IMG/VR virus record: IMGVR_UViG_3300045789_000403
Location: 1-45,757 of that record
DNA length: 45,757 nt
Source of the DNA: a virus
Direction: 5' to 3' (one strand)
Shown: positions 1 to 45,757 of the stretch, one piece after another
Position numbering within the stretch: the first letter of the stretch is position 1
How the letters are laid out: each line of letters opens with the position of its first letter
The notes under the pieces: generated by a model
The model's database searches: none
What the model was told of the DNA's origin: nothing
The model's input: only the letters and a program-made list of their open reading frames with translations
Program-made: the position numbers and the translations under genes

Positions 1-138
1 GCCGAGGAAGCCAAAGCAGCCGAGGAAGCCAAAGCAGCCGAGGAAGCCAAAGCAGCCGAGGAAGCCAAAGCAGCCGAGGAAGCCAAAGCAGCCGAGGAAG
101 CCAAAGCAGCCGAGGAAGCCAAAGCAGCCGAGGAAGCC
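1..138 (+). repeat. 18-bp tandem repeat array, left contig end
   Basis: The unit GCCGAGGAAGCCAAAGCA is repeated without a single substitution, giving seven full units plus a 12-base partial unit. It encodes repeated Ala-Glu-Glu-Ala-Lys-Ala in the frame of the head gene that ends at position 300. The 138 bases are identical to the last 138 bases of the window, so the array is the join point of a circular map and its true copy number cannot be read from this assembly. Confidence 0.97.
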
Positions 139-300
139 GCCCCGGCAGTCACCAGCGGTTACGTTGTCGCCAAGGGTAAATCTATCACCAGCAGAAAAGG
201 CATTCTCGATGCTGGTGAAAAAGTCGAGCCTGATCACCTGAACGGCGGTGCTGCTGCGTTCGAGCGTCTGCGCGACCGTAAAGTCATCGTGAAGGCCTGA
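1..300 (+). CDS. gpFI-like head/packaging protein, C-terminal part
   Basis: This is the 3' part of a gene whose start is at 45473 at the other end of the window; the frame is open from base 1 to the TGA at 298-300. The visible part is the helical Ala/Glu/Lys repeat (46 residues) followed by a compact C-terminal domain of about 53 residues (VTSGYVVAKGKSI...FERLRDRKVIVKA). Lambda gpFI, which helps the terminase dock on the prohead, has the same layout: an N-terminal helical domain, a flexible linker and a C-terminal beta domain, in the same place directly after the capsid gene. The repeat occupies the linker position. The gpFI assignment rests on position, architecture and loose resemblance, so function is inferred. 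Confidence 0.75.
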   Translation, partial: AEEAKAAEEAKAAEEAKAAEEAKAAEEAKAAEEAKAAEEAKAAEEAAPAVTSGYVVAKGKSITSRKGILDAGEKVEPDHLNGGAAAFERLRDRKVIVKA

Positions 301-303
301 TGT

Positions 304-693
304 ATGTCACTGCGTGAACTGGCCGCCGCCGATAACCGTCGCATCCTGGAAAATCAGGCTGACGGTTTCGGCTGGCCGGTTTCCGTGACCGACCCGGACG
401 GGCTGACCGTCCCGGATCTGAAAGGTTTTTCGACTGATATTTCCCAACTGATCGACCCGGACACGGGGCAAGCGATCAGTGGGCGACTGGCGACGGTTTC
501 TATTCACATCGCGTCGCTGACCGAGGCCGGGTTTACCACTCTGCCGCGGGGTGTGGCTGAGCTGGGGTCGAAACCCTGGCGCGTGACGTTTGACGACATC
601 AACGGCAATGCGCACACGTTCAAGGTGTGCCAGTCCAACCCTGACCGAACACTCGGTTACCTGTCCCTGTTGCTGGAGGCGTGGAAAGCATGA
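304..693 (+). CDS. gpFII-like head-tail joining protein
   Basis: This 129-residue protein starts 3 bases after the preceding stop. Its length and its beta-rich second half (a run ending in WRVTFDDINGNAHTFKV, then a hydrophobic strand near the C terminus) fit the lambda gpFII family, small proteins that sit on the portal/adaptor and form the tail attachment site. It lies after the capsid and gpFI-like genes and before the tail terminator, the place gpFII takes in lambda. No catalytic motif is visible. The assignment is mainly by fold pattern and synteny; a generic head completion protein is the alternative. Confidence 0.65.
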   Translation: MSLRELAAADNRRILENQADGFGWPVSVTDPDGLTVPDLKGFSTDISQLIDPDTGQAISGRLATVSIHIASLTEAGFTTLPRGVAELGSKPWRVTFDDINGNAHTFKVCQSNPDRTLGYLSLLLEAWKA

Positions 694-1361
694 CTTTACA
701 GGCCTTGATCGACAAACAGGACACCGTCGAGATTGTCAGGGATCAGATTGCCGCGCTGCTCAAACTTGAGTTCACCAATCAGATGGCGCTGGCGACTCAG
801 GCCGGTAAAGACCCGGCACTGTGGGATGTTGCGGTTTACTCCGAGCGTTCCAATCCTTGGGAACAGATCTTGAACGACACGCAAGGCTCGAAAATGTGGG
901 TCAACGTGTGGTGGGACGCGTCCAACTTCAACAAGTCCGCCAGCGACCCGGTGAAAGAACAGAAATCCGAAACGGTTTTTAATGTGGACTGTTACGGTTC
1001 GGCGGTTGCCGCTGATGACGGCTCGACCGGCCAATTACCTGGCGACCGTGAAGCCGCTTTTGTCATGCAACGGTGTGTCCGGCTGGTTCGGAACATCCTG
1101 ATGGCCGGCGAAAACACATACTTGCAGCTACGCAAAACAGTGTGGGGCCGCTGGATTAACTCGGCGACCACTTTCCAACCTCAGATGGACGGCAACGCAG
1201 TGCAACAAACAGTCGCTGCGCGGTTGTCATTTGGGGTGGATTTTAGCGAGTTTTCCCCGCAATATGAGGGGCAGCCGCTTGAGCTTTTGACCACACAGGT
1301 CGAACGGGCCGAAGATGGCGAGATCATCATTGTGGCCGATTTTGATTACAGCACGCCATAG
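690..1361 (+). CDS. Tail terminator / Mu gp37-like protein
   Basis: A 223-residue soluble protein. ATG at 690 is preferred over the in-frame GTG at 681 because GGAGG at 675-679 is then properly spaced; the ATG overlaps the previous stop as ATGA. It directly precedes the sheath gene, the position of the Mu-type tail terminator or connector. The N-terminal helix (LIDKQDTVEIVRDQIAALL) followed by a mixed alpha/beta body is usual in phage tail terminators, which cap the tube and sheath and join tail to head. I see no enzyme motif. Identification is by position and general pattern. Confidence 0.6.
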   Translation: MTLQALIDKQDTVEIVRDQIAALLKLEFTNQMALATQAGKDPALWDVAVYSERSNPWEQILNDTQGSKMWVNVWWDASNFNKSASDPVKEQKSETVFNVDCYGSAVAADDGSTGQLPGDREAAFVMQRCVRLVRNILMAGENTYLQLRKTVWGRWINSATTFQPQMDGNAVQQTVAARLSFGVDFSEFSPQYEGQPLELLTTQVERAEDGEIIIVADFDYSTP

Positions 1362-1372
1362 GAGGCGGATAG

Positions 1373-2875
1373 ATGGCTATCAATTCAGCAGTTGACGCGT
1401 CAGCGGTTGCCCGGGTACTCGGTGTCGACGTTAATTTTAAAAACCTGCGGGGTAATACCGTCCTGTTCCTGCCTCAGCGTATTGCTGTTGTCGGCCAGGG
1501 TTCGACCACTGCGGTTTACGACACCACCAAGCGCCAAGTGACCAGCGCCGTACAGGCCGGCCAGCTTTATGGTTTCGGTTCGCCGATTCACTTGGCCGTT
1601 CAGCAGCTTTTGCCCGCCAACGGTGACGGCGTGGGCACTATCCCGGTGACCGTCTACCCGCTTGAAGATGACGGCTCAGGTGTTGCGGCTGCGGGCGACA
1701 TTACCCCCGACACCGCCGCGACCGGTGCCGCCGCGTTCCGCGTTGTGGTTAACGGCGTGCAGTCTGTTCAGTTCACCGTGGCCGATGGTGACGCAGTGGC
1801 CGACATGACCGCCGCGATTACCACCGCGATCAACAACACCCTCGACATGCCGGTCACTGCAACCGACAACACTACCGACGTGACCGTCACTGCCAAGTGG
1901 GCTGGCGCGAGCGGTAACGATTTGACGATCAGCGTGGTCGCTACCAGCGAGGACAACAGCGGCGTTACGTTCGCCCTGACCCAACCGACCGGCGGTCTGG
2001 TTAACCCTGACGTTACGCCTGCGCTGAACCAGATCGGCGACGTGTGGGAAACCATGGTGCTGAACTGCATGGAAATCGCAGACACCACCACGCTGGACGC
2101 GTTCGCGACGTTCGGCGATGGTCGCTGGGGTTCGCTGACCCGCAAGCCACTGATGGTGTTCACCGGCAACACCGAGGCCGATGTGACTACCGCGTTGACC
2201 GTCACCGATGCCCGCAAGACCGACCGCACCAACGTGCAGTTGGTTGCGCCTGGCTCCGCTAACCTGCCGTTTGTGGTTGCTGCCCGCCAGTTGGCCCGAA
2301 TCGCGCCGATTGCGAACAACAATCCGCCGCGTGACTACGGTAGCCAGCGCGTCACCGGCATTATTCCCGGCACCGACGGCGAACAATGGGATTACCTGCA
2401 GCGCGATCAGGCGATCAAGGGTGGCAGCTCCACCGTTATCGTTCGTGACGGCGTGATCAACCTGGCCGACACCGTGACCATGTATCACCCGGACGGTGAC
2501 CCTATCCCGGCTTACCGTTACGTTTGTGACATCGTGAAGTTGCAAAACATCATGTTCAACATCGCGCTTGAGTTCGAGCGGCCCGAGTGGGACGGTGCAC
2601 CGTTGATTCCTGACGATCAGCCGACCATTAACCCGGACGCCAAGCGCCCGAAAGATGCTGTGGCCGTCATGGCGGCGCTTGCCGATTCCCTGGGTCTGAA
2701 CGCGATCATTTCCGACGTGCCGTTCACCAAGGCGAACACGGTCGCGGTGATTAACGACCAGAACCCGAAACGGCTGGATCTGAATATCACTGTGAAACTG
2801 TCCGGCAACACGAACATCATTTCGGTGGGTCTGGATTTCGGCTTTTTCTTCGGTACTGCCCCGGTGGCGGCATAA
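1373..2875 (+). CDS. Contractile tail sheath protein (Mu gpL-like)
   Basis: A 500-residue protein with a strong ribosome site (AGGAGG) before ATG 1373. Its length, the N-terminal segment with NTVLFLPQRIAVVGQG, the middle Thr/Ala/Val-rich insertion (about residues 100-200) and the C-terminal beta region (LDLNITVKLSGNTNIISVGLDFGF) match the Mu-type sheath family. Subunits stack around the tube and contract to drive it through the cell envelope. It is followed by the tube gene, the standard sheath-tube pair. Its presence defines the particle as a myovirus type. Codon use is strongly biased to GC-ending codons, consistent with high expression. Confidence 0.93.
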   Translation: MAINSAVDASAVARVLGVDVNFKNLRGNTVLFLPQRIAVVGQGSTTAVYDTTKRQVTSAVQAGQLYGFGSPIHLAVQQLLPANGDGVGTIPVTVYPLEDDGSGVAAAGDITPDTAATGAAAFRVVVNGVQSVQFTVADGDAVADMTAAITTAINNTLDMPVTATDNTTDVTVTAKWAGASGNDLTISVVATSEDNSGVTFALTQPTGGLVNPDVTPALNQIGDVWETMVLNCMEIADTTTLDAFATFGDGRWGSLTRKPLMVFTGNTEADVTTALTVTDARKTDRTNVQLVAPGSANLPFVVAARQLARIAPIANNNPPRDYGSQRVTGIIPGTDGEQWDYLQRDQAIKGGSSTVIVRDGVINLADTVTMYHPDGDPIPAYRYVCDIVKLQNIMFNIALEFERPEWDGAPLIPDDQPTINPDAKRPKDAVAVMAALADSLGLNAIISDVPFTKANTVAVINDQNPKRLDLNITVKLSGNTNIISVGLDFGFFFGTAPVAA

Positions 2876-2891
2876 CATAGGAGCGTGAAAC

Positions 2892-3272
2892 ATGGCGACA
2901 GGCGGCAGCATTGAGTCCGTAAGCCTGGCGGGTCGCATCTTCGCAGTTGCGGCCGACGCCGACACGAACCGCCAAATGGGCGGATTCAATAACGAGTATC
3001 AAGCCAACGGTGACGGCACCGGTCGACAGGTGAAAACCCGCGTCGGCTGGAGCATTACCGGTTTGGCCGTGGTGGTCGATGACGATCGGGGTGACGACGA
3101 GTTCCTGCAAGACCTGCAGGACCGTAAGGATTTTTACCCCGTCGCAGTGACCTACGCGAGCGGCGCCGTGTACCAGGGCACCGGTCAGATCACCGGCGAG
3201 CCGACCACGTCGAGCCAGTCCACGACCAAACCGCTGGACCTGATGGGTCCGGGCAAACTCACACCGCAGTAA
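2892..3272 (+). CDS. Tail tube protein (Mu gpM-like)
   Basis: A 126-residue protein with TAGGAG placed well before ATG 2892. Small size, position after the sheath and the motif content (SLAGRIFAVAADADTNRQ, then WSITGLAVVVDDDRGDDEF) fit the Mu-like tail tube family, whose hexamer rings form the inner tube through which DNA passes. It is followed by an untranslated stretch with a conspicuous RNA hairpin (3295-3338) before the chaperone gene, so tube expression may be uncoupled from that of the next gene. Confidence 0.88.
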   Translation: MATGGSIESVSLAGRIFAVAADADTNRQMGGFNNEYQANGDGTGRQVKTRVGWSITGLAVVVDDDRGDDEFLQDLQDRKDFYPVAVTYASGAVYQGTGQITGEPTTSSQSTTKPLDLMGPGKLTPQ

Positions 3273-3282
3273 GGTGAGTAAA

Positions 3283-3357
3283 ATAGGGTTGAATCGCCGG
3301 ACGGGTGCCCTATCCCTCTACCCTCACGGGGTCCGGCGTCCTTTTCTGAAATAGGGC
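3283..3357 (+). promoter_or_regulatory. Hairpin/pseudoknot over chaperone RBS
   Basis: In the tube-chaperone gap, CGCCGGAC (3295-3302) and GTCCGGCG (3331-3338) form a perfect 8-bp stem. Its loop holds GCCCTAT (3307-3313), which is exactly complementary to ATAGGGC (3351-3357), the stretch containing the Shine-Dalgarno sequence of the next gene (ATG 3364). That geometry is an H-type pseudoknot that would hide the ribosome site. A second ATAGGG at 3283-3288 could compete for the same loop. The stem is followed by TCCTTTTCT, so weak termination is also possible. Complementarity is seen directly; regulation is inferred. Confidence 0.55.
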
Positions 3358-3363
3358 AGAAAA

Positions 3364-3774
3364 ATGACCGAGCACAAAATCGACAAGGCAACCGCCGAAT
3401 CCGAGTTTGAACGTTTCGCCGAGGTGATGGATATTGACACCGATACCGGCGAAATGGACGACGAAAGCCGCGAGGGTTTCCAGCAGCAGAAGTCCCGAAT
3501 GATCCGGGCGATGCAGCGCGGCAACCTGATCATCAACGAGGTGGGTGAGGCGGTATTCAACCCGGCACACAGTGAAAACCCCAACACCGTGACGTTCAAG
3601 ATGCCCACGGGTGCCGCGCTGATGGCCATGGACCGGAAGAAAAAGACCGAGGATATGGGTAAAATGTACGCCGCGATGGGTGAGATCTGCGGTGTACCCG
3701 CCAAGACGTTCGCCATGATGGCCATGCCCGACCTGAAAGTGTGCCTGGCCGTCACGTCGCTTTTTCTGGGTTAG
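3364..3774 (+). CDS. Tail assembly chaperone, short form (Mu gp41-like)
   Basis: A 136-residue acidic protein between tube and tape measure, the fixed place of tail assembly chaperones that coat the tape measure while the tube polymerises. The middle has the N-G-x-A type pattern VGEAVFNP...TVTFKMPTGAALMAMDRKK seen in Mu-like gp41 proteins. The C terminus ends right after a T5 run (3761-3765) at TAG 3772-3774, and an open -1 frame continues downstream. The start at ATG 3364 has AGGG at 3353-3356, possibly occluded by the pseudoknot described above. Confidence 0.85.
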   Translation: MTEHKIDKATAESEFERFAEVMDIDTDTGEMDDESREGFQQQKSRMIRAMQRGNLIINEVGEAVFNPAHSENPNTVTFKMPTGAALMAMDRKKKTEDMGKMYAAMGEICGVPAKTFAMMAMPDLKVCLAVTSLFLG

Positions 3775-3983
3775 TCCGGGCCACCCTGGTCAGGTACGGC
3801 GACGACTACCGCCACCCGGACGGCGGACATACTCTCGTTGCCGTCTACGGTGAGATGATGCGCCAGGTCGCCCGGGATTACTCGGGTATTCCTGACGTGC
3901 GAACCATGACGATGCGTGATATAAGTTGGTTTTATGACGACCTGCGGGCGGAACTGAAGCAGGCCACGAAATCAAGAGGCTGA
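3364..3983 (+). CDS. Tail assembly chaperone, -1 frameshift product
   Basis: The downstream frame (3765-3983) is open from before the end of the first chaperone frame. It has no convincing start: its GTG at 3741 lacks a Shine-Dalgarno sequence. It is in the -1 frame. Slippage of the TTT codon at 3763-3765 within the T5 run would join 134 residues of the first frame to 72 residues of the second (VRATLVRYGDDYR...), giving about 206 residues. Short and frameshifted forms, both acting on the tape measure, are the known pattern in tailed phages (lambda gpG/gpGT, Mu gp41/gp42). The heptamer is not a textbook XXXYYYZ, so the exact slip site is inferred. Confidence 0.72.
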
Positions 3984-3986
3984 TCA

Positions 3987-5636
3987 ATGGCGAACCGTTT
4001 TAGCGTCGAGGCGATCATCAAGGCGAAGGATAGAATCACCGCCCCGGTCACTCGGATGCAAAACAGTGTAGGTAAATTCACGCGAGCGGCTGAACGCCAG
4101 TTGCGCCGTGTGAATCGCCGACTGAACGCCATGACAAAAGGCCTGCTTCGGGGTGCGGGTGCCGCTGCGAAAATCGGCGGCGCCGCCATCATCGGCGGTA
4201 TCACCCTCACCACCGTTGCGCTCAATAAGCTGGCGGACTCAGCCGACGAACTCGCGAAACGAACGCGGCGAATGAAATTCCCGATTGAAGAATTTCAAGA
4301 ATGGCTGTTCGTGGCCGAGCAATCCGGTATCCCTCAGGCGAAATTCAACGCGTCGATGGAGGCGTTTGTAAAACGCCTGGGTGAAGCGAAAGCCGGTTTC
4401 GGCCCGCTCGTTTCAGGCCTTAAGAAAACCAACCCCGAGCTACTGAAACAAATTATCGCCGCCGACAGCGTGTCCGAGGCGCTTGATATTTACGTTAAGG
4501 CGATGCGCAGCACCGAGGACGCAGCAACCCGTAACGCCCTGGCGAACGCGGCGTTCAGCCGGTCCGGTCTGGCCATGGCGAACATGGCGGACAATACCGC
4601 CGAGGCGCTGGCCGGGTTGCGCAAGGAACAGCGCGAAAACGGCGTGATGACACAGAAACAAGCCGCCGCCGCCGAGGCCTACAACGACGCCACGAACAGC
4701 CTGACGAACGCGTTGATGGATCTGGTGCGTGGCCCGCTGCTTGACCTGGCTCCCGCGCTTACCAAAAACCTGCGGGCGATGCGTGAATGGATCGTCGCCA
4801 ATAAAGACATGATCAAGTCGGGCATTTTCGAGTTTCTTGATGGGATGCGTCGCCGCCTCGTGAAGTTGTCCAAGCAGGTATCCGAGTTCGTGGAGTCGGA
4901 AAACTTAATCGAGCGGGTGAAAAACGCGTTCGCCAAGGTGGAGTCAGTGCTGGGCTTCCTTTCCGCTCACGGTAAAACCATCGCCATGGTTGTCGCCGGC
5001 ATCGTGGCGTTAACCACCGTGCTAAACATATTCATCGGTGTGATGACCGCTGTTAACATCGTGATGGCCATGAACCCGGTCGGCCTGATCGTGCTGGGCA
5101 TCGCTGCACTTATCGCGATTATCGCGGCTGCCATTATCTGGTGGGACGAAATCACCGCCGCTATCCGTAACAGCACCGTAGCGTTTGATGCGATGGTGTT
5201 GGCTATCGCAGCCGTCACCGGCCCCATCGGTTGGTTAATCGGCGCCGCTGTGTTGATCTTCAAACACTGGGAGCCCATCAAAGAATTTTTCGCCGGGGTG
5301 GGTGATGCGATGGTTGACGCGTTTGACAGCGCGGTCGATAAAATCAAGCCGCTGATTGACTGGTTGAAAAACGCAGCCGGGTTTATTGTTGACATGCACT
5401 CGAAAGCGTTCGGGGCGGCTGCGGATCTGTTCGGCTTCGGCGATGACGAGGGTGAAACATCGTCTAGCGGTCCCGGCTCGCAGATGGTGAGCCCCCAGGA
5501 ACGCACCGCCCGAAGCATCGAGGAGCGCCGCACGACCGGCGAGGTGGTAATTCGTGACGAAACCGGCAAGGCGAGTGAATCCAAGTCGCTGAAAGGCACC
5601 GGGGCGCTACTGATGACAGCGACGGGGGCATTCTGA
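3987..5636 (+). CDS. Tape measure protein
   Basis: A 549-residue protein. The N terminus (about 1-60) is basic and helical (KAKDRITAPVTRMQ), followed by a Gly/Ala/Ile-rich hydrophobic segment (about 55-80). There is a long helical region, then strongly hydrophobic stretches around 330-400 and 405-425 that could insert into the host membrane at DNA entry. The acidic Ser/Gly-rich tail is flexible. This, together with its place after the chaperone pair, identifies the tape measure, which sets tail length and is ejected before the DNA. At about 1.5 angstrom per residue its length suggests a tail of roughly 80 nm. The stop overlaps the next start (TGATG). Confidence 0.9.
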   Translation: MANRFSVEAIIKAKDRITAPVTRMQNSVGKFTRAAERQLRRVNRRLNAMTKGLLRGAGAAAKIGGAAIIGGITLTTVALNKLADSADELAKRTRRMKFPIEEFQEWLFVAEQSGIPQAKFNASMEAFVKRLGEAKAGFGPLVSGLKKTNPELLKQIIAADSVSEALDIYVKAMRSTEDAATRNALANAAFSRSGLAMANMADNTAEALAGLRKEQRENGVMTQKQAAAAEAYNDATNSLTNALMDLVRGPLLDLAPALTKNLRAMREWIVANKDMIKSGIFEFLDGMRRRLVKLSKQVSEFVESENLIERVKNAFAKVESVLGFLSAHGKTIAMVVAGIVALTTVLNIFIGVMTAVNIVMAMNPVGLIVLGIAALIAIIAAAIIWWDEITAAIRNSTVAFDAMVLAIAAVTGPIGWLIGAAVLIFKHWEPIKEFFAGVGDAMVDAFDSAVDKIKPLIDWLKNAAGFIVDMHSKAFGAAADLFGFGDDEGETSSSGPGSQMVSPQERTARSIEERRTTGEVVIRDETGKASESKSLKGTGALLMTATGAF

Positions 5637-6862
5637 TGACGTGGACCGAGCGACTACGCGAACCGGCCTACACGTCCCCCAGCGGGCGCCGGTTCCTGTT
5701 CATTTATGAGGACGTGTCCCGCTCGTTCGACAAGCGCACATCCGGCTATGATTCACCCGACGCGCCCGGGACGTTCGTGCAGGACCTAGGTGTTTCCGGC
5801 CGGCGCTACCCGTTGCGGATGATCTTCACCGGTGCCGATTGTGACCTTGAAGCTGATGCGTTTTTCGACGCGCTGGCCGAGACGGGTCAAGGCCTGCTCG
5901 AACACCCCCGTTATGGTCGGGTTGACGTTGTACCGTTCGGCACCGTGACCCAACGTGACGACCTGAAAACAGCCGCCAACCAGTCCATCATCGAGGTGAC
6001 GTTCTGGGCCACGACCGGCACGGTCTACCCCACGTCCCAGGCCGACCCGCGATCTGACGTTGTGGCCGCTGTGGGCGCGTTTAACGACGCCGGCGCGGCT
6101 GAGTTCGCCGACGGCGTGAGCCTCGACACAGCGGTCGAACGGGCGACATTCTCACAGCGGTTCAAGGCGACGCTGGACGGTGCACAATCTCGTTTGCAAT
6201 CCATTGCCGACGCCACCGACTCGGTCCGCGAACAGTTCGATGCCGTGTCGGACTCCATCGACCAAGGCCTTAACGTGCTGATCGAGCAGCCGCTGACTTT
6301 GGCGTTCCAAACGTACCGGCTGATTCAGCTCCCCGGTCAGACCGCCGCGCTGATCAGTGACAAGCTGGACGCCTACCGCAACTTGGCAACGTCTCTGATC
6401 AGTGGTGACGGTGCGGCGGTTGGGTCGCGTAACGACCTGCAGCGGCGGGACTTGTACGCATCGGGTGCTGTCACCGGTTCGATCAACTCAACGCTAAACA
6501 CCGAGTTCGCCACCAAGGCCGACGCACTGCTGGCCGCCGAGGAAATTCTTGACCAGTTCGATCAGGTCAACGCATGGCGTGAGGCCAGTTTCGCGGCGCT
6601 TGGCGAGGTGGACACGGGAGGGGCGTATCAGGCGCTACAATCTGCCGTTGCCCTGACTGCCGGGTTCATGGTTGAGTTGTCGTTCAGCCTGGCACAAGAG
6701 CGCCGCATCGTGCTGGACTGCGCCCGCACCATCATCGACGTGTGTGCCGAGCTGTACGGTGAGGTCGACGAACGCCTTGATTTCCTGATCAACAGCAACG
6801 GACTCACCGGGTCCGAGATCCTGGAGTTGCCGAGGGGGCGGGAAATTGTCTTCTTCCTATAG
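5636..6862 (+). CDS. Mu gpN-like tail/baseplate protein (DNA circularisation N domain)
   Basis: A 408-residue protein whose first about 130 residues (WTERLREPAYTSPSGRRF, FVQDLGVSGRRYPL, LLEHPRYGRVDVVPFG) match the 'DNA circularisation protein N-terminal' family of Mu gpN. Despite the family name, this is a baseplate hub component with a LysM-like/tail domain. The rest is helical and probably packs in the baseplate. It begins on the stop of the tape measure and its end overlaps the gpP start, as in Mu (N then P). Confidence 0.88.
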   Translation: MTWTERLREPAYTSPSGRRFLFIYEDVSRSFDKRTSGYDSPDAPGTFVQDLGVSGRRYPLRMIFTGADCDLEADAFFDALAETGQGLLEHPRYGRVDVVPFGTVTQRDDLKTAANQSIIEVTFWATTGTVYPTSQADPRSDVVAAVGAFNDAGAAEFADGVSLDTAVERATFSQRFKATLDGAQSRLQSIADATDSVREQFDAVSDSIDQGLNVLIEQPLTLAFQTYRLIQLPGQTAALISDKLDAYRNLATSLISGDGAAVGSRNDLQRRDLYASGAVTGSINSTLNTEFATKADALLAAEEILDQFDQVNAWREASFAALGEVDTGGAYQALQSAVALTAGFMVELSFSLAQERRIVLDCARTIIDVCAELYGEVDERLDFLINSNGLTGSEILELPRGREIVFFL

Positions 6863-8072
6863 CGTCGTAACCGGCGATACGTTCGAGCTGATTGCCCGCA
6901 AGCTCTACGGCGACCAGTCAGGGGCGGCCGCCATCCGCGAGGCGAACCCAGGCGTTCCCGATCCGCCTATCGTCGGCACCGTGCTGGTCATCCCCGACCA
7001 GCCCAGCGAGGCGGCTGTTTCGCCGCGTGGCCCCGCTGACAGCCCAAACGAGGTGGCCATCCTGATCGACGGGCGACGGTTCCGCAAATGGTCCAGCGTG
7101 ACCATCAACGAGGCCATCGACCAGATCTCAAGCGTGGAATTCACCGCCCCGTTCGAGCCGGGTGACACTGCGTTTCGCGATGCATTCCGCCCGTTCAGCT
7201 TCGCCACCGTGGATATTGAGGTCAACGGGCGGCGCGAGTTTACCGGCACGCTGGTGGGTGTGAACCCGTCCGTCTCTCCCGATCAGTCCATCGTGACCGC
7301 GTCGTGTTATGCGTTGCCGGGGGTGCTGGGCGATTGCACCATGCCGGCCAGCGCGTTTCCGCTGGAATTCAACAACACCACACTACGCGAGATTACCGCG
7401 AAGATGCTTCGCCCGTTTGGTATCCGCGCCGTGTTCGAGGCCGATCCGGGGCCGCGGTTCGAGCGAGTGGGGTGTGACCCTGGCCGCACGGTGCTGGACT
7501 TCCTCGCGGATCTGGCCCGTCAGCGCAATTTGGTTATCGGCAACGACGAACGTGGTTCGCTAGTGTTCCGGCAATCCCCGACGCTCGGCTCACCCGTTGC
7601 GAACCTGGAGGTCTCGCCGCTGGTTAGCGTGACCCCGGCGTTCAACCCGCAACAGTATTTTAGCCACATTACCGGCTTGGAGCCCGTGACGGTCGGGCTT
7701 GCCGGGTCGCAGTTCACCGTGAAAAACCCTCGTTTGGCCGGGTCGGTTCGCCCGATGACGTTCACCGTGACCGATGCGGACGCGGGCAGTGTGTCCCAAG
7801 CGGTGCAGGCCAAGGCGGGGCGCATGTTCGCTAATATGGTGTCGTATTCGGTTGGTCTGAGCACATGGCGCACCCCTGCTGGTGACCTGTGGCGACCCGG
7901 CTCAACCGTGAACGTGCTAGCACCTCGCGCCATGATTTACCGGCCTTACGAATTTGAGATCCGAGGCGTGACCCGCCGCCGCGAGGCAGACTCAGAAACC
8001 GCTACGCTAGACCTGATTATCCCCGGCGCGTATGCTGGAAGGGTGCCGGAGGTGTTGCCATGGGACGACTAG
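6846..8072 (+). CDS. Mu gpP-like baseplate hub with N-terminal LysM
   Basis: A 408-residue protein. The start is TTG at 6846, since the LysM domain begins at once (YSVVTGDTFELIARKLYG, ending VLVIPD near residue 52) and a purine-rich GAGGGGGCGGG lies just upstream. The remainder resembles gpD/gp44 hub proteins (VTINEAIDQISSVEFTAPFEP; DFLADLARQRNLVIGND; FEIRGVTRRREADSETATLDLI), which form the trimeric baseplate hub holding the spike. LysM, a peptidoglycan-binding unit, may contact the cell wall during entry. It overlaps both neighbours by a few codons. Confidence 0.9.
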   Translation: MSSSYSVVTGDTFELIARKLYGDQSGAAAIREANPGVPDPPIVGTVLVIPDQPSEAAVSPRGPADSPNEVAILIDGRRFRKWSSVTINEAIDQISSVEFTAPFEPGDTAFRDAFRPFSFATVDIEVNGRREFTGTLVGVNPSVSPDQSIVTASCYALPGVLGDCTMPASAFPLEFNNTTLREITAKMLRPFGIRAVFEADPGPRFERVGCDPGRTVLDFLADLARQRNLVIGNDERGSLVFRQSPTLGSPVANLEVSPLVSVTPAFNPQQYFSHITGLEPVTVGLAGSQFTVKNPRLAGSVRPMTFTVTDADAGSVSQAVQAKAGRMFANMVSYSVGLSTWRTPAGDLWRPGSTVNVLAPRAMIYRPYEFEIRGVTRRREADSETATLDLIIPGAYAGRVPEVLPWDD

Positions 8073-8629
8073 CGCGGGTGATTTCGTTCGCTCGAACCGC
8101 CGTTAGCGGAAAGAAAGTGACCGATGTGAAATCGGATTTAGGCGGTGGTGACGTTCTGAACGGCCAGCATTTCGCCCCGGTCGGTGACGATTCGATGCCG
8201 CTACCCGATGATTACGTTGCGTTGATTCCATTGGCTCGTCAGCGTGGTGCCGCTGCGGTCGGCTACCTTGACCCCAAAGCGAACCAAACGGCGGGCGCTG
8301 GTGAGAAGCGTATTTATTCCCGCGACGGTTCGGGTGCCCAGGTGGCGCAGGTGTGGTTGAGAGCCGACGGCACCGTGGTGGTGAACAACGGTGCTGGGAT
8401 GATTACCATGGCGCCAGCCGGAACGATCAACCTAAACGGCGTTGAAATCGACCCGAGCGGTAATATTTCAGTTCCCGGCGATGCCGATATTACTGGCGAC
8501 GTAACTGCAGCAAGCGTGACGGCAGACGAGATCGAAGCGGTTGTTTCACTGATTGCGGCAGGCCTTGAGTTAGTACTCCACACTCACCTCGCCGGTGTAC
8601 CACCGGGTAACACAGGGCCGAACCAATGA
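8060..8629 (+). CDS. Mu gp45-like baseplate spike
   Basis: A 189-residue protein: an OB-like N-terminal part (about 1-75), then a short-strand repetitive region (RADGTVVVNNGAGMITMAPAGTINLNGVEIDPSGNISVPGD) typical of a triple-stranded beta helix. It ends in HTHLAGVPPGNTGP. In P2 gpV and phi92-type spikes a H-x-H near the tip binds an iron ion in the trimer; the HTH here (about residue 173-175) fits that. The trimer forms the needle that pierces the outer membrane. It lies between the gpP and gp46 homologues, as in Mu. Confidence 0.9.
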   Translation: MGRLARVISFARTAVSGKKVTDVKSDLGGGDVLNGQHFAPVGDDSMPLPDDYVALIPLARQRGAAAVGYLDPKANQTAGAGEKRIYSRDGSGAQVAQVWLRADGTVVVNNGAGMITMAPAGTINLNGVEIDPSGNISVPGDADITGDVTAASVTADEIEAVVSLIAAGLELVLHTHLAGVPPGNTGPNQ

Positions 8630-9069
8630 TAAATCAGGGCGACGCGTGGATTTTCCAGACCGATGACGGTGGTGATATTGAAATCAAAGTCGGCGTTGTC
8701 ACGTTGCGTCCCGGCCTCGACAGCTCGGTTTATTTGTCGCTTTTCGGCGGGAACCTGGAGGACGACGGGCGACCGACCAACCCGCGCCGTTGGTGGGGCA
8801 ACCTGTCCGAAACGCTTGATTCGCGCCAGTACATCGGGCGCCTCGAGGACGTGTTAACGCGCCTGCCGCCCGTGCCGTTCAATCTGGCCCGGTATGAAGA
8901 CGCAGCGAAACAGGATCTGGAATGGCTCACCGCCGAACGGGTCGCGTCATCCGTGACTGTTGCGGCGTCGATTCCTGCGCTAAACTCGGTTCGTATCATC
9001 GTGACCATTATCGCCGACGGTCAGGAAAGCGACTTTGAATTCACTGCGAACTGGAGGGCCAGCGTTTGA
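8626..9069 (+). CDS. Mu gp46-like baseplate wedge protein
   Basis: A 147-residue protein beginning on the spike stop (ATGA). The pattern GGDIEIKVGVVTLRPGLDSSVYLSLFGG followed by RRWWGN and then LLTRLPPVPFN-type helices and a final beta pair matches the GP46 family, the gpW/T4 gp25-like baseplate protein that connects sheath and baseplate. Synteny (gp45-gp46-gp47) agrees. The start ATG 8626 is the only sensible one. Confidence 0.9.
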   Translation: MINQGDAWIFQTDDGGDIEIKVGVVTLRPGLDSSVYLSLFGGNLEDDGRPTNPRRWWGNLSETLDSRQYIGRLEDVLTRLPPVPFNLARYEDAAKQDLEWLTAERVASSVTVAASIPALNSVRIIVTIIADGQESDFEFTANWRASV

Positions 9070-10259
9070 GCCCAGCGACCCCCACAACCCAACAGATCAG
9101 TGACAATATCGTCGCTCAGATCGAGACGCAGATCGGCCAAGCCATCCCGTTCCTGCCGAAGACGTTTTCCCGCGTGCTGGCGAAGGCGCTGGCCGGTGTG
9201 TTCGTGCAGTTGTACAAATACGCCGGGTTTATGTTCCTGCAGATCTTCATCACCACGGCGACCATCAAGCCCACTACCATCAACGGGCGAACCGTCCGAC
9301 CGCTGGTTGAGTGGGGCATCTTGGCCGGCGTGGGCGAGCCTGGTGGGGCGACACGGGCGCAACTGCTGGTCGATGTGACGGTGGAAAACCAGACCGGTTT
9401 CCTCGACTCGGGTGCATTGCTGCTGAACACACAAACCGGCGTGACGTATGCGGTGGTCGCCTCGGTGGCGCTTAACGCACCGACCGTACAGGCCACCGTG
9501 GAAGCCGTGGCGGATCAGGCTGACCAGTCCGGGCGGGGCGCCATTGGCAACATGGAACCGGGTGAGACGCTATCGTTCACCAACTCCCTGCCGAACGTCA
9601 CCCGTGACACCACCGTTGATTCGCAGGTGGTTACAGCCTCGGACGCTGAGGCCGAGGAAGCCTATCGTCAGCGCGTTATTGACCGGTTTCGTCGTCGCCC
9701 CCAGGGTGGCGCGTATGCTGATTACGAACAATGGGGTGAAACGCCTAGCGGCATCCTGAAAGTGTATCCCTACACGGGGGCGCTGGGTGTGGTTGAGGTC
9801 TACGTCGAAGCGACCGAGGCGTCAAGCGGAAGCCCTGACGGCATCCCAACACCCGCGCAGCTTGTTGAGGTCGAGGAGGCCATCGAGTTCGATGTTGACG
9901 GTCTGGCTAGCAACCGACCCGCTAACGCATTCGTGAACGTGCAAGCCATTACCCGGGCGGCCTTCACGGTTGAGGTGTCCGGCTTGAGCGTCAACGATCC
10001 GCCCACCGTTCAAGGGCAGATCGACGACGCGGTTGCTGACTACCTGTTTGCCCGTGAGCCCTGGATTGCCGGCGTGTCCCAACCGCCCCGCGCCGATTCT
10101 ATCTCAGCCACCAGCGTGACCGGCGTCGTGGATGACATTGTGAACGCGGCGGGCGGTACGTTTACCGGGCTGGTGCTGAAAGAAGGGGGGTCACCGATCG
10201 CGGTTCGCCAGCTCGGTGACGGCGAAAAAGCCAAATCCGGGGGCGTAACGTATGTCTGA
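9066..10259 (+). CDS. Mu gp47-like baseplate J protein
   Basis: A 397-residue protein of the baseplate J family (wedge protein; T4 gp6, P2 gpJ). Seen: long helical N terminus, TINGRTVRPLVEWG, GGATRAQLLVDVTVENQTG, the family's ASDAEAEEAYRQRVIDRFRRRPQGG segment (about 195-220) and YADYEQWGETPSGILKVYP. The start is TTG 9066, overlapping the previous stop (TTGA), with GGAGG at 9053-9057. It forms the ring of wedges that opens to trigger sheath contraction. Confidence 0.92.
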   Translation: MSPATPTTQQISDNIVAQIETQIGQAIPFLPKTFSRVLAKALAGVFVQLYKYAGFMFLQIFITTATIKPTTINGRTVRPLVEWGILAGVGEPGGATRAQLLVDVTVENQTGFLDSGALLLNTQTGVTYAVVASVALNAPTVQATVEAVADQADQSGRGAIGNMEPGETLSFTNSLPNVTRDTTVDSQVVTASDAEAEEAYRQRVIDRFRRRPQGGAYADYEQWGETPSGILKVYPYTGALGVVEVYVEATEASSGSPDGIPTPAQLVEVEEAIEFDVDGLASNRPANAFVNVQAITRAAFTVEVSGLSVNDPPTVQGQIDDAVADYLFAREPWIAGVSQPPRADSISATSVTGVVDDIVNAAGGTFTGLVLKEGGSPIAVRQLGDGEKAKSGGVTYV

Positions 10260-11031
10260 TCTGTTCTTTCGGATCATTCAACACCTGTTACCCACCGGGC
10301 AAGCGTGGCGGCTGTTCCCCGGCAAGCTACTGACCCGGTTCATCGAGGGGCTGACTGGGTTTCTCGCTGACATTCGCGAGTATATCGACCTGGTTTGGCT
10401 CGACACGCAACCCCAGACTACCCGCGAGCTGGAATTGTGGGAACAGACCTTCGGGCTTGACCCGCCTGGTCTTACCGAGCAAGAGCGCCGCGACGCTGTC
10501 GCCGGTGCGTGGCGGGCCACTGGTGGTCAGTCGCCTCGTTACCTGCAAGACGTGGTGCAAGCGGCGGGGTTCAACGTGTTCATACACGAATGGTGGGTGC
10601 CCGGTACGAATCCGCCTGTTCCGCGTGACCCGTCCGGTGTGTTGTCGTTTATCAGCGCCCAGGACGGCGCATCGCTCATGCAGGACGGTGGGGTCGATGC
10701 GCAGGACGGCAACCTCGACGGGGGCAACCCTGGCGACGGGTATTTGCTGGTCAACAAGCTGTCAAGCGAAGGCGGTCAGGTGGCACCCCCTTCCGACCCC
10801 GCCCAGTTCCGGTATATCCTGTACTTTGGCGGTGAAACGTTCGGTGATGCGGCGGCAGTGCCGTCCGAAAGGCAAAACGAATTCGAAGCGTTACTGTTAC
10901 GAATCAAACCGGCACAGCAGTGGTTAGGTCTTATGGTTGAATACGAGGCGCATTTGGCGCTAGAGGGCGACCAGTCTGGGGTTCTCCTTTTGGAGGGTGA
11001 CCAGTCTGGCCCGATTGATTTGGGAGTTTGA
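10252..11031 (+). CDS. Mu gp48-like baseplate protein
   Basis: A 259-residue protein. The N terminus (LFFRIIQHLLPTGQAWR, then TTRELELWEQTFGLDPPG and ERRDAVAGAWRATGGQSPRYL) matches the Mu gp48 family, a baseplate wedge piece (P2 gpI-like) that links the baseplate to the fibres. The C terminus carries a small Gly/Asp-rich duplication (AQDG...MQDG...AQDG and LEGDQSG twice). It overlaps the gp47 stop by 8 bases and precedes the fibre genes, as expected. Confidence 0.88.
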   Translation: MSDLFFRIIQHLLPTGQAWRLFPGKLLTRFIEGLTGFLADIREYIDLVWLDTQPQTTRELELWEQTFGLDPPGLTEQERRDAVAGAWRATGGQSPRYLQDVVQAAGFNVFIHEWWVPGTNPPVPRDPSGVLSFISAQDGASLMQDGGVDAQDGNLDGGNPGDGYLLVNKLSSEGGQVAPPSDPAQFRYILYFGGETFGDAAAVPSERQNEFEALLLRIKPAQQWLGLMVEYEAHLALEGDQSGVLLLEGDQSGPIDLGV

Positions 11032-11034
11032 CAC

Positions 11035-12687
11035 ATGGCGGGCGATAAGAAACTTAGCGAATTACCAGCCGGGGTACAACCGACGCAGTTATATGGCATT
11101 GATGACGACGGTAACAGCCGTAAATTTGAGCCGAACAGAGTGATAGAGTTCGGGGGTGGTGCCACCACCGAATATGCCGACGCAGTTGGCGCGGCGGCTG
11201 TGTCGGCATCTGAGGATTACACGGATTCGGTCATTGCTGGCATATCTGGAGGGGCGACGATTTACACCACAACCACGGATGGTATTAACAACACCAGCGA
11301 GGGTGAGTACTTCAACGTTCCGTCTGCTGAAGAGTATGAGCTGCTGATTCTGTATCTGCACGATACTGGCGGGGTTGCTACTGAAATTGGGCGCTCTCCT
11401 AGCATCGAAGCCATCGACACAGTGACTTCCCGCCAGTACGTTTCTGATTTCGAGGCCGTTCAGCAGCTACGCGACAAGGAGCAGGCCGAACACGAAACCG
11501 CTCAGAAAAAAGCGGCGGTCGTCATCCTGCTGGGTCAGTCCCTCAACGCTGCGCGGGGTACGAAAGTTAAGAGCGTGGCCAACAGCGCCAGCTACATGTT
11601 CGCGGGTGGCGCCCACGTCTCTGACTTCCAGTTCTGGGGTAGTAACGAGGAATTTGCGACCAACGGCGCTGATGTAGCCTCAGTCGTTGATTTCTCGGAA
11701 GGGACGGATCAGTCGCCGTGCGTTGGCGTTGCCTCTACCGTTGTGGGCGGAAAGTATGCGCGCTGCTACGTGGGCAGCATTGCAATTGGGTCACGCACGA
11801 TGGCCAAGCTGGCAAGTGGCGGCCCTCGCTGTAACCTTTTTGCGTTCTGTCAGCGTTTCGCATCACTGGTGCGAGCAGATGGCTATGAGCCTGAGTTTAT
11901 GTTCTATAGCGCCCACGGTGAAGCTGACGCAGCAGCAGGCACCAGTGAGGCTGATTACTACAGCCAGGGGCTCGCCTACTACCAGCTATGTCAGATTGCC
12001 GCCTCGCAAGCAATGCAGGCAAGAGATTATCGCGCCCCGGTTGTACTGAGTCAGCCTCTTCAAAACTCAAAAGGAACCGAGGGCGCTGATGATCTAGCTA
12101 TCTCAACTGCCATCACTCGAATTGCCCGAGACCTCCCGAGCGCTGCGGATATTGGCGGCGTTTACCAGTGGCCAGCGGAGAGCGATCGAGTTCACCCGAC
12201 ACCGGGCGGTTATGTCCAGCGCGGTGAGTTCGTGGGTGCTGTATTGCGCAATATGTCAGAACGCGGCATCAAGTGGCCCTGTCCTTACATCACAGACGTG
12301 GCGCTGGATGGCACTGACTTCTATGTCACTTTCAGCGAAGAGGTTGAGCGGGATACATCAATGAACGCCGGTACGAACCTGAACGTGGCAAACGCTCTGG
12401 ACGGGTTCGAGTGGTTGGACAATGGCTCGTTCATTCAGATCACCGGCCTGACCTATAACGGGCGGCTTGTGTCGGGGACGCTTGCAAGCGCACCGGTCGG
12501 GACTATTGGGCAACAAGTCCTTCGCATCGCAGCGCAGACAACCGCTGCCACCCTAGTCTCCGGTGCCGAAAACCACTCCGGCAGCCAGGTACGGGCTACA
12601 CAAGGATCGGTGGGTGGCATCTACGACCCAACACAGGCCAGCTACTTCTGGGCAGATAAACAAGAAATCGGCGTGAGGAGCCTATAA
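11035..12687 (+). CDS. Tail fibre with SGNH/sialate-O-acetylesterase-like domain
   Basis: A 550-residue protein. Residues 1-155 form the virion attachment region, including a coiled-coil-like stretch. Residues about 158-410 form an SGNH-type hydrolase: block I is VVILLGQSLN with nucleophile Ser, a middle block is YSAHGEAD, and the catalytic pair is DRVHPTPGGY (Asp-x-x-His). The C-terminal 140 residues are a beta domain (ITDVALDGTDFYVTFSEEV...). Such domains remove acetyl groups from surface polysaccharides, so the protein probably deacetylates the host O-antigen or capsule during adsorption. Position after gp48 supports a fibre or spike role. Substrate is unknown. Confidence 0.82.
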   Translation: MAGDKKLSELPAGVQPTQLYGIDDDGNSRKFEPNRVIEFGGGATTEYADAVGAAAVSASEDYTDSVIAGISGGATIYTTTTDGINNTSEGEYFNVPSAEEYELLILYLHDTGGVATEIGRSPSIEAIDTVTSRQYVSDFEAVQQLRDKEQAEHETAQKKAAVVILLGQSLNAARGTKVKSVANSASYMFAGGAHVSDFQFWGSNEEFATNGADVASVVDFSEGTDQSPCVGVASTVVGGKYARCYVGSIAIGSRTMAKLASGGPRCNLFAFCQRFASLVRADGYEPEFMFYSAHGEADAAAGTSEADYYSQGLAYYQLCQIAASQAMQARDYRAPVVLSQPLQNSKGTEGADDLAISTAITRIARDLPSAADIGGVYQWPAESDRVHPTPGGYVQRGEFVGAVLRNMSERGIKWPCPYITDVALDGTDFYVTFSEEVERDTSMNAGTNLNVANALDGFEWLDNGSFIQITGLTYNGRLVSGTLASAPVGTIGQQVLRIAAQTTAATLVSGAENHSGSQVRATQGSVGGIYDPTQASYFWADKQEIGVRSL

Positions 12688-13442
12688 TGAGAGCACATGA
12701 AATCCCCGGCTACGTTCAAGGCCACCGTTTCTCCGATGAGAGCGATGTGTTCTACGACGCCGACAATCTGAAATTCAAAGACCTTTCTGGCTATGGTGAC
12801 TCCCTCGACTTGGAAATCACGACCGGCACTCCCGCCTTTGAGGATACCGGAGCAGCCGCCCGGCGCGGCTTGCTACTGGACAAGACTGCTCAAGGTCGGT
12901 TTATCCCTGCTGCGCCTTGGGAGACTACGTTCGTTTTCGCGATTTATATCGAGCTGCTGACAAGCGGCACACATACGCGCTATCCGTACCTTTTTGGCAC
13001 CAGCCCTACAGAGACAAATAACGGGTTCGTGAGGGCGCAGCACGCCAGCAGTAATCGCACCATCCGTGTTTCCACGGCTGGGGGTGTCGCCACTCCTCAG
13101 ATTTCACAGGGGGGCGACGGGGTAATTATTGGTGCGGTGTCCTTCGACCAGTCAACTCGGAAGTATTACGACACCGTGGACGGCGTAACCGTAAACGAAT
13201 CAGGAGCTATCGCAGACGGAGGCAACGGCAATGGCCTCGCGCTTGGGTCAGGCGGGATCGGAACCTTTGACGACTTGTACTGCCGATTCGGAGATCTGCT
13301 GGGGGACGGCTCAACCACGGCAGAGACTGACCTGAAAATCGTAGCACTTGAGCATCACTTCTTTGCTGGCAATGTCATAAGCAGCCATCAGGATGAAGTG
13401 GCATCACTGCTGGCAGAGATGACCGCCTATTACGGGGTTTAA
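12687..13442 (+). CDS. Tail-associated lectin-like (jelly-roll) protein
   Basis: A 251-residue beta-rich protein starting on the stop of the esterase fibre (TAATG). The core (LDLEITTGTPAFEDTGAAARRGLLL, TFVFAIYIELL, GGDGVIIGAVSFDQSTRKYYDTVDGV) has the strand pattern of a LamG/concanavalin-like lectin domain common in phage fibres. The C-terminal helix (HQDEVASLLAEMTAYYGV) is the usual end of such modules. It likely binds host glycans together with the esterase. No catalytic motif is visible. Confidence 0.65.
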   Translation: MRAHEIPGYVQGHRFSDESDVFYDADNLKFKDLSGYGDSLDLEITTGTPAFEDTGAAARRGLLLDKTAQGRFIPAAPWETTFVFAIYIELLTSGTHTRYPYLFGTSPTETNNGFVRAQHASSNRTIRVSTAGGVATPQISQGGDGVIIGAVSFDQSTRKYYDTVDGVTVNESGAIADGGNGNGLALGSGGIGTFDDLYCRFGDLLGDGSTTAETDLKIVALEHHFFAGNVISSHQDEVASLLAEMTAYYGV

Positions 13443-13527
13443 CCGAGGCCCATATACAGATGCACAAGAGAGAAAATGAAAGCCTCAAACCTGAAATGGT
13501 CGGTAACCGAAGCGAGGTAACAACATA

Positions 13528-14682
13528 ATGGCGATCAGACCAGAAGACGAATATGGCTCCCGTGCAGCCCCAGCCGATGCGGACTACCCGCACGGTAGCG
13601 CGAAGAACGAAACCACGCCCGGGGCAGACGACGGAACACCCTACACAGCGGACTTCCGCAACGACCTGTGGGGCTTCTTTCAGCGGTTGCTTGAAGAGGC
13701 CGGAATCACGCCCAACGGCGACCCGGACACGGTGATCGACTCGCAGTATTGGGAGGGCCTACAGGCGGAAATCAACAAACAAACCCCTCGCCCCGCGTGG
13801 ACCAGCGCGACGCAAGTGGGTTCGGGGCTCTCTATCCCTGGGACGGCGGGGACGGCCCTTGCAGCCCTGAACGGCACCGACATCGCGTTTATTGATGGCG
13901 GGAACGAGCAACTCGAAACCTACCGGTTCAATTTCGGCACCGGGGTCTGGGTGCAAGTCGGGTCGAGTCTCACCGTGGCCGGCGCCGGGACGCCGGCCCT
14001 CGCGGCCCTGAACGGCACCGACGTGGCGTTTATTGACCTCAGCAACGGACAGCTCCAAACCTACCGATTTAATTTCGGCACCGAGACGTGGGCCCAGACC
14101 GGCGCAAGCCTTGCTATCGCCGGAATTGCCGAGCCAGCCCTTGCGGCTCTGAACGCCACCGACGTGGCGTTTATTGACGGTGGGAACGACGAATTGCGAC
14201 TTTATCGGCTCAACACCGGCACCGGGGTCTGGGCGCAAGTCGGGGCAAGCCTGCCGGTCGCATCTGTGCAGTTGCCAGCCCTCGCGGCCCTGAACGGCAC
14301 CGACGTGGCGTTTATTGACGGTGACAACGACGAATTACGACTTTATCGGTTTGATTTCGGCACCGAGACGTGGTCGCAGGTGGGCGCCAGCCTGTCGGTT
14401 TTCACCGGGGACCGACCAGCCCTTGCGGCGCTGAACGGCACCGACGTAGCGTTCATCGAGGGGACCGACGACGCGCTGGTTGTTTATCGGTTCGATTTCA
14501 GCGCCGAAACGTGGTCGCAGATCGGACCCGCCACGCCCACACCGGTGAACGGTTTCCCGGCCCTGGCCGCCCTGAACGGCACCGACGTGGCGTTTATTGA
14601 CTCAAGCGACGAGGATTTAATCACCTACCGGTTCAATTTCTCAATCGGGACACCGTACAGTGCGGCGGGGGGTGCGTTCTGA
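13528..14682 (+). CDS. Tail fibre with six propeller-like repeats
   Basis: A 384-residue protein. The N-terminal about 95 residues (KNETTPGADDGTPYTADFRNDLWGFFQRLLEEAGITPNGDPDTV) are a conserved phage-fibre attachment module. From about residue 96 there are six repeats of about 47 residues, each ALAALNGTDVAFIDxxN, LxxYRFxFGTxxWxQVG and SLxV. The strand pattern and number suggest a six-bladed beta-propeller acting as receptor-binding tip. The repeats are similar at DNA level, so blade shuffling by recombination is possible. Part of blade five is also found in the early gene at 23356-24189. Confidence 0.8.
   Translation: MAIRPEDEYGSRAAPADADYPHGSAKNETTPGADDGTPYTADFRNDLWGFFQRLLEEAGITPNGDPDTVIDSQYWEGLQAEINKQTPRPAWTSATQVGSGLSIPGTAGTALAALNGTDIAFIDGGNEQLETYRFNFGTGVWVQVGSSLTVAGAGTPALAALNGTDVAFIDLSNGQLQTYRFNFGTETWAQTGASLAIAGIAEPALAALNATDVAFIDGGNDELRLYRLNTGTGVWAQVGASLPVASVQLPALAALNGTDVAFIDGDNDELRLYRFDFGTETWSQVGASLSVFTGDRPALAALNGTDVAFIEGTDDALVVYRFDFSAETWSQIGPATPTPVNGFPALAALNGTDVAFIDSSDEDLITYRFNFSIGTPYSAAGGAF
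13860..14640 (+). repeat. Six ~141-bp in-frame repeats in tail fibre gene
   Basis: The motif CTGAACGGCACCGACGTGG (with small variants) recurs about every 135-141 bases, encoding the ALNGTDVAF strand of each blade. A TGGNNGCAGNTNGG-type segment encodes WxQVG. The variation between copies is partly synonymous, so the repeats are older than the exact 18-bp array in the gpFI-like gene. Confidence 0.88.
14361..14427 (+). repeat. Tail-fibre segment shared with early gene
   Basis: Partner of 23905-23971 (opposite strand, about 91% identical over 67 bases). Here it is a natural part of the repeated propeller blade (GTETWSQVG, then a SLSV strand), so this copy is probably ancestral. Confidence 0.9.
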
Positions 14683-15146
14683 TGGACTACTTCACCGAAG
14701 ACGAATTCCGCGAGTGGTACGACCGCATGGGCACCGAACAGACCGTCAAAATGGACTTGTTTCGGCACCGTTGGGGCGCACCTGTGGTTATTTCGCCGGT
14801 TGGCGGGGCCCTGGGTCGTCACGCTGGGCCTAACGCGACCACCGGGCACAACGTCGACTACTGGGGTGAAGTGAACGCCGCGGACGTGCTGCCCGAGGGG
14901 ATCGAGACCCGAGCCGACGCCGAGCGAGCGGTTCGCCTGGCGCGTGAATGCGGCTTCCGGGATATAGGGTTCTACCCGCACTGGAACCCGTCGCCCGGCT
15001 TGCATCTGGGCACACGGCCGACCAATCGCATGGAGGGCCCGGCCACCTGGGGCGGGTATCGTGACGCGAACGGCAAGCAGCACACGAACATTAGCCTGCA
15101 GGCCGCCATTGACTTGATGCCGGGCGGGCTGGTGCGGGTAGAATGA
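14682..15146 (+). CDS. Endolysin, M15-type peptidase
   Basis: A 154-residue soluble protein. Zinc-ligand pattern of the M15 (D-Ala-D-Ala carboxypeptidase/VanX-like) family: GRHAGPNATTGHNVDYWG (His then Asp, about residues 46-63) and GLHLG (about residue 107-111). It probably cleaves peptide cross-links of peptidoglycan at lysis. There is no signal peptide, so it needs a holin. It starts the lysis cassette and its stop overlaps the next start (ATGA). Confidence 0.85.
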   Translation: MDYFTEDEFREWYDRMGTEQTVKMDLFRHRWGAPVVISPVGGALGRHAGPNATTGHNVDYWGEVNAADVLPEGIETRADAERAVRLARECGFRDIGFYPHWNPSPGLHLGTRPTNRMEGPATWGGYRDANGKQHTNISLQAAIDLMPGGLVRVE

Positions 15147-15370
15147 ACGACCCGACCCCCGACACACCCCGCGGGTGGAAACACCGCCGCATCGGGTTTT
15201 ATGTGAGCCTGGTGGCACTGCTTGTCATCGGGTCGCGCCTGGCGTTCGGTCCCGAAGTACCCGAGGGGAACCGGGAACCGTTGATCACCCTGCTGTGGGT
15301 GTTTGGGCTTGTCGTCGTGGCGTTTTACGGCAACAATGCATGGGAGGCTGTGGCGAGGATCAAGCGATGA
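15143..15370 (+). CDS. Putative holin, two membrane segments
   Basis: A 75-residue protein with a charged N terminus (DPTPDTPRGWKHRR), a first membrane segment (FYVSLVALLVIGSRLAF), a short polar loop and a second membrane segment (LITLLWVFGLVVVAFYG), ending in a basic tail. Size, topology (class II-like) and position right behind the endolysin fit a holin that opens the inner membrane. A second candidate lies at 16148-16438, so which protein triggers lysis is open. Confidence 0.6.
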   Translation: MNDPTPDTPRGWKHRRIGFYVSLVALLVIGSRLAFGPEVPEGNREPLITLLWVFGLVVVAFYGNNAWEAVARIKR

Positions 15371-15672
15371 AATCACTACCCGTGTTGCTACTGTTACCCA
15401 TCATCGTGGCGGCGGTTGTGTTGGTCACAGTGTGTCGTTACGCTTGTTTCACGTTATCCGAGAGGGGTTATCATGCTACAGTTTCTAACCGGGTTATCCC
15501 CCAAGGTGGTTGGCGGACTGCTGATTGCCCTGGTCGTCTCAGTTTCCGCAACGGGTGCGCTCGGCTACATGCTGCTACAGTCGCACGCAAAGCGCGGCGA
15601 GCTGTCCCAAGCGTTAGCCGACCAGAAAACCAAAACGAAGCAGGCAATCGCGGCACTCGACGCAGAACGTGA
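15367..15672 (+). CDS. Possible small membrane protein overlapping Rz
   Basis: A 101-codon frame starting on the holin-candidate stop (ATGA). The first 25 residues are hydrophobic (KSLPVLLLLPIIVAAVVLVTV). After about residue 36 it runs out of frame through the N-terminal half of the spanin gene and becomes basic and of low complexity. The coupled start and the membrane segment suggest translation, but the long overlap means the C-terminal part may not be under selection. No function recognised. Confidence 0.4.
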   Translation: MKSLPVLLLLPIIVAAVVLVTVCRYACFTLSERGYHATVSNRVIPQGGWRTADCPGRLSFRNGCARLHAATVARKARRAVPSVSRPENQNEAGNRGTRRRT

Positions 15673-15811
15673 AGCCTGGGAACAGTCGCTCGACGTGTAC
15701 CGGGACGGGTTGACCGAGATCCCGAAGCGCGTCGAAAAACTCAGGGAGTCAATGAACGATGAAACGAACGACCCTGTTCCTGACCGTGTTATTGACCGGT
15801 TGCCTCGGTGA
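15473..15811 (+). CDS. Rz-like i-spanin
   Basis: A 112-residue protein beginning at ATG 15473 behind GAGAGGGG. One N-terminal membrane segment (VVGGLLIALVVSVSATGALGYMLL) is followed by a helical, Gln/Lys/Glu-rich periplasmic coiled coil (LSQALADQKTKTKQAIAALDAEREAWEQ). This is the type II inner-membrane topology of Rz. Its 3' end overlaps the Rz1-like lipoprotein gene in another frame, the classic spanin arrangement. The complex fuses inner and outer membrane in the last step of lysis. Confidence 0.82.
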   Translation: MLQFLTGLSPKVVGGLLIALVVSVSATGALGYMLLQSHAKRGELSQALADQKTKTKQAIAALDAEREAWEQSLDVYRDGLTEIPKRVEKLRESMNDETNDPVPDRVIDRLPR

Positions 15812-16151
15812 CGACACGGTTCGCTACGCCTACCCGCCCGACGCGTACCTGAGTGAGTGCCCCATTACCTACGTTGACCGGACCGAACACGGTGTGATCG
15901 ACACCCTCGCCGCCGCTGTATGGTGCGAACGGTTGGGCAAACAAGCCGCCCGGTGCTGGGTCGCGACACACAGAGGCGTGAAAAGTTCCCCCGAATGTGA
16001 AATTCCCGTACCATGTGAAGAAAGTCACATAAAGCGCGGGGGTTTCGATGTGGGAGGCGCTACAGACGACGGCGGCAGGTCTTGCATTCCTGGCGGTGTT
16101 CCTGCACATTACAACACTGATTCGAGTGAAGCGGTTAAAGGCGAAACGTGA
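15759..16151 (+). CDS. Rz1-like o-spanin lipoprotein
   Basis: A 130-residue protein with a short lipoprotein signal: KRTTLFLTVLLTGC, lipobox LTGC with Cys at about residue 15. The mature part is Pro/Tyr-containing near its start (YAYPPDAYLSECP) and has paired Cys. It starts inside the Rz-like gene in a different frame, as lambda Rz1 does, and is the outer-membrane partner. Its stop overlaps the GTG start of the next gene (GTGA). It is longer than lambda Rz1; the C-terminal 35 residues overlap another small frame and could be dispensable. Confidence 0.75.
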   Translation: MKRTTLFLTVLLTGCLGDDTVRYAYPPDAYLSECPITYVDRTEHGVIDTLAAAVWCERLGKQAARCWVATHRGVKSSPECEIPVPCEESHIKRGGFDVGGATDDGGRSCIPGGVPAHYNTDSSEAVKGET

Positions 16152-16230
16152 CGAACTTTTTTCACGACGTGAAAGTCGGCGCAACAACTGCGGCGGGGAC
16201 CATCGGGACCGGTCTGGCGACGGCTCTTGA
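16048..16230 (+). CDS. Possible nested small membrane protein
   Basis: A 60-codon frame with a ribosome-site-like GCGGGGG before ATG 16048. Residues 8-26 (TAAGLAFLAVFLHITTLI) look like a membrane helix followed by a basic stretch (RVKRLKAKRDELFSRR). It overlaps the o-spanin end and the start of the next gene, so all three + frames are open around 16148. It may be a genuine holin/antiholin-sized protein or a chance frame. Confidence 0.4.
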   Translation: MWEALQTTAAGLAFLAVFLHITTLIRVKRLKAKRDELFSRRESRRNNCGGDHRDRSGDGS

Positions 16231-16438
16231 CTGGATACCTGACGACATTGGCAAGCTGGCCACACTGGTTGGTATTGTCTTGTCGGTGGTGCTGATCTGG
16301 AATCACTGGCGTAAGGGTCGGAACGAGGAACGGAAAAACCGGCTTGAAATTGAAATGCTCGAACTACAGTTAGAAAGGGAGCGCCAGGGTGACGCCCCCG
16401 ATTGCGTCATTCCGCTAAACCGCCCATCGAGGCAATAA
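16148..16438 (+). CDS. Holin-like membrane protein, last late gene
   Basis: A 96-residue protein with GTG start 16148 overlapping the o-spanin stop, AAAGG just upstream. An amphipathic N terminus precedes one clear membrane segment (IGKLATLVGIVLSVVLIWNHW, about 37-57), then a highly charged helix (RKGRNEERKNRLEIEMLELQLERER). This is typical of small phage holin or lysis-accessory proteins. Its last 32 bases overlap the end of rdgC on the opposite strand, closing the late operon. Confidence 0.6.
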   Translation: MTNFFHDVKVGATTAAGTIGTGLATALDWIPDDIGKLATLVGIVLSVVLIWNHWRKGRNEERKNRLEIEMLELQLERERQGDAPDCVIPLNRPSRQ

Positions 16439-17303
16439 CCGAATCGAACGCATCGTTCAACAGTATCCGTAATACATCGGTACAGTGCAGCAGATGGTCC
16501 AGCCGATCACCCTCCCCGTCGTATTCGATTTCGGCCTTGATCTTCTTCATCGCCAGATTGTGAGTTAGCACAAACTCGAATGGCGCGTCACCGTGGCACA
16601 GCCCAACGCTGGTTACGTTGAACCCGTCGTCAAGCATTCCCACGACTTCATCATCCCCCGATACAGTGAACCCGCTGAACTTGGCTTTGCCGCTCTCGCT
16701 GTCTTCCACTTCGGCGAAGTCGGCCACGCCGTAACCCTGCGGACCGGTATCGTCACGAACCCAACCGTTCATCACGCTGCTTGCCGGTCGTTCAACCCGT
16801 GTCGGCACGCACGGGAGCGATCCGAGCGCCTTGCGAAGCATCAAGATGAAATCGCCCGCTTTGGTGTCGCTGGACGCACCCACAACGACGCGCCAGGGCG
16901 TCACCGAACAATCGAGCCAGCCGTAGGTGGTGGTCGTCTTGGGGAACGCACGGGGTAGCAGAGAGAACGTGACGCCCTCTTTGATCTCGCCCCGTTCCTT
17001 CCGACCGACCTTGCGCCCTTCGCGTTGCTCGCGCTCGGTGACCTGTTCGCTAGTGAGGCGGTTCACCAGTGCGGACGGTGCTTGTTTCACGTCCTCACGC
17101 ACCCGGAACAGAATGCAGCGGTCGGCAAACGGCAACACGAACGGGCCACCCTCAACAACCGGCTCGAAGCCCATCGCGCTAACCGACTGCGAACCGGGCG
17201 GCGTGAACTGGAGAAGCTGCGCGGCCTGTTCGATTTGTGCCGGTGTCATCGGCGGAAGTTCGCCTGCGCCGTGGTAAAAGTGAGCGTTTTTAAATAACTG
17301 CAT
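16407..17303 (-). CDS. rdgC: Recombination-associated protein RdgC
   Basis: A 298-residue protein, close to the 303 of E. coli RdgC. ATG 17303 is chosen over an upstream in-frame start because GAGAGGATG precedes it and the family begins MxxFKNxxxY. Seen: QLFKNAHFYHG, the central REQREGRKVGRKERGEIKEGV...LLPRAFPKTTTTYGWLD (the RdgC signature region) and WVRDDTGPQGYGVADFAEVED. RdgC forms a ring-shaped dimer around duplex DNA and restrains RecA; in a phage it may favour the phage recombination system. It is last in the early minus operon, convergent with the late genes. Confidence 0.93.
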   Translation of the reverse strand: MQLFKNAHFYHGAGELPPMTPAQIEQAAQLLQFTPPGSQSVSAMGFEPVVEGGPFVLPFADRCILFRVREDVKQAPSALVNRLTSEQVTEREQREGRKVGRKERGEIKEGVTFSLLPRAFPKTTTTYGWLDCSVTPWRVVVGASSDTKAGDFILMLRKALGSLPCVPTRVERPASSVMNGWVRDDTGPQGYGVADFAEVEDSESGKAKFSGFTVSGDDEVVGMLDDGFNVTSVGLCHGDAPFEFVLTHNLAMKKIKAEIEYDGEGDRLDHLLHCTDVLRILLNDAFDSVIASMGGLAE

Positions 17304-17307
17304 CGGT

Positions 17308-17520
17308 TCATCCTCTCTTGCGTTTGTGTTTGAAAATACGAGTGACCGCCAGGGAAATGGCGCGAAGTGAATCGACACCCATGACCCCGACCGTCACGCC
17401 GACGATGTAAAGCCAATCTAGCGATTGGTAATGGGTGACGAGCTTAATGGCCGCCCACTGCCCAAAACAAAGCAGTGCGGCAATCCAAATGATGTCTATC
17501 AGTAGTCTTAACATGTTCAT
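17308..17520 (-). CDS. Small membrane protein, unknown
   Basis: A 70-residue protein if begun at ATG 17520 (MNMLRLLID), a few bases after the MazG-like stop. Two membrane segments (LLIDIIWIAALLCFGQWAAI and WLYIVGVTVGVMGVDSL) are followed by a very basic C terminus (FKHKRKRG). It lies between MazG-like and RdgC genes in one operon. No family recognised; it resembles holin-sized proteins, but its early-operon position argues against a lysis role. Confidence 0.65.
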   Translation of the reverse strand: MNMLRLLIDIIWIAALLCFGQWAAIKLVTHYQSLDWLYIVGVTVGVMGVDSLRAISLAVTRIFKHKRKRG

Positions 17521-17524
17521 CGTT

Positions 17525-18082
17525 TCAATACCCTTTCCCACCAGGCTTTGCCCGGTTCTCGCGCTTGTGGTCGGCCCGCTTTGCGTTGTACGCCAGCTTC
17601 TCGTCGATAGCGCCCTGCAGATCGTAGCCCTCGATGCGTGCAACCTGCAGCACGGTGGTCATGGCCTGGCGGTAGTAATAGTTGATAACGCGACCCGTGG
17701 TCGTGTCACAATCTGTTATAGCGAGGGCAATGTCACTGACCGCAGCGACGATGGCCAAATGGCGGGCCGCTAAATTCGAGCACTTGCCGAGGATGCGGTG
17801 CTCTCGCACCTCCTCTGTCTGCTTATACTCCCAGCCGTAATGGCCGGCCAGGTCCACCAGGCGGATGAACGTGTCGGCTAGCTCGACCTCTGCCATTTTG
17901 CGGTGCGGCAGATGGTCGTCCATTAAGTCTTTCCGGTCGCCTTCGGTGGCTTCGGCCACTTCGGTCACGACCAGCATTAGCGTCTGGAGTGGGCAGCGGT
18001 TCGGGTCGTCCCACCAGCCCACACGGCAGTTCTGGGCATACACTTCCGCCGCGAGGGCGTTAATATCGTTCGGTGTAAACAT
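17525..18082 (-). CDS. MazG-like nucleotide pyrophosphohydrolase
   Basis: A 185-residue protein with the all-alpha NTP pyrophosphatase signature: GWWDD (22-26), E41-V-A-E44 followed by EGDR, and E67-L-A-D70 (ExxE...ExxD metal site). It probably hydrolyses NTPs/dNTPs or ppGpp-like nucleotides to monophosphates, tuning the nucleotide pool during phage replication. AAAGGA precedes ATG 18082; the polymerase stop is 4 bases upstream. The C-terminal 90 residues are helical and basic at the end, without a recognised domain. Confidence 0.85.
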   Translation of the reverse strand: MFTPNDINALAAEVYAQNCRVGWWDDPNRCPLQTLMLVVTEVAEATEGDRKDLMDDHLPHRKMAEVELADTFIRLVDLAGHYGWEYKQTEEVREHRILGKCSNLAARHLAIVAAVSDIALAITDCDTTTGRVINYYYRQAMTTVLQVARIEGYDLQGAIDEKLAYNAKRADHKRENRAKPGGKGY

Positions 18083-18086
18083 GATT

Positions 18087-20408
18087 TCAGTCCTTTCGTT
18101 TCAGTGGGTTGACCAGTTTCTCGGCCTCGCGAACGTAATAATCGTAATTCACGTTCGACCAGTCGAATTTACTCATATCATTACACTCGGTAACGCGCCA
18201 GCCGGTGCAAATGCCCGTCTCCCGCGTGACGTGTTTGGATTGGTTTTTGGTGTGTATGCGCTCGTCCCAGGGCGTGCCGGCCACATCAACCAGCGCCTCG
18301 GGCGGTTGGGTCATGCTGCGCAGCTCGGCCAATACCCGGTTGTAATCCCGGTCGTTCAAGCCGCTGCGGCGTTTCCAGGTGCCTTCGGGCTCGGTCGGTG
18401 GGGCAATCTTGAGCAGTTGCCCGCCGATGCGCGACACGAAAACCCGGCTCGTTTTCTGCAGGTCGATTTCCACGTCTGGCAACTCGGGCCAGCGCATGAC
18501 AAGCCGGTTCGACCGGGGCACCTTAGCGCGGACCATGAAGTCGTTCGGGTTGTCGTGGTTTTCGATAAACTCCCGCACGTCAACACCCCGGACAAGTGCG
18601 GCCTCGGCTGCTTTTGGTACGACCAGCGACGACCAGTCCTTGTGCCATTGCACCTCCCGGGTGCCCGGGTCTTCATCAATCGTTAGGTGCGCATAGGCGC
18701 CGATGCGTTTCAGCGTGCCGTCTTCATACTCGGCGATGTAGCTGTTCACGTCGCGAATGAACATGCGGGAATATAACGCTTCTTCCAGTTCCAGGCAGGT
18801 TAACCGCTCCCACCAGCGGCAGATCTCGCGGGTGTGATCGAGGTATTCACGCGGGCAAAGGTACGTCACCCCGTCCGTATTGCACTGGATCATTTTCAGA
18901 CCGGGAACCTTGATCAACTGCTCGGCCAACATGCACAGCATCAACTGACCATTCACCGTGATCTTCATCGTGTAAAGCGGGTCGAGGAACACGCTGTACT
19001 CGTTGTTGGACCCACCAAACGACCCGTTCAGAGCCAGTTTAAAAGCACCGTTTTCGGGCAACTTCTTCGGGTAGCTTTTCCGGGTCTGGTACACGCCGTG
19101 GTAAGCGGGGCAGAACTCAGGCCCGAGGTGGGCCGGGTAGATCTGGTTGACGATGGCCAGGTTCGGGTAGTAGCTGGCCACATCCACGTCAACAAGCTGG
19201 AGCCGGTCGTCACTTTCGATCACCTGCGATTCGACCGAGGCGTGAAGGCCACCCGTTCCGAACTTGTATTTCAGCCCGTCGACCACACAGTTTAGCGATT
19301 CGTCTTTGACCGTGTAAAACTCCAACCCGGACAGGTCGAACCCGTCAGGCAGCTTGGACAGCTTTTTGCGTTCGTATTCTTGTGACTTGGTGCCGCGAAC
19401 GGTCAGCGTGTCCGGGTGCATGAAGGCGGCCAGGCGCGGCGAAACCTGGGTGTCGGTAAACACGCCTTTGGTTTGTTTCAGTACCTTGCTGGCCAGTTCG
19501 TCGCGCATCGCTTGGAACTCGGGCCGCTCGAACCGGACATAGGGGAAAATCGCCTCGGCCAGGTCGATGCGGGCGCGTGGAGTTTGTTTCTTGATCTTGC
19601 GGCCCCCACCGGGCGGGCGGACGTAGCAGCTAATGCCGGATTTCTCCAGCTCGGCGACGAGGATCTTCTCGCCCATTTTCACGTCGCTGTCGTTCATCAC
19701 GTTGATGCCGAGCGAAGCGGTCAGTTTCTCGCGTAGCTGGATAGCCGTTTGTGAGCGGGCGTAAAAGCGTGTCGTGGCCTCAACGTCGTGTTCGTTGTAG
19801 GCGTGCAGGATTTCAATGTTCTGGTCGCTTTCCAGCGGTGTACCGGGCGGAAACGGTAGGTCGCCGATGTTATCCATCCCCATGTTGAACTCTAGCACCT
19901 TGAGCGACGTAGACTTGGCCCGGTTATCAAAGTGCCAGATCTTGTACAGGTCGATTTGCTCGACAATCTGGTCGCTCGGCCAGATCAGGTGCCCGAACCG
20001 GTCGTTACTGGTGATGATGGATTGGGCTTTTTCGTAAATCGCCTCGACCGGCATGGTCGGGGCTTGTGCCACGAAGTGAACCACCGGGTAATCGAACCCC
20101 AGGCTGTTATATCCCACCATCCGCCCCCGCTCGGCGGCAAGCGTGTGCATGAACTGCACGAACTGCGGACCTTGGTGCACCCGACGGCTGACCTCGAAAC
20201 GACCCTTACGACCCGTTGCGGGGTGCGTGACCGCACAGGTAAACACGTCCGGGTAGGTTTCTATATCGAACACATAATCGCGGGGGTTCACCTCGGCAGG
20301 GCCGGCCAAGTATGACGGCGCACCGCAGAACGGGCAGACCTGCTTGTCGCCCGGGTAAGGCCGCTCGCACAGTATATCCGGGCATTTCAGCAGGTACGGC
20401 CAGGGCAT
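18087..20408 (-). CDS. Family B-type DNA polymerase
   Basis: A 773-residue protein. Cys9, Cys14, Cys25 and Cys28 suggest an N-terminal zinc site. The 3'-5' exonuclease has DIE at 48-50 (Exo I), NSLGFD at 101-106 (Exo II) and HD at 207-208 (Exo III). The polymerase part has the GGLH element (386-389), motif A DVDVASYYP (407-415), motif B KLALNGSFG (457-465) and motif C NTDG (510-513), where the first Asp of the usual DTD is Asn. The C terminus holds a W-K-R-R element and PWDERIH (714-720), also found in the protein at 23356-24189. It is the likely replicative polymerase. The start overlaps the upstream stop as TAATG. Confidence 0.9.
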   Translation of the reverse strand: MPWPYLLKCPDILCERPYPGDKQVCPFCGAPSYLAGPAEVNPRDYVFDIETYPDVFTCAVTHPATGRKGRFEVSRRVHQGPQFVQFMHTLAAERGRMVGYNSLGFDYPVVHFVAQAPTMPVEAIYEKAQSIITSNDRFGHLIWPSDQIVEQIDLYKIWHFDNRAKSTSLKVLEFNMGMDNIGDLPFPPGTPLESDQNIEILHAYNEHDVEATTRFYARSQTAIQLREKLTASLGINVMNDSDVKMGEKILVAELEKSGISCYVRPPGGGRKIKKQTPRARIDLAEAIFPYVRFERPEFQAMRDELASKVLKQTKGVFTDTQVSPRLAAFMHPDTLTVRGTKSQEYERKKLSKLPDGFDLSGLEFYTVKDESLNCVVDGLKYKFGTGGLHASVESQVIESDDRLQLVDVDVASYYPNLAIVNQIYPAHLGPEFCPAYHGVYQTRKSYPKKLPENGAFKLALNGSFGGSNNEYSVFLDPLYTMKITVNGQLMLCMLAEQLIKVPGLKMIQCNTDGVTYLCPREYLDHTREICRWWERLTCLELEEALYSRMFIRDVNSYIAEYEDGTLKRIGAYAHLTIDEDPGTREVQWHKDWSSLVVPKAAEAALVRGVDVREFIENHDNPNDFMVRAKVPRSNRLVMRWPELPDVEIDLQKTSRVFVSRIGGQLLKIAPPTEPEGTWKRRSGLNDRDYNRVLAELRSMTQPPEALVDVAGTPWDERIHTKNQSKHVTRETGICTGWRVTECNDMSKFDWSNVNYDYYVREAEKLVNPLKRKD

Positions 20409-21253
20409 TACTCGTCACCCTGGTCGGTGAAGCGGGCACCGGCGCTCCACATACTCACCGCGCTGGAGCGGGCAACGTGCTTGCTCATTGCCGGATTGCC
20501 CTTAAACATCACTTCAACAGCCCGGTCGATGAACTGGTCACGGTCGGTTACGCGGGCGAAACCAGTGATTTCGTTGGCTCGGAATACTGTCATGCCGCCA
20601 CCGTGACCAGATATATCAACAAGCCAAATTTGGTCACCGTAAACACCCGCCAGCGTGCCGGTACGCCCCGCGTGTACATCGGTTTCCACCCTCACCCGCT
20701 GACCAATATCAGCCGACACACCGCACGCTTGAAAACTCATTGTACGGGCTTTTCCAATGCTGTTCAGGTCGCGGATGTTTCGGGCGTCGCGCCAGTGATA
20801 CCGATAGATCGAATCCGATCCACCAACCTCAGCGAGAACCCAGCCGGTCGGCTTATTCGCGGGGGCGGGCTGTGCCATCCACTCCCAACCACTCGGAACA
20901 TGGTGTGGCGCACCACCCTGGCCAACGGGCCAATCGTCCAGCATCTCAACACACCACGCGAGTGCCTCGTTACGGGTCATCGCTGGGCGTGTGGTCGGCT
21001 CGGGTGGGTGGTTTCGCCGGTTCATAACGTCACCCTGGGTGATCGGTCCGAACTTGTGCGACGGGTCGTAGAGCGCCCAGGTCCACGCTCGCGGCGCATC
21101 GCTGGGTAAGGGTGGCTCTTTACCCCAGGCCCAACCAGCCGGAGCATTACCGGGTGGGCTAGAGTGCTGGGTGGGCCAACCGTCAAGCCGGTCAACACAC
21201 CACGCGAGTGCTTCGTTACGGGTCATCGGTGACCCCATCGTTGCAGTTGCCAT
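20408..21253 (-). CDS. Unknown protein with duplicated N-terminal motif
   Basis: A 281-residue protein, not recognised. The block MTRNEALAWCVxxLDxWP occurs twice (about residues 10-27 and 92-109), each followed by a Pro/Gly/Trp-rich stretch (PAGWAWG and PSGWEWM). Residues 160-230 contain a small beta region (GQRVRVETDVHAGRTGTLAGVYGDQIWLVDIS) that looks like a KOW/SH3-type fold. It lies between the SSB and the polymerase, so a replication accessory role is plausible but unproven. GAGG precedes ATG 21253. Confidence 0.7.
   Translation of the reverse strand: MATATMGSPMTRNEALAWCVDRLDGWPTQHSSPPGNAPAGWAWGKEPPLPSDAPRAWTWALYDPSHKFGPITQGDVMNRRNHPPEPTTRPAMTRNEALAWCVEMLDDWPVGQGGAPHHVPSGWEWMAQPAPANKPTGWVLAEVGGSDSIYRYHWRDARNIRDLNSIGKARTMSFQACGVSADIGQRVRVETDVHAGRTGTLAGVYGDQIWLVDISGHGGGMTVFRANEITGFARVTDRDQFIDRAVEVMFKGNPAMSKHVARSSAVSMWSAGARFTDQGDE
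20947..20983 (-). repeat. 37-bp direct repeat, copy A
   Basis: 36 of 37 bases match the copy at 21192-21228. Both encode the start of the MTRNEALAWCV motif inside the duplicated-motif gene, so the two N-terminal units arose by a fairly recent in-gene duplication. Confidence 0.9.
21192..21228 (-). repeat. 37-bp direct repeat, copy B
   Basis: Partner of the copy at 20947-20983, with one C/T difference. It encodes the first MTRNEALAWCV unit of the same protein. Confidence 0.9.
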
Positions 21254-21274
21254 GTGAATACCTCAAGTGAGCAA

Positions 21275-21292
21275 GCCCCGGCGAACCGGGGC
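21275..21292 (-). terminator. GC-rich hairpin between SSB and next gene
   Basis: A perfect 7-bp stem GCCCCGG/CCGGGGC with a four-base loop that reads TTCG on the coding (minus) strand, lying in the 47-base gap after the SSB stop. No T-run follows, so it is more likely a processing or partial-termination element that lowers transcription after the abundant SSB than a full terminator. Confidence 0.5.
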
Positions 21293-21300
21293 GGTTGTTG

Positions 21301-22194
21301 TTATGCGCGGGGCAGCGCGTTGATCTGATCGTCGGACCACTTGGACGCCCGCAACTGCTCGCGGGTGTAAATCTGTCCGTTCAGATTGAACTGCTCGGGT
21401 GCTGCAGGCGCCTGCGGTGCCGGAGCAGCCGGGGCGGGTGCAGCGGGCGGGGCACCTGCGTCGCCCGGGCCGTTCAGGAAGTCCGTGGCGGGCTGTACCG
21501 GGGCAGCCGGAGCGGCAGGCGCCTGCGGTGCTGCTGGCTGTTGGGCCGGTGCACCGGGGACAGGCATCGCACCGGACGGGGCCGCACCGGCCGCACCACC
21601 GAACGCGGCGCCGGGGTCCGGGGCGTCGCCGAGGATCGGTTCACCCTGGAAATCATGGCTGAACATGGTCGGGTTGATGTACAAGCCGGGGGACTGGCTC
21701 GGGCCGTTACCCTTCACACTCACAGCCAAACGACCGTAATCGCCGCGCTTAATCACGCTGGTGTCGATGATCTGGTCGGTCATCGGGTCATATTTACCGT
21801 TCGGGTAGCAGCGAACCTGCAGTTCAGTCGTGGCCTTAACAATCCAATGGCCCGGGAAACCTTCACGATCGCAGTTGCGTTTGCCGTTACGGTTGGGGAT
21901 CTGGCTATCACCGTCTTCCACCTTGAAATGAAAATCGTTGCGCTGCCATTCACCGTTGGGCCAGTCCTGCTGGGCACGCTGGTGGATCTGCTGACCCCAT
22001 GCGGTCTGGTTCCACTGCTGTTCGCCTGTTTTCTCAATGGCGACGGCCACGAAAATACGGCTGCGCGGCTGACCCATCTGGTCCAGCTTCACCTGACCAG
22101 TGTTATCGTCGGTGACCGGCTGGCGTTCCATCGGGTGACCCTGAACGATGCGACCCGGGGGTAGGGTCAGGTCGAGAAATTTCGATTCACTCAT
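21301..22194 (-). CDS. Enc34-type ssDNA-binding protein
   Basis: A 297-residue protein from ATG 22194. Residues about 1-185 match the phage Enc34 ssDNA-binding family (DUF2815): LDLTLPPGRIVQGHPMERQPV, RSRIFVAVAIEKTGEQQWNQT, LQVRCYPNGKYDP, GRLAVSVKGNG and GLYINPTMF. Residues about 195-280 are a long Ala/Pro/Gly-rich linker, and the end (REQLRASKWSDDQINALPRA) may be a partner-binding tip. It coats single-stranded DNA in replication and recombination. It overlaps the nuclease stop by 8 bases. Confidence 0.88.
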   Translation of the reverse strand: MSESKFLDLTLPPGRIVQGHPMERQPVTDDNTGQVKLDQMGQPRSRIFVAVAIEKTGEQQWNQTAWGQQIHQRAQQDWPNGEWQRNDFHFKVEDGDSQIPNRNGKRNCDREGFPGHWIVKATTELQVRCYPNGKYDPMTDQIIDTSVIKRGDYGRLAVSVKGNGPSQSPGLYINPTMFSHDFQGEPILGDAPDPGAAFGGAAGAAPSGAMPVPGAPAQQPAAPQAPAAPAAPVQPATDFLNGPGDAGAPPAAPAPAAPAPQAPAAPEQFNLNGQIYTREQLRASKWSDDQINALPRA

Positions 22195-23353
22195 TGCTAA
22201 ATGCCTCTTTTGCTTGTTGCCCGTCATCGGGTACGAGTTTAAAACCTGTTTGACCTTGCGTAGAGTATTGCTTAATTAACGCCGGGTCAATACCTAAATT
22301 ACGCGCCTGGTTCGGCGTGATTGCCTGGGGTGGCTTGGCCAGATCCTTGCCAAGCATCTGACCCAACATGATCACCTCGGTATCAGGTCGCGCCCACGTC
22401 TGGCGACCATACGTCGGTTCAGTGGTCCAGCCCGGTACGACCTCACCGCGTTTGATGGCCGCGACCATTTGTGTGGTGAAACCCTCCCGCAGCGACTTGA
22501 TGTGTTCATACGCCCGGTCGAGATACGACTTATATGCACCCATAGCCGCCGGTAACGGTTGCATCGGTAACGACACACTGGTGGCCTCGAACATGGACAC
22601 GCCCGCACGAATCGCCGGTTCGCAAGCGTGACGGCCAGGGCAGTGCTTACAGTGACTGCCGGTCCGTGCGGTGGCACCTGGTCCGGTCGCTTCGCCTGCG
22701 TTGTTTGCCATCTGGTTGATGTAGCTGCGCAGATCCGACGCCAGCACGACCCACTCACGGATCGGGCCCTTGCGGTGCGGCGCTCGGGGTTGGACGACAC
22801 GCAGCACGACGTGGGTGTACTGGTCGGCGTGACCGTTGATATCGTGCAGGCCCAACAAACCGGCGACGTAATCCATCATCTGCCAGTTCTCGAACGCCTC
22901 GACCACATCGAACCCGAACTTGTAGTCCCAAACGTACAGAAACCCATGCTGCTTGGCCCACAACGAGCAATCAGGTGTGCCGCCGTTCTGGTCAATGTGG
23001 ACCCTGGGGATGTCAACGTACTGCTCAACCCGCAAACCCTCACCACCAAACACACCATGGTCGCGCATCACGTTGATCACGTTGTCGGCGTAGAGTTTCG
23101 CACCGACGTACATTTCGTGGGTGAACGGCACACCGTTAGACGCGACGCGCCCCTCGAACGCTTTCCAGTCGGGGAATTGCGCCCGCGTCCCGGCGTCGAT
23201 CAGCTCGGCGCCGATTTCGTGGGACGCCTCGCCCTCCTCGGCCTCGGGTGATGACGTGTCCGGGAACGCCGCGGCGACCTGCGGGTACATGGTACACCCG
23301 CCCGGCTTGCCCCAAATGTGCGCCGCTGACGGCGCGAGGAACTTGTGACCCAT
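22187..23353 (-). CDS. RecB/Cas4-like nuclease (DUF2800 type)
   Basis: A 388-residue protein; ATG 23353 has GGGAG at suitable distance, while the in-frame TTG six bases upstream does not. PD-(D/E)XK elements: HEIGAELI near residue 45, GTPD (Asp about 128), and VWDYKFG (Asp about 143, Lys about 145). A Cys cluster (CKHCPGRHAC, near 235) probably carries an iron-sulfur site with other Cys. DUF2800 proteins stand next to the Enc34-type SSB in many phages, as here, and are thought to be exonucleases for recombination or end processing. Confidence 0.85.
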   Translation of the reverse strand: MGHKFLAPSAAHIWGKPGGCTMYPQVAAAFPDTSSPEAEEGEASHEIGAELIDAGTRAQFPDWKAFEGRVASNGVPFTHEMYVGAKLYADNVINVMRDHGVFGGEGLRVEQYVDIPRVHIDQNGGTPDCSLWAKQHGFLYVWDYKFGFDVVEAFENWQMMDYVAGLLGLHDINGHADQYTHVVLRVVQPRAPHRKGPIREWVVLASDLRSYINQMANNAGEATGPGATARTGSHCKHCPGRHACEPAIRAGVSMFEATSVSLPMQPLPAAMGAYKSYLDRAYEHIKSLREGFTTQMVAAIKRGEVVPGWTTEPTYGRQTWARPDTEVIMLGQMLGKDLAKPPQAITPNQARNLGIDPALIKQYSTQGQTGFKLVPDDGQQAKEAFSNE

Positions 23354-23355
23354 GA

Positions 23356-24189
23356 TCAACTCCCGAACAGTGTCGCGGCAACTTGCGGGATCAGATCGGG
23401 GCGGGTGGCCAGTACGGCGGTGGAGTCGATGCCGTGCGCCTTACACGCCTCGGTCGCTTGGCTGTGGTCCATGCCACGCTGCATGAACTCGGCCATGAAT
23501 TCCTGCCAGCCCCACCCGGTGAAGTCAGTTGTGGTTGGTGCCGGAGCGACTGGGGCAGGCGGGGCGGGTGCAGCCGGCTGTTCGGTCGTCGGTGCTGGAG
23601 CGGGTGCAGCCGGTGCCTCGGGCTGACCAGTGGCGGCGGGTGGTTGAGGCGCTGCGGGTTGCTCGGCCGGAATGGCCATGACCTGACGCAGCTCGGCTTC
23701 AACCCGCGCAATTTCCTCGTCGCTGACGCCGCGTTTTTTCTTCCACTGGTCGGTTTTCGCCAGTTTCTTACGGCTACCCGCGTGGATGCGCTCGTCCCAG
23801 GGCAAGCCGTCCGCGTCCACATCAACGCCGGCCGGGGCAGGTGTTTCGGCGGTAGGTTCCGGTGCGGGTGGCGCCGGGGGCTCAGGTGCGTCGGTGCCGG
23901 TTGGCGCAGGGGCTGGCCGGTCCCCGGTGAGAACCGACAGGTCGGTGCCCACCTGCGACCACGTCTCGGTGACAAACACGTCGGTGGGGTTGGGCTCGCC
24001 GCCGGTGGTTTCCGGTTCCGGTGTGGGTGGGGTCGGTACGACCGGCTCGGGTGTTTCGGCCTTGACAGGGTCGGGAGTGACCATCAGCGCCTCAGAATCA
24101 AGCCCCTCGGCAAGGGTGTTTAAGTAATGTGCCGCACAACGCAGATCACCTGCAATGCGGGGAATTGTGAGCGAAATAGAGTCGTTCAT
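23356..24189 (-). CDS. Pro/Ala-rich early protein with PWDERIH mini-domain
   Basis: A 277-residue modular protein, first gene of the early minus operon. It has a helical N terminus (1-35), a Pro/Glu/Thr linker holding a TETWSQVG..LSV.TGDRPA segment copied from the tail-fibre repeat, PWDERIH with W-K-K-K-R-G and an acidic helix (about 125-165), a Pro/Ala linker, and a C-terminal helical domain (FTGWGWQEFMAEFMQRGMDHSQATEACKAHG). The PWDERIH module occurs in phage recombination and polymerase proteins. No recombinase fold is seen. It may be a scaffold linking nuclease, SSB and polymerase (inference). Confidence 0.75.
   Translation of the reverse strand: MNDSISLTIPRIAGDLRCAAHYLNTLAEGLDSEALMVTPDPVKAETPEPVVPTPPTPEPETTGGEPNPTDVFVTETWSQVGTDLSVLTGDRPAPAPTGTDAPEPPAPPAPEPTAETPAPAGVDVDADGLPWDERIHAGSRKKLAKTDQWKKKRGVSDEEIARVEAELRQVMAIPAEQPAAPQPPAATGQPEAPAAPAPAPTTEQPAAPAPPAPVAPAPTTTDFTGWGWQEFMAEFMQRGMDHSQATEACKAHGIDSTAVLATRPDLIPQVAATLFGS
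23905..23971 (-). repeat. Segment homologous to tail-fibre blade five
   Basis: Read on the minus strand, these 67 bases match 14361-14427 of the tail fibre gene at 61 positions (about 91%) with no gap, and both are read in the same frame. It lies in the Pro-rich linker of the early gene, where the surrounding sequence has no such similarity. Confidence 0.9.
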
Positions 24190-24215
24190 GGGTAAACCTC
24201 GTTCTCATTCAGTTG

Positions 24216-24243
24216 TTGACGAGGGGTCACATTATGATATGGT
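24216..24243 (+). promoter_or_regulatory. Rightward early promoter (helicase operon)
   Basis: TTGACG (24216-24221), a 16-base spacer and TATGGT (24238-24243) precede the helicase ATG at 24273. The upstream TTGTTGAC...GGGGT block is shared with the promoters at 30873 and 33739. It overlaps the oppositely directed promoter in the same gap. Confidence 0.55.
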
Positions 24244-24257
24244 AACCGCCAAGTCAA
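24229..24257 (-). promoter_or_regulatory. Leftward early promoter (recombination operon)
   Basis: On the minus strand TTGACT (24257-24252), a 17-base spacer and TAATGT (24234-24229) would start RNA about 30 bases before ATG 24189. The two promoters face each other and share bases, so polymerase binding at one should exclude the other. Confidence 0.6.
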
Positions 24258-24272
24258 CAGGGGAAACGAATA

Positions 24273-26054
24273 ATGCGAAGACCGCCACCACCACCCCCAG
24301 TCCTGTCCGGGGTTGCCGCTGCAGTAAAGCGGGCCGGCGTCAAGTTGCGCTGGTATCAGCGCCAAATTAAGCAAGACATTTACAACGCTTGGGGTGGTAA
24401 GCGCAGCAACGTGCTTGCCGTGCTACCTACCGGTGCGGGTAAAACTGTCGTCTTCTCCGACATACTCGCCGAACACAACGGGGCGAGCTGTGCGATTGCC
24501 CACCGGCAGGAGCTTGTCAGTCAGATTTCCGTAGCACTAGCCCGTAACGGGGTGAAACACCGTATCATCGGGCCGAAAAACGTCATCCGCCAAGTGGTCA
24601 ACCTGCACATGATGGAAGTCGGCGCGTCGTTCTATGACCCGGCCGCCCCTGTGGGTGTGGCCGGTGTTGACACGTTGATTCGCCGCGGTCGGGAGCTGTC
24701 CGCCTGGTTGAACCGGGTCACGCTGTGGGTGCAGGACGAAGCGCACCATGTGCTTGAGTCGAACAAGTGGGGGCAAGCGGCTGAAATGTTCCCCCACGCT
24801 AAGGGCCTGGGCGTGACCGCCACACCGTGCAGGGCCGACCGTAAAGGCCTTGGCCGCCATGCTGACGGGCTGTTTGATGTGCTGGTTGAAGGCCCGAACA
24901 TGCGCGACCTGATCGACGAGGGGTTTTTGACCGACTACCGTGTGTTGGCACCTGATCCGGCGTTCGTGATGAACGACGAAACCGATGTAGGTTCGACCGG
25001 GGATTACAAGCGCGACGCGGTGGTGAAGAAGTTCCGCGCCAGCAAAAACAAGGTTATCGGCGACGTGGTGTCGCACTACCTGAAACACGCGGTTGGGAAA
25101 CTCGGCATTACATTCGTGCCGGACGTGGAGGACGCCACCGACACCGCAGCAGCGTTTAACGCGGTGGGTGTGCCTGCCGAGGTGGTGAGCGCCAAAACAC
25201 CCGACACCGAGCGGGCCGAGATCCTGCGCCGGTTCAAGCGGCGCGAGTTGCTACAGTTGGTGAACGTGGATCTGTTCGGCGAGGGGTTCGACCTGCCGGC
25301 CATCGAGGTGGTTAGTATGGCCAGACCCACCGCATCGTTCAGCCTGTTCGTTCAGCAGTTCGGGCGGGCGCTGCGCTTGATGGTCGACCCGGCGTTAATG
25401 AGCCAGTGGGATGATTTCACGCCGGAACAGCGCCGCGCTCACATCGCTGCCAGCGACAAGCCCCGCGCCTTGATTCTGGATCACGTCGGCAACGTCCAGC
25501 GCCACAAGCTGCCCGACCGTCGCATGACCTGGACGCTGGACCGGGGCGACAAGCGCCAACGGGCAGCGAACGACGACGCCATCCCGGTGAAGGCCTGCCC
25601 GGAATGTACGTTCGTCTATGAAGCGGTCAAGCCGTGCTGCCCGGAGTGCGGTTACAAGCCGCTACCGATGGCACGCAGCCGGCCGGAGTTTGTCGACGGT
25701 GACCTGATCGAGTTGACCCCCGAGGCACTGGCCGCACTGCGCGAGGAAGTCGACCAGATGGACAAACCAGCGCACCAGATCGTGGCCGAGAAACACATTC
25801 CGCTCGCCGGTCAACGCCGGTTCGCCCGGATACACGCCGAGGATCAGGAGGCGCAGCGGGTGTTGCGCGAGTCAATCGCTTGGTGGGGTGGTTACCAGCG
25901 GGCCATGGGTCGGGGTGACTCGGAGAGCTACAAGCGGTTTTATTTCATGTTTGGCGTGGACGTTATGACCGCACAGACACTCAAGCGGGCCGAGGCCGAG
26001 GCGCTGACCGCCCGCATCAATGACCATTTGGGAGACGTTCGGGATGCCGGATAA
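24273..26054 (+). CDS. SF2 DEAH-box helicase
   Basis: A 593-residue protein with all core motifs: WYQ near 28, Walker A LPTGAGKT (51-58), DEAH (155-158), VTATP (181-185), motif V GEGFDLP (336-342) and motif VI QQFGRALR (361-368). A four-Cys zinc ribbon (442, 445, 456, 459) follows, then a helical C terminus. The layout resembles phage branch-migration/recombination helicases (UvsW-like, RecG-side role) or SSL2-type proteins. It opens the rightward early operon, with AGGGGA before ATG. It probably processes forks or D-loops with the nuclease and SSB from the other arm. Confidence 0.9.
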   Translation: MRRPPPPPPVLSGVAAAVKRAGVKLRWYQRQIKQDIYNAWGGKRSNVLAVLPTGAGKTVVFSDILAEHNGASCAIAHRQELVSQISVALARNGVKHRIIGPKNVIRQVVNLHMMEVGASFYDPAAPVGVAGVDTLIRRGRELSAWLNRVTLWVQDEAHHVLESNKWGQAAEMFPHAKGLGVTATPCRADRKGLGRHADGLFDVLVEGPNMRDLIDEGFLTDYRVLAPDPAFVMNDETDVGSTGDYKRDAVVKKFRASKNKVIGDVVSHYLKHAVGKLGITFVPDVEDATDTAAAFNAVGVPAEVVSAKTPDTERAEILRRFKRRELLQLVNVDLFGEGFDLPAIEVVSMARPTASFSLFVQQFGRALRLMVDPALMSQWDDFTPEQRRAHIAASDKPRALILDHVGNVQRHKLPDRRMTWTLDRGDKRQRAANDDAIPVKACPECTFVYEAVKPCCPECGYKPLPMARSRPEFVDGDLIELTPEALAALREEVDQMDKPAHQIVAEKHIPLAGQRRFARIHAEDQEAQRVLRESIAWWGGYQRAMGRGDSESYKRFYFMFGVDVMTAQTLKRAEAEALTARINDHLGDVRDAG

Positions 26055-26220
26055 ACCGAAGGGTGTGCGTTGCCCACACTGCAACGGGATACACCACCGT
26101 TACCGGGGTGACGAGCCCATCGAGGGCGGCACGTTGCGCCACTACCAGTGTGAGGCGTGCCAGGGTCGATTCACGACGACCGAGGTGGTGATTGATACCG
26201 AGCGAGGGGTGGGGCCGTGA
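26044..26220 (+). CDS. NrdR-like zinc-ribbon protein A
   Basis: A 58-residue protein from ATG 26044, overlapping the helicase stop by 11 bases. Four Cys in two pairs (CPHC and CEAC) and the ending GRFTTTEVVID resemble the zinc ribbon of NrdR (CxxC...CxxC-x-RFTTxE), but there is no ATP-cone domain. Probably a small DNA-binding protein. The next gene starts on its stop (GTGA). Confidence 0.7.
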   Translation: MPDKPKGVRCPHCNGIHHRYRGDEPIEGGTLRHYQCEACQGRFTTTEVVIDTERGVGP

Positions 26221-26963
26221 GCGAGACAGTAAGGGTTCTGATAGGTTGCGAGTCGTCCGGCACCATTCGCGACGCATTCCGGGCGCTGGGGCATGATGCT
26301 ATGTCGTGCGACCTGCTACCCACTGAAAAGCCGGGGTCGCACTATCAGGGTGACGTGCGCGACCTGTTAGAGCCGGGACGTTTCGACTTGTTTATTTGCC
26401 ACCCTGATTGCACCTATCTGACCAACTCGGCCGCGTGGGCGTATGGCGACGGGCCGTACCACCAGCAAGTGAAGCCGGGGACGCTGGTTGGTGCTGCTCG
26501 TCGGGCAGAGAGAGAAAGATCGCTGTCGTTTGTGCGTGAAATGATGGCTGCGCCAGTACCCTGCTGGGCGATTGAAAACCCTGTTGGGGTGATCAGTACA
26601 CGCATAAAACCAGCGACTCAATACATCCAACCGCACGAATACGGTGAAGACGCCAGCAAGAAAACCGGGTTGTGGTTGCAGGGGTTGCCACCGCTACGCC
26701 CGACCCGTCACGTTTCGCCTCGCTGGGTATGTTGCGGGCAAACGCTACCCGACACCGTCGGGAAATATGGCTGCCCGAACTGCGAAGGTGACAATCAACC
26801 GCGACCGCGCTGGGCGAACCAGACGAACAGCGGGCAAAACCGCTTGAGCCCCGGTGCTGACCGGTGGCGGGAACGTTCCCGCACATACCAGGGTTGGGCT
26901 GACGCGATGGCCGAGCAGTGGGGCTCATACGTCAAAGCAGCGAAACAGATGGGATTCTTATGA
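26217..26963 (+). CDS. C5-cytosine methyltransferase-like protein
   Basis: A 248-residue protein with GTG start. Motif I-like VLIGCESSGTIRDAF, an Asp-rich strand (SCDLLP), motif IV-like HPDCTYL (catalytic Cys present but the usual Pro-Pro-Cys is Pro-Asp-Cys), and AIENP for the ENV motif. A zinc-binding insertion (CCGQ...CPNC) and W-x-NQT complete the phage-type family. It may methylate phage DNA against restriction, or be altered in specificity. The target-recognition region is short. No partner restriction enzyme is present. Confidence 0.75.
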   Translation: MSETVRVLIGCESSGTIRDAFRALGHDAMSCDLLPTEKPGSHYQGDVRDLLEPGRFDLFICHPDCTYLTNSAAWAYGDGPYHQQVKPGTLVGAARRAERERSLSFVREMMAAPVPCWAIENPVGVISTRIKPATQYIQPHEYGEDASKKTGLWLQGLPPLRPTRHVSPRWVCCGQTLPDTVGKYGCPNCEGDNQPRPRWANQTNSGQNRLSPGADRWRERSRTYQGWADAMAEQWGSYVKAAKQMGFL

Positions 26964-27433
26964 ACCTAAACGAGTGGGCAATCCGGTGGGGTATCCCGGC
27001 TGAGGCGCTGGAGGATCTGCGCCGGCAGATGGGTGCTGTGAACACCGACGCGCCCGTGTCGGACGCACTGAGCGAGACGGGCGTGCAATCGCGGGTCCGG
27101 TTGGAGGCGTCACGCAGGGGGATGCGACTGTGGCGGAACAACGTCGGGGCGTGCTACACCGACGAAGGGCAGTTCATCCGCTACGGCCTGGCCAACGACT
27201 CCCACCAGATGAACAAGCGGATCAAGTCGTCCGACCTGGTGGGCCTGCGCCCCGTCCTGATCGAACCGCACCACGTCGGTCAGGTGATCGGCCAGTTCGT
27301 CGCCAGGGAGTGCAAGCCCGAGGGGTGGCGCTACACCGGCACCGAACACGAACAGGCACAATTGAAATTTCTGGAACTGGTGTTGTCCCTTGGGGGCGAT
27401 GCTGCGTTCGCTAACCGAGAGGGTACGTTATGA
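26960..27433 (+). CDS. VRR-NUC-like endonuclease
   Basis: A 157-residue protein from ATG 26960, overlapping the previous stop (ATGA). The nuclease part begins with RLEASRRGMRLWRNNVGACY. SDLVGL supplies the Asp, FVARECKPEGW the E-x-K pair, and EHEQAQLKFLELVLSLGGDAAFA the end of the fold. VRR-NUC domains cut branched DNA (Holliday-junction-type activity) and are common in phage replication cassettes with an SF2 helicase. The N-terminal 55 residues look like a helical DNA-binding extension. Confidence 0.82.
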   Translation: MNLNEWAIRWGIPAEALEDLRRQMGAVNTDAPVSDALSETGVQSRVRLEASRRGMRLWRNNVGACYTDEGQFIRYGLANDSHQMNKRIKSSDLVGLRPVLIEPHHVGQVIGQFVARECKPEGWRYTGTEHEQAQLKFLELVLSLGGDAAFANREGTL

Positions 27434-27642
27434 AGTTATTTATCACACCATTCACCGTCGAGCCGCTGCGCTGTACCGCGGCGTCAACCGACGCAGGAGT
27501 CGACACGCTCGAACAGGTCGCGGCGATGTTCGGCAAACCGGTGCAGTCGAGGGGTAATCATCGGGTGTTTGGCGATGGTAACGACCGGGTCATTGTGGGG
27601 CCGATGCCATTTTGCGTTGACCCGTCGGGAACTAGTATATAA
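27430..27642 (+). CDS. Small unknown protein
   Basis: A 70-residue protein, start overlapping the nuclease stop (ATGA). The middle (DTLEQVAAMFGKPVQSRGNHRVFGDGNDRVIVGP) looks like a small alpha/beta fold. No family recognised. Its last codons contain the promoter of the next gene. Confidence 0.65.
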   Translation: MKLFITPFTVEPLRCTAASTDAGVDTLEQVAAMFGKPVQSRGNHRVFGDGNDRVIVGPMPFCVDPSGTSI

Positions 27643-27645
27643 TAT
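27617..27645 (+). promoter_or_regulatory. Sigma70-like promoter, TTGACC/TAATAT
   Basis: TTGACC (27617-27622), a 17-base spacer and TAATAT (27640-27645); an overlapping TATAAT lies at 27638-27643. Both hexamers and spacing are identical to the promoters at 30873 and 33739. It drives the tandem-HTH regulator and the primase-helicase. Confidence 0.75.
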
Positions 27646-27675
27646 CCTAGCGATAACTTACCATTTAGGTGGATC

Positions 27676-28179
27676 ATGGATTCAACAACACTAATGCACA
27701 TCGCCCGGAAACAGGCGGAAAAACACGGGCTTATGTCCCTGACGGTGCCGGGATTGTGTGACGCGGCCAACATCCCGGTGGGTAGCTTTCACCATGTGGC
27801 GAAGATGAAATTCGCCGACCTGATCGAAGCGTTACGGGGTACGGTGCCGGATCACGTCGAGGGTGTGGCGTACGAGCGCCGAGTCAGCGGCCCGCTTCGC
27901 CGGTCACAGATGGTTGCCGCCGCCCTGTCCCTGGCCCGTGAACACGGTTACGACCGTGTGACCAGCCCCATGGTGGCGGATGCGGTCGGGCTCAGTAAGG
28001 CCTCGGTAATGCACCGGTTTGGCACCATGGACGAGATGCGCCGCGCTGTGATGCGTGAGGCGGTGAAAACCGGTGATGCCTTGGTTGTGGCTCAGGGGTT
28101 GGCGGCTCGGGACGATATAGCGGTAAACGCGCCGGAGAACGTAAGGGCAGCAGCACTCGAACACCTCGCACACTTATAA
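27676..28179 (+). CDS. Tandem TetR-type HTH regulator
   Basis: A 167-residue protein with two TetR_N-like units and no ligand-binding domain. Unit 1 is about residues 5-55 (ARKQAEKHGLMSLTVPGL...VGSFHHVAKMKFADLI). Unit 2 is about 78-130 (AALSLAREHGYDRVTSPMVADAVGLSKASVMHRFGTMDEM). Each has the helix, turn and aromatic 'FHHV/MHRF' ending of TetR proteins. A protein with two linked HTHs could bind a direct or inverted site as a monomer. It sits behind its own strong promoter, so it may be an early regulator, perhaps autoregulated. AGGTGG precedes the ATG. Confidence 0.75.
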   Translation: MDSTTLMHIARKQAEKHGLMSLTVPGLCDAANIPVGSFHHVAKMKFADLIEALRGTVPDHVEGVAYERRVSGPLRRSQMVAAALSLAREHGYDRVTSPMVADAVGLSKASVMHRFGTMDEMRRAVMREAVKTGDALVVAQGLAARDDIAVNAPENVRAAALEHLAHL

Positions 28180-28197
28180 CGATACCGGGGCCACGCC

Positions 28198-30855
28198 ATG
28201 CAGTCATTACCCGAGGCGCTGTTACCACTCGCAGCGCACAGGCAGTTTATCCTCTATAAACTGACGCCCAGCACCAAAAAGCCCGGGAAAATGGATAAAT
28301 ACCCGGTTGATCACCGCACCTTGCAGGTTTACGCGAAGGGTTCGGACTGGCAGAACGACCCGGACGCTTGGACGACGTTCGAGCACGCATCGGCTTGCGC
28401 CACGATGGCCGGCACGAACCACGCTGTGGGCTTTTTCCTGCGCGATGACGACCCGTTTTTTTTCGTGGATCTGGACGAGTGCCTGAATCCGGAGGGGTCG
28501 GGCTGGTCCGCCGTCGCCATGGACTTGATGGGAATGCTGAACGGCGCGGCTGTTGAGATCTCGCAGTCCGGGCGGGGCCTTCACATCATCGGCACCGGGA
28601 CCAGCCCTGAACATGCGTGCAAAAACACTTCGCTCGGTCTGGAAATGTACACCGGCAAGCGTTTCATCGCCCTGACCGGCACGAACACCATTGGCAGCGC
28701 AGCCGTAAACCTCACAACCGCATTGCCCGCCGTGGTGAACAAGTATTTCACCGCCAGCAACCGCAAACCCCTGCAGGAATGGACCAGCGCCCCAGTACCG
28801 GACTACACCGGCCCGATCGACGACGCGCAATTGATCGAACGGGCGATGAACAGTCGCAGCGCCTCGGCGGCGTTTGGCGGTAAGGCGTCATTTGCCGACC
28901 TGTGGCAGTGCAACACCGAGGCGCTGGCGGACGCGTACCCGGATGACGTGTTGGGCACCGGCTCCAGGGCGTTCGATGCCAGCAGCGCCGACGCAGCCCT
29001 TGCGCAGCATCTGGCTTTCTGGACCGGCAAGGATTGCGCCCGGATTCTGCGCTTGATGTGGCAGTCACGGCTTGTGCGGGACAAATGGAATCGTGACGAC
29101 TACCTCGAACGCACCATCCTGAATGCCTGCGCGAACCAGTCCGACACGCTGACCGGGACGAACGATGGTGGCCCGAAGCTGTCAGGCAGCCTCAAGCAAC
29201 AGGAGTACGCAAAACAGATCCGGGCGGGCGTGCTGGCTCAGGCCAACGGTGAGCAGGTAGCGCTACTGACAGCGACCCACGGCCCCGCAGTCAACGCGAA
29301 ATTCTGGATCGACCACAAGGCCGAGACGCCCGCACAGCTTGCCGAGCGGTGCCGCCCGGTTGATCTTGGTACAACCGCAGCGCCGCCAGCGCCAGCGCCC
29401 GGGTCGGCGGCTGATGTGCCCCAGGGCGCCGAGATCCGTGTCGGCTATCAGTACCTTGCGGCGGAACAGCAGATTGAGTATTTCCGGGGTTGTGTCTACG
29501 TCCAGTCCGCCCACGCTGCGCTTACGCCGGACGGCGAACTACTCAAGCCGGAACGGTTCAACGCGGTTTACGGTGGGTATTCGTTCCAGCTTGAGGCGGA
29601 TGGTTCGGGCAAGACGACCCGCAAGGCCTGGGACGCGTTCACCGAGTCACAAGCCGTGACGTTCCCGAAGGTGGCTAGCACCTGCTTTCGCCCCGATCTG
29701 GCGCCGGGTCAGATCATCGTGGAAGACGGCCGGCGCATGGCGAACGCTTACGTTCCCATCGACACGCCCCGAAAGCAGGGTGACCCGGCGCCGTTTCTGT
29801 GCCATCTGGAAAAGCTGCTGCCCGACCCGGGCGACCGGGCCATTCTACTTGCCTACATGGCGGCCTGTGTGCAGCACAAAGGGGTGAAATTCCAGTGGGC
29901 GCCGTTGATTCAGGGCGCTGAGGGCAACGGCAAAACCCTGTTCACCCGTTGCGTGGCGTTCGCCATCGGGGAGCGTTACACGCACCTGCCGCCCGCTGAG
30001 CACCTGACCGAGAAATACAACGAATGGCTGTTCGACAGGTTGTTTATCGGGGTTGAGGATGTGTATGTGCCGGAGCACAAACGCGAGGTCATCGAGACGC
30101 TGAAACCCATGATCACCAACACCCGGTTGGCCATGCGGGCCATGCAGCAATCCCAGGTGATGCGGGATGTGTGCGCGAATTTCATCTTGAACACGAATCA
30201 TAAGGACGGGATCAGGAAGACGACCAGCGACCGTCGGTTTTGTGTGTTCTATACCGCTCAACAGTCGATTGCCGACATCGAGCGAGACGGCCTCGGGGGT
30301 GATTATTTCCCCGATCTGTACGACTGGCTGAAGGGTACGGGTCGGTACGCCCGTGAGGGTGCCGGCCACGGTTACGCCATCGTGTCGGATTACCTGATGG
30401 CCTACAGCATCCCAGACGAACTCAACCCGGCCCGGTCGTGCCATCGGGCACCGACCACAACATCCACCACGGCGGCCATCGCAGCAGGCCTGGGCGGTGT
30501 CGAGCAAGAGATCTGCGAGGCCATCGAGGAAGGTCGCCCTGGGTTTGCCGGTGGGTGGGTGTCGTCCGTGGCCCTGGATCGCCTGCTAACCGTAGGGCGC
30601 ACCAACCGGGCCATACCGATCAACAAGCGGCGCGAGCTGCTGCAGGCGCTCGGGTACGACTGGCACCCGGCGTTGAACGAGGGTCGGGTCAATAACGCGA
30701 TACCAATGGACGACAACAAGAAACCCCGTCTGTTCATCCGGTCCGGCCACATCCACGCGAACCTGACAACCACCGCCGAGGTGGTGAAGGCTTACATCGA
30801 GGCACAATCCGCGGCGACCGTTCCGCCCGGTTCGGCGGCTGAGGCGTTCCGATGA
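28198..30855 (+). CDS. NrS-1-like primase-polymerase/helicase
   Basis: An 885-residue protein. N-terminal archaeo-eukaryotic primase-like part: VDLDE (metal Asp 91 and 93) and SQSGRGLHIIG (His 129), as in the NrS-1 phage primase-polymerase. The C-terminal part is a SF3/D5-like helicase with Walker A QGAEGNGKT (572-580, Lys 579), Walker B with E620-D621, and the DUF5906-type downstream region (FILNTNHKDGIRKTTSDRRF). A winged-helix-like end follows. It should prime and unwind at the phage origin, working with the separate polymerase encoded on the other arm. Confidence 0.87.
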   Translation: MQSLPEALLPLAAHRQFILYKLTPSTKKPGKMDKYPVDHRTLQVYAKGSDWQNDPDAWTTFEHASACATMAGTNHAVGFFLRDDDPFFFVDLDECLNPEGSGWSAVAMDLMGMLNGAAVEISQSGRGLHIIGTGTSPEHACKNTSLGLEMYTGKRFIALTGTNTIGSAAVNLTTALPAVVNKYFTASNRKPLQEWTSAPVPDYTGPIDDAQLIERAMNSRSASAAFGGKASFADLWQCNTEALADAYPDDVLGTGSRAFDASSADAALAQHLAFWTGKDCARILRLMWQSRLVRDKWNRDDYLERTILNACANQSDTLTGTNDGGPKLSGSLKQQEYAKQIRAGVLAQANGEQVALLTATHGPAVNAKFWIDHKAETPAQLAERCRPVDLGTTAAPPAPAPGSAADVPQGAEIRVGYQYLAAEQQIEYFRGCVYVQSAHAALTPDGELLKPERFNAVYGGYSFQLEADGSGKTTRKAWDAFTESQAVTFPKVASTCFRPDLAPGQIIVEDGRRMANAYVPIDTPRKQGDPAPFLCHLEKLLPDPGDRAILLAYMAACVQHKGVKFQWAPLIQGAEGNGKTLFTRCVAFAIGERYTHLPPAEHLTEKYNEWLFDRLFIGVEDVYVPEHKREVIETLKPMITNTRLAMRAMQQSQVMRDVCANFILNTNHKDGIRKTTSDRRFCVFYTAQQSIADIERDGLGGDYFPDLYDWLKGTGRYAREGAGHGYAIVSDYLMAYSIPDELNPARSCHRAPTTTSTTAAIAAGLGGVEQEICEAIEEGRPGFAGGWVSSVALDRLLTVGRTNRAIPINKRRELLQALGYDWHPALNEGRVNNAIPMDDNKKPRLFIRSGHIHANLTTTAEVVKAYIEAQSAATVPPGSAAEAFR

Positions 30856-30862
30856 ACGGTGG

Positions 30863-30949
30863 TTATTAGTTGTTGACCTTGGGGTTAGTTGACCCTAATA
30901 TGAACACATCAACAACGCAGACAGGACGAACCGACCATGAAGACTTTCA
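30863..30949 (+). repeat. 87-bp promoter/leader repeat, copy 1
   Basis: 83 of 87 bases match 33729-33815. The repeat spans the promoter, the whole untranslated leader with AGGA ribosome site, and the first 13 coding bases (both proteins start MKTF). It heads the first small-gene cassette. Confidence 0.95.
30873..30901 (+). promoter_or_regulatory. Sigma70-like promoter of cassette 1
   Basis: TTGACC (30873-30878), a 17-base spacer and TAATAT (30896-30901), close to consensus. A second TTGACC lies in the spacer. RNA would start near 30908, giving a leader of about 30 bases. Confidence 0.82.
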
Positions 30950-31158
30950 CCGCTGAAAACATCCTGAAAAACGAAACTGTAGCTGCAACCATCCTGATCG
31001 ACGCACTCAAGTTGATCGCCGAAACCAACGGCACCACGGTTCATAAAGCCGCTGAGGCGTACAAACTGGGCGTCAAAGTTGTCGTATCCGATGTTGAGCG
31101 ACTGGCCCTTGCCGGCGCCCAAGAACTGGCTGACCGACTGAACAAGGTGGCCGCGTGA
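30937..31158 (+). CDS. Small unknown protein, cassette 1 leader gene
   Basis: A 73-residue helical protein (ILKNETVAATILIDALKLIAETNG, KLGVKVVVSDVERLALAGAQELADRL). No family recognised. It begins with the same MKTF codons as the leader gene of cassette 2 but is otherwise different. Strong promoter and ribosome site suggest high early expression, as for host take-over or anti-defence proteins (inference). Confidence 0.75.
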   Translation: MKTFTAENILKNETVAATILIDALKLIAETNGTTVHKAAEAYKLGVKVVVSDVERLALAGAQELADRLNKVAA

Positions 31159-31319
31159 GCGGCCCGATAGTCTGGGCAGTGAACGCGAAAATGGAGCGAG
31201 TTGTATTCTGTATGAATTGTCGGGAAGTCTTTCAGCGAAAGATTAAAACAGCAATAAAGGCAAGAGAAGTCAAGGAAAAGGCAGAAAACGAACACCAATG
31301 TGGAGAACAAGACCGATGA
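31155..31319 (+). CDS. Small Cys-containing protein
   Basis: A 54-residue frame starting with GTG on the previous stop (GTGA) and ending in ATGA overlap with the next. It contains FCMNC and a later Cys, possibly a zinc knuckle, within a Lys/Glu-rich helix. Lower GC than its neighbours. No function recognised; coupling at both ends supports it. Confidence 0.55.
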   Translation: MSGPIVWAVNAKMERVVFCMNCREVFQRKIKTAIKAREVKEKAENEHQCGEQDR

Positions 31320-31450
31320 CCGAATCAATTGATCAAGCCGCTCACAACGTTCAGCGCAAGCCGGAGGAGCGGGGCGGGACGATTCAGATCGACGGTTCGT
31401 TTCCGAACGGTGCCGAAGCGCAAGCCATTGTGATGGGGATGCGACCATGA
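31316..31450 (+). CDS. Very small unknown protein
   Basis: A 44-residue frame (TESIDQAAHNVQRKPEERGG...QAIVMGMRP) with ATGA overlaps at both ends. Support comes only from this coupling and the chain of such genes; no motif is visible. Confidence 0.5.
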   Translation: MTESIDQAAHNVQRKPEERGGTIQIDGSFPNGAEAQAIVMGMRP

Positions 31451-31665
31451 ACAACATCAAGCGAGTGGTTGGGCCACTGACCGGACACAGTTTCTACCAG
31501 GCTCGGGTTCACCGTGGTGTAGTGTTCGCCCGCACCCGAGTCGAGATCGAGCGGAAAGTGGTGATGACGTACCGCTACCGCACCCGAGTGGGTGGTGTGG
31601 TCGTTGAGGGCGAAACGTGGGCCCAATTCCGGGCCAAGCTGAGTGAGGTGGTTAATCATGGTTGA
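31447..31665 (+). CDS. Small basic beta-rich protein
   Basis: A 72-residue basic protein (KRVVGPLTGHSFYQARVHRG, VVMTYRYRTRVGGVVVEGETWAQFRAKL). Alternating hydrophobic residues indicate beta strands. No family recognised. It overlaps both neighbours. Confidence 0.62.
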   Translation: MNNIKRVVGPLTGHSFYQARVHRGVVFARTRVEIERKVVMTYRYRTRVGGVVVEGETWAQFRAKLSEVVNHG

Positions 31666-32095
31666 AGATATTTTCATTGTGTTGGTGAGCGGCTTGGCCG
31701 TCATCGCCCTGCTGATCCACATGGAACGGCGTTACATCGAGTCCGGCACGGGTCGACCTGCCGGCGTGAGGCTGACACCGAGCGACAAGGCACTGATTGG
31801 GTGTTGCGTGGCGGGCATGGTCGGGCTTGTGTTGCTGTTGGTGCTACTGCCGGTACCTGCCAGGGCTGCGGTTTTAGCGGACTGCTTGATGGGGGAGTTC
31901 ACCGACGAACCGGCCGATGTGCGCGGTTATCACACGGTGATATTGCGCGAGGACGGGCGGCGGGCGATGTATCGGCACCTACCCGAACAGCGCGCTTACC
32001 AGATATTTGCAGGCAACGGACCGCAAATGCAGCCGGATTATTTGTGCTTGGGGCCGCTGGGCACGGTTAACGATGAAGGGGACAACAATGAGTGA
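31658..32095 (+). CDS. Membrane protein with two segments
   Basis: A 145-residue protein. First membrane segment about 5-26 (IFIVLVSGLAVIALLI), a polar loop, second about 50-70 (GCCVAGMVGLVLLLVLLPV), then an ARA-type site and a C-terminal soluble domain with Cys (ADCLMGEF...DYLCLGP). Topology puts the C-terminal domain in the periplasm. An early membrane protein could act in superinfection exclusion, but there is no direct evidence. Confidence 0.65.
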   Translation: MVEDIFIVLVSGLAVIALLIHMERRYIESGTGRPAGVRLTPSDKALIGCCVAGMVGLVLLLVLLPVPARAAVLADCLMGEFTDEPADVRGYHTVILREDGRRAMYRHLPEQRAYQIFAGNGPQMQPDYLCLGPLGTVNDEGDNNE

Positions 32096-33041
32096 TTCAG
32101 TGAGAGAGGCGTTTGAGGCGCACTCAATGAAAGAGTATGGCGCAGTTGGACAGCGAGACGATGGGCGATACATGAGCCCTGTTACTCAGCATGATTGGAA
32201 GGTTTGGCAAGCCGCTGTTCAGTGGGCCGCCCTTAGCGCCAATGATGGGGAGTTTGTAGCGAGCGACCTAAAAGCCGCGTTCATGGAAGGGCAACGGAGT
32301 GCCACGGGGCGCAAGGGCACCGAGTTTCGCTGGATTCATAGTGAGACCCGGCGCAAAGCAGAGAGCCACCCCGCCCCGCCATCTGTTGCGGTGCTGGGTG
32401 GGTGGACCATCGAACGAGGCCCTGAAAAGAACGGTTTTGGTACCTTTTGCGGCGATTATCTGCGGATTTCTCCTCCCGAAGGGGGGCCGCCCGGCGCACT
32501 TATCGACATGGATAAGCTTTGTGGTGATTTGAGTCACGGCACGCACCTACTGCGTGATCTGGCGGTGTCCCTGCTCACCGCCGCCCCATCCCCCGACCAT
32601 ATTGCCGACGCCGGGAAAATGATCCCAGCGCATGAGGGTGTACCGAAAATGGGTGTGCCGGTTGTCGGCTACAACCCTGCCTGGATTGACCCGGATTTCA
32701 ATGATCGAGGCTACCGTGAGTGCTTCACCTACGGTGACGCTACGGTGCCGGGTGGCGAGTGGCACACAGCCAAGTGGGTAGACGGCGCAGACCAATACGA
32801 AACTACGGATGAAGCAGCCACCCATTGGTTCCACATGGTGCCAGCATCAAGCAAGGCATCAAGCGCCACCGCCCTAGCAACGGCTGAGGCGAGGATTGCG
32901 GAGCTGGAGAAGGCCCTGGAACCGTTTGCCATGACAGAGGCTCAAATTGATGCAATGCAAGACTGCCATGGCGTGGTCGAAGCGCCGCACCACGCGTCTG
33001 ATCACCGCCGCGCCGCCGCCCTGCTCAAGGGGAAGGAGTGA
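32088..33041 (+). CDS. Ead/DUF551-like accessory protein
   Basis: A 317-residue protein from ATG 32088 (MSDSVREAFEAHSMKEYG). Middle region with LLTAAPSPD; residues about 180-250 (VPKMGVPVVGYNP...GEWHTAKW...THWFHMVP) resemble the DUF551/Ea8.5-type module, ending in the characteristic T-H-W-x-x-x-P. The C terminus is an Ala-rich helix. Such mosaic proteins are frequent in accessory regions of lambdoid phages; function is unknown. Codon use looks less GC-biased than neighbours, hinting at transfer. Confidence 0.65.
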   Translation: MSDSVREAFEAHSMKEYGAVGQRDDGRYMSPVTQHDWKVWQAAVQWAALSANDGEFVASDLKAAFMEGQRSATGRKGTEFRWIHSETRRKAESHPAPPSVAVLGGWTIERGPEKNGFGTFCGDYLRISPPEGGPPGALIDMDKLCGDLSHGTHLLRDLAVSLLTAAPSPDHIADAGKMIPAHEGVPKMGVPVVGYNPAWIDPDFNDRGYRECFTYGDATVPGGEWHTAKWVDGADQYETTDEAATHWFHMVPASSKASSATALATAEARIAELEKALEPFAMTEAQIDAMQDCHGVVEAPHHASDHRRAAALLKGKE

Positions 33042-33283
33042 TGTCAAAAGAACGAACCGGGTGTGAGGCTCGGGTGGTGGGTGACGAGTGGCACTGTGGT
33101 CGGTGCGGCCTGCAGTGGGACATAAACGACGGCGATCCGCCCGAGTGCTTGGGGTTGCAGCTAAAACCTAACGCGGTGATGACACCGACGCACCCCAGGT
33201 ATTTTAAAGGCGAGGCGGACCCACCGGACGACCCGCTGGCTGAGGCCCGGGCTATTCTTGCATCTGACTCTAAGGTCAGGTAA
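33041..33283 (+). CDS. Small zinc-binding-like protein
   Basis: An 80-residue protein; ATG 33041 overlaps the previous stop, with AAGGAG just upstream. CGRCGLQW and further Cys (GCEA, PPECLG) suggest one zinc site. Acidic Pro-rich tail. No family recognised. Confidence 0.65.
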   Translation: MSKERTGCEARVVGDEWHCGRCGLQWDINDGDPPECLGLQLKPNAVMTPTHPRYFKGEADPPDDPLAEARAILASDSKVR

Positions 33284-33340
33284 AACTAAAAGCCTCCCCG
33301 CAAGGGATTATTAACCAACCACCAACACAAGGGACGAAAA

Positions 33341-33646
33341 ATGGCGAAATCATTGTTTTCGATTTGCCTGTTGATCGCTTCAGCACTGGCCTGGTCGAGC
33401 ATGCCCGACGAAGGGCATCGCGAAGTCGGTTGCGTCGACGCGGTTGCTGTTATGGCAGACACCGGAGTGACTCACAGCGTGGATGATGTGACCAAGCTGG
33501 AGCAACCCCGAGAAGTCCGAAGTATCGCAACCGTCGCCCACGCGGAACACGTCGGGCAAGGTTATCGGGGTGCAGCAACCACCAGGGTGATCGGGCCCGG
33601 ATCGAGTGGTGTTACCAGAACCGCCAGCAACCCGCCCGACATTTGA
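33341..33646 (+). CDS. Small putatively secreted protein
   Basis: A 101-residue protein with AGGGA before the ATG and an N-terminal signal peptide (AKSLFSICLLIASALAWS). The mature part is polar (DDVTKLEQPREVRS...) with one Cys. Not recognised. It is last before the terminator of cassette 1. Confidence 0.5.
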   Translation: MAKSLFSICLLIASALAWSSMPDEGHREVGCVDAVAVMADTGVTHSVDDVTKLEQPREVRSIATVAHAEHVGQGYRGAATTRVIGPGSSGVTRTASNPPDI

Positions 33647-33674
33647 CCCCGCTCAAGCCAAGCAGCGTCGATCG

Positions 33675-33703
33675 AAAACCCGCCCACCGAGGCGGGTTTT
33701 TTT
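33675..33703 (+). terminator. Rho-independent terminator of cassette 1
   Basis: AAAACCCGCC (33675-33684), loop CACCGA, GGCGGGTTTT and a run of seven T (33697-33703). Perfect stem, well placed between the two cassettes. Confidence 0.92.
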
Positions 33704-33728
33704 ATTGCCTACCGTTCGTCGGGTCGGT

Positions 33729-33815
33729 TTATTACTTGTTGACCTCGGGGTTAGTTGGTCCTAATATGAACACATCAACAACGCAGACAGGACGAACCGA
33801 CCATGAAGACTTTCA
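33729..33815 (+). repeat. 87-bp promoter/leader repeat, copy 2
   Basis: Second copy of 30863-30949 with four differences, none in the -35/-10 hexamers or ribosome site. It begins right after the terminator and heads cassette 2. Confidence 0.95.
33739..33767 (+). promoter_or_regulatory. Sigma70-like promoter of cassette 2
   Basis: TTGACC (33739-33744), a 17-base spacer and TAATAT (33762-33767), identical in hexamers and spacing to the promoters at 27617 and 30873. Confidence 0.82.
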
Positions 33816-33985
33816 AAAACATAATCGCAGAGAAATCCAGCACCGTTACCACCATTCAGTTTGCCCAGGGTGAAAAACCAACCGAGTTCGGTAAATGGGC
33901 TGAGGTGGACGAGATCGAATTGGATATGTCCGGTGCCGTGCATCTTCACCGCATTGGCGGAACAACCTACTTCGGCAGACTGTGA
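33803..33985 (+). CDS. Small unknown protein, cassette 2 leader gene
   Basis: A 60-residue protein beginning MKTF like the cassette 1 leader gene, then diverging (KNIIAEKSSTVTTIQFAQGEKP...AVHLHRIGGTTYFGRL). Mostly beta-like pattern. No family recognised. High expression is expected from the promoter and leader. Confidence 0.7.
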   Translation: MKTFKNIIAEKSSTVTTIQFAQGEKPTEFGKWAEVDEIELDMSGAVHLHRIGGTTYFGRL

Positions 33986-33999
33986 GGGGAGCTAAACCA

Positions 34000-34548
34000 A
34001 TGAAACAATGCCAATGCGAAGGGTGCAAGCGGGCCAGAATGCCCGAGTCAGTGGGTTACCAGCCCTGCGCGGGCGGCCCGTACCGTGACAAACCCAACGG
34101 CCTAGCCGCCCTGATGGTGATTGTGGTCGTTGTGGGTCTGCTGGGGCTGTCACTGCTGATCAACCCGGTTCACGCGGGTGAGGTGCGGCTGCTAGGCGGT
34201 GGGTGGTCATACCACACGGACCGGTCGGAGTATTACAACGAGCAACACCACATGGTCGGGCTTGCCTGGCGGGGTTGGTCGGCGATAGCGTTCGAGAACA
34301 GCGAACCGGCTGACGGCGGCGAGTCGGGTCCAGGGTCCGAGGCGTATGGTATCGGCCACGAATGGATGTACCCGGTCGGCCGGTTCGTTGAGCTGGGCGG
34401 GTACGCCGGGGTCTGGACCGGTTACGAGGACTGGCCACATGGGCGACCCGTGGCGGCACTGCGGGGCCGGTTCACTCTGGATCGGTTCGGCGTGTCCGTC
34501 TCGACCGTTGGGGTGGTTACCACGCTGCATCTGGAGTGGGCGTTGTGA
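34000..34548 (+). CDS. Putative outer-membrane beta-barrel protein
   Basis: A 182-residue protein from ATG 34000, with GAGGGGAG upstream. A Cys/Lys-rich start (KQCQCEGCKR) precedes a hydrophobic signal-like segment (about 36-56, LMVIVVVVGLLGLSLLI) and an HAG cleavage-like site. The mature part has GGWSYHTDRSEYYNEQHHMVGLAW, W-x-A-I-A-F-E-N-S, and alternating strands to the C-terminal W-A-L. This resembles a family of small barrels in phages and bacteria with the S-Y-H-x-D-R...Y-N-E signature. Likely exported to the outer membrane, possibly to block a receptor. Confidence 0.65.
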   Translation: MKQCQCEGCKRARMPESVGYQPCAGGPYRDKPNGLAALMVIVVVVGLLGLSLLINPVHAGEVRLLGGGWSYHTDRSEYYNEQHHMVGLAWRGWSAIAFENSEPADGGESGPGSEAYGIGHEWMYPVGRFVELGGYAGVWTGYEDWPHGRPVAALRGRFTLDRFGVSVSTVGVVTTLHLEWAL

Positions 34549-34826
34549 ACTGCCCGCACTGTGGTCACCACCTGACCGACGTGGTGGATACGCGCACCAC
34601 ACCCGAAGGGGATCTGAGACGCCGCCGTCGGTGCCGGTCGTGCGGTGGGAAGTGGTCGACCGTGGAACTGGCGGTGGTAATCGACGGTGAAACCGATTTT
34701 CGTGGGGCTGCCTGGCGCATGGCGTTCGAGCAAGTCCTGATCCGACGCGCCCGCGTGGCGTTCCGGGCGCGGCTGCGTGATGCGGTCGAGCCGATTAAAC
34801 AACTGTTGAATGAGGTGGAACTATGA
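34545..34826 (+). CDS. NrdR-like zinc-ribbon protein B
   Basis: A 93-residue protein; GTG 34545 overlaps the previous stop, with GGAG at 34533-34536. CPHCGHHLTDVVDTRTTPEG followed by RRRRRCRSCGGKWSTVE is very close to the NrdR zinc-finger consensus (CPxC...D-S-R...G...RRRRxC-x-x-C...F-T-T-x-E). The ATP-cone is absent and replaced by a basic helical tail. It may compete for NrdR sites or regulate phage genes. Confidence 0.75.
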   Translation: MNCPHCGHHLTDVVDTRTTPEGDLRRRRRCRSCGGKWSTVELAVVIDGETDFRGAAWRMAFEQVLIRRARVAFRARLRDAVEPIKQLLNEVEL

Positions 34827-35131
34827 AAACAGCCTATATTGTGTGGAACAAGGACAAAACCGAGGGGTTCGTCACGACCGACAAGGGCGTTGCGTATGAA
34901 GCGCGTAAGGGTGCGAAAACGAACTGTTTCGATGCTGAAGGTCGGGTTTCCACCCTTGCGATTCGCTTTTGTGATCTGTACAGCGACAGGGAAGATTGCA
35001 CCATTCAGCCGATCGACCTGGGTGTCATCGAAGCGATTGAACAGCACCAAGCTGGCGAGGGGACCGTAATGTTCGATATTCCGGAATACCCTCAATTGGT
35101 GGGGCGTGGCAAGCGAGGTGATAAGCGATGA
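34823..35131 (+). CDS. Unknown small protein
   Basis: A 102-residue protein, ATGA overlaps at both ends. The N-terminal part (TAYIVWNKDKTEGFVTTDKGVAYEARKGA) looks like a small alpha/beta fold found in phage accessory proteins. No function recognised. Confidence 0.68.
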   Translation: MKTAYIVWNKDKTEGFVTTDKGVAYEARKGAKTNCFDAEGRVSTLAIRFCDLYSDREDCTIQPIDLGVIEAIEQHQAGEGTVMFDIPEYPQLVGRGKRGDKR

Positions 35132-35493
35132 TCAGATTCACACCGAGTTGCAAGTTTAACGTGAACGGGCAGTGTTCAAAGCTGCGCGTCAAATGCCTGG
35201 AGTCCCGGTTCATGGGCATCGGCGGGGTCGAGTTCGGGCATTGTACAATCCGCGAGACTGTGCCGTTCCCGCCGATGCCGAAGGGTGTAAAACGACCAGC
35301 ACCGCAACGCATCAGCGCGTTAGCCCAGGGGTCGCCCGCAAAAAGCACCGACAACCAGTGTAAGAATTGCATGGTTCGTCACATGGTTGCGGTTGCTGAC
35401 GGTCTGGAAAAGAGCGGTGATATGGCTGGTGCTTTTGTTCTCAGGAAAATGGCTGAGCCGTGCCTGGGCGAGTGCTGTGGGGCGAAACGATGA
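35128..35493 (+). CDS. Cys-rich unknown protein
   Basis: A 121-residue protein with many Cys (positions about 8, 16, 23, 39, CKNC near 78-81, and CLGECC near the end), likely binding zinc or an iron-sulfur cluster. A helical segment (VADGLEKSGDMAGAFVLRKMAE) lies near the C terminus. No family recognised. Confidence 0.68.
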   Translation: MIRFTPSCKFNVNGQCSKLRVKCLESRFMGIGGVEFGHCTIRETVPFPPMPKGVKRPAPQRISALAQGSPAKSTDNQCKNCMVRHMVAVADGLEKSGDMAGAFVLRKMAEPCLGECCGAKR

Positions 35494-35822
35494 CTCTCGG
35501 ATCTCTCGGGCCGGACTGTGACGGGCGACCCATCTTCCCGGGTGATCGGGTTGGGCCGGCGCCGGGGTGTGAAGACGTACAGGATTGGGTGCCCGCCCCA
35601 CCGTGGACGGCTGCCAGGTCATCGAGTCGGCCGGGGTACTTGGTCATTGAGGAACGCGCTACCGATGACGGGAAGCCGCTAGACGCCCCGAGCAGGAAAC
35701 TGAGGCGGCCTCGAAGCGGGTACGAAGCGGCAGACGGGAGGCTTGAGAGTGTTCTAAGCAGCTTGCAGGGTGATTTTACCCAAGCAAAACCCCGAGCCGT
35801 TCCCGCTGTTCGGGGTGGTTAG
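35490..35822 (+). CDS. Small unknown protein with SH3-like part
   Basis: A 110-residue protein from ATG 35490 overlapping the previous stop. CDGRPIFPGDRV, YLVIEE and LDAPSRKLRRP match a common small phage protein in which a short beta barrel is followed by a basic tail. The last 35 residues look unstructured. Function unknown. Confidence 0.6.
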   Translation: MTLGSLGPDCDGRPIFPGDRVGPAPGCEDVQDWVPAPPWTAARSSSRPGYLVIEERATDDGKPLDAPSRKLRRPRSGYEAADGRLESVLSSLQGDFTQAKPRAVPAVRGG

Positions 35823-35921
35823 CTTTCTCAATAAAAACAACCGGTTAGCGTGCTTGTACCCCTTCTATTCTAAAAACCCCGTACTCGGGTCACACTCTCA
35901 CGCGGGGGTGTCGCTTCCTGT

Positions 35922-36016
35922 AGCGGCGCCGCTCCGCTATACTCCCTACAGCCCTTCCCCTTTATTATATACTATTTTTATATATATTAAGGGTAATAGT
36001 AGTAGTATATATAAGG
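35922..36016. other. AT-rich island with palindromes
   Basis: A GC-rich perfect palindrome AGCGGCGCCGCT (35922-35933) is followed by about 55 bases of almost pure A/T (35961-36016) in a GC-rich genome. Arms CCTTTATTATATACTA (35959-35974) and TAGTATATATAAGG (36003-36016) are imperfect inverted repeats. The non-coding gap is 35823-36042. It could be an origin unwinding element, a regulatory site for the next gene, or a recent insertion scar. Confidence 0.65.
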
Positions 36017-36042
36017 AAATCAACAACATAGGAGCACCCCGA

Positions 36043-36537
36043 ATGTCCGGGAAAGTTCGGGGTCTGTCATGGGCAGACCTCATAGCATACGATCCGATTG
36101 GTGGTTCACTCGTGTGGACGGTCCGGCGTGGTTTTACCAAGCCGGGACATGTGGCCGGCGCGACCGTGAACGGTTATTTCTATGTGACTTTGGACGGGAA
36201 GCGTTACCCGGGTGCGGCGATAGCGTGGGAGCTGATGACAGGCAGGAAGCCGAGGCACCGGATTCACTTCGCAAACGGTGACCGGTCTGATCTGCGATGG
36301 GCCAACATTTGTGCCCGTAAGGGCGGTCAGCTTGCAGACGTGGACATCGGCCTGACGACCACTCCGCACGGGACACTCGTGCAGTGGGTTGAGGACGGTA
36401 AACCTGTGAGTTCGCTTACCGTGAAAGATCCGCTTAAACTGGTCGAAATTCTCAGCCAGTGGGTGGCTACGAATGTTCAGCATCGACGACACACAACTCA
36501 AAGGCCTGGAGCAGGATCTGAAGAACTTCGCGGCTGA
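36043..36537 (+). CDS. HNH-family protein, possibly catalytically altered
   Basis: A 164-residue protein with AGGAG before ATG 36043. It follows the HNH homing-type pattern: YDPIGGSLVW, AGATVNGYFYVTLDGKRYPGAAIAWELMTGRKP and IHFANGDRSDLRWANI. The second His and N-G-D are kept, but the position usually occupied by the first His (A-H-R-L-A-W) reads A-A-I-A-W. It may be a weak or dead nuclease that still binds DNA. Its 3' end overlaps the next gene by about 65 bases. Confidence 0.75.
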   Translation: MSGKVRGLSWADLIAYDPIGGSLVWTVRRGFTKPGHVAGATVNGYFYVTLDGKRYPGAAIAWELMTGRKPRHRIHFANGDRSDLRWANICARKGGQLADVDIGLTTTPHGTLVQWVEDGKPVSSLTVKDPLKLVEILSQWVATNVQHRRHTTQRPGAGSEELRG

Positions 36538-37189
36538 TGCGATCCCGTACGCGGCGCGTAACACCGTGAACGGTCTGGCGTTCGCCTCGCGGCGGCGCAG
36601 CCAAGAGACGATCCGGGACAAGATGGTGACCCGTAACCGCTGGACCGTGGGTAGCGTGCGTGTAGATCAGACCCGTTCCCTGGACGTGTCGCGCATGGGG
36701 GCTGTGGTGGGCTCTACTGAGGATTACATGGCCGACCAGGAGTTTGGCGCCACCAAAACCAAAAAGGGCTCAGAAGGCGTGGCAATCCCCACGTCGTACA
36801 GTGCGGGGCAAGCGGAGAGCATGAGACCACGCACGCGGCTGCCCCGTAAGCCCAACAAGATGCAGAACATCACGCTTAGAAACCGTCGTAACGGCGCCAA
36901 GTCGCGTCGGCAACACAACATGCTCGCAGTCCAGGCGGCGGCCAACAGCGGGAACAAGTACGCGTTCCTCGACCTGGGTCGGCGTAAGGGGATCTTCCGC
37001 GTAACAGGCGGCAAGCGAAACCCCCGGGTCAAAATGGTGTGGGATCTGTCCCGACAGTCCGTTCGGATCAAGCCGAACCCATGGCTTCGCCCCAGCGTTG
37101 AGGACGCTTACCGGAAGGATGCCGGCGACCTGTGGCGGTCGTCTCTGGAGTTCCAAGCGAAGCGGCGCCGCCTGTTCGGGTACGGGTGA
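36473..37189 (+). CDS. gpZ-like tail/neck completion protein
   Basis: A 238-residue, very basic protein. DLKNFAADAIPYAARNTVNGLAFASRRRSQETI and the long Arg/Lys-rich middle match lambda minor tail protein Z in length class and composition; gpZ acts at the head-proximal end of the tail. A stretch VPIPTS-like (GVAIPTSYSAGQA) and WLRPSVEDAYRKDAGD near the end fit tail-completion proteins. It precedes the terminase rather than following the head genes, an unusual but known placement. Confidence 0.65.
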   Translation: MFSIDDTQLKGLEQDLKNFAADAIPYAARNTVNGLAFASRRRSQETIRDKMVTRNRWTVGSVRVDQTRSLDVSRMGAVVGSTEDYMADQEFGATKTKKGSEGVAIPTSYSAGQAESMRPRTRLPRKPNKMQNITLRNRRNGAKSRRQHNMLAVQAAANSGNKYAFLDLGRRKGIFRVTGGKRNPRVKMVWDLSRQSVRIKPNPWLRPSVEDAYRKDAGDLWRSSLEFQAKRRRLFGYG

Positions 37190-37355
37190 GGCGGCTTGCG
37201 CGAAGCGGTGCGGCTTGTAAGTGCTTGAAAATAAAAAGGTACTGTGGGGAGGGCACCGGGGCCCGCCGTTTTGATTCGACCAGCGCGACCCTCGCGCAAA
37301 AAGCGATTCGTTGCGCGTCTTTGCATCCGAACCGGTTCGGGCTACACTGGCCGCT
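37190..37355 (+). other. Gap before small terminase; candidate cos/pac region
   Basis: 166 non-coding bases between the gpZ-like gene and the small terminase. Lambda-type terminases cut at cos just upstream of the small-subunit gene, which is this position. Several GCGCG-containing short inverted repeats (for example TGCGCG, CTCGCGCA) and an A-run are seen. I cannot point to the cut site. Confidence 0.4.
37321..37348 (+). promoter_or_regulatory. Promoter with palindromic spacer, small terminase
   Basis: TTGCAT (37321-37326) and TACACT (37343-37348), 16 bases apart, with the perfect 14-base palindrome CCGAACCGGTTCGG (37327-37340) filling the spacer. ATG follows at 37356, so RNA would begin at or next to the start codon. 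A protein bound to the palindrome would block the promoter. Confidence 0.5.
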
Positions 37356-38045
37356 ATGACGACTAAAACCCTTTCCCGCGCCGCTTTCGCCCGCCTCGCC
37401 GGGGTGAACCCTTCCACCGTGACCCGAGCGGTCCGGCCTGGTCACCCGCTTGAACAGTCGGTGCAGGGCAAGCGCATCGACGTGGGCCACCCGTCTACGC
37501 TGGCCTGGCTGCGTGAACGCGGTGTGACCGAGGACGACGTGGTTACCGCGCTGGTGTCCGGTTCAACGGGGAAGGCTGCCAGTCGTACCCAGGCGAAGAA
37601 ACCGAAGGGGTGGGCCGCTGTGAACGCGGCGAAGAAATCGGGCGGTGATGACACTGTTGTGCAGGTGCCCGACGACATTGCCGAGTTTCTTGATTGGCCG
37701 CTGGTGGAGCTGGTGAACAAGTTCGGCACCGATTCGCGGTTTCTGGATTGGCTCAAGGCCACGAAGGAAATCGAGAACGTGAACGAAAAGCGGCTGAAAA
37801 ACGCGCTCACCAAGGGGCAGCTTGTCCACCGTGACCTAGTTCGTCGCGGCATCCTCGAACCCATCGACGCGGCACACCGCAAGCTACTGACCGATGGGTC
37901 CAAGACCATCGCCCGTCGCCTGGCGTCGATGCGTGACGCGGGCGCCGAGATCGAGGAGCTGGAGCGATTCGTGGCGGATCAGGTGTCGAGCTTCATCAAG
38001 CCGGTGAAGAACAAGACCGCGAAGGTGTTATCTCATGCGGATTGA
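37356..38045 (+). CDS. Terminase small subunit
   Basis: A 229-residue protein from ATG 37356, with no Shine-Dalgarno sequence. The N-terminal HTH (LSRAAFARLAGVNPSTVTRAV) is like lambda Nu1-type DNA-recognition domains. A Lys/Ala linker follows, then a helical oligomerisation region (LVELVNKFGTDSRFLDWLKATKEIENVNEKRLK). It recognises the packaging site and brings the large subunit. Its stop overlaps the start of the large subunit. Alternative upstream starts give extra basic residues without family support. Confidence 0.82.
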   Translation: MTTKTLSRAAFARLAGVNPSTVTRAVRPGHPLEQSVQGKRIDVGHPSTLAWLRERGVTEDDVVTALVSGSTGKAASRTQAKKPKGWAAVNAAKKSGGDDTVVQVPDDIAEFLDWPLVELVNKFGTDSRFLDWLKATKEIENVNEKRLKNALTKGQLVHRDLVRRGILEPIDAAHRKLLTDGSKTIARRLASMRDAGAEIEELERFVADQVSSFIKPVKNKTAKVLSHAD

Positions 38046-40035
38046 CCAGCTAGGTGCCGAGTGGATCGTTGAAGCGGTTGGCAACCTGACCGACGAGATC
38101 CACCACGTCCGCCCGTCCACGTTCAACGAGGAACACCGCTATCTTCCCGAGTCTGTCACGTCAATGCCCGGTTATCTGCGCTACAGCGTGAACCCCTTCA
38201 TGCGTGAAATTGTGGATTGCTTCGATGTGGACTCGCCGGTTCGGGAAGTGAACTTGAAAAAGGGAGTTCAGATCACCTACTCGACCGGGCTTGAGTCCGG
38301 GGCGCTGTATTACATCGCGCACGTCAAAACCCTGCCGATGATGTACGTCACCGCCGACAAGGAACTGGCCAAGGCCCGAATCGAAAACAATTTCTTGCCG
38401 ATGCTCCAACAGTCCGGCTTCGGCGACGTTATCAGATCCAGCGACGAGGGGAACACCCGCAAGACTGGCAAGACAGTGGATCACCTGCAGTTCGAGGGTG
38501 GTGGTTATCTGGTCCCGTTCGGCGCGATGAACCCGGGCAAGATGCGCTCGTTTTCCATCGCCGTGCTGATGATGGATGAACTGGACGGTTGGCCGCTGAC
38601 CGTGGGGCGCGATGGTGACCCGGACGCACTGTTCACGGCGCGTTGCTCGGGTTACTGGGAGCGGCGAAAGATTTTTCGCGGGTCCACGCCGCTGTTGAAA
38701 CACTCCAGCAAGATCGAGAAACAGTTTCGCCGCGGTGATCAGCGTCAGCACCTGGTCCGCTGCAAGGCGTGCGACTATCCCCAGGCGCTGCGCTGGAAAG
38801 CCCGCGACACCGAAACGGGGGTTGCCGGTGGTTTCGTGTGGGAGACTGAAGAGGGGATTTTGCTGCCCGAGTCGGTGCGCTACTGCTGCCAGAACTGTGG
38901 TGCGGAACATTTCGAGCACGACAAGGAACGGTTATTCAGCGAAGAACACGGGGCGCACTGGCACCCAACGGCCCGACCGGCCGAGCCGGGCATCCGGTCG
39001 TACCACCTGCCGGCCTTTTACTCACCCGTGGGGATGCAGCCGTGGTCTAAGTGTGTCGCCGAATATCTCGACGCATGGGACATGGACAACAACCGCGTCA
39101 GAGACGTGGGCAAGCTCCAGGTGTTTTACAACAACGTATTGGCCGAGCCGTTCGAGGTGATGGGCTCCCGCGTGACGTTCAGTCAGGTCAGCTCACACCG
39201 TCGAGGCGATTACAACCTGGGGCAGATCAGCAACGCGTTTGCCCGCGAGTACATGACCGGCCCGGTTCTGTTCCTGACCTGTCAAGTGGACGTCCACAAG
39301 TCGAACTTGGCCGTCACGGTCATGGGGTGGTCGAACGGGATGCGCTGCATGGCGGTGGATTACTGGCGGTTCGAGGACGAGGACTGCACCGAGATCACAT
39401 CACCCGCGTGGCAGCGACTGCGCGAGGTGATCGAGGGGACGGTCTACACCGCCGACGACGGACAGCGCTATCGGGTGGCGATTACGTTTGTCGATGCCGG
39501 GTTTGCCAACGACACAGTTACGACGTTTTGCAGCGAGTACGGCGCGGGGGTCTACCCGATCCTGGGTCGCGAACGAACCGCGAAAAACCAAACAATCAGA
39601 GAGTTTGCCGAGTTCACCACCAAGGCCGGGACGGTTGGTTTCCGTATCCTGGTTGACCACTACAAAGACCGACTAGCCCCGGTGCTGCGCCGCGAGTGGC
39701 AGCCGGACACGGGCGAGCAGGGTCCGTACCACTTCAACGCCCCGGTGAATATGCCTGACAAGGCGCTGCGCGAGCTGGTGGCTGAGGTGCGCCGGGAGAA
39801 AACCGACGACCGCGGCAACGTGGTTCAGCAGTGGCACCGCCCCGGCAACAAGCCCAACGAGCTATGGGATCTGCTGGTTTACGGGAACGCGGCGGTCGAG
39901 GTCATGGCGTGGATGATCTGCATTCAGCATTTTGAGCTTGAGACAATCAGTTGGCCCGATTTCTGGCAGTTCGCCGCCCTCCCGGAGAACGACGAACTGT
40001 TCGGTCGGCTTGCCCCGGAACCTGTCAAGGGGTAA
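38035..40035 (+). CDS. Terminase large subunit (GpA-like)
   Basis: A 666-residue protein of the lambda gpA family. The ATPase part has VNLKKGVQITYSTGLESGALYYIA in the usual Walker A zone, and LMMDELD (Walker B, about 178-184). A Cys pair region follows (RCKACDYPQ, YCCQNCGAEHFEHD), then FRGSTPLL as the coupling motif. The nuclease half has QVDVHKSNLAVTVMGW, TFVDAGFANDTV and a late DLLVYGNAA. It translocates DNA into the prohead and cuts it. gpA-type enzymes normally cut at cos, so unit-length genomes with cohesive ends are expected. Confidence 0.93.
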   Translation: MRIDQLGAEWIVEAVGNLTDEIHHVRPSTFNEEHRYLPESVTSMPGYLRYSVNPFMREIVDCFDVDSPVREVNLKKGVQITYSTGLESGALYYIAHVKTLPMMYVTADKELAKARIENNFLPMLQQSGFGDVIRSSDEGNTRKTGKTVDHLQFEGGGYLVPFGAMNPGKMRSFSIAVLMMDELDGWPLTVGRDGDPDALFTARCSGYWERRKIFRGSTPLLKHSSKIEKQFRRGDQRQHLVRCKACDYPQALRWKARDTETGVAGGFVWETEEGILLPESVRYCCQNCGAEHFEHDKERLFSEEHGAHWHPTARPAEPGIRSYHLPAFYSPVGMQPWSKCVAEYLDAWDMDNNRVRDVGKLQVFYNNVLAEPFEVMGSRVTFSQVSSHRRGDYNLGQISNAFAREYMTGPVLFLTCQVDVHKSNLAVTVMGWSNGMRCMAVDYWRFEDEDCTEITSPAWQRLREVIEGTVYTADDGQRYRVAITFVDAGFANDTVTTFCSEYGAGVYPILGRERTAKNQTIREFAEFTTKAGTVGFRILVDHYKDRLAPVLRREWQPDTGEQGPYHFNAPVNMPDKALRELVAEVRREKTDDRGNVVQQWHRPGNKPNELWDLLVYGNAAVEVMAWMICIQHFELETISWPDFWQFAALPENDELFGRLAPEPVKG

Positions 40036-40068
40036 TCTGTGGCAATCAGCAATCCCCTCGGGTGAGTT

Positions 40069-40332
40069 ATGTCGTGTAGTCGCAGTGTATGGGAAACCCA
40101 ACTCGAAAAAGCCAAGGCGGCGCTTGAAGCGTGGTCCGATGCCGAGTTGGCGCTCGCTGTTGACGGCGGTGTTCTGTCCTACACGCTGGACACCGGGCAG
40201 GGTCGGCAGACTGTCACCCGGCGTAACCTGGGTGAGATTCGAGCCACCATCAACAACCTGGCCAACACCGTGGCGACCCTTGAGGCTCGCTTGTACGGTT
40301 GCGGCACGGCACTGGGGCGCCCCCGATGGTAG
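40069..40332 (+). CDS. gpW-like head-tail joining protein
   Basis: An 87-residue protein between terminase and portal, as in lambda (A-W-B). N-terminal helix (VWETQLEKAKAALEAW), a short beta hairpin (LSYTLDTGQGRQTVTR) and a second helix (LGEIRATINNLANTVATLEAR) reproduce the gpW fold order. It completes the head by plugging or extending the portal. The stop overlaps the portal start. Confidence 0.8.
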   Translation: MSCSRSVWETQLEKAKAALEAWSDAELALAVDGGVLSYTLDTGQGRQTVTRRNLGEIRATINNLANTVATLEARLYGCGTALGRPRW

Positions 40333-41972
40333 ACACCAAGCCGCGTTTTCGCGTTAATGCCGACGGCACGCTAACCCACACGGGCGGCCCCGCGCCAACC
40401 GTGAGCGTGGACAGCCTCGGCGCGTATAACCAAGGGTTTGCCCCGGCAATCAATACCGTTTTCGACGGTGACAAGTTCCCGGGCGGTTTCGGTCCGACTC
40501 AAATTCAATTCGTGGACTACTGGACCCTACGTGAGCGGTCCTCGCAGTTGTTCAACGACAACCTGTACGCGAAAGGCCTGATTCGTCGGTTGGTTACCAA
40601 TGAAATCAACACCGGCCTAACACCCGAAGCATCCCCCGACGAGCGTGTCCTCGGCCTGCCGCTGGGCAGCCTGGCCGAGTGGACTGACCTGGTCGAAAGC
40701 CGTTACGCACTGTGGGCTGATGACGCCACCCTGTGCGACTTTCACCACCAGCAAACACTAGCCGAGTTGCAGCAAACGTCCCGGCTTGAGGCTCTGATCG
40801 AGGGTGATGAGCTGATCGTCATGCATCACTCGCAGCGCACCCAACTGCCCATGATTGAGTTGGTGCCGGGCCGTAACGTGATGACGCCCATCGGTGGCAG
40901 TGACAGGCCGAACAACGGCAACGTCATCGAGTACGGCGTAGAAATGGACGCGAACCGCCGTGTGGTCGCGCATTGGGTGCGCCAGGACGACGGCACTAGC
41001 AAGCGTGTACCGGCCTGGGGCTCTCGTTCCGGTCGCCGCGTGTCGTGGCTGGTGTACGGCACCGAGCGGCGGCATGGTGCCGTCCGGGGTGAGCCGCTAC
41101 TGTCCACAGTGTTGCAGTCGTTGAAAGAAATCGACCGGTATCGGGATTCGGCACAGCGTAAAGCCGTTGTGAACTCCATCCTAGCGATGTTCATCGAGAA
41201 GAACAACGACAAGCCCGGCACCCTGCCCATGCAGGGCGGGGCGGTCCGTCGTGATACTGTCGGTGTTGCGGACAGCAACGTACCCGACCGGAAACTTGAT
41301 ATTCTGCAGTATCACCCGGGTATGGTGGTGCAGGAACTCCAGCAGGGTGAGCGGCCCGTTGCATTCCAGGGTGGGACCGATGTTGATTTCGGCGCGTTCG
41401 AGGAAGCCATCGTGCAATCCATCGCGTGGGCGAATCAGATCCCACCCGAGATTCTGCGCCTCGCATTCTCGAACAACTACAGCGCCAGCCAAGCGGCCAT
41501 CAACGAGTTTAAAATCTACCTCAACATGGTTTGGGGTTTGATCGGCTCCACGTTCTGCCAGCCAATTTATAAAAACTGGCTACTCAGCGAGACGCTACTC
41601 GGGCGCATCGAGGCTCCCGGTCTGCTCGACGCATGGCGTGACGGGATGCGTCAGGACATTGTGGGCGCGTGGATGGCCGCCGACTGGTACGGCACCATCA
41701 AACCCAGCACCGATATGGTCAAGGCGGTCCGGGCGTCCCGTGAGTTGCTGGCGGAAGGCCTGACGACCCGCGCCCGCGAGGCACGAATTACCACGGGTAC
41801 TAAGTACGGGAAGAACGTGCAGCGTCTGGCCCGCGAAAACGAACAGCTACAAAACGCGCTTGCCCCGTTGCTCGCAACCCAAGAGCAAGCAGCAGCGGCA
41901 GGGAACGCCAACGCGGTCAACGCCCTCGAGGATAAAATCGCGGAAATCATGGGGGATGTGCGCGATGGGTGA
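40326..41972 (+). CDS. Portal protein (lambda gpB-like)
   Basis: A 548-residue protein from ATG 40326. Family features: RSSQLFNDNLYAKGLIRRLVTNEINTGL near the start, LIEGDELIVMH, LVPGRNVMTP, HGAVRGEPLLSTVLQSLKEIDRYRDSAQRKAV in the clip/stem zone, and QIPPEILRLAFSNNYSASQAA. It forms the dodecameric ring through which DNA enters and leaves. The C terminus is a helical, Ala/Asn-rich barrel-like stretch. Confidence 0.92.
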   Translation: MVDTKPRFRVNADGTLTHTGGPAPTVSVDSLGAYNQGFAPAINTVFDGDKFPGGFGPTQIQFVDYWTLRERSSQLFNDNLYAKGLIRRLVTNEINTGLTPEASPDERVLGLPLGSLAEWTDLVESRYALWADDATLCDFHHQQTLAELQQTSRLEALIEGDELIVMHHSQRTQLPMIELVPGRNVMTPIGGSDRPNNGNVIEYGVEMDANRRVVAHWVRQDDGTSKRVPAWGSRSGRRVSWLVYGTERRHGAVRGEPLLSTVLQSLKEIDRYRDSAQRKAVVNSILAMFIEKNNDKPGTLPMQGGAVRRDTVGVADSNVPDRKLDILQYHPGMVVQELQQGERPVAFQGGTDVDFGAFEEAIVQSIAWANQIPPEILRLAFSNNYSASQAAINEFKIYLNMVWGLIGSTFCQPIYKNWLLSETLLGRIEAPGLLDAWRDGMRQDIVGAWMAADWYGTIKPSTDMVKAVRASRELLAEGLTTRAREARITTGTKYGKNVQRLARENEQLQNALAPLLATQEQAAAAGNANAVNALEDKIAEIMGDVRDG

Positions 41973-42726
41973 GCATTTTAGCGCCGACATTGACGCCGAA
42001 ATCGCCATCGGCCTGGGCACCGTGGACGGCGTGTCGAACTGGTTCATGTTCGGGGCGTTCAATAATTTTCAGCAGGATGTTGAGCGGGATCTAACATGGC
42101 TGCCTGTGACGTCAAGCATTCCGTTGCCCGCTATCGCTGGTGAATCACTGGAGATCGTAAGCAGTGACGCGGCCGATGTGGGTACGGTCATCGAGATCGA
42201 CGCACTTGGCCCCGATGCAGTTGAGCTTGAAACGTTCACCGTCGAGCTAAACGGCACAACCCCGGTTGCGCTACCCGGTTCGATTTCCAGAATCAATCAA
42301 GCGGACAGCGTGGACCCGGACGGGTTCGCCGGCACCGTGACGATTCGCGGCGCTGGTGGCGGAACAGCGTACGCCCTGATGCGCCCGGAAGACCAGCAAA
42401 TGAATCAGGCGCTGTACACCGTGCCGACTGGTAAAAAATGGAACGTCGCGTTGCTGATTGCAACAATCCAGCGGTCGCAGGGTAGTGATAACGACGCGAG
42501 GGTTTCAGTCAGATTTAAAGGCGTGAACCAAACCCGCTGGCGCCGACCGTTTACCTTTGGTGCACAGCGAAGCGGTAACAGCTCGGTTGATCTGCACAAC
42601 CGATACCCTACGATGGCTAACGGCCCGGTTGACATAAAATTATCGGCTGTTTCCTCAGTCAACGGTACGTCGGTGTCCGGCTGGGCTAGCGGGGTGCTTG
42701 TTGACTACACCGAACCAGCCGGATAG
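41965..42726 (+). CDS. Virion-associated beta-rich protein, unknown
   Basis: A 253-residue protein from ATG 41965 (GGGGGATG-rich ribosome site), overlapping the portal stop. All-beta pattern with repeated Val/Thr strands (TVELNGTTPVALPGSI, GTVTIRGAGGGTAYAL, LSAVSSVNGTSVSGWASGVLVDY). Position between portal and protease suggests a head-surface or vertex protein. Lambda has no equivalent here. Not recognised beyond that. Confidence 0.7.
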   Translation: MGEHFSADIDAEIAIGLGTVDGVSNWFMFGAFNNFQQDVERDLTWLPVTSSIPLPAIAGESLEIVSSDAADVGTVIEIDALGPDAVELETFTVELNGTTPVALPGSISRINQADSVDPDGFAGTVTIRGAGGGTAYALMRPEDQQMNQALYTVPTGKKWNVALLIATIQRSQGSDNDARVSVRFKGVNQTRWRRPFTFGAQRSGNSSVDLHNRYPTMANGPVDIKLSAVSSVNGTSVSGWASGVLVDYTEPAG

Positions 42727-42751
42727 TATCGGTTCAAATGGAGTGTAAACC

Positions 42752-43924
42752 ATGTGGTTACTAGAAGCGGGGACGATGGCGCGAATCGAGCAAGCGTATT
42801 CGGCTGGTGTCACCCCAAACACCGAACAGGAAGTAAAGCACGCCGAAGCGTATGCGGCGGCTAACGCCGACGGCCCGCGCATTCTGAGCAAGGCCGGCAA
42901 CAGCGCCCAGGTAAGCATCCGAGGTGTGTTGACTCAAGCGCCGTCGTTCATGGCGATGCTGTTCGGTGGCGGCAACACCACCTATCCCGAAATCATCGCG
43001 TCGATTGCCTCAGCCGAGGCGGACCCGGAAATCGAAACTATCACCCTTGATGTTGATTCCCCTGGTGGTCAGTGGGCCGGCGTGTTCGACGCTGTCGCCG
43101 CACTCCAGAACGCCACCAAACCGATCAAGGCCCGCGTCTCCGGTATGTCGGCGAGCGCCGCGTATTTACTCACCAGTCAAGCGGATGAAGTTTCGGCGTC
43201 AAACCCGGGTGTTTTGGTTGGTAGCATCGGCGTGGTTCAAGGTTTCCGTGTCGATCCGGAAGTTGTCGAGATCACCAGCACGAACGCGCCGAACAAGCGA
43301 CCCGACGTGACCACCGCGAAAGGCGTGAAGGCGGTCCGGGAAGAACTGGACCCGATGCATGAATTGTTTGTTGAATCCATCGCGAGCGCCCGGGGCGTCA
43401 CGGTGGAAAAAGTAAATGCCGAGTTCGGCAAGGGCGGTGTCGTCCTGGCTGGCGAGGCACAAAAGCGCGGCATGATTGACAACGTGGTCGGGGCTCCGGC
43501 TCTGCGCGTTGTTGAACCTGTCGCGACAACTGCAACCGCCGAGCGCGGCGGGGAAGAACCGGAGAAAACGAGTATGGACCTGGCAACGTTGAAGGCCCAG
43601 CACCCCGAACTGTTCGCGCAGGTGGTGCAGATGGGGGTCGATAAAGAGCGCGACCGTGTTATCGGTCACCTGACCATGGGTGAAGGTTCCGGCGCGATGC
43701 CCACCGCTGTGAAAGCGGTCAAGGAAGGCGCGGAAATGACCAACACCCTGCAGGCGGAATATCTGACCGCCGGCATGAACCGTCGCGACCTGCAGAACAT
43801 GGGTCAGGACAACCCGGACACTGGCAGTCCTGCCGCCTTGACCGACGAGGAAAAGGACAAGCAGGCGTCTGCCGCCATCCTGAAATCCGCCGCCGCTGTT
43901 GCTGGCGTTGAGCTGGAGGCGTAA
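42752..43924 (+). CDS. S49-type head maturation protease (gpC-like)
   Basis: A 390-residue protein. Residues about 60-255 form the SppA-like fold: TLDVDSPGGQWAGV (oxyanion region), GMSASAAYLL (nucleophile Ser, about residue 130-133) and LVGSIGVV. The C-terminal 116 residues are helical, acidic and scaffold-like. As in lambda C, the protease is fused to a scaffold that can also be made separately from an internal start (43574). It removes scaffold and matures the prohead. Confidence 0.9.
   Translation: MWLLEAGTMARIEQAYSAGVTPNTEQEVKHAEAYAAANADGPRILSKAGNSAQVSIRGVLTQAPSFMAMLFGGGNTTYPEIIASIASAEADPEIETITLDVDSPGGQWAGVFDAVAALQNATKPIKARVSGMSASAAYLLTSQADEVSASNPGVLVGSIGVVQGFRVDPEVVEITSTNAPNKRPDVTTAKGVKAVREELDPMHELFVESIASARGVTVEKVNAEFGKGGVVLAGEAQKRGMIDNVVGAPALRVVEPVATTATAERGGEEPEKTSMDLATLKAQHPELFAQVVQMGVDKERDRVIGHLTMGEGSGAMPTAVKAVKEGAEMTNTLQAEYLTAGMNRRDLQNMGQDNPDTGSPAALTDEEKDKQASAAILKSAAAVAGVELEA
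43574..43924 (+). CDS. Internal-start scaffold protein (Nu3-like)
   Basis: In the protease frame, GGAG (43561-43564) lies at suitable distance from ATG 43574, which would yield a 116-residue product (MDLATLKAQHPELFAQVV...). The region is helical and charged as scaffolds are. Lambda makes Nu3 in the same way from gene C. The internal start is seen; its use is inferred. Confidence 0.65.
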   Translation: MDLATLKAQHPELFAQVVQMGVDKERDRVIGHLTMGEGSGAMPTAVKAVKEGAEMTNTLQAEYLTAGMNRRDLQNMGQDNPDTGSPAALTDEEKDKQASAAILKSAAAVAGVELEA

Positions 43925-43927
43925 CCC

Positions 43928-44308
43928 ATGGAAATCACCAAAAACGAGCCGTTTGGCATTGTCGTTTGGCACCCTGTTTATCAGGACGAAACCCTGACCG
44001 CCACCGGCGAAGTCACATGGGCAGCCGGCACTCTGCTGGGTCGCATCACTACCGGTGGCAAGCTGACTGCTTACACGTCCGGTGCGTCTGACGGCTCCGA
44101 GGTGCCCATCGCGGTGCTCAAGGAAGAAGTCGTATTCGCTGGCGCTGGTGACAAAGCCGACCGACCCATTGTGTCTGGTCGTGTCCGTCGGGGTGACCTG
44201 GTCGCTCACGGTGTGGGCGCTATCACCGACGCCGAAGCTGACGCGCTGCGCAGCATGACTATCATCCCGCAGAACGTCGCCCAGTTGGGCGAGTTCGATA
44301 ACGAGTAA
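43928..44308 (+). CDS. Head decoration protein (gpD-like)
   Basis: A 126-residue protein with GGAGG before ATG 43928. The beta-rich sequence (EVTWAAGTLLGRITTGGKLTAYTSGASDGSEVPIAVLKEEV, VSGRVRRGDLVAHG) matches the lambda gpD/HDPD decoration family, trimers that clamp the expanded capsid at threefold sites. It is followed by the capsid gene, as in lambda (D-E). Confidence 0.92.
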   Translation: MEITKNEPFGIVVWHPVYQDETLTATGEVTWAAGTLLGRITTGGKLTAYTSGASDGSEVPIAVLKEEVVFAGAGDKADRPIVSGRVRRGDLVAHGVGAITDAEADALRSMTIIPQNVAQLGEFDNE

Positions 44309-44320
44309 GGGGGACTTACC

Positions 44321-45406
44321 ATGACGGTAAAGATTGAACGTGAAGGCTGGCTGCAGATGTTCCGGCAGATGCGCCGGCCGAATGGGTTCCTGCAGAGCTT
44401 TTTCACTATCAAGCCCGGCGGGATCTACAACGGCAGGAAAGTTGCCATCGACATTCAGCGGTTTGGTGAAGACGTTGCGATCGTTGTGAAGCAGGGCACC
44501 GGCCCGCGCCTGAACGATGCCGACATTTTCACCACCAAGGAATTTGAGCCGCCGGCTTACGGTGAAGCGGTGCCGTTCGATGTGAACGACCTGCTGGACC
44601 GCATGGCCGGGACTGACCCGTACACTGCTGCGTACCAGGATTACGCGGGCGCTTTGCTGGCCTACTTTATGAACGGTTTCGGTCTGATTGATGACAAAAT
44701 CGTTCGTGGTGTTGAGCTGCAGGCGTCGCAGATCCTGCAAACTGGTACGCTGGATCTCACCGATGAAAGCGGTGACACTCTGTACACGCTGGATTTCGCC
44801 CCGAAGGCAACCCACTTTCCGACCGCGGGCACCGCGTGGGATCAGGCGGGCAGCACCAAGCTGGCGGACCTTGAGTCCCTGGCGGAAGTTATTCGCGCCG
44901 ATGGTAAGTTGAACCCGGATCTGTTGATTATGGGCTCGGCGGCAATGCGCGAGTTTCTGAAAGACGAGGACGTTCGTGGCGCTCTCGACAATCGCCGGAT
45001 GGAGCTGGGCGAGATTGACCCGCGCATGGTGGACAGTGGTGCCACGCTGTACGGACGTATTTGGATCGGCGCCTATGCGTTCCAGATTTGGACCTACCCG
45101 GATACCTACACGGACCCGCAAAGCGGCACCCCGACCAAGTATGTGTCCGATGGCAATGTGATCATGCTGTCCAGCCGTACTCGTCTGGACCGTACTTCGG
45201 CGCGTGTACCGCTGCCCCTCGGTCCCGACCCGCGTGTTGCGTCCCTGCTGCCTGGCCGGGTGTCCTCCCGCGAGGCTGGTATCGACGTGACCCCGAACGT
45301 CTACTGCACGCCGAACGGCAAGCAGATCATGGGTGAGCTGGAAAGCCGCACCCTGTTGATCCCGGCCCAGATTGATGGTTTCGGCACCCTGGACACCGGG
45401 TTGTAA
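44321..45406 (+). CDS. Major capsid protein (gpE-like)
   Basis: A 361-residue protein, HK97 fold, lambda gpE family by length and content: GFLQSFFTIKPGGIYNGRKVAIDIQRFGEDVAIVV near the start, FEPPAYGEAVPFDVNDLLDRM, and the C-terminal PYKYVSDGNV-type strand with SSRTRLDRTSARVPLPLGPDP. AGGGGG precedes the ATG. A strong terminator follows at once. Confidence 0.94.
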   Translation: MTVKIEREGWLQMFRQMRRPNGFLQSFFTIKPGGIYNGRKVAIDIQRFGEDVAIVVKQGTGPRLNDADIFTTKEFEPPAYGEAVPFDVNDLLDRMAGTDPYTAAYQDYAGALLAYFMNGFGLIDDKIVRGVELQASQILQTGTLDLTDESGDTLYTLDFAPKATHFPTAGTAWDQAGSTKLADLESLAEVIRADGKLNPDLLIMGSAAMREFLKDEDVRGALDNRRMELGEIDPRMVDSGATLYGRIWIGAYAFQIWTYPDTYTDPQSGTPTKYVSDGNVIMLSSRTRLDRTSARVPLPLGPDPRVASLLPGRVSSREAGIDVTPNVYCTPNGKQIMGELESRTLLIPAQIDGFGTLDTGL

Positions 45407-45423
45407 CGAGTAAGTGAGCGTTT

Positions 45424-45449
45424 CCGGGGCCTAACGGCCCCGGTTTTTT
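45424..45449 (+). terminator. Strong intrinsic terminator after capsid gene
   Basis: CCGGGGCC (45424-45431), loop TAAC, GGCCCCGG (45436-45443) and six T. A perfect 8-bp stem inside the late operon, presumably partial, so that capsid mRNA exceeds that of the joining and tail genes downstream. Confidence 0.93.
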
Positions 45450-45472
45450 ACGAACAGGAAAGGAATAGGGCA

Positions 45473-45757
45473 ATGCCAAGCAACAAGGAAATCATCAACG
45501 ATATTCAAGCGTTGGCCGCCGAATTGGGTGAGCCGACTCCTAACACCGACGGTGCGAATAATGAAAAGCTGCTGAACATCGCCCGCGACTTGCGCCAGCG
45601 GTTGAAAGCGGCACCCAGCGCCGAGGAAGCCAAAGCAGCCGAGGAAGCCAAAGCAGCCGAGGAAGCCAAAGCAGCCGAGGAAGCCAAAGCAGCCGAGGAA
45701 GCCAAAGCAGCCGAGGAAGCCAAAGCAGCCGAGGAAGCCAAAGCAGCCGAGGAAGCC
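45473..45757 (+). CDS. gpFI-like head/packaging protein, N-terminal part
   Basis: ATG 45473 with AGGAA upstream. A 49-residue helical domain (NKEIINDIQALAAELG, NNEKLLNIARDLRQRLKA) is followed by the Ala-Glu-Glu-Ala-Lys-Ala array, open to the last base. The frame continues at base 1 and ends at 300; the complete protein is at least about 148 residues when the two array ends are overlapped. The N-terminal helices resemble those of lambda gpFI in spacing and position. Confidence 0.75.
   Translation, partial: MPSNKEIINDIQALAAELGEPTPNTDGANNEKLLNIARDLRQRLKAAPSAEEAKAAEEAKAAEEAKAAEEAKAAEEAKAAEEAKAAEEAKAAEEA
45620..45757 (+). repeat. 18-bp tandem repeat array, right contig end
   Basis: Identical over all 138 bases to positions 1-138. 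It has exactly the same partial last unit, as expected if the assembler closed a circle on the array or could not span it. Confidence 0.97.

Follow-up and report, generated by a model that had tools for sequence, protein, structure and literature searches.

The window considered here, a whole stretch of 45,757 nucleotides of phage DNA, carries a piece of its tail-fibre gene inside an early gene on the opposite strand. Probably, 67 to 86 nt of one fibre repeat were copied illegitimately into a disordered linker that tolerates such additions and have drifted since, and comparable events recur in the family of the early protein, the WDERIH family (phrog_11133). To judge by the sequences, the segment is an intragenomic templated insertion, copied within a single genome whose donor is still intact.

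In an ungapped blastn comparison, the minus strand of 23905-23971 and the plus strand of 14361-14427 agree at 61 of 67 bases (91%). With one 3-nt gap, the alignment extends to a GTD motif in the early gene (23889-23971, minus strand, against 14361-14446; 74 of 86 bases, 86%), and a search for inverted repeats finds the same pair as 72-nt arms at 14356-14427 and 23905-23976 (89%). The match has an E value of 1.2e-21 in a comparison of the whole window with itself, and at about 1e-21 chance is ruled out. Both copies begin in codon phase 2 (offsets 833 and 218) and thus encode matching peptides, TETWSQVGASLSVFTGDRPALA in the fibre and TETWSQVGTDLSVLTGDRPAPA at about residues 74-95 of the early protein. 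The initial annotation had described an inverted 67-base match read in the same frame, which both kinds of search confirm, and its view that this is not an assembly duplicate is supported. The segment matches one particular copy of the fibre repeat; the other copies match over about 19 nt at most, apart from one alignment at 69%. Searching the rest of the genome with the segment returns the fibre as the only other occurrence. Similarity continues beyond the core to position 23889, and the flanking NPTDV and GTD resemble the fibre repeat (each with p ~0.02 against random windows).

The donor gene lies at 13528-14682 on the plus strand. Its conserved N-terminus matches the profile phrog_26525 (1.4e-16), and its repeats match Kelch_3 (7.7e-16). 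The six repeat copies that had been counted in the fibre are borne out by a repeat search, which places them at 13852-14666 (plus strand) with 141 nt each. A single-sequence AlphaFold model of the protein folds as a propeller with a pLDDT of 69 overall and higher values in the repeats, and its best structural matches are six-bladed propellers, the designed Pizza6 proteins. By its N-terminal profile and its repeated Kelch blades, the product is thus predicted to be a tail fibre with a six-bladed, Kelch-like propeller. The donated stretch (residues 278-307; 14361-14446, plus strand) corresponds in the model to one strand and the variable loop of one blade, a unit that is not expected to fold alone. 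The TETWSQVG portion is part of the fibre repeat consensus, and the loop SVFTGDRPA is unique to the donor copy among the repeats.

The recipient is a protein of 277 amino acids encoded at 23359-24189 on the minus strand. A profile match to phrog_11133 (2.8e-19, residues 118-274, covering the WDERIH domain and the C-terminal domain) and an alignment with 27 relatives place it, on sequence grounds, in that family. Three islands are common to the relatives: an N-terminal helix, the PWDERIH domain and the C-terminal helices. In the recipient the ordered islands span residues ~13-34, 121-172 and 228-275, and they are joined by linkers rich in proline and alanine that cannot be aligned across relatives. 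In a model built with 28 sequences, pLDDT exceeds 90 for the WDERIH island and the C-terminal one but falls to about 46-60 over most of the linkers, which are predicted to be disordered; a structure search with this model gave no match. The fibre-derived insert sits in linker 1 and is itself predicted to be disordered, with residues 82-91 below a pLDDT of 50. A proline-rich linker as the recipient site, as first proposed, is therefore supported. Like other members of phrog_11133, the protein contains the PWDERIH domain, which is conserved, and helices at its C-terminus, but the inserted segment is foreign to the family and carried by this member alone.

The neighbours of the recipient gene belong to DNA metabolism. 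It opens an operon that also encodes a DUF2800 exonuclease (phrog_69; 22187-23359, minus strand), the next gene downstream, and a Gp2.5-like protein for single-stranded DNA binding and annealing (phrog_7011; 21301-22227, minus strand), both assigned by profile. The DNA polymerase (phrog_1252, by profile; 18087-20408, minus strand) belongs to the same leftward block, and a divergent helicase gene (phrog_16; 24273-26054, plus strand) faces the recipient. The gene upstream of the WDERIH gene is divergent in 55 of 70 genomes, the window included. As a separate observation, the C-terminus of the polymerase carries a WDERIHT motif: near 18153-18293 it reads W-K-R..L-x-D..Y..V..E and then WDERIHTKN-SK, an arrangement present in seven other polymerases. 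In the WDERIH protein these two halves occur in reversed order, as if by circular permutation.

The direction of the copy appears, from the sequences, to be from the fibre to the early gene. At four of the differing sites in the 67 nt (25, 28, 29 and 62), the base most frequent among the other repeats is retained in the fibre and replaced in the early copy. Position 54, in the variable loop, polarises the opposite way, and the sixth difference is uninformative. Relatives of the early protein with the segment in phages without the fibre repeat, the refuting case named by the initial annotation, were sought; no relative in IMG/VR carries it. L031, for example, encodes a repeat protein partly similar to the fibre, yet the WDERIH gene of that phage is without the insert. 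A peptide search of the named-phage collection with the segment reached only E ~8, which is no match, an exact scan for its DNA returned nothing, and a search of viral contigs with the fibre protein found no relatives. The best relatives from a search with the polymerase reach about 50% identity, which leaves no near relative whose empty site at the DNA level would fix the junctions of the insert. The four sites that are ancestral in the fibre, together with the absence of the segment from relatives, identify the fibre as the source, and they support the earlier proposal of a copy into the early gene followed by divergence.

The divergence amounts to six differences (G/A, A/G, G/A, T/C, A/G and T/C), which change five codons and replace four amino acids. 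Five are non-synonymous and one is synonymous, on 47.7 and 18.3 sites, respectively. This comparison of the two kinds of change, which had been suggested as a check, gives no sign of purifying selection on the insert, although the number of differences is small.

The initial annotation had named the capture as one without a described precedent between these two functional classes. The window copy itself stands, but it is not isolated, since there are four further independent captures in linkers of the same family. A first survey compared 70 WDERIH genes, with the WDERIH domain masked, to their own genomes (85 genomes, 3.05 Mb), and a second added 155 WDERIH open frames from new loci, for a total of about 225 genes. 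The alignment used for searching (A1) contained one made-up row, a WDARIHS variant that served to widen the patterns and was used in queries only. In the first survey, three WDERIH queries (the window, L019 and L040) had complex hits of at least 50 bits in their own genomes, compared to 0.06 expected from non-self genomes. The total over both surveys is five independent captures, with sizes of about 45-85 nt. The linker of L019 holds 58 nt of helicase DNA (96.6%) read in antisense. In L040 the captured text is in frame and comes from a DUF3383/tail-sheath gene, with 48 nt at 85% and an alignment that can be carried over 79 nt. In L258, 83 nt of a phrog_1829 primase-helicase gene (88%) are read in frame, and in L412 and L350 the linkers contain the C-terminal module of the phage's own SSB, also in frame (71 nt at 87% and 76 nt at 78%). 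In L019 (Helicase_C), L040 (DUF3383), L258 and L412, the shared text stands at a conserved place in the donor's own family, which gives the direction of the copy. Of the five inserts, four keep the donor frame (p = 0.003, taking a probability of 1/6 for each). The four in-frame inserts have 5, 4, 1 and 2 open readings out of 6, with 1 for L258 and 2 for L412, so the avoidance of stops accounts for part, perhaps much, of this bias and not clearly for all of it.

WDERIH genes make up 176 kb of 4.64 Mb (3.8%) yet hold five of the seven accepted captures, and with the window excluded the count is four of six (p ~3e-5); both figures are approximate, since we classified the captures manually and retrieved loci by their WDERIH genes. 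The enrichment is thus a strong hint and not a measured rate. The likeliest explanation is that it reflects retention in tolerant linkers rather than more frequent insertion. One of the two captures elsewhere (G032) is a DNA polymerase piece of 58 identical bases (L237 4706-4763 and L077 12744-12801), in frame in the tail of a small DUF3850 protein, right after its ordered domain. It is the sole capture found in an early gene other than WDERIH. The other (G005) is a 42-nt piece common to two tail genes, in antisense. The automatic filter drops L040, whose aligned protein is longer than the DNA match, as well as L412/L350, G032 and G005, and these were accepted by hand.

Several kinds of self-match were put aside as captures. 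These include homing-type paralogues in L064, fibre paralogues in G014 and G031, a match upstream of the start codon in L356 and a start-region repeat in L355. Low-complexity proline and alanine text common to the WDERIH and SSB linkers was put aside in L093, L081, L087 and L036. In these four, the linkers of the two genes, which are about 2 kb apart and rich in proline, alanine and glutamine, share 35-97 nt; the sharing exceeds the expectation from other genomes and may reflect exchange or a common codon bias. Promoter and leader repeats were also put aside. For example, an 87-nt direct repeat of the window (30863-30949 and 33729-33815, 95%) covers a stretch resembling -35 and -10 elements together with the opening codons (ATGAAGACTTTCA) of two small genes, and represents a duplicated promoter/leader; other phages of this group, among them L005, L011, L041 and L068, have three to five near-identical promoter-like repeats of 45-100 nt scattered genome-wide. 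Repeats at contig ends were put aside as well. In the window, positions 1-138 and 45620-45757 are identical arrays of one 18-nt repeat (GCCGAGGAAGCCAAAGCA); what looks like terminal redundancy may instead reflect an assembly that broke off within a tandemly repeated part of a single gene. Two other repeats were seen. A 59-nt repeat at 20927-20985 and 21173-21231 (88%) is an internal duplication of the unit MTRNEALAWCV..LD.WP within the gene at 20408-21253, and in L184 (G021) the C-terminal peptide QLTESEYKDFMAR, at 2009-2048, 2278-2317 and 2828-2867, is common to three neighbouring small genes.

The process behind the captures would begin, while the phage replicates or recombines its DNA, with template switching or with a stray single strand that anneals, and one piece of the fibre repeat would be copied. 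The phage's own exonuclease and annealing proteins may take part. The copied 67 to 86 nt would land in frame in the reverse-oriented WDERIH gene, in its first disordered linker; as the linker would tolerate any filler free of stops, the insert would be kept and then drift to its present six differences in 67 nt. The same process, acting repeatedly, could leave fragments of other phage genes in the linkers of the family. A variant compatible with this course, although on the improbable side, is that the linker is what remains of a larger capture, of at least one 141-nt unit, that later suffered an internal deletion. The NPTDV and GTD that bracket the insert recall the NGTDV of the repeat, but these flank matches cover 11-15 nt of GC-rich text and their significance is weak. 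A copy in the reverse direction, with the early-gene linker giving text to one fibre repeat and so creating its distinct loop, would fit the uniqueness of SVFTGDRPA and the agreement of the early copy with the other repeats at position 54. It is nevertheless very unlikely, given that TETWSQVG belongs to the repeat consensus, that the fibre has the ancestral base at four other sites and that the text is absent from all relatives of the early protein. A repeat copy in a variable fibre loop with a second site elsewhere also recalls the template and variable pair of a diversity-generating retroelement, but such an element or another dedicated cassette mechanism is scarcely credible here: the record has no match to PF00078 and hence no reverse transcriptase, the differences are transitions in both directions and not adenine-specific, and the second copy is coding and lies in another protein family.

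The role of the inserted peptide also has to be weighed. It could have been captured for a function and be under selection, serving perhaps as a docking tag or as a mimic of a phage protein, and the initial annotation had raised a tag for protein interaction. The frame kept by four of five inserts and the SSB module kept by two diverged phages (L412 and L350) are in its favour, but we regard functional capture as unlikely. The predominance of non-synonymous change and the predicted disorder of the segment give a tag no support, the donor piece is a blade strand and loop and not a self-folding unit, the L019 insert is antisense, and the donors (fibre, sheath, helicase, primase and SSB) are unrelated. 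A broader possibility, which we hold to be doubtful though less so, is that WDERIH linkers are a recurrent sink that assembles new disordered sequence from the phage's own genes, with some inserts, such as the SSB module, kept in frame for use. Illegitimate copying into a tolerant linker, followed by drift, remains the preferred account.

Some of the elements of this account are already known. Pieces of phage proteins occur across different functional classes at the level of domains (Smug et al. 2023, PMC10684548), where domain families were compared between phages by profile; here, donor and linker belong to a single genome, and what entered the disordered linker is a piece of 20-30 residues that is not a domain. 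The terms "same genome," "intragenomic" and "illegitimate" are absent from the text of that paper. In coronaviruses, short stretches of the virus's own genome are reported to be inserted into coding regions and to change proteins (Patarca and Haseltine 2023, PMC9957694). As described there, those rearrangements concern RNA viruses and one donor, the 5' UTR, whereas the present ones concern dsDNA phages and many coding donors. Through their ability to join sequences of short or diverged homology, Rad52-like annealing recombinases of phages drive mosaicism (De Paepe et al. 2014, PMC3945230); the Gp2.5-like proteins are another recombinase class, for which that paper suggests, but does not show, similar behaviour. 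The phages studied here likewise encode an annealing protein, of the Gp2.5-like class, but the exchange in those systems is driven by homology between phages, whereas the donor and recipient genes here have no detectable prior homology. Searches of the open literature returned no account of the WDERIH motif, nor of in-genome capture in the linkers of phage proteins. Cross-class sharing of domain fragments and intragenomic insertion in coronaviruses are thus known, and, by those searches, the recurrence of capture in WDERIH linkers is new.

One practical consequence is a caution, since short similarities between phage genes of different classes can be scraps and not a shared function. The captures also provide a concrete and datable route by which linkers gain sequence, in which scraps of the phage's own genome, including virion genes, enter early genes. 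Because donor and insert can still be aligned, the WDERIH family can serve as a natural system in which to assay short illegitimate insertion in phages, with the rate, size (~45-85 nt), frame bias and fate of the inserts as its readouts.

Follow-up and report, generated by a model that had tools for sequence, protein, structure and literature searches.

Phages acquire small genes faster than their route to expression is understood, and a 45.8-kb virus record with a gpA-type terminase and a DUF5906 primase raises the question of how such genes might be switched on. In this record, analysed here over its whole length of 45,757 nt (the window), almost the same promoter and gene start stand at the head of two operons with different genes. 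The initial annotation had taken the shared segment, of 87 bp, for a mobile "expression start" that captures new early genes. We examined this reading within the window and in a comparison set of 75 primase-related viral loci. A search of genome contigs for a host yielded no host, the single close match being a 19-kb contig of a Zixibacteria MAG.

Two copies of a promoter, leader and gene start

The features concerned, all on the + strand, are:

28198–30855, +: DNA primase (DUF5906/NrS-1 pol-like; family searches), the conserved anchor gene before copy 1
30863–30949, +: repeat block, copy 1, with promoter, leader, ribosome site and first 13 coding bases (repeat finder, base count)
30873–30901, +: promoter 1, TTGACC-17-TAATAT (sequence, promoter scan)
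30902–30936, +: leader 1 with ribosome site, the same as leader 2 (sequence, base count)
30937–31158, +: first gene of cargo 1, 73 aa, MKTFTAENIL..., no confident family
31155–33646, +: remaining cargo 1, small ORFs 31155–31319, 31298–31450, 31447–31665, 31658–32095, 32088–33041, 33038–33283 and 33341–33646
33674–33701, +: strong intrinsic terminator with a 12-bp stem, directly before copy 2 (sequence, terminator scan)
33729–33815, +: repeat block, copy 2 (repeat finder, base count)
33739–33767, +: promoter 2, TTGACC-17-TAATAT (sequence, promoter scan)
33768–33802, +: leader 2 with ribosome site (sequence, base count)
33803–33985, +: opening gene of cargo 2 (60 aa, MKTFKNIIAE...), with no relation to 30937–31158 past MKTF
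34000–35493, +: remaining cargo 2, with a PagP-like protein (34000–34548; PHROG), an NrdR-like zinc ribbon (34536–34826) and two genes without assignment (34823–35131, 35128–35493)

A repeat finder run on the 45,757-nt window returned the two blocks as a single two-copy family (95%), the second copy lying about 2.9 kb downstream of the first, behind a terminator. A base-by-base comparison found 83 of the 87 positions identical, in agreement with the initial annotation. The mismatches were at 30869, 30880, 30892 and 30893 only, i.e., in the spacer and the upstream part; since all four fall at 30869–30893, the segment 30896–30949, which comprises the -10 box, the 35-nt leader, the ribosome site, the start and the first 13 coding bases, was the same in both copies (54/54 bases). 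The right boundary of the block was abrupt and lay inside codon 5, identity falling from 54/54 to background at one point; beyond it the similarity stopped (DNA alignment score 17 versus a shuffled mean of 16.7). Each copy had unique flanks, and the whole record contained exactly two. When up to three mismatches were allowed, TTGACCnnGGGGTTAGTTGnnCCTAATAT occurred twice in the window and not at all in 100 shuffles, while the sites returned by the promoter scan of the window were overall no commoner than in shuffles.

The terminator that had been placed just before the second copy was also recovered. It reads GAAAACCCGCCC-ACCG-AGGCGGGTTTTT-TTATT, and was found by eye and by one scan; a second terminator scan did not list it. 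Upstream of copy 1 the terminator scan gave no strict terminator, and the window had no Rfam matches. The cargo does consist mostly of small unknown proteins, most of it being without a known family. The unit headed by copy 2 is an operon of about five genes, and among the cargo-1 ORFs after the first gene only 33038–33283 has relatives among the primase loci. For the suggestion that the cargo serves host take-over or anti-defence we found no pointer except database names, e.g., that of the PagP-like protein.

Units in related viral loci

The search for the 87-bp block in related phages that the initial annotation had proposed gave no match, either with exact and relaxed patterns in viral contigs, or by blastn in phage records, or by blastn in 28 related records (the latter run without a positive control). 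Relatives recognised by their terminase included none closer in the cassette region. Movement of the 87-bp block itself between phages was not observed, because the block was in no other record found.

Many of the primase-related loci did have a related promoter and leader right behind the primase, as at copy 1; set against these relatives, copy 1 would occupy the ancestral position. Relatives held up to four units of promoter, leader, cargo and terminator, and promoter-leader units were duplicated inside several of their genomes. Locus L041 has four successive units, of which copies 1 and 4 have ATGACCAAATTC in common and then encode unrelated proteins; this parallel copy includes the first four codons, as does the block in the window. 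The shared N-termini are MKTF in the window, MTKF in L041 and MTNQ in L052 and L031.

One pair of loci differed by a whole unit. At the place of a single terminator in L031, L013 shows a terminator followed by promoter, leader, a 74-codon gene and a further terminator; the difference adjoins 898 bp at 96.9% identity, and the repeated terminator bounds the unit. L050 and L070, whose primases are 71.7% identical, share an 83-bp terminator-promoter-leader segment at 97.6% identity, followed by unrelated cargo. L052 and L031 have primase ends that are 99% identical, a leader that is 88% identical and the same first 12 coding bases, after which the proteins are unrelated. By eye, the gene behind the first promoter of L031 has a relative behind the second promoter of L020.

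The first gene behind the post-primase promoter was homologous in 2/6 pairs whose primase ends were at least 90% identical, and in 1/14 pairs at 80–90%. Cargo coverage among the relatives was 0.14 in the first 200 nt versus 0.22–0.33 further on; the cargo region is mosaic as a whole, and the first-gene slot is therefore not the only place of turnover. A strict terminator lay at most 120 nt upstream of 6/15 later promoters (and was absent at 9/15), compared with 1/29 first promoters, 8/164 others and 53/8900 random positions. Among 44 non-redundant loci that extend 2.5 kb or more past the primase, the window included, 12 had at least two promoter-like sites within 5.5 kb, some of which may not be real; in many relatives a second promoter was not found by the promoter pattern used.

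In the relatives, then, the number of units differs, whole units are there or missing, and the genes behind them are unrelated. These units, being duplicated, gained or lost with direct repeats of the terminator, and shared ahead of different cargo with fast turnover of the first gene, support a mobile expression start in general, but not the movement of this particular 87-bp block.

A palindrome on the -35 box and a TetR-like gene

The initial annotation had mentioned neither a palindrome resembling an operator that is shared by these promoters, nor a TetR-like gene, nor a third promoter with the same hexamers at 27617. The two features upstream of the primase are:

27617–27645, +: promoter of the TetR-like gene, TTGACC-17-TAATAT, with a spacer unlike that of the repeated block (promoter scan, comparison)
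27676–28179, +: TetR_N-type regulator, 167 residues, with two tandem helix-turn-helix domains (Pfam, AlphaFold2)

The promoter at 27617 was considered as a third copy of the block and dropped: hexamers and spacing agree, but spacer and leader differ. The protein matched Pfam TetR_N at residues 81–125 (5.4e-15), and AlphaFold2 modelled it as two helical bundles (mean pLDDT 87). Its first domain resembles its second (z 4.3 for the window protein and as high as 11.8 among relatives). The top Foldseek matches were TetR-type proteins, all with E above 0.001. About 40 residues follow the best TetR_N stretch, and the C-terminal ligand-binding and dimer domain is missing. Such a gene was near the primase in 68/69 loci examined.

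Many of these promoters, on both strands, carry a TGAC-N6-GTCA palindrome in fixed phase on the -35 box. GTCA stood at promoter positions 12–15 in 69/198 promoters, versus 0.7 in shuffled spacers; at this operator position the promoters of the window read GTTA or GGAA in place of GTCA. The partial Mantel correlation between the TetR helix-turn-helix and the operator was 0.318 for the post-primase promoter (10/2000 permutations) and 0.063 for the regulator's own promoter. Control positions 18–23 gave 0.316 and 0.296. Because they match the operator correlation, the covariation is no evidence for binding, and we rejected it as a sign that the regulator binds this operator. Positions 6 and 11 were complementary in 41/69 pairs versus about 35 expected from column make-up, a weak excess.

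In the available text of PMC10132091, a TetR-like gene of Oceanospirillum phage vB_OsaM_PD0307 is called auxiliary and antibiotic-related, and a part in antibiotic survival is speculated on. The window protein matches the TetR_N protein of that phage by tblastn. Its place near replication genes and the palindrome shared by the promoters suggest a phage regulator rather than an antibiotic-related gene, and we propose the TetR-like protein as a putative controller of the units.

Origin of the units and known systems

Two further genes of the window bear on how a block might be copied:

21301–22227, -: Gp2.5-like ssDNA-binding and annealing protein (phrog_7011, 2e-71)
22187–23323, -: exonuclease, adjoining the annealing protein (phrog_69, 3e-46)

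The reading that we favour, and hold to be probable, is that the block is a phage expression-start cassette, i.e., a sigma-70-type promoter, a leader with ribosome site and first codons, whose second copy heads a new transcription unit, and that such units are copied and spread by recombination and are possibly co-regulated. The original copy would be that behind the primase, and the second would have been placed behind a terminator, where it now heads unrelated small genes. New copies would be generated and dispersed when short repeats (leader, promoter, terminator) recombine homologously or by annealing, with assistance from the phage exonuclease and annealing protein, the latter being a candidate for the recombination that copied the block. 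A gene joined to the cassette would be transcribed and translated at once, sometimes through fusion to the first four codons. A single regulator of the phage, for which the TetR-like protein is a possibility, may act through the -35 palindrome to govern all units together.

The window would also fit a one-off local duplication for co-regulation, kept similar by selection or gene conversion and with no tendency to move or to capture genes. The genome has just two copies and no other record was found with the block, and differences limited to the spacer and upstream part, with identical -10 box, leader and start, are as expected from selection on expression. We think this unlikely: relatives gain or lose units, diverged genomes have units in common, and one independent copy has the first codons attached. 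It is quite improbable that the whole first gene was duplicated and diverged, 30937–31158 and 33803–33985 being old paralogues in which only the regulatory part is still similar. MKTF is common to both, a softer gap cost put the alignment past MKTF mildly above chance (33/2000 shuffles as good), and the crude identity of the first 40 residues, 0.42 and partly from MKTF, was the highest among listed pairs. At standard gap costs, however, there was no signal past the block in protein (local BLOSUM62 score 25 versus shuffled 21.2 ± 3.8; 345/2000 shuffles as good) or in DNA (880/2000), and identity drops at a single point. As the initial annotation had claimed, the first proteins are unrelated past MKTF, so that a copy of the entire first gene now in decay does not account for the pair of blocks; the tandem duplication of that gene which it had set against its own reading was looked for and not seen.

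Another explanation is that the repeats serve chiefly for protein binding, as operators of a phage repressor comparable to mycobacteriophage stoperators or ESAS, with identity of leader and start as a by-product. In its favour are the fixed phase of the palindrome and the proximity of a TetR-like gene to the primase, but in the window the differences spare the leader and fall within or beside the operator region, the opposite of binding-site conservation, the window's sites are degenerate at GTCA, and the regulator-operator covariation was not specific; we regard it as very improbable. An assembly artefact that placed one promoter twice is scarcely credible. The two ends of this virus contig do share a 138-bp overlap of simple repeats, but the copies have four base differences and unique flanks, and a like arrangement occurs in independent contigs.

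The expression-start cassette that we favour has a more far-reaching version, which is tentative and in our view rather doubtful: a gene-start module that multiplies itself, with promoter, operator, leader and first four codons copied as one piece by the phage's annealing recombination, so that frames landing behind it become new early proteins with a constant N-terminus under one phage regulator. If true, new phage genes could come about through fusion to a fixed start. More generally, our results suggest that phages have a preassembled means of turning on genes that they have just acquired. A portable unit of promoter, ribosome site and start codons, flagged by a terminator and perhaps by a single operator, would explain expression of new genes in a widespread group of 40–50-kb phages and point to the places of their most recent genes. 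The TetR-like gene, antibiotic-related in the reading of one paper, would gain a function within the phage itself.

The closest parallel is with the PeSLs (promoter early stem-loops) of T4-type phages, described in PMC4503421 as composites of terminator stem-loop and early promoter that are dense where genes shuffle; with reference to Arbiol et al. (2010) and Comeau et al. (2014), they are credited there with the shuffling of genes among related T4-like phages. By analogy, the unit described here probably works like them, which would stretch the PeSL idea past T4-type phages. Copy 2 likewise joins a stem-loop terminator to a promoter, and several copies stand before small variable genes (two in the window, four in L041). 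As to a role in exchange, L013/L031 and L050/L070 fit it; no crossover was seen, and no relative of the block in the window was found. The differences are that these phages form another group, with mostly 40–50-kb genomes and a primase/TetR-like module, the terminase of the window being of the gpA type; that the promoter is a plain TTGACC-17-TAATAT, without a T4-type genome or T4 early promoter; and that the unit extends over the whole leader and ribosome site, in some cases up to the fourth codon, with a palindrome overlapping the -35 box.

The SAS and ESAS of Cluster K mycobacteriophages are, in the available text of PMC3203893, repeats at gene starts before genes of different families, with inverted repeats suspected of protein binding, and are proposed as recombination targets; SAS are 13 bp at the ribosome site, with 11–19 per genome. 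The block in the window shares the position at starts of genes of different families, but measures 87 bp, includes a promoter and occurs twice in its genome. Morons of lambdoid phages are extra genes, each equipped with a promoter and a terminator, that one phage has and a relative lacks. The L013 unit, likewise so equipped and missing from L031, fits this description; for the unit in the window, no relative near enough for such a comparison was found. Unlike morons, promoter and leader here are copies of one phage-specific block, and the unit in the window is an operon of about five genes.

The duplicated block and its setting

The replication module of this virus comprises a DNA polymerase, an annealing protein, an exonuclease, a helicase, a TetR-like gene and the primase, and the duplicated block lies downstream of it:

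27676-28179 (+), TetR-like gene
28198-30855 (+), primase
30863-30949 (+), repeat block, copy 1
33674-33701, intrinsic terminator with a 12-bp stem and T run
33729-33815 (+), repeat block, copy 2

As the initial annotation had claimed, a block of promoter, leader and start codons is duplicated: copies 1 and 2 are identical at 83 of 87 bases, and exactly two copies occur in the whole 45,757-bp record. The four mismatches lie at 30869, 30880, 30892 and 30893 (copy 1 coordinates), and no base differs from the -10 box through the 35-nt leader, ribosome site and start codon to the tenth coding base after it, similarity ending within the fifth codon. The terminator expected directly ahead of the second copy was also found, 27 bp upstream. 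The DNA behind copy 1 matched that behind copy 2 no better than shuffles did. The claim that the first proteins are unrelated after MKTF likewise held with standard gap costs, under which they matched no better than shuffles (with a softer gap cost, 33/2000 shuffles scored as well).

In a consensus-match scan, both copies had the promoter TTGACC-17-TAATAT. Because promoter-like sites in the scanned region were no more numerous than in shuffles, it is the repeat and comparison that make the case for these promoters, rather than the scan. The stop codon of the primase is 7 bp from copy 1. Since a promoter lies directly behind the primase in many related loci, as in the window, copy 1 probably occupies the ancestral place and copy 2 would be derived.

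The initial annotation had also suggested that the cargo serves host take-over or anti-defence; this found no support except the name of PHROG 3600 (PagP-like lipid A acylation / antimicrobial peptide resistance), matched by 34000-34548 in cargo 2, the small genes behind copy 2 (1.6e-12, 67 residues). Directly behind cargo 2 is an HNH endonuclease (35770-36537), which may be a separate mobile element. Elsewhere, a 141-bp unit occurs in six tandem copies at 13832-14666, inside an ORF (13528-14682) whose protein has 47-residue repeats. The contig looks circular; the record ends (1-210 and 45548-45757) overlap by 138 bp that consist of a 9/18-bp repeat within an Ala/Glu/Lys-rich coding stretch.

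Promoter-leader units in related loci

For comparison we used 75 loci from viral contigs, found via the primase (L-numbers below); a pattern search picked out promoters followed by a leader, ribosome site and ORF. Of the non-redundant loci that extend at least 2.5 kb past the primase, 44 counting the window, 12 had two or more promoter-like sites in the first 5.5 kb behind it. Within-genome similarity of promoter plus leader was highest in the window (0.93) and also high in L037 (0.79-0.91 among four minus-strand copies and one plus-strand) and L041 (0.75-0.88). Between genomes the 99th percentile was 0.73, the top listed values above this being near relatives.

L041 has four units in succession. 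Its copies 1 and 4 have ATGACCAAATTC in common and then encode unrelated proteins, a parallel to MKTF in the window; a shuffle test showed no relationship in any of the six pairings of first proteins. A second repeated start block in L041, with a GGGCCC hairpin and ribosome site (13180-13215 and 16548-16584), separates the first gene from the second in units 1 and 3.

L013 has a unit made up of a promoter, leader and 74-codon gene with the same terminator on either side, at a place occupied in L031 by a single terminator; the two loci are 96.9% identical over the adjoining 898 bp, and downstream they can be aligned too. A stretch of 83 bp covering terminator, promoter and leader is 97.6% identical between L050 and L070, whose primases have 71.7% DNA identity, and is followed by unrelated proteins (p ~3e-5 even at an assumed 83% identity, although promoter constraint may contribute). 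Between L052 and L031, primase ends are 99% and promoter-leaders 88% identical, and the first 12 coding bases are the same before unrelated proteins follow.

Strict terminators (a stem-loop with T run at most 120 nt upstream) preceded 6/15 later promoters versus 1/29 first promoters (Fisher p = 0.004), 8/164 others and 53/8900 random positions. By eye, a terminator also precedes the second promoter of L013 and that of L020, neither of which is in the 6/15 count, and that of L003, scored as lacking one in the strict scan.

Turnover was assessed in the 26 loci whose post-primase promoter was usable, pairs being binned by primase-end identity. The first gene was homologous in 2/6 pairs at ≥90%, 1/14 at 80-90%, 1/35 at 70-80%, 1/124 at 60-70% and 0/146 below 60%. 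Among ten loci of one subgroup, blastn coverage was 94% at the primase end, 67% in the promoter-leader, 14% in the next 200 nt, then 24%, 22% and, further on, 33%. Thus, the slot behind the promoter is the least shared part, although mosaicism extends over the entire cargo region.

An operator-like palindrome and the TetR-like gene

GTCA stood exactly at promoter positions 12-15 in 69 of 198 non-redundant promoters; shuffled spacers gave 0.7 (500 shuffles, maximum 5), and no other offset had more than 4. TGAC-N6-GTCA therefore forms an inverted repeat over the -35 box that promoters on both strands share at fixed phase. The window promoters have a weaker palindrome, with GTTA at 30873 and 33739 and GGAA at 27617, the TetR-like gene's own promoter. 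In a sister group (L050:9504, L070:12544, L032:12542), post-primase promoters have a different, longer spacer palindrome of the ATAGATAAATAATTTATCTAT type; the regulator promoter of L070 keeps TGAC-N6-GTCA.

Of 69 loci, 68 have a TetR-like stretch no more than 2.5 kb ahead of the primase, the exception being L045 (at a score limit of our own setting, with no negative control). Relatives of the gene occur in Acinetobacter phage Scuro, Shewanella phage SppYZU01, Vibrio phages, and Klebsiella JD001-like and Edwardsiella MSW-3-like phages. The halves of the protein align with each other (z 4.3 in the window, 2.3 to 11.8 over 19 sequences), and this alignment and an AlphaFold2 model predict two tandem TetR_N-like domains. 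The best Foldseek matches of the model were TetR-type, but none reached E 0.001. The protein is the natural candidate binder of the palindrome, a role that we infer, since a covariation test of regulator against operator was not specific.

Overlapping, facing promoter-like sites at 24216 (+) and 24257 (-) separate the divergent helicase and minus-strand operons, a similar layout being seen in relatives. Another promoter-like site, TTGACT-17-TAGTAT (42701-42729), precedes a 390-aa ORF beginning MWLLE; L078, L080 and L085 have such sites ahead of ORFs with similar starts.

A possible copying route and known systems

The block had been described as a mobile 'expression start' capturing early genes. 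Relatives lend this partial support, through the anatomy of the units, their presence or absence and their sharing, but the copying route, early timing and common control are what we infer. Most likely, the unit would be copied and exchanged by recombination via the short homologies that it contains (leader, promoter and terminator), the phage Gp2.5-like annealing protein and the exonuclease being probable helpers. A new transcription unit would arise where a copy lands behind a terminator; a crossover within the first codons would provide a ready start for a new gene.

Start-linked repeats are known as SAS/ESAS in Cluster K mycobacteriophages (PMC3203893) and are shorter than the window block. 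The closest known system is PeSL of T4-type phages, as described in PMC4503421. The window-type unit would work like PeSL; it differs in phage group and, in addition to PeSL features, carries the leader and start codons.
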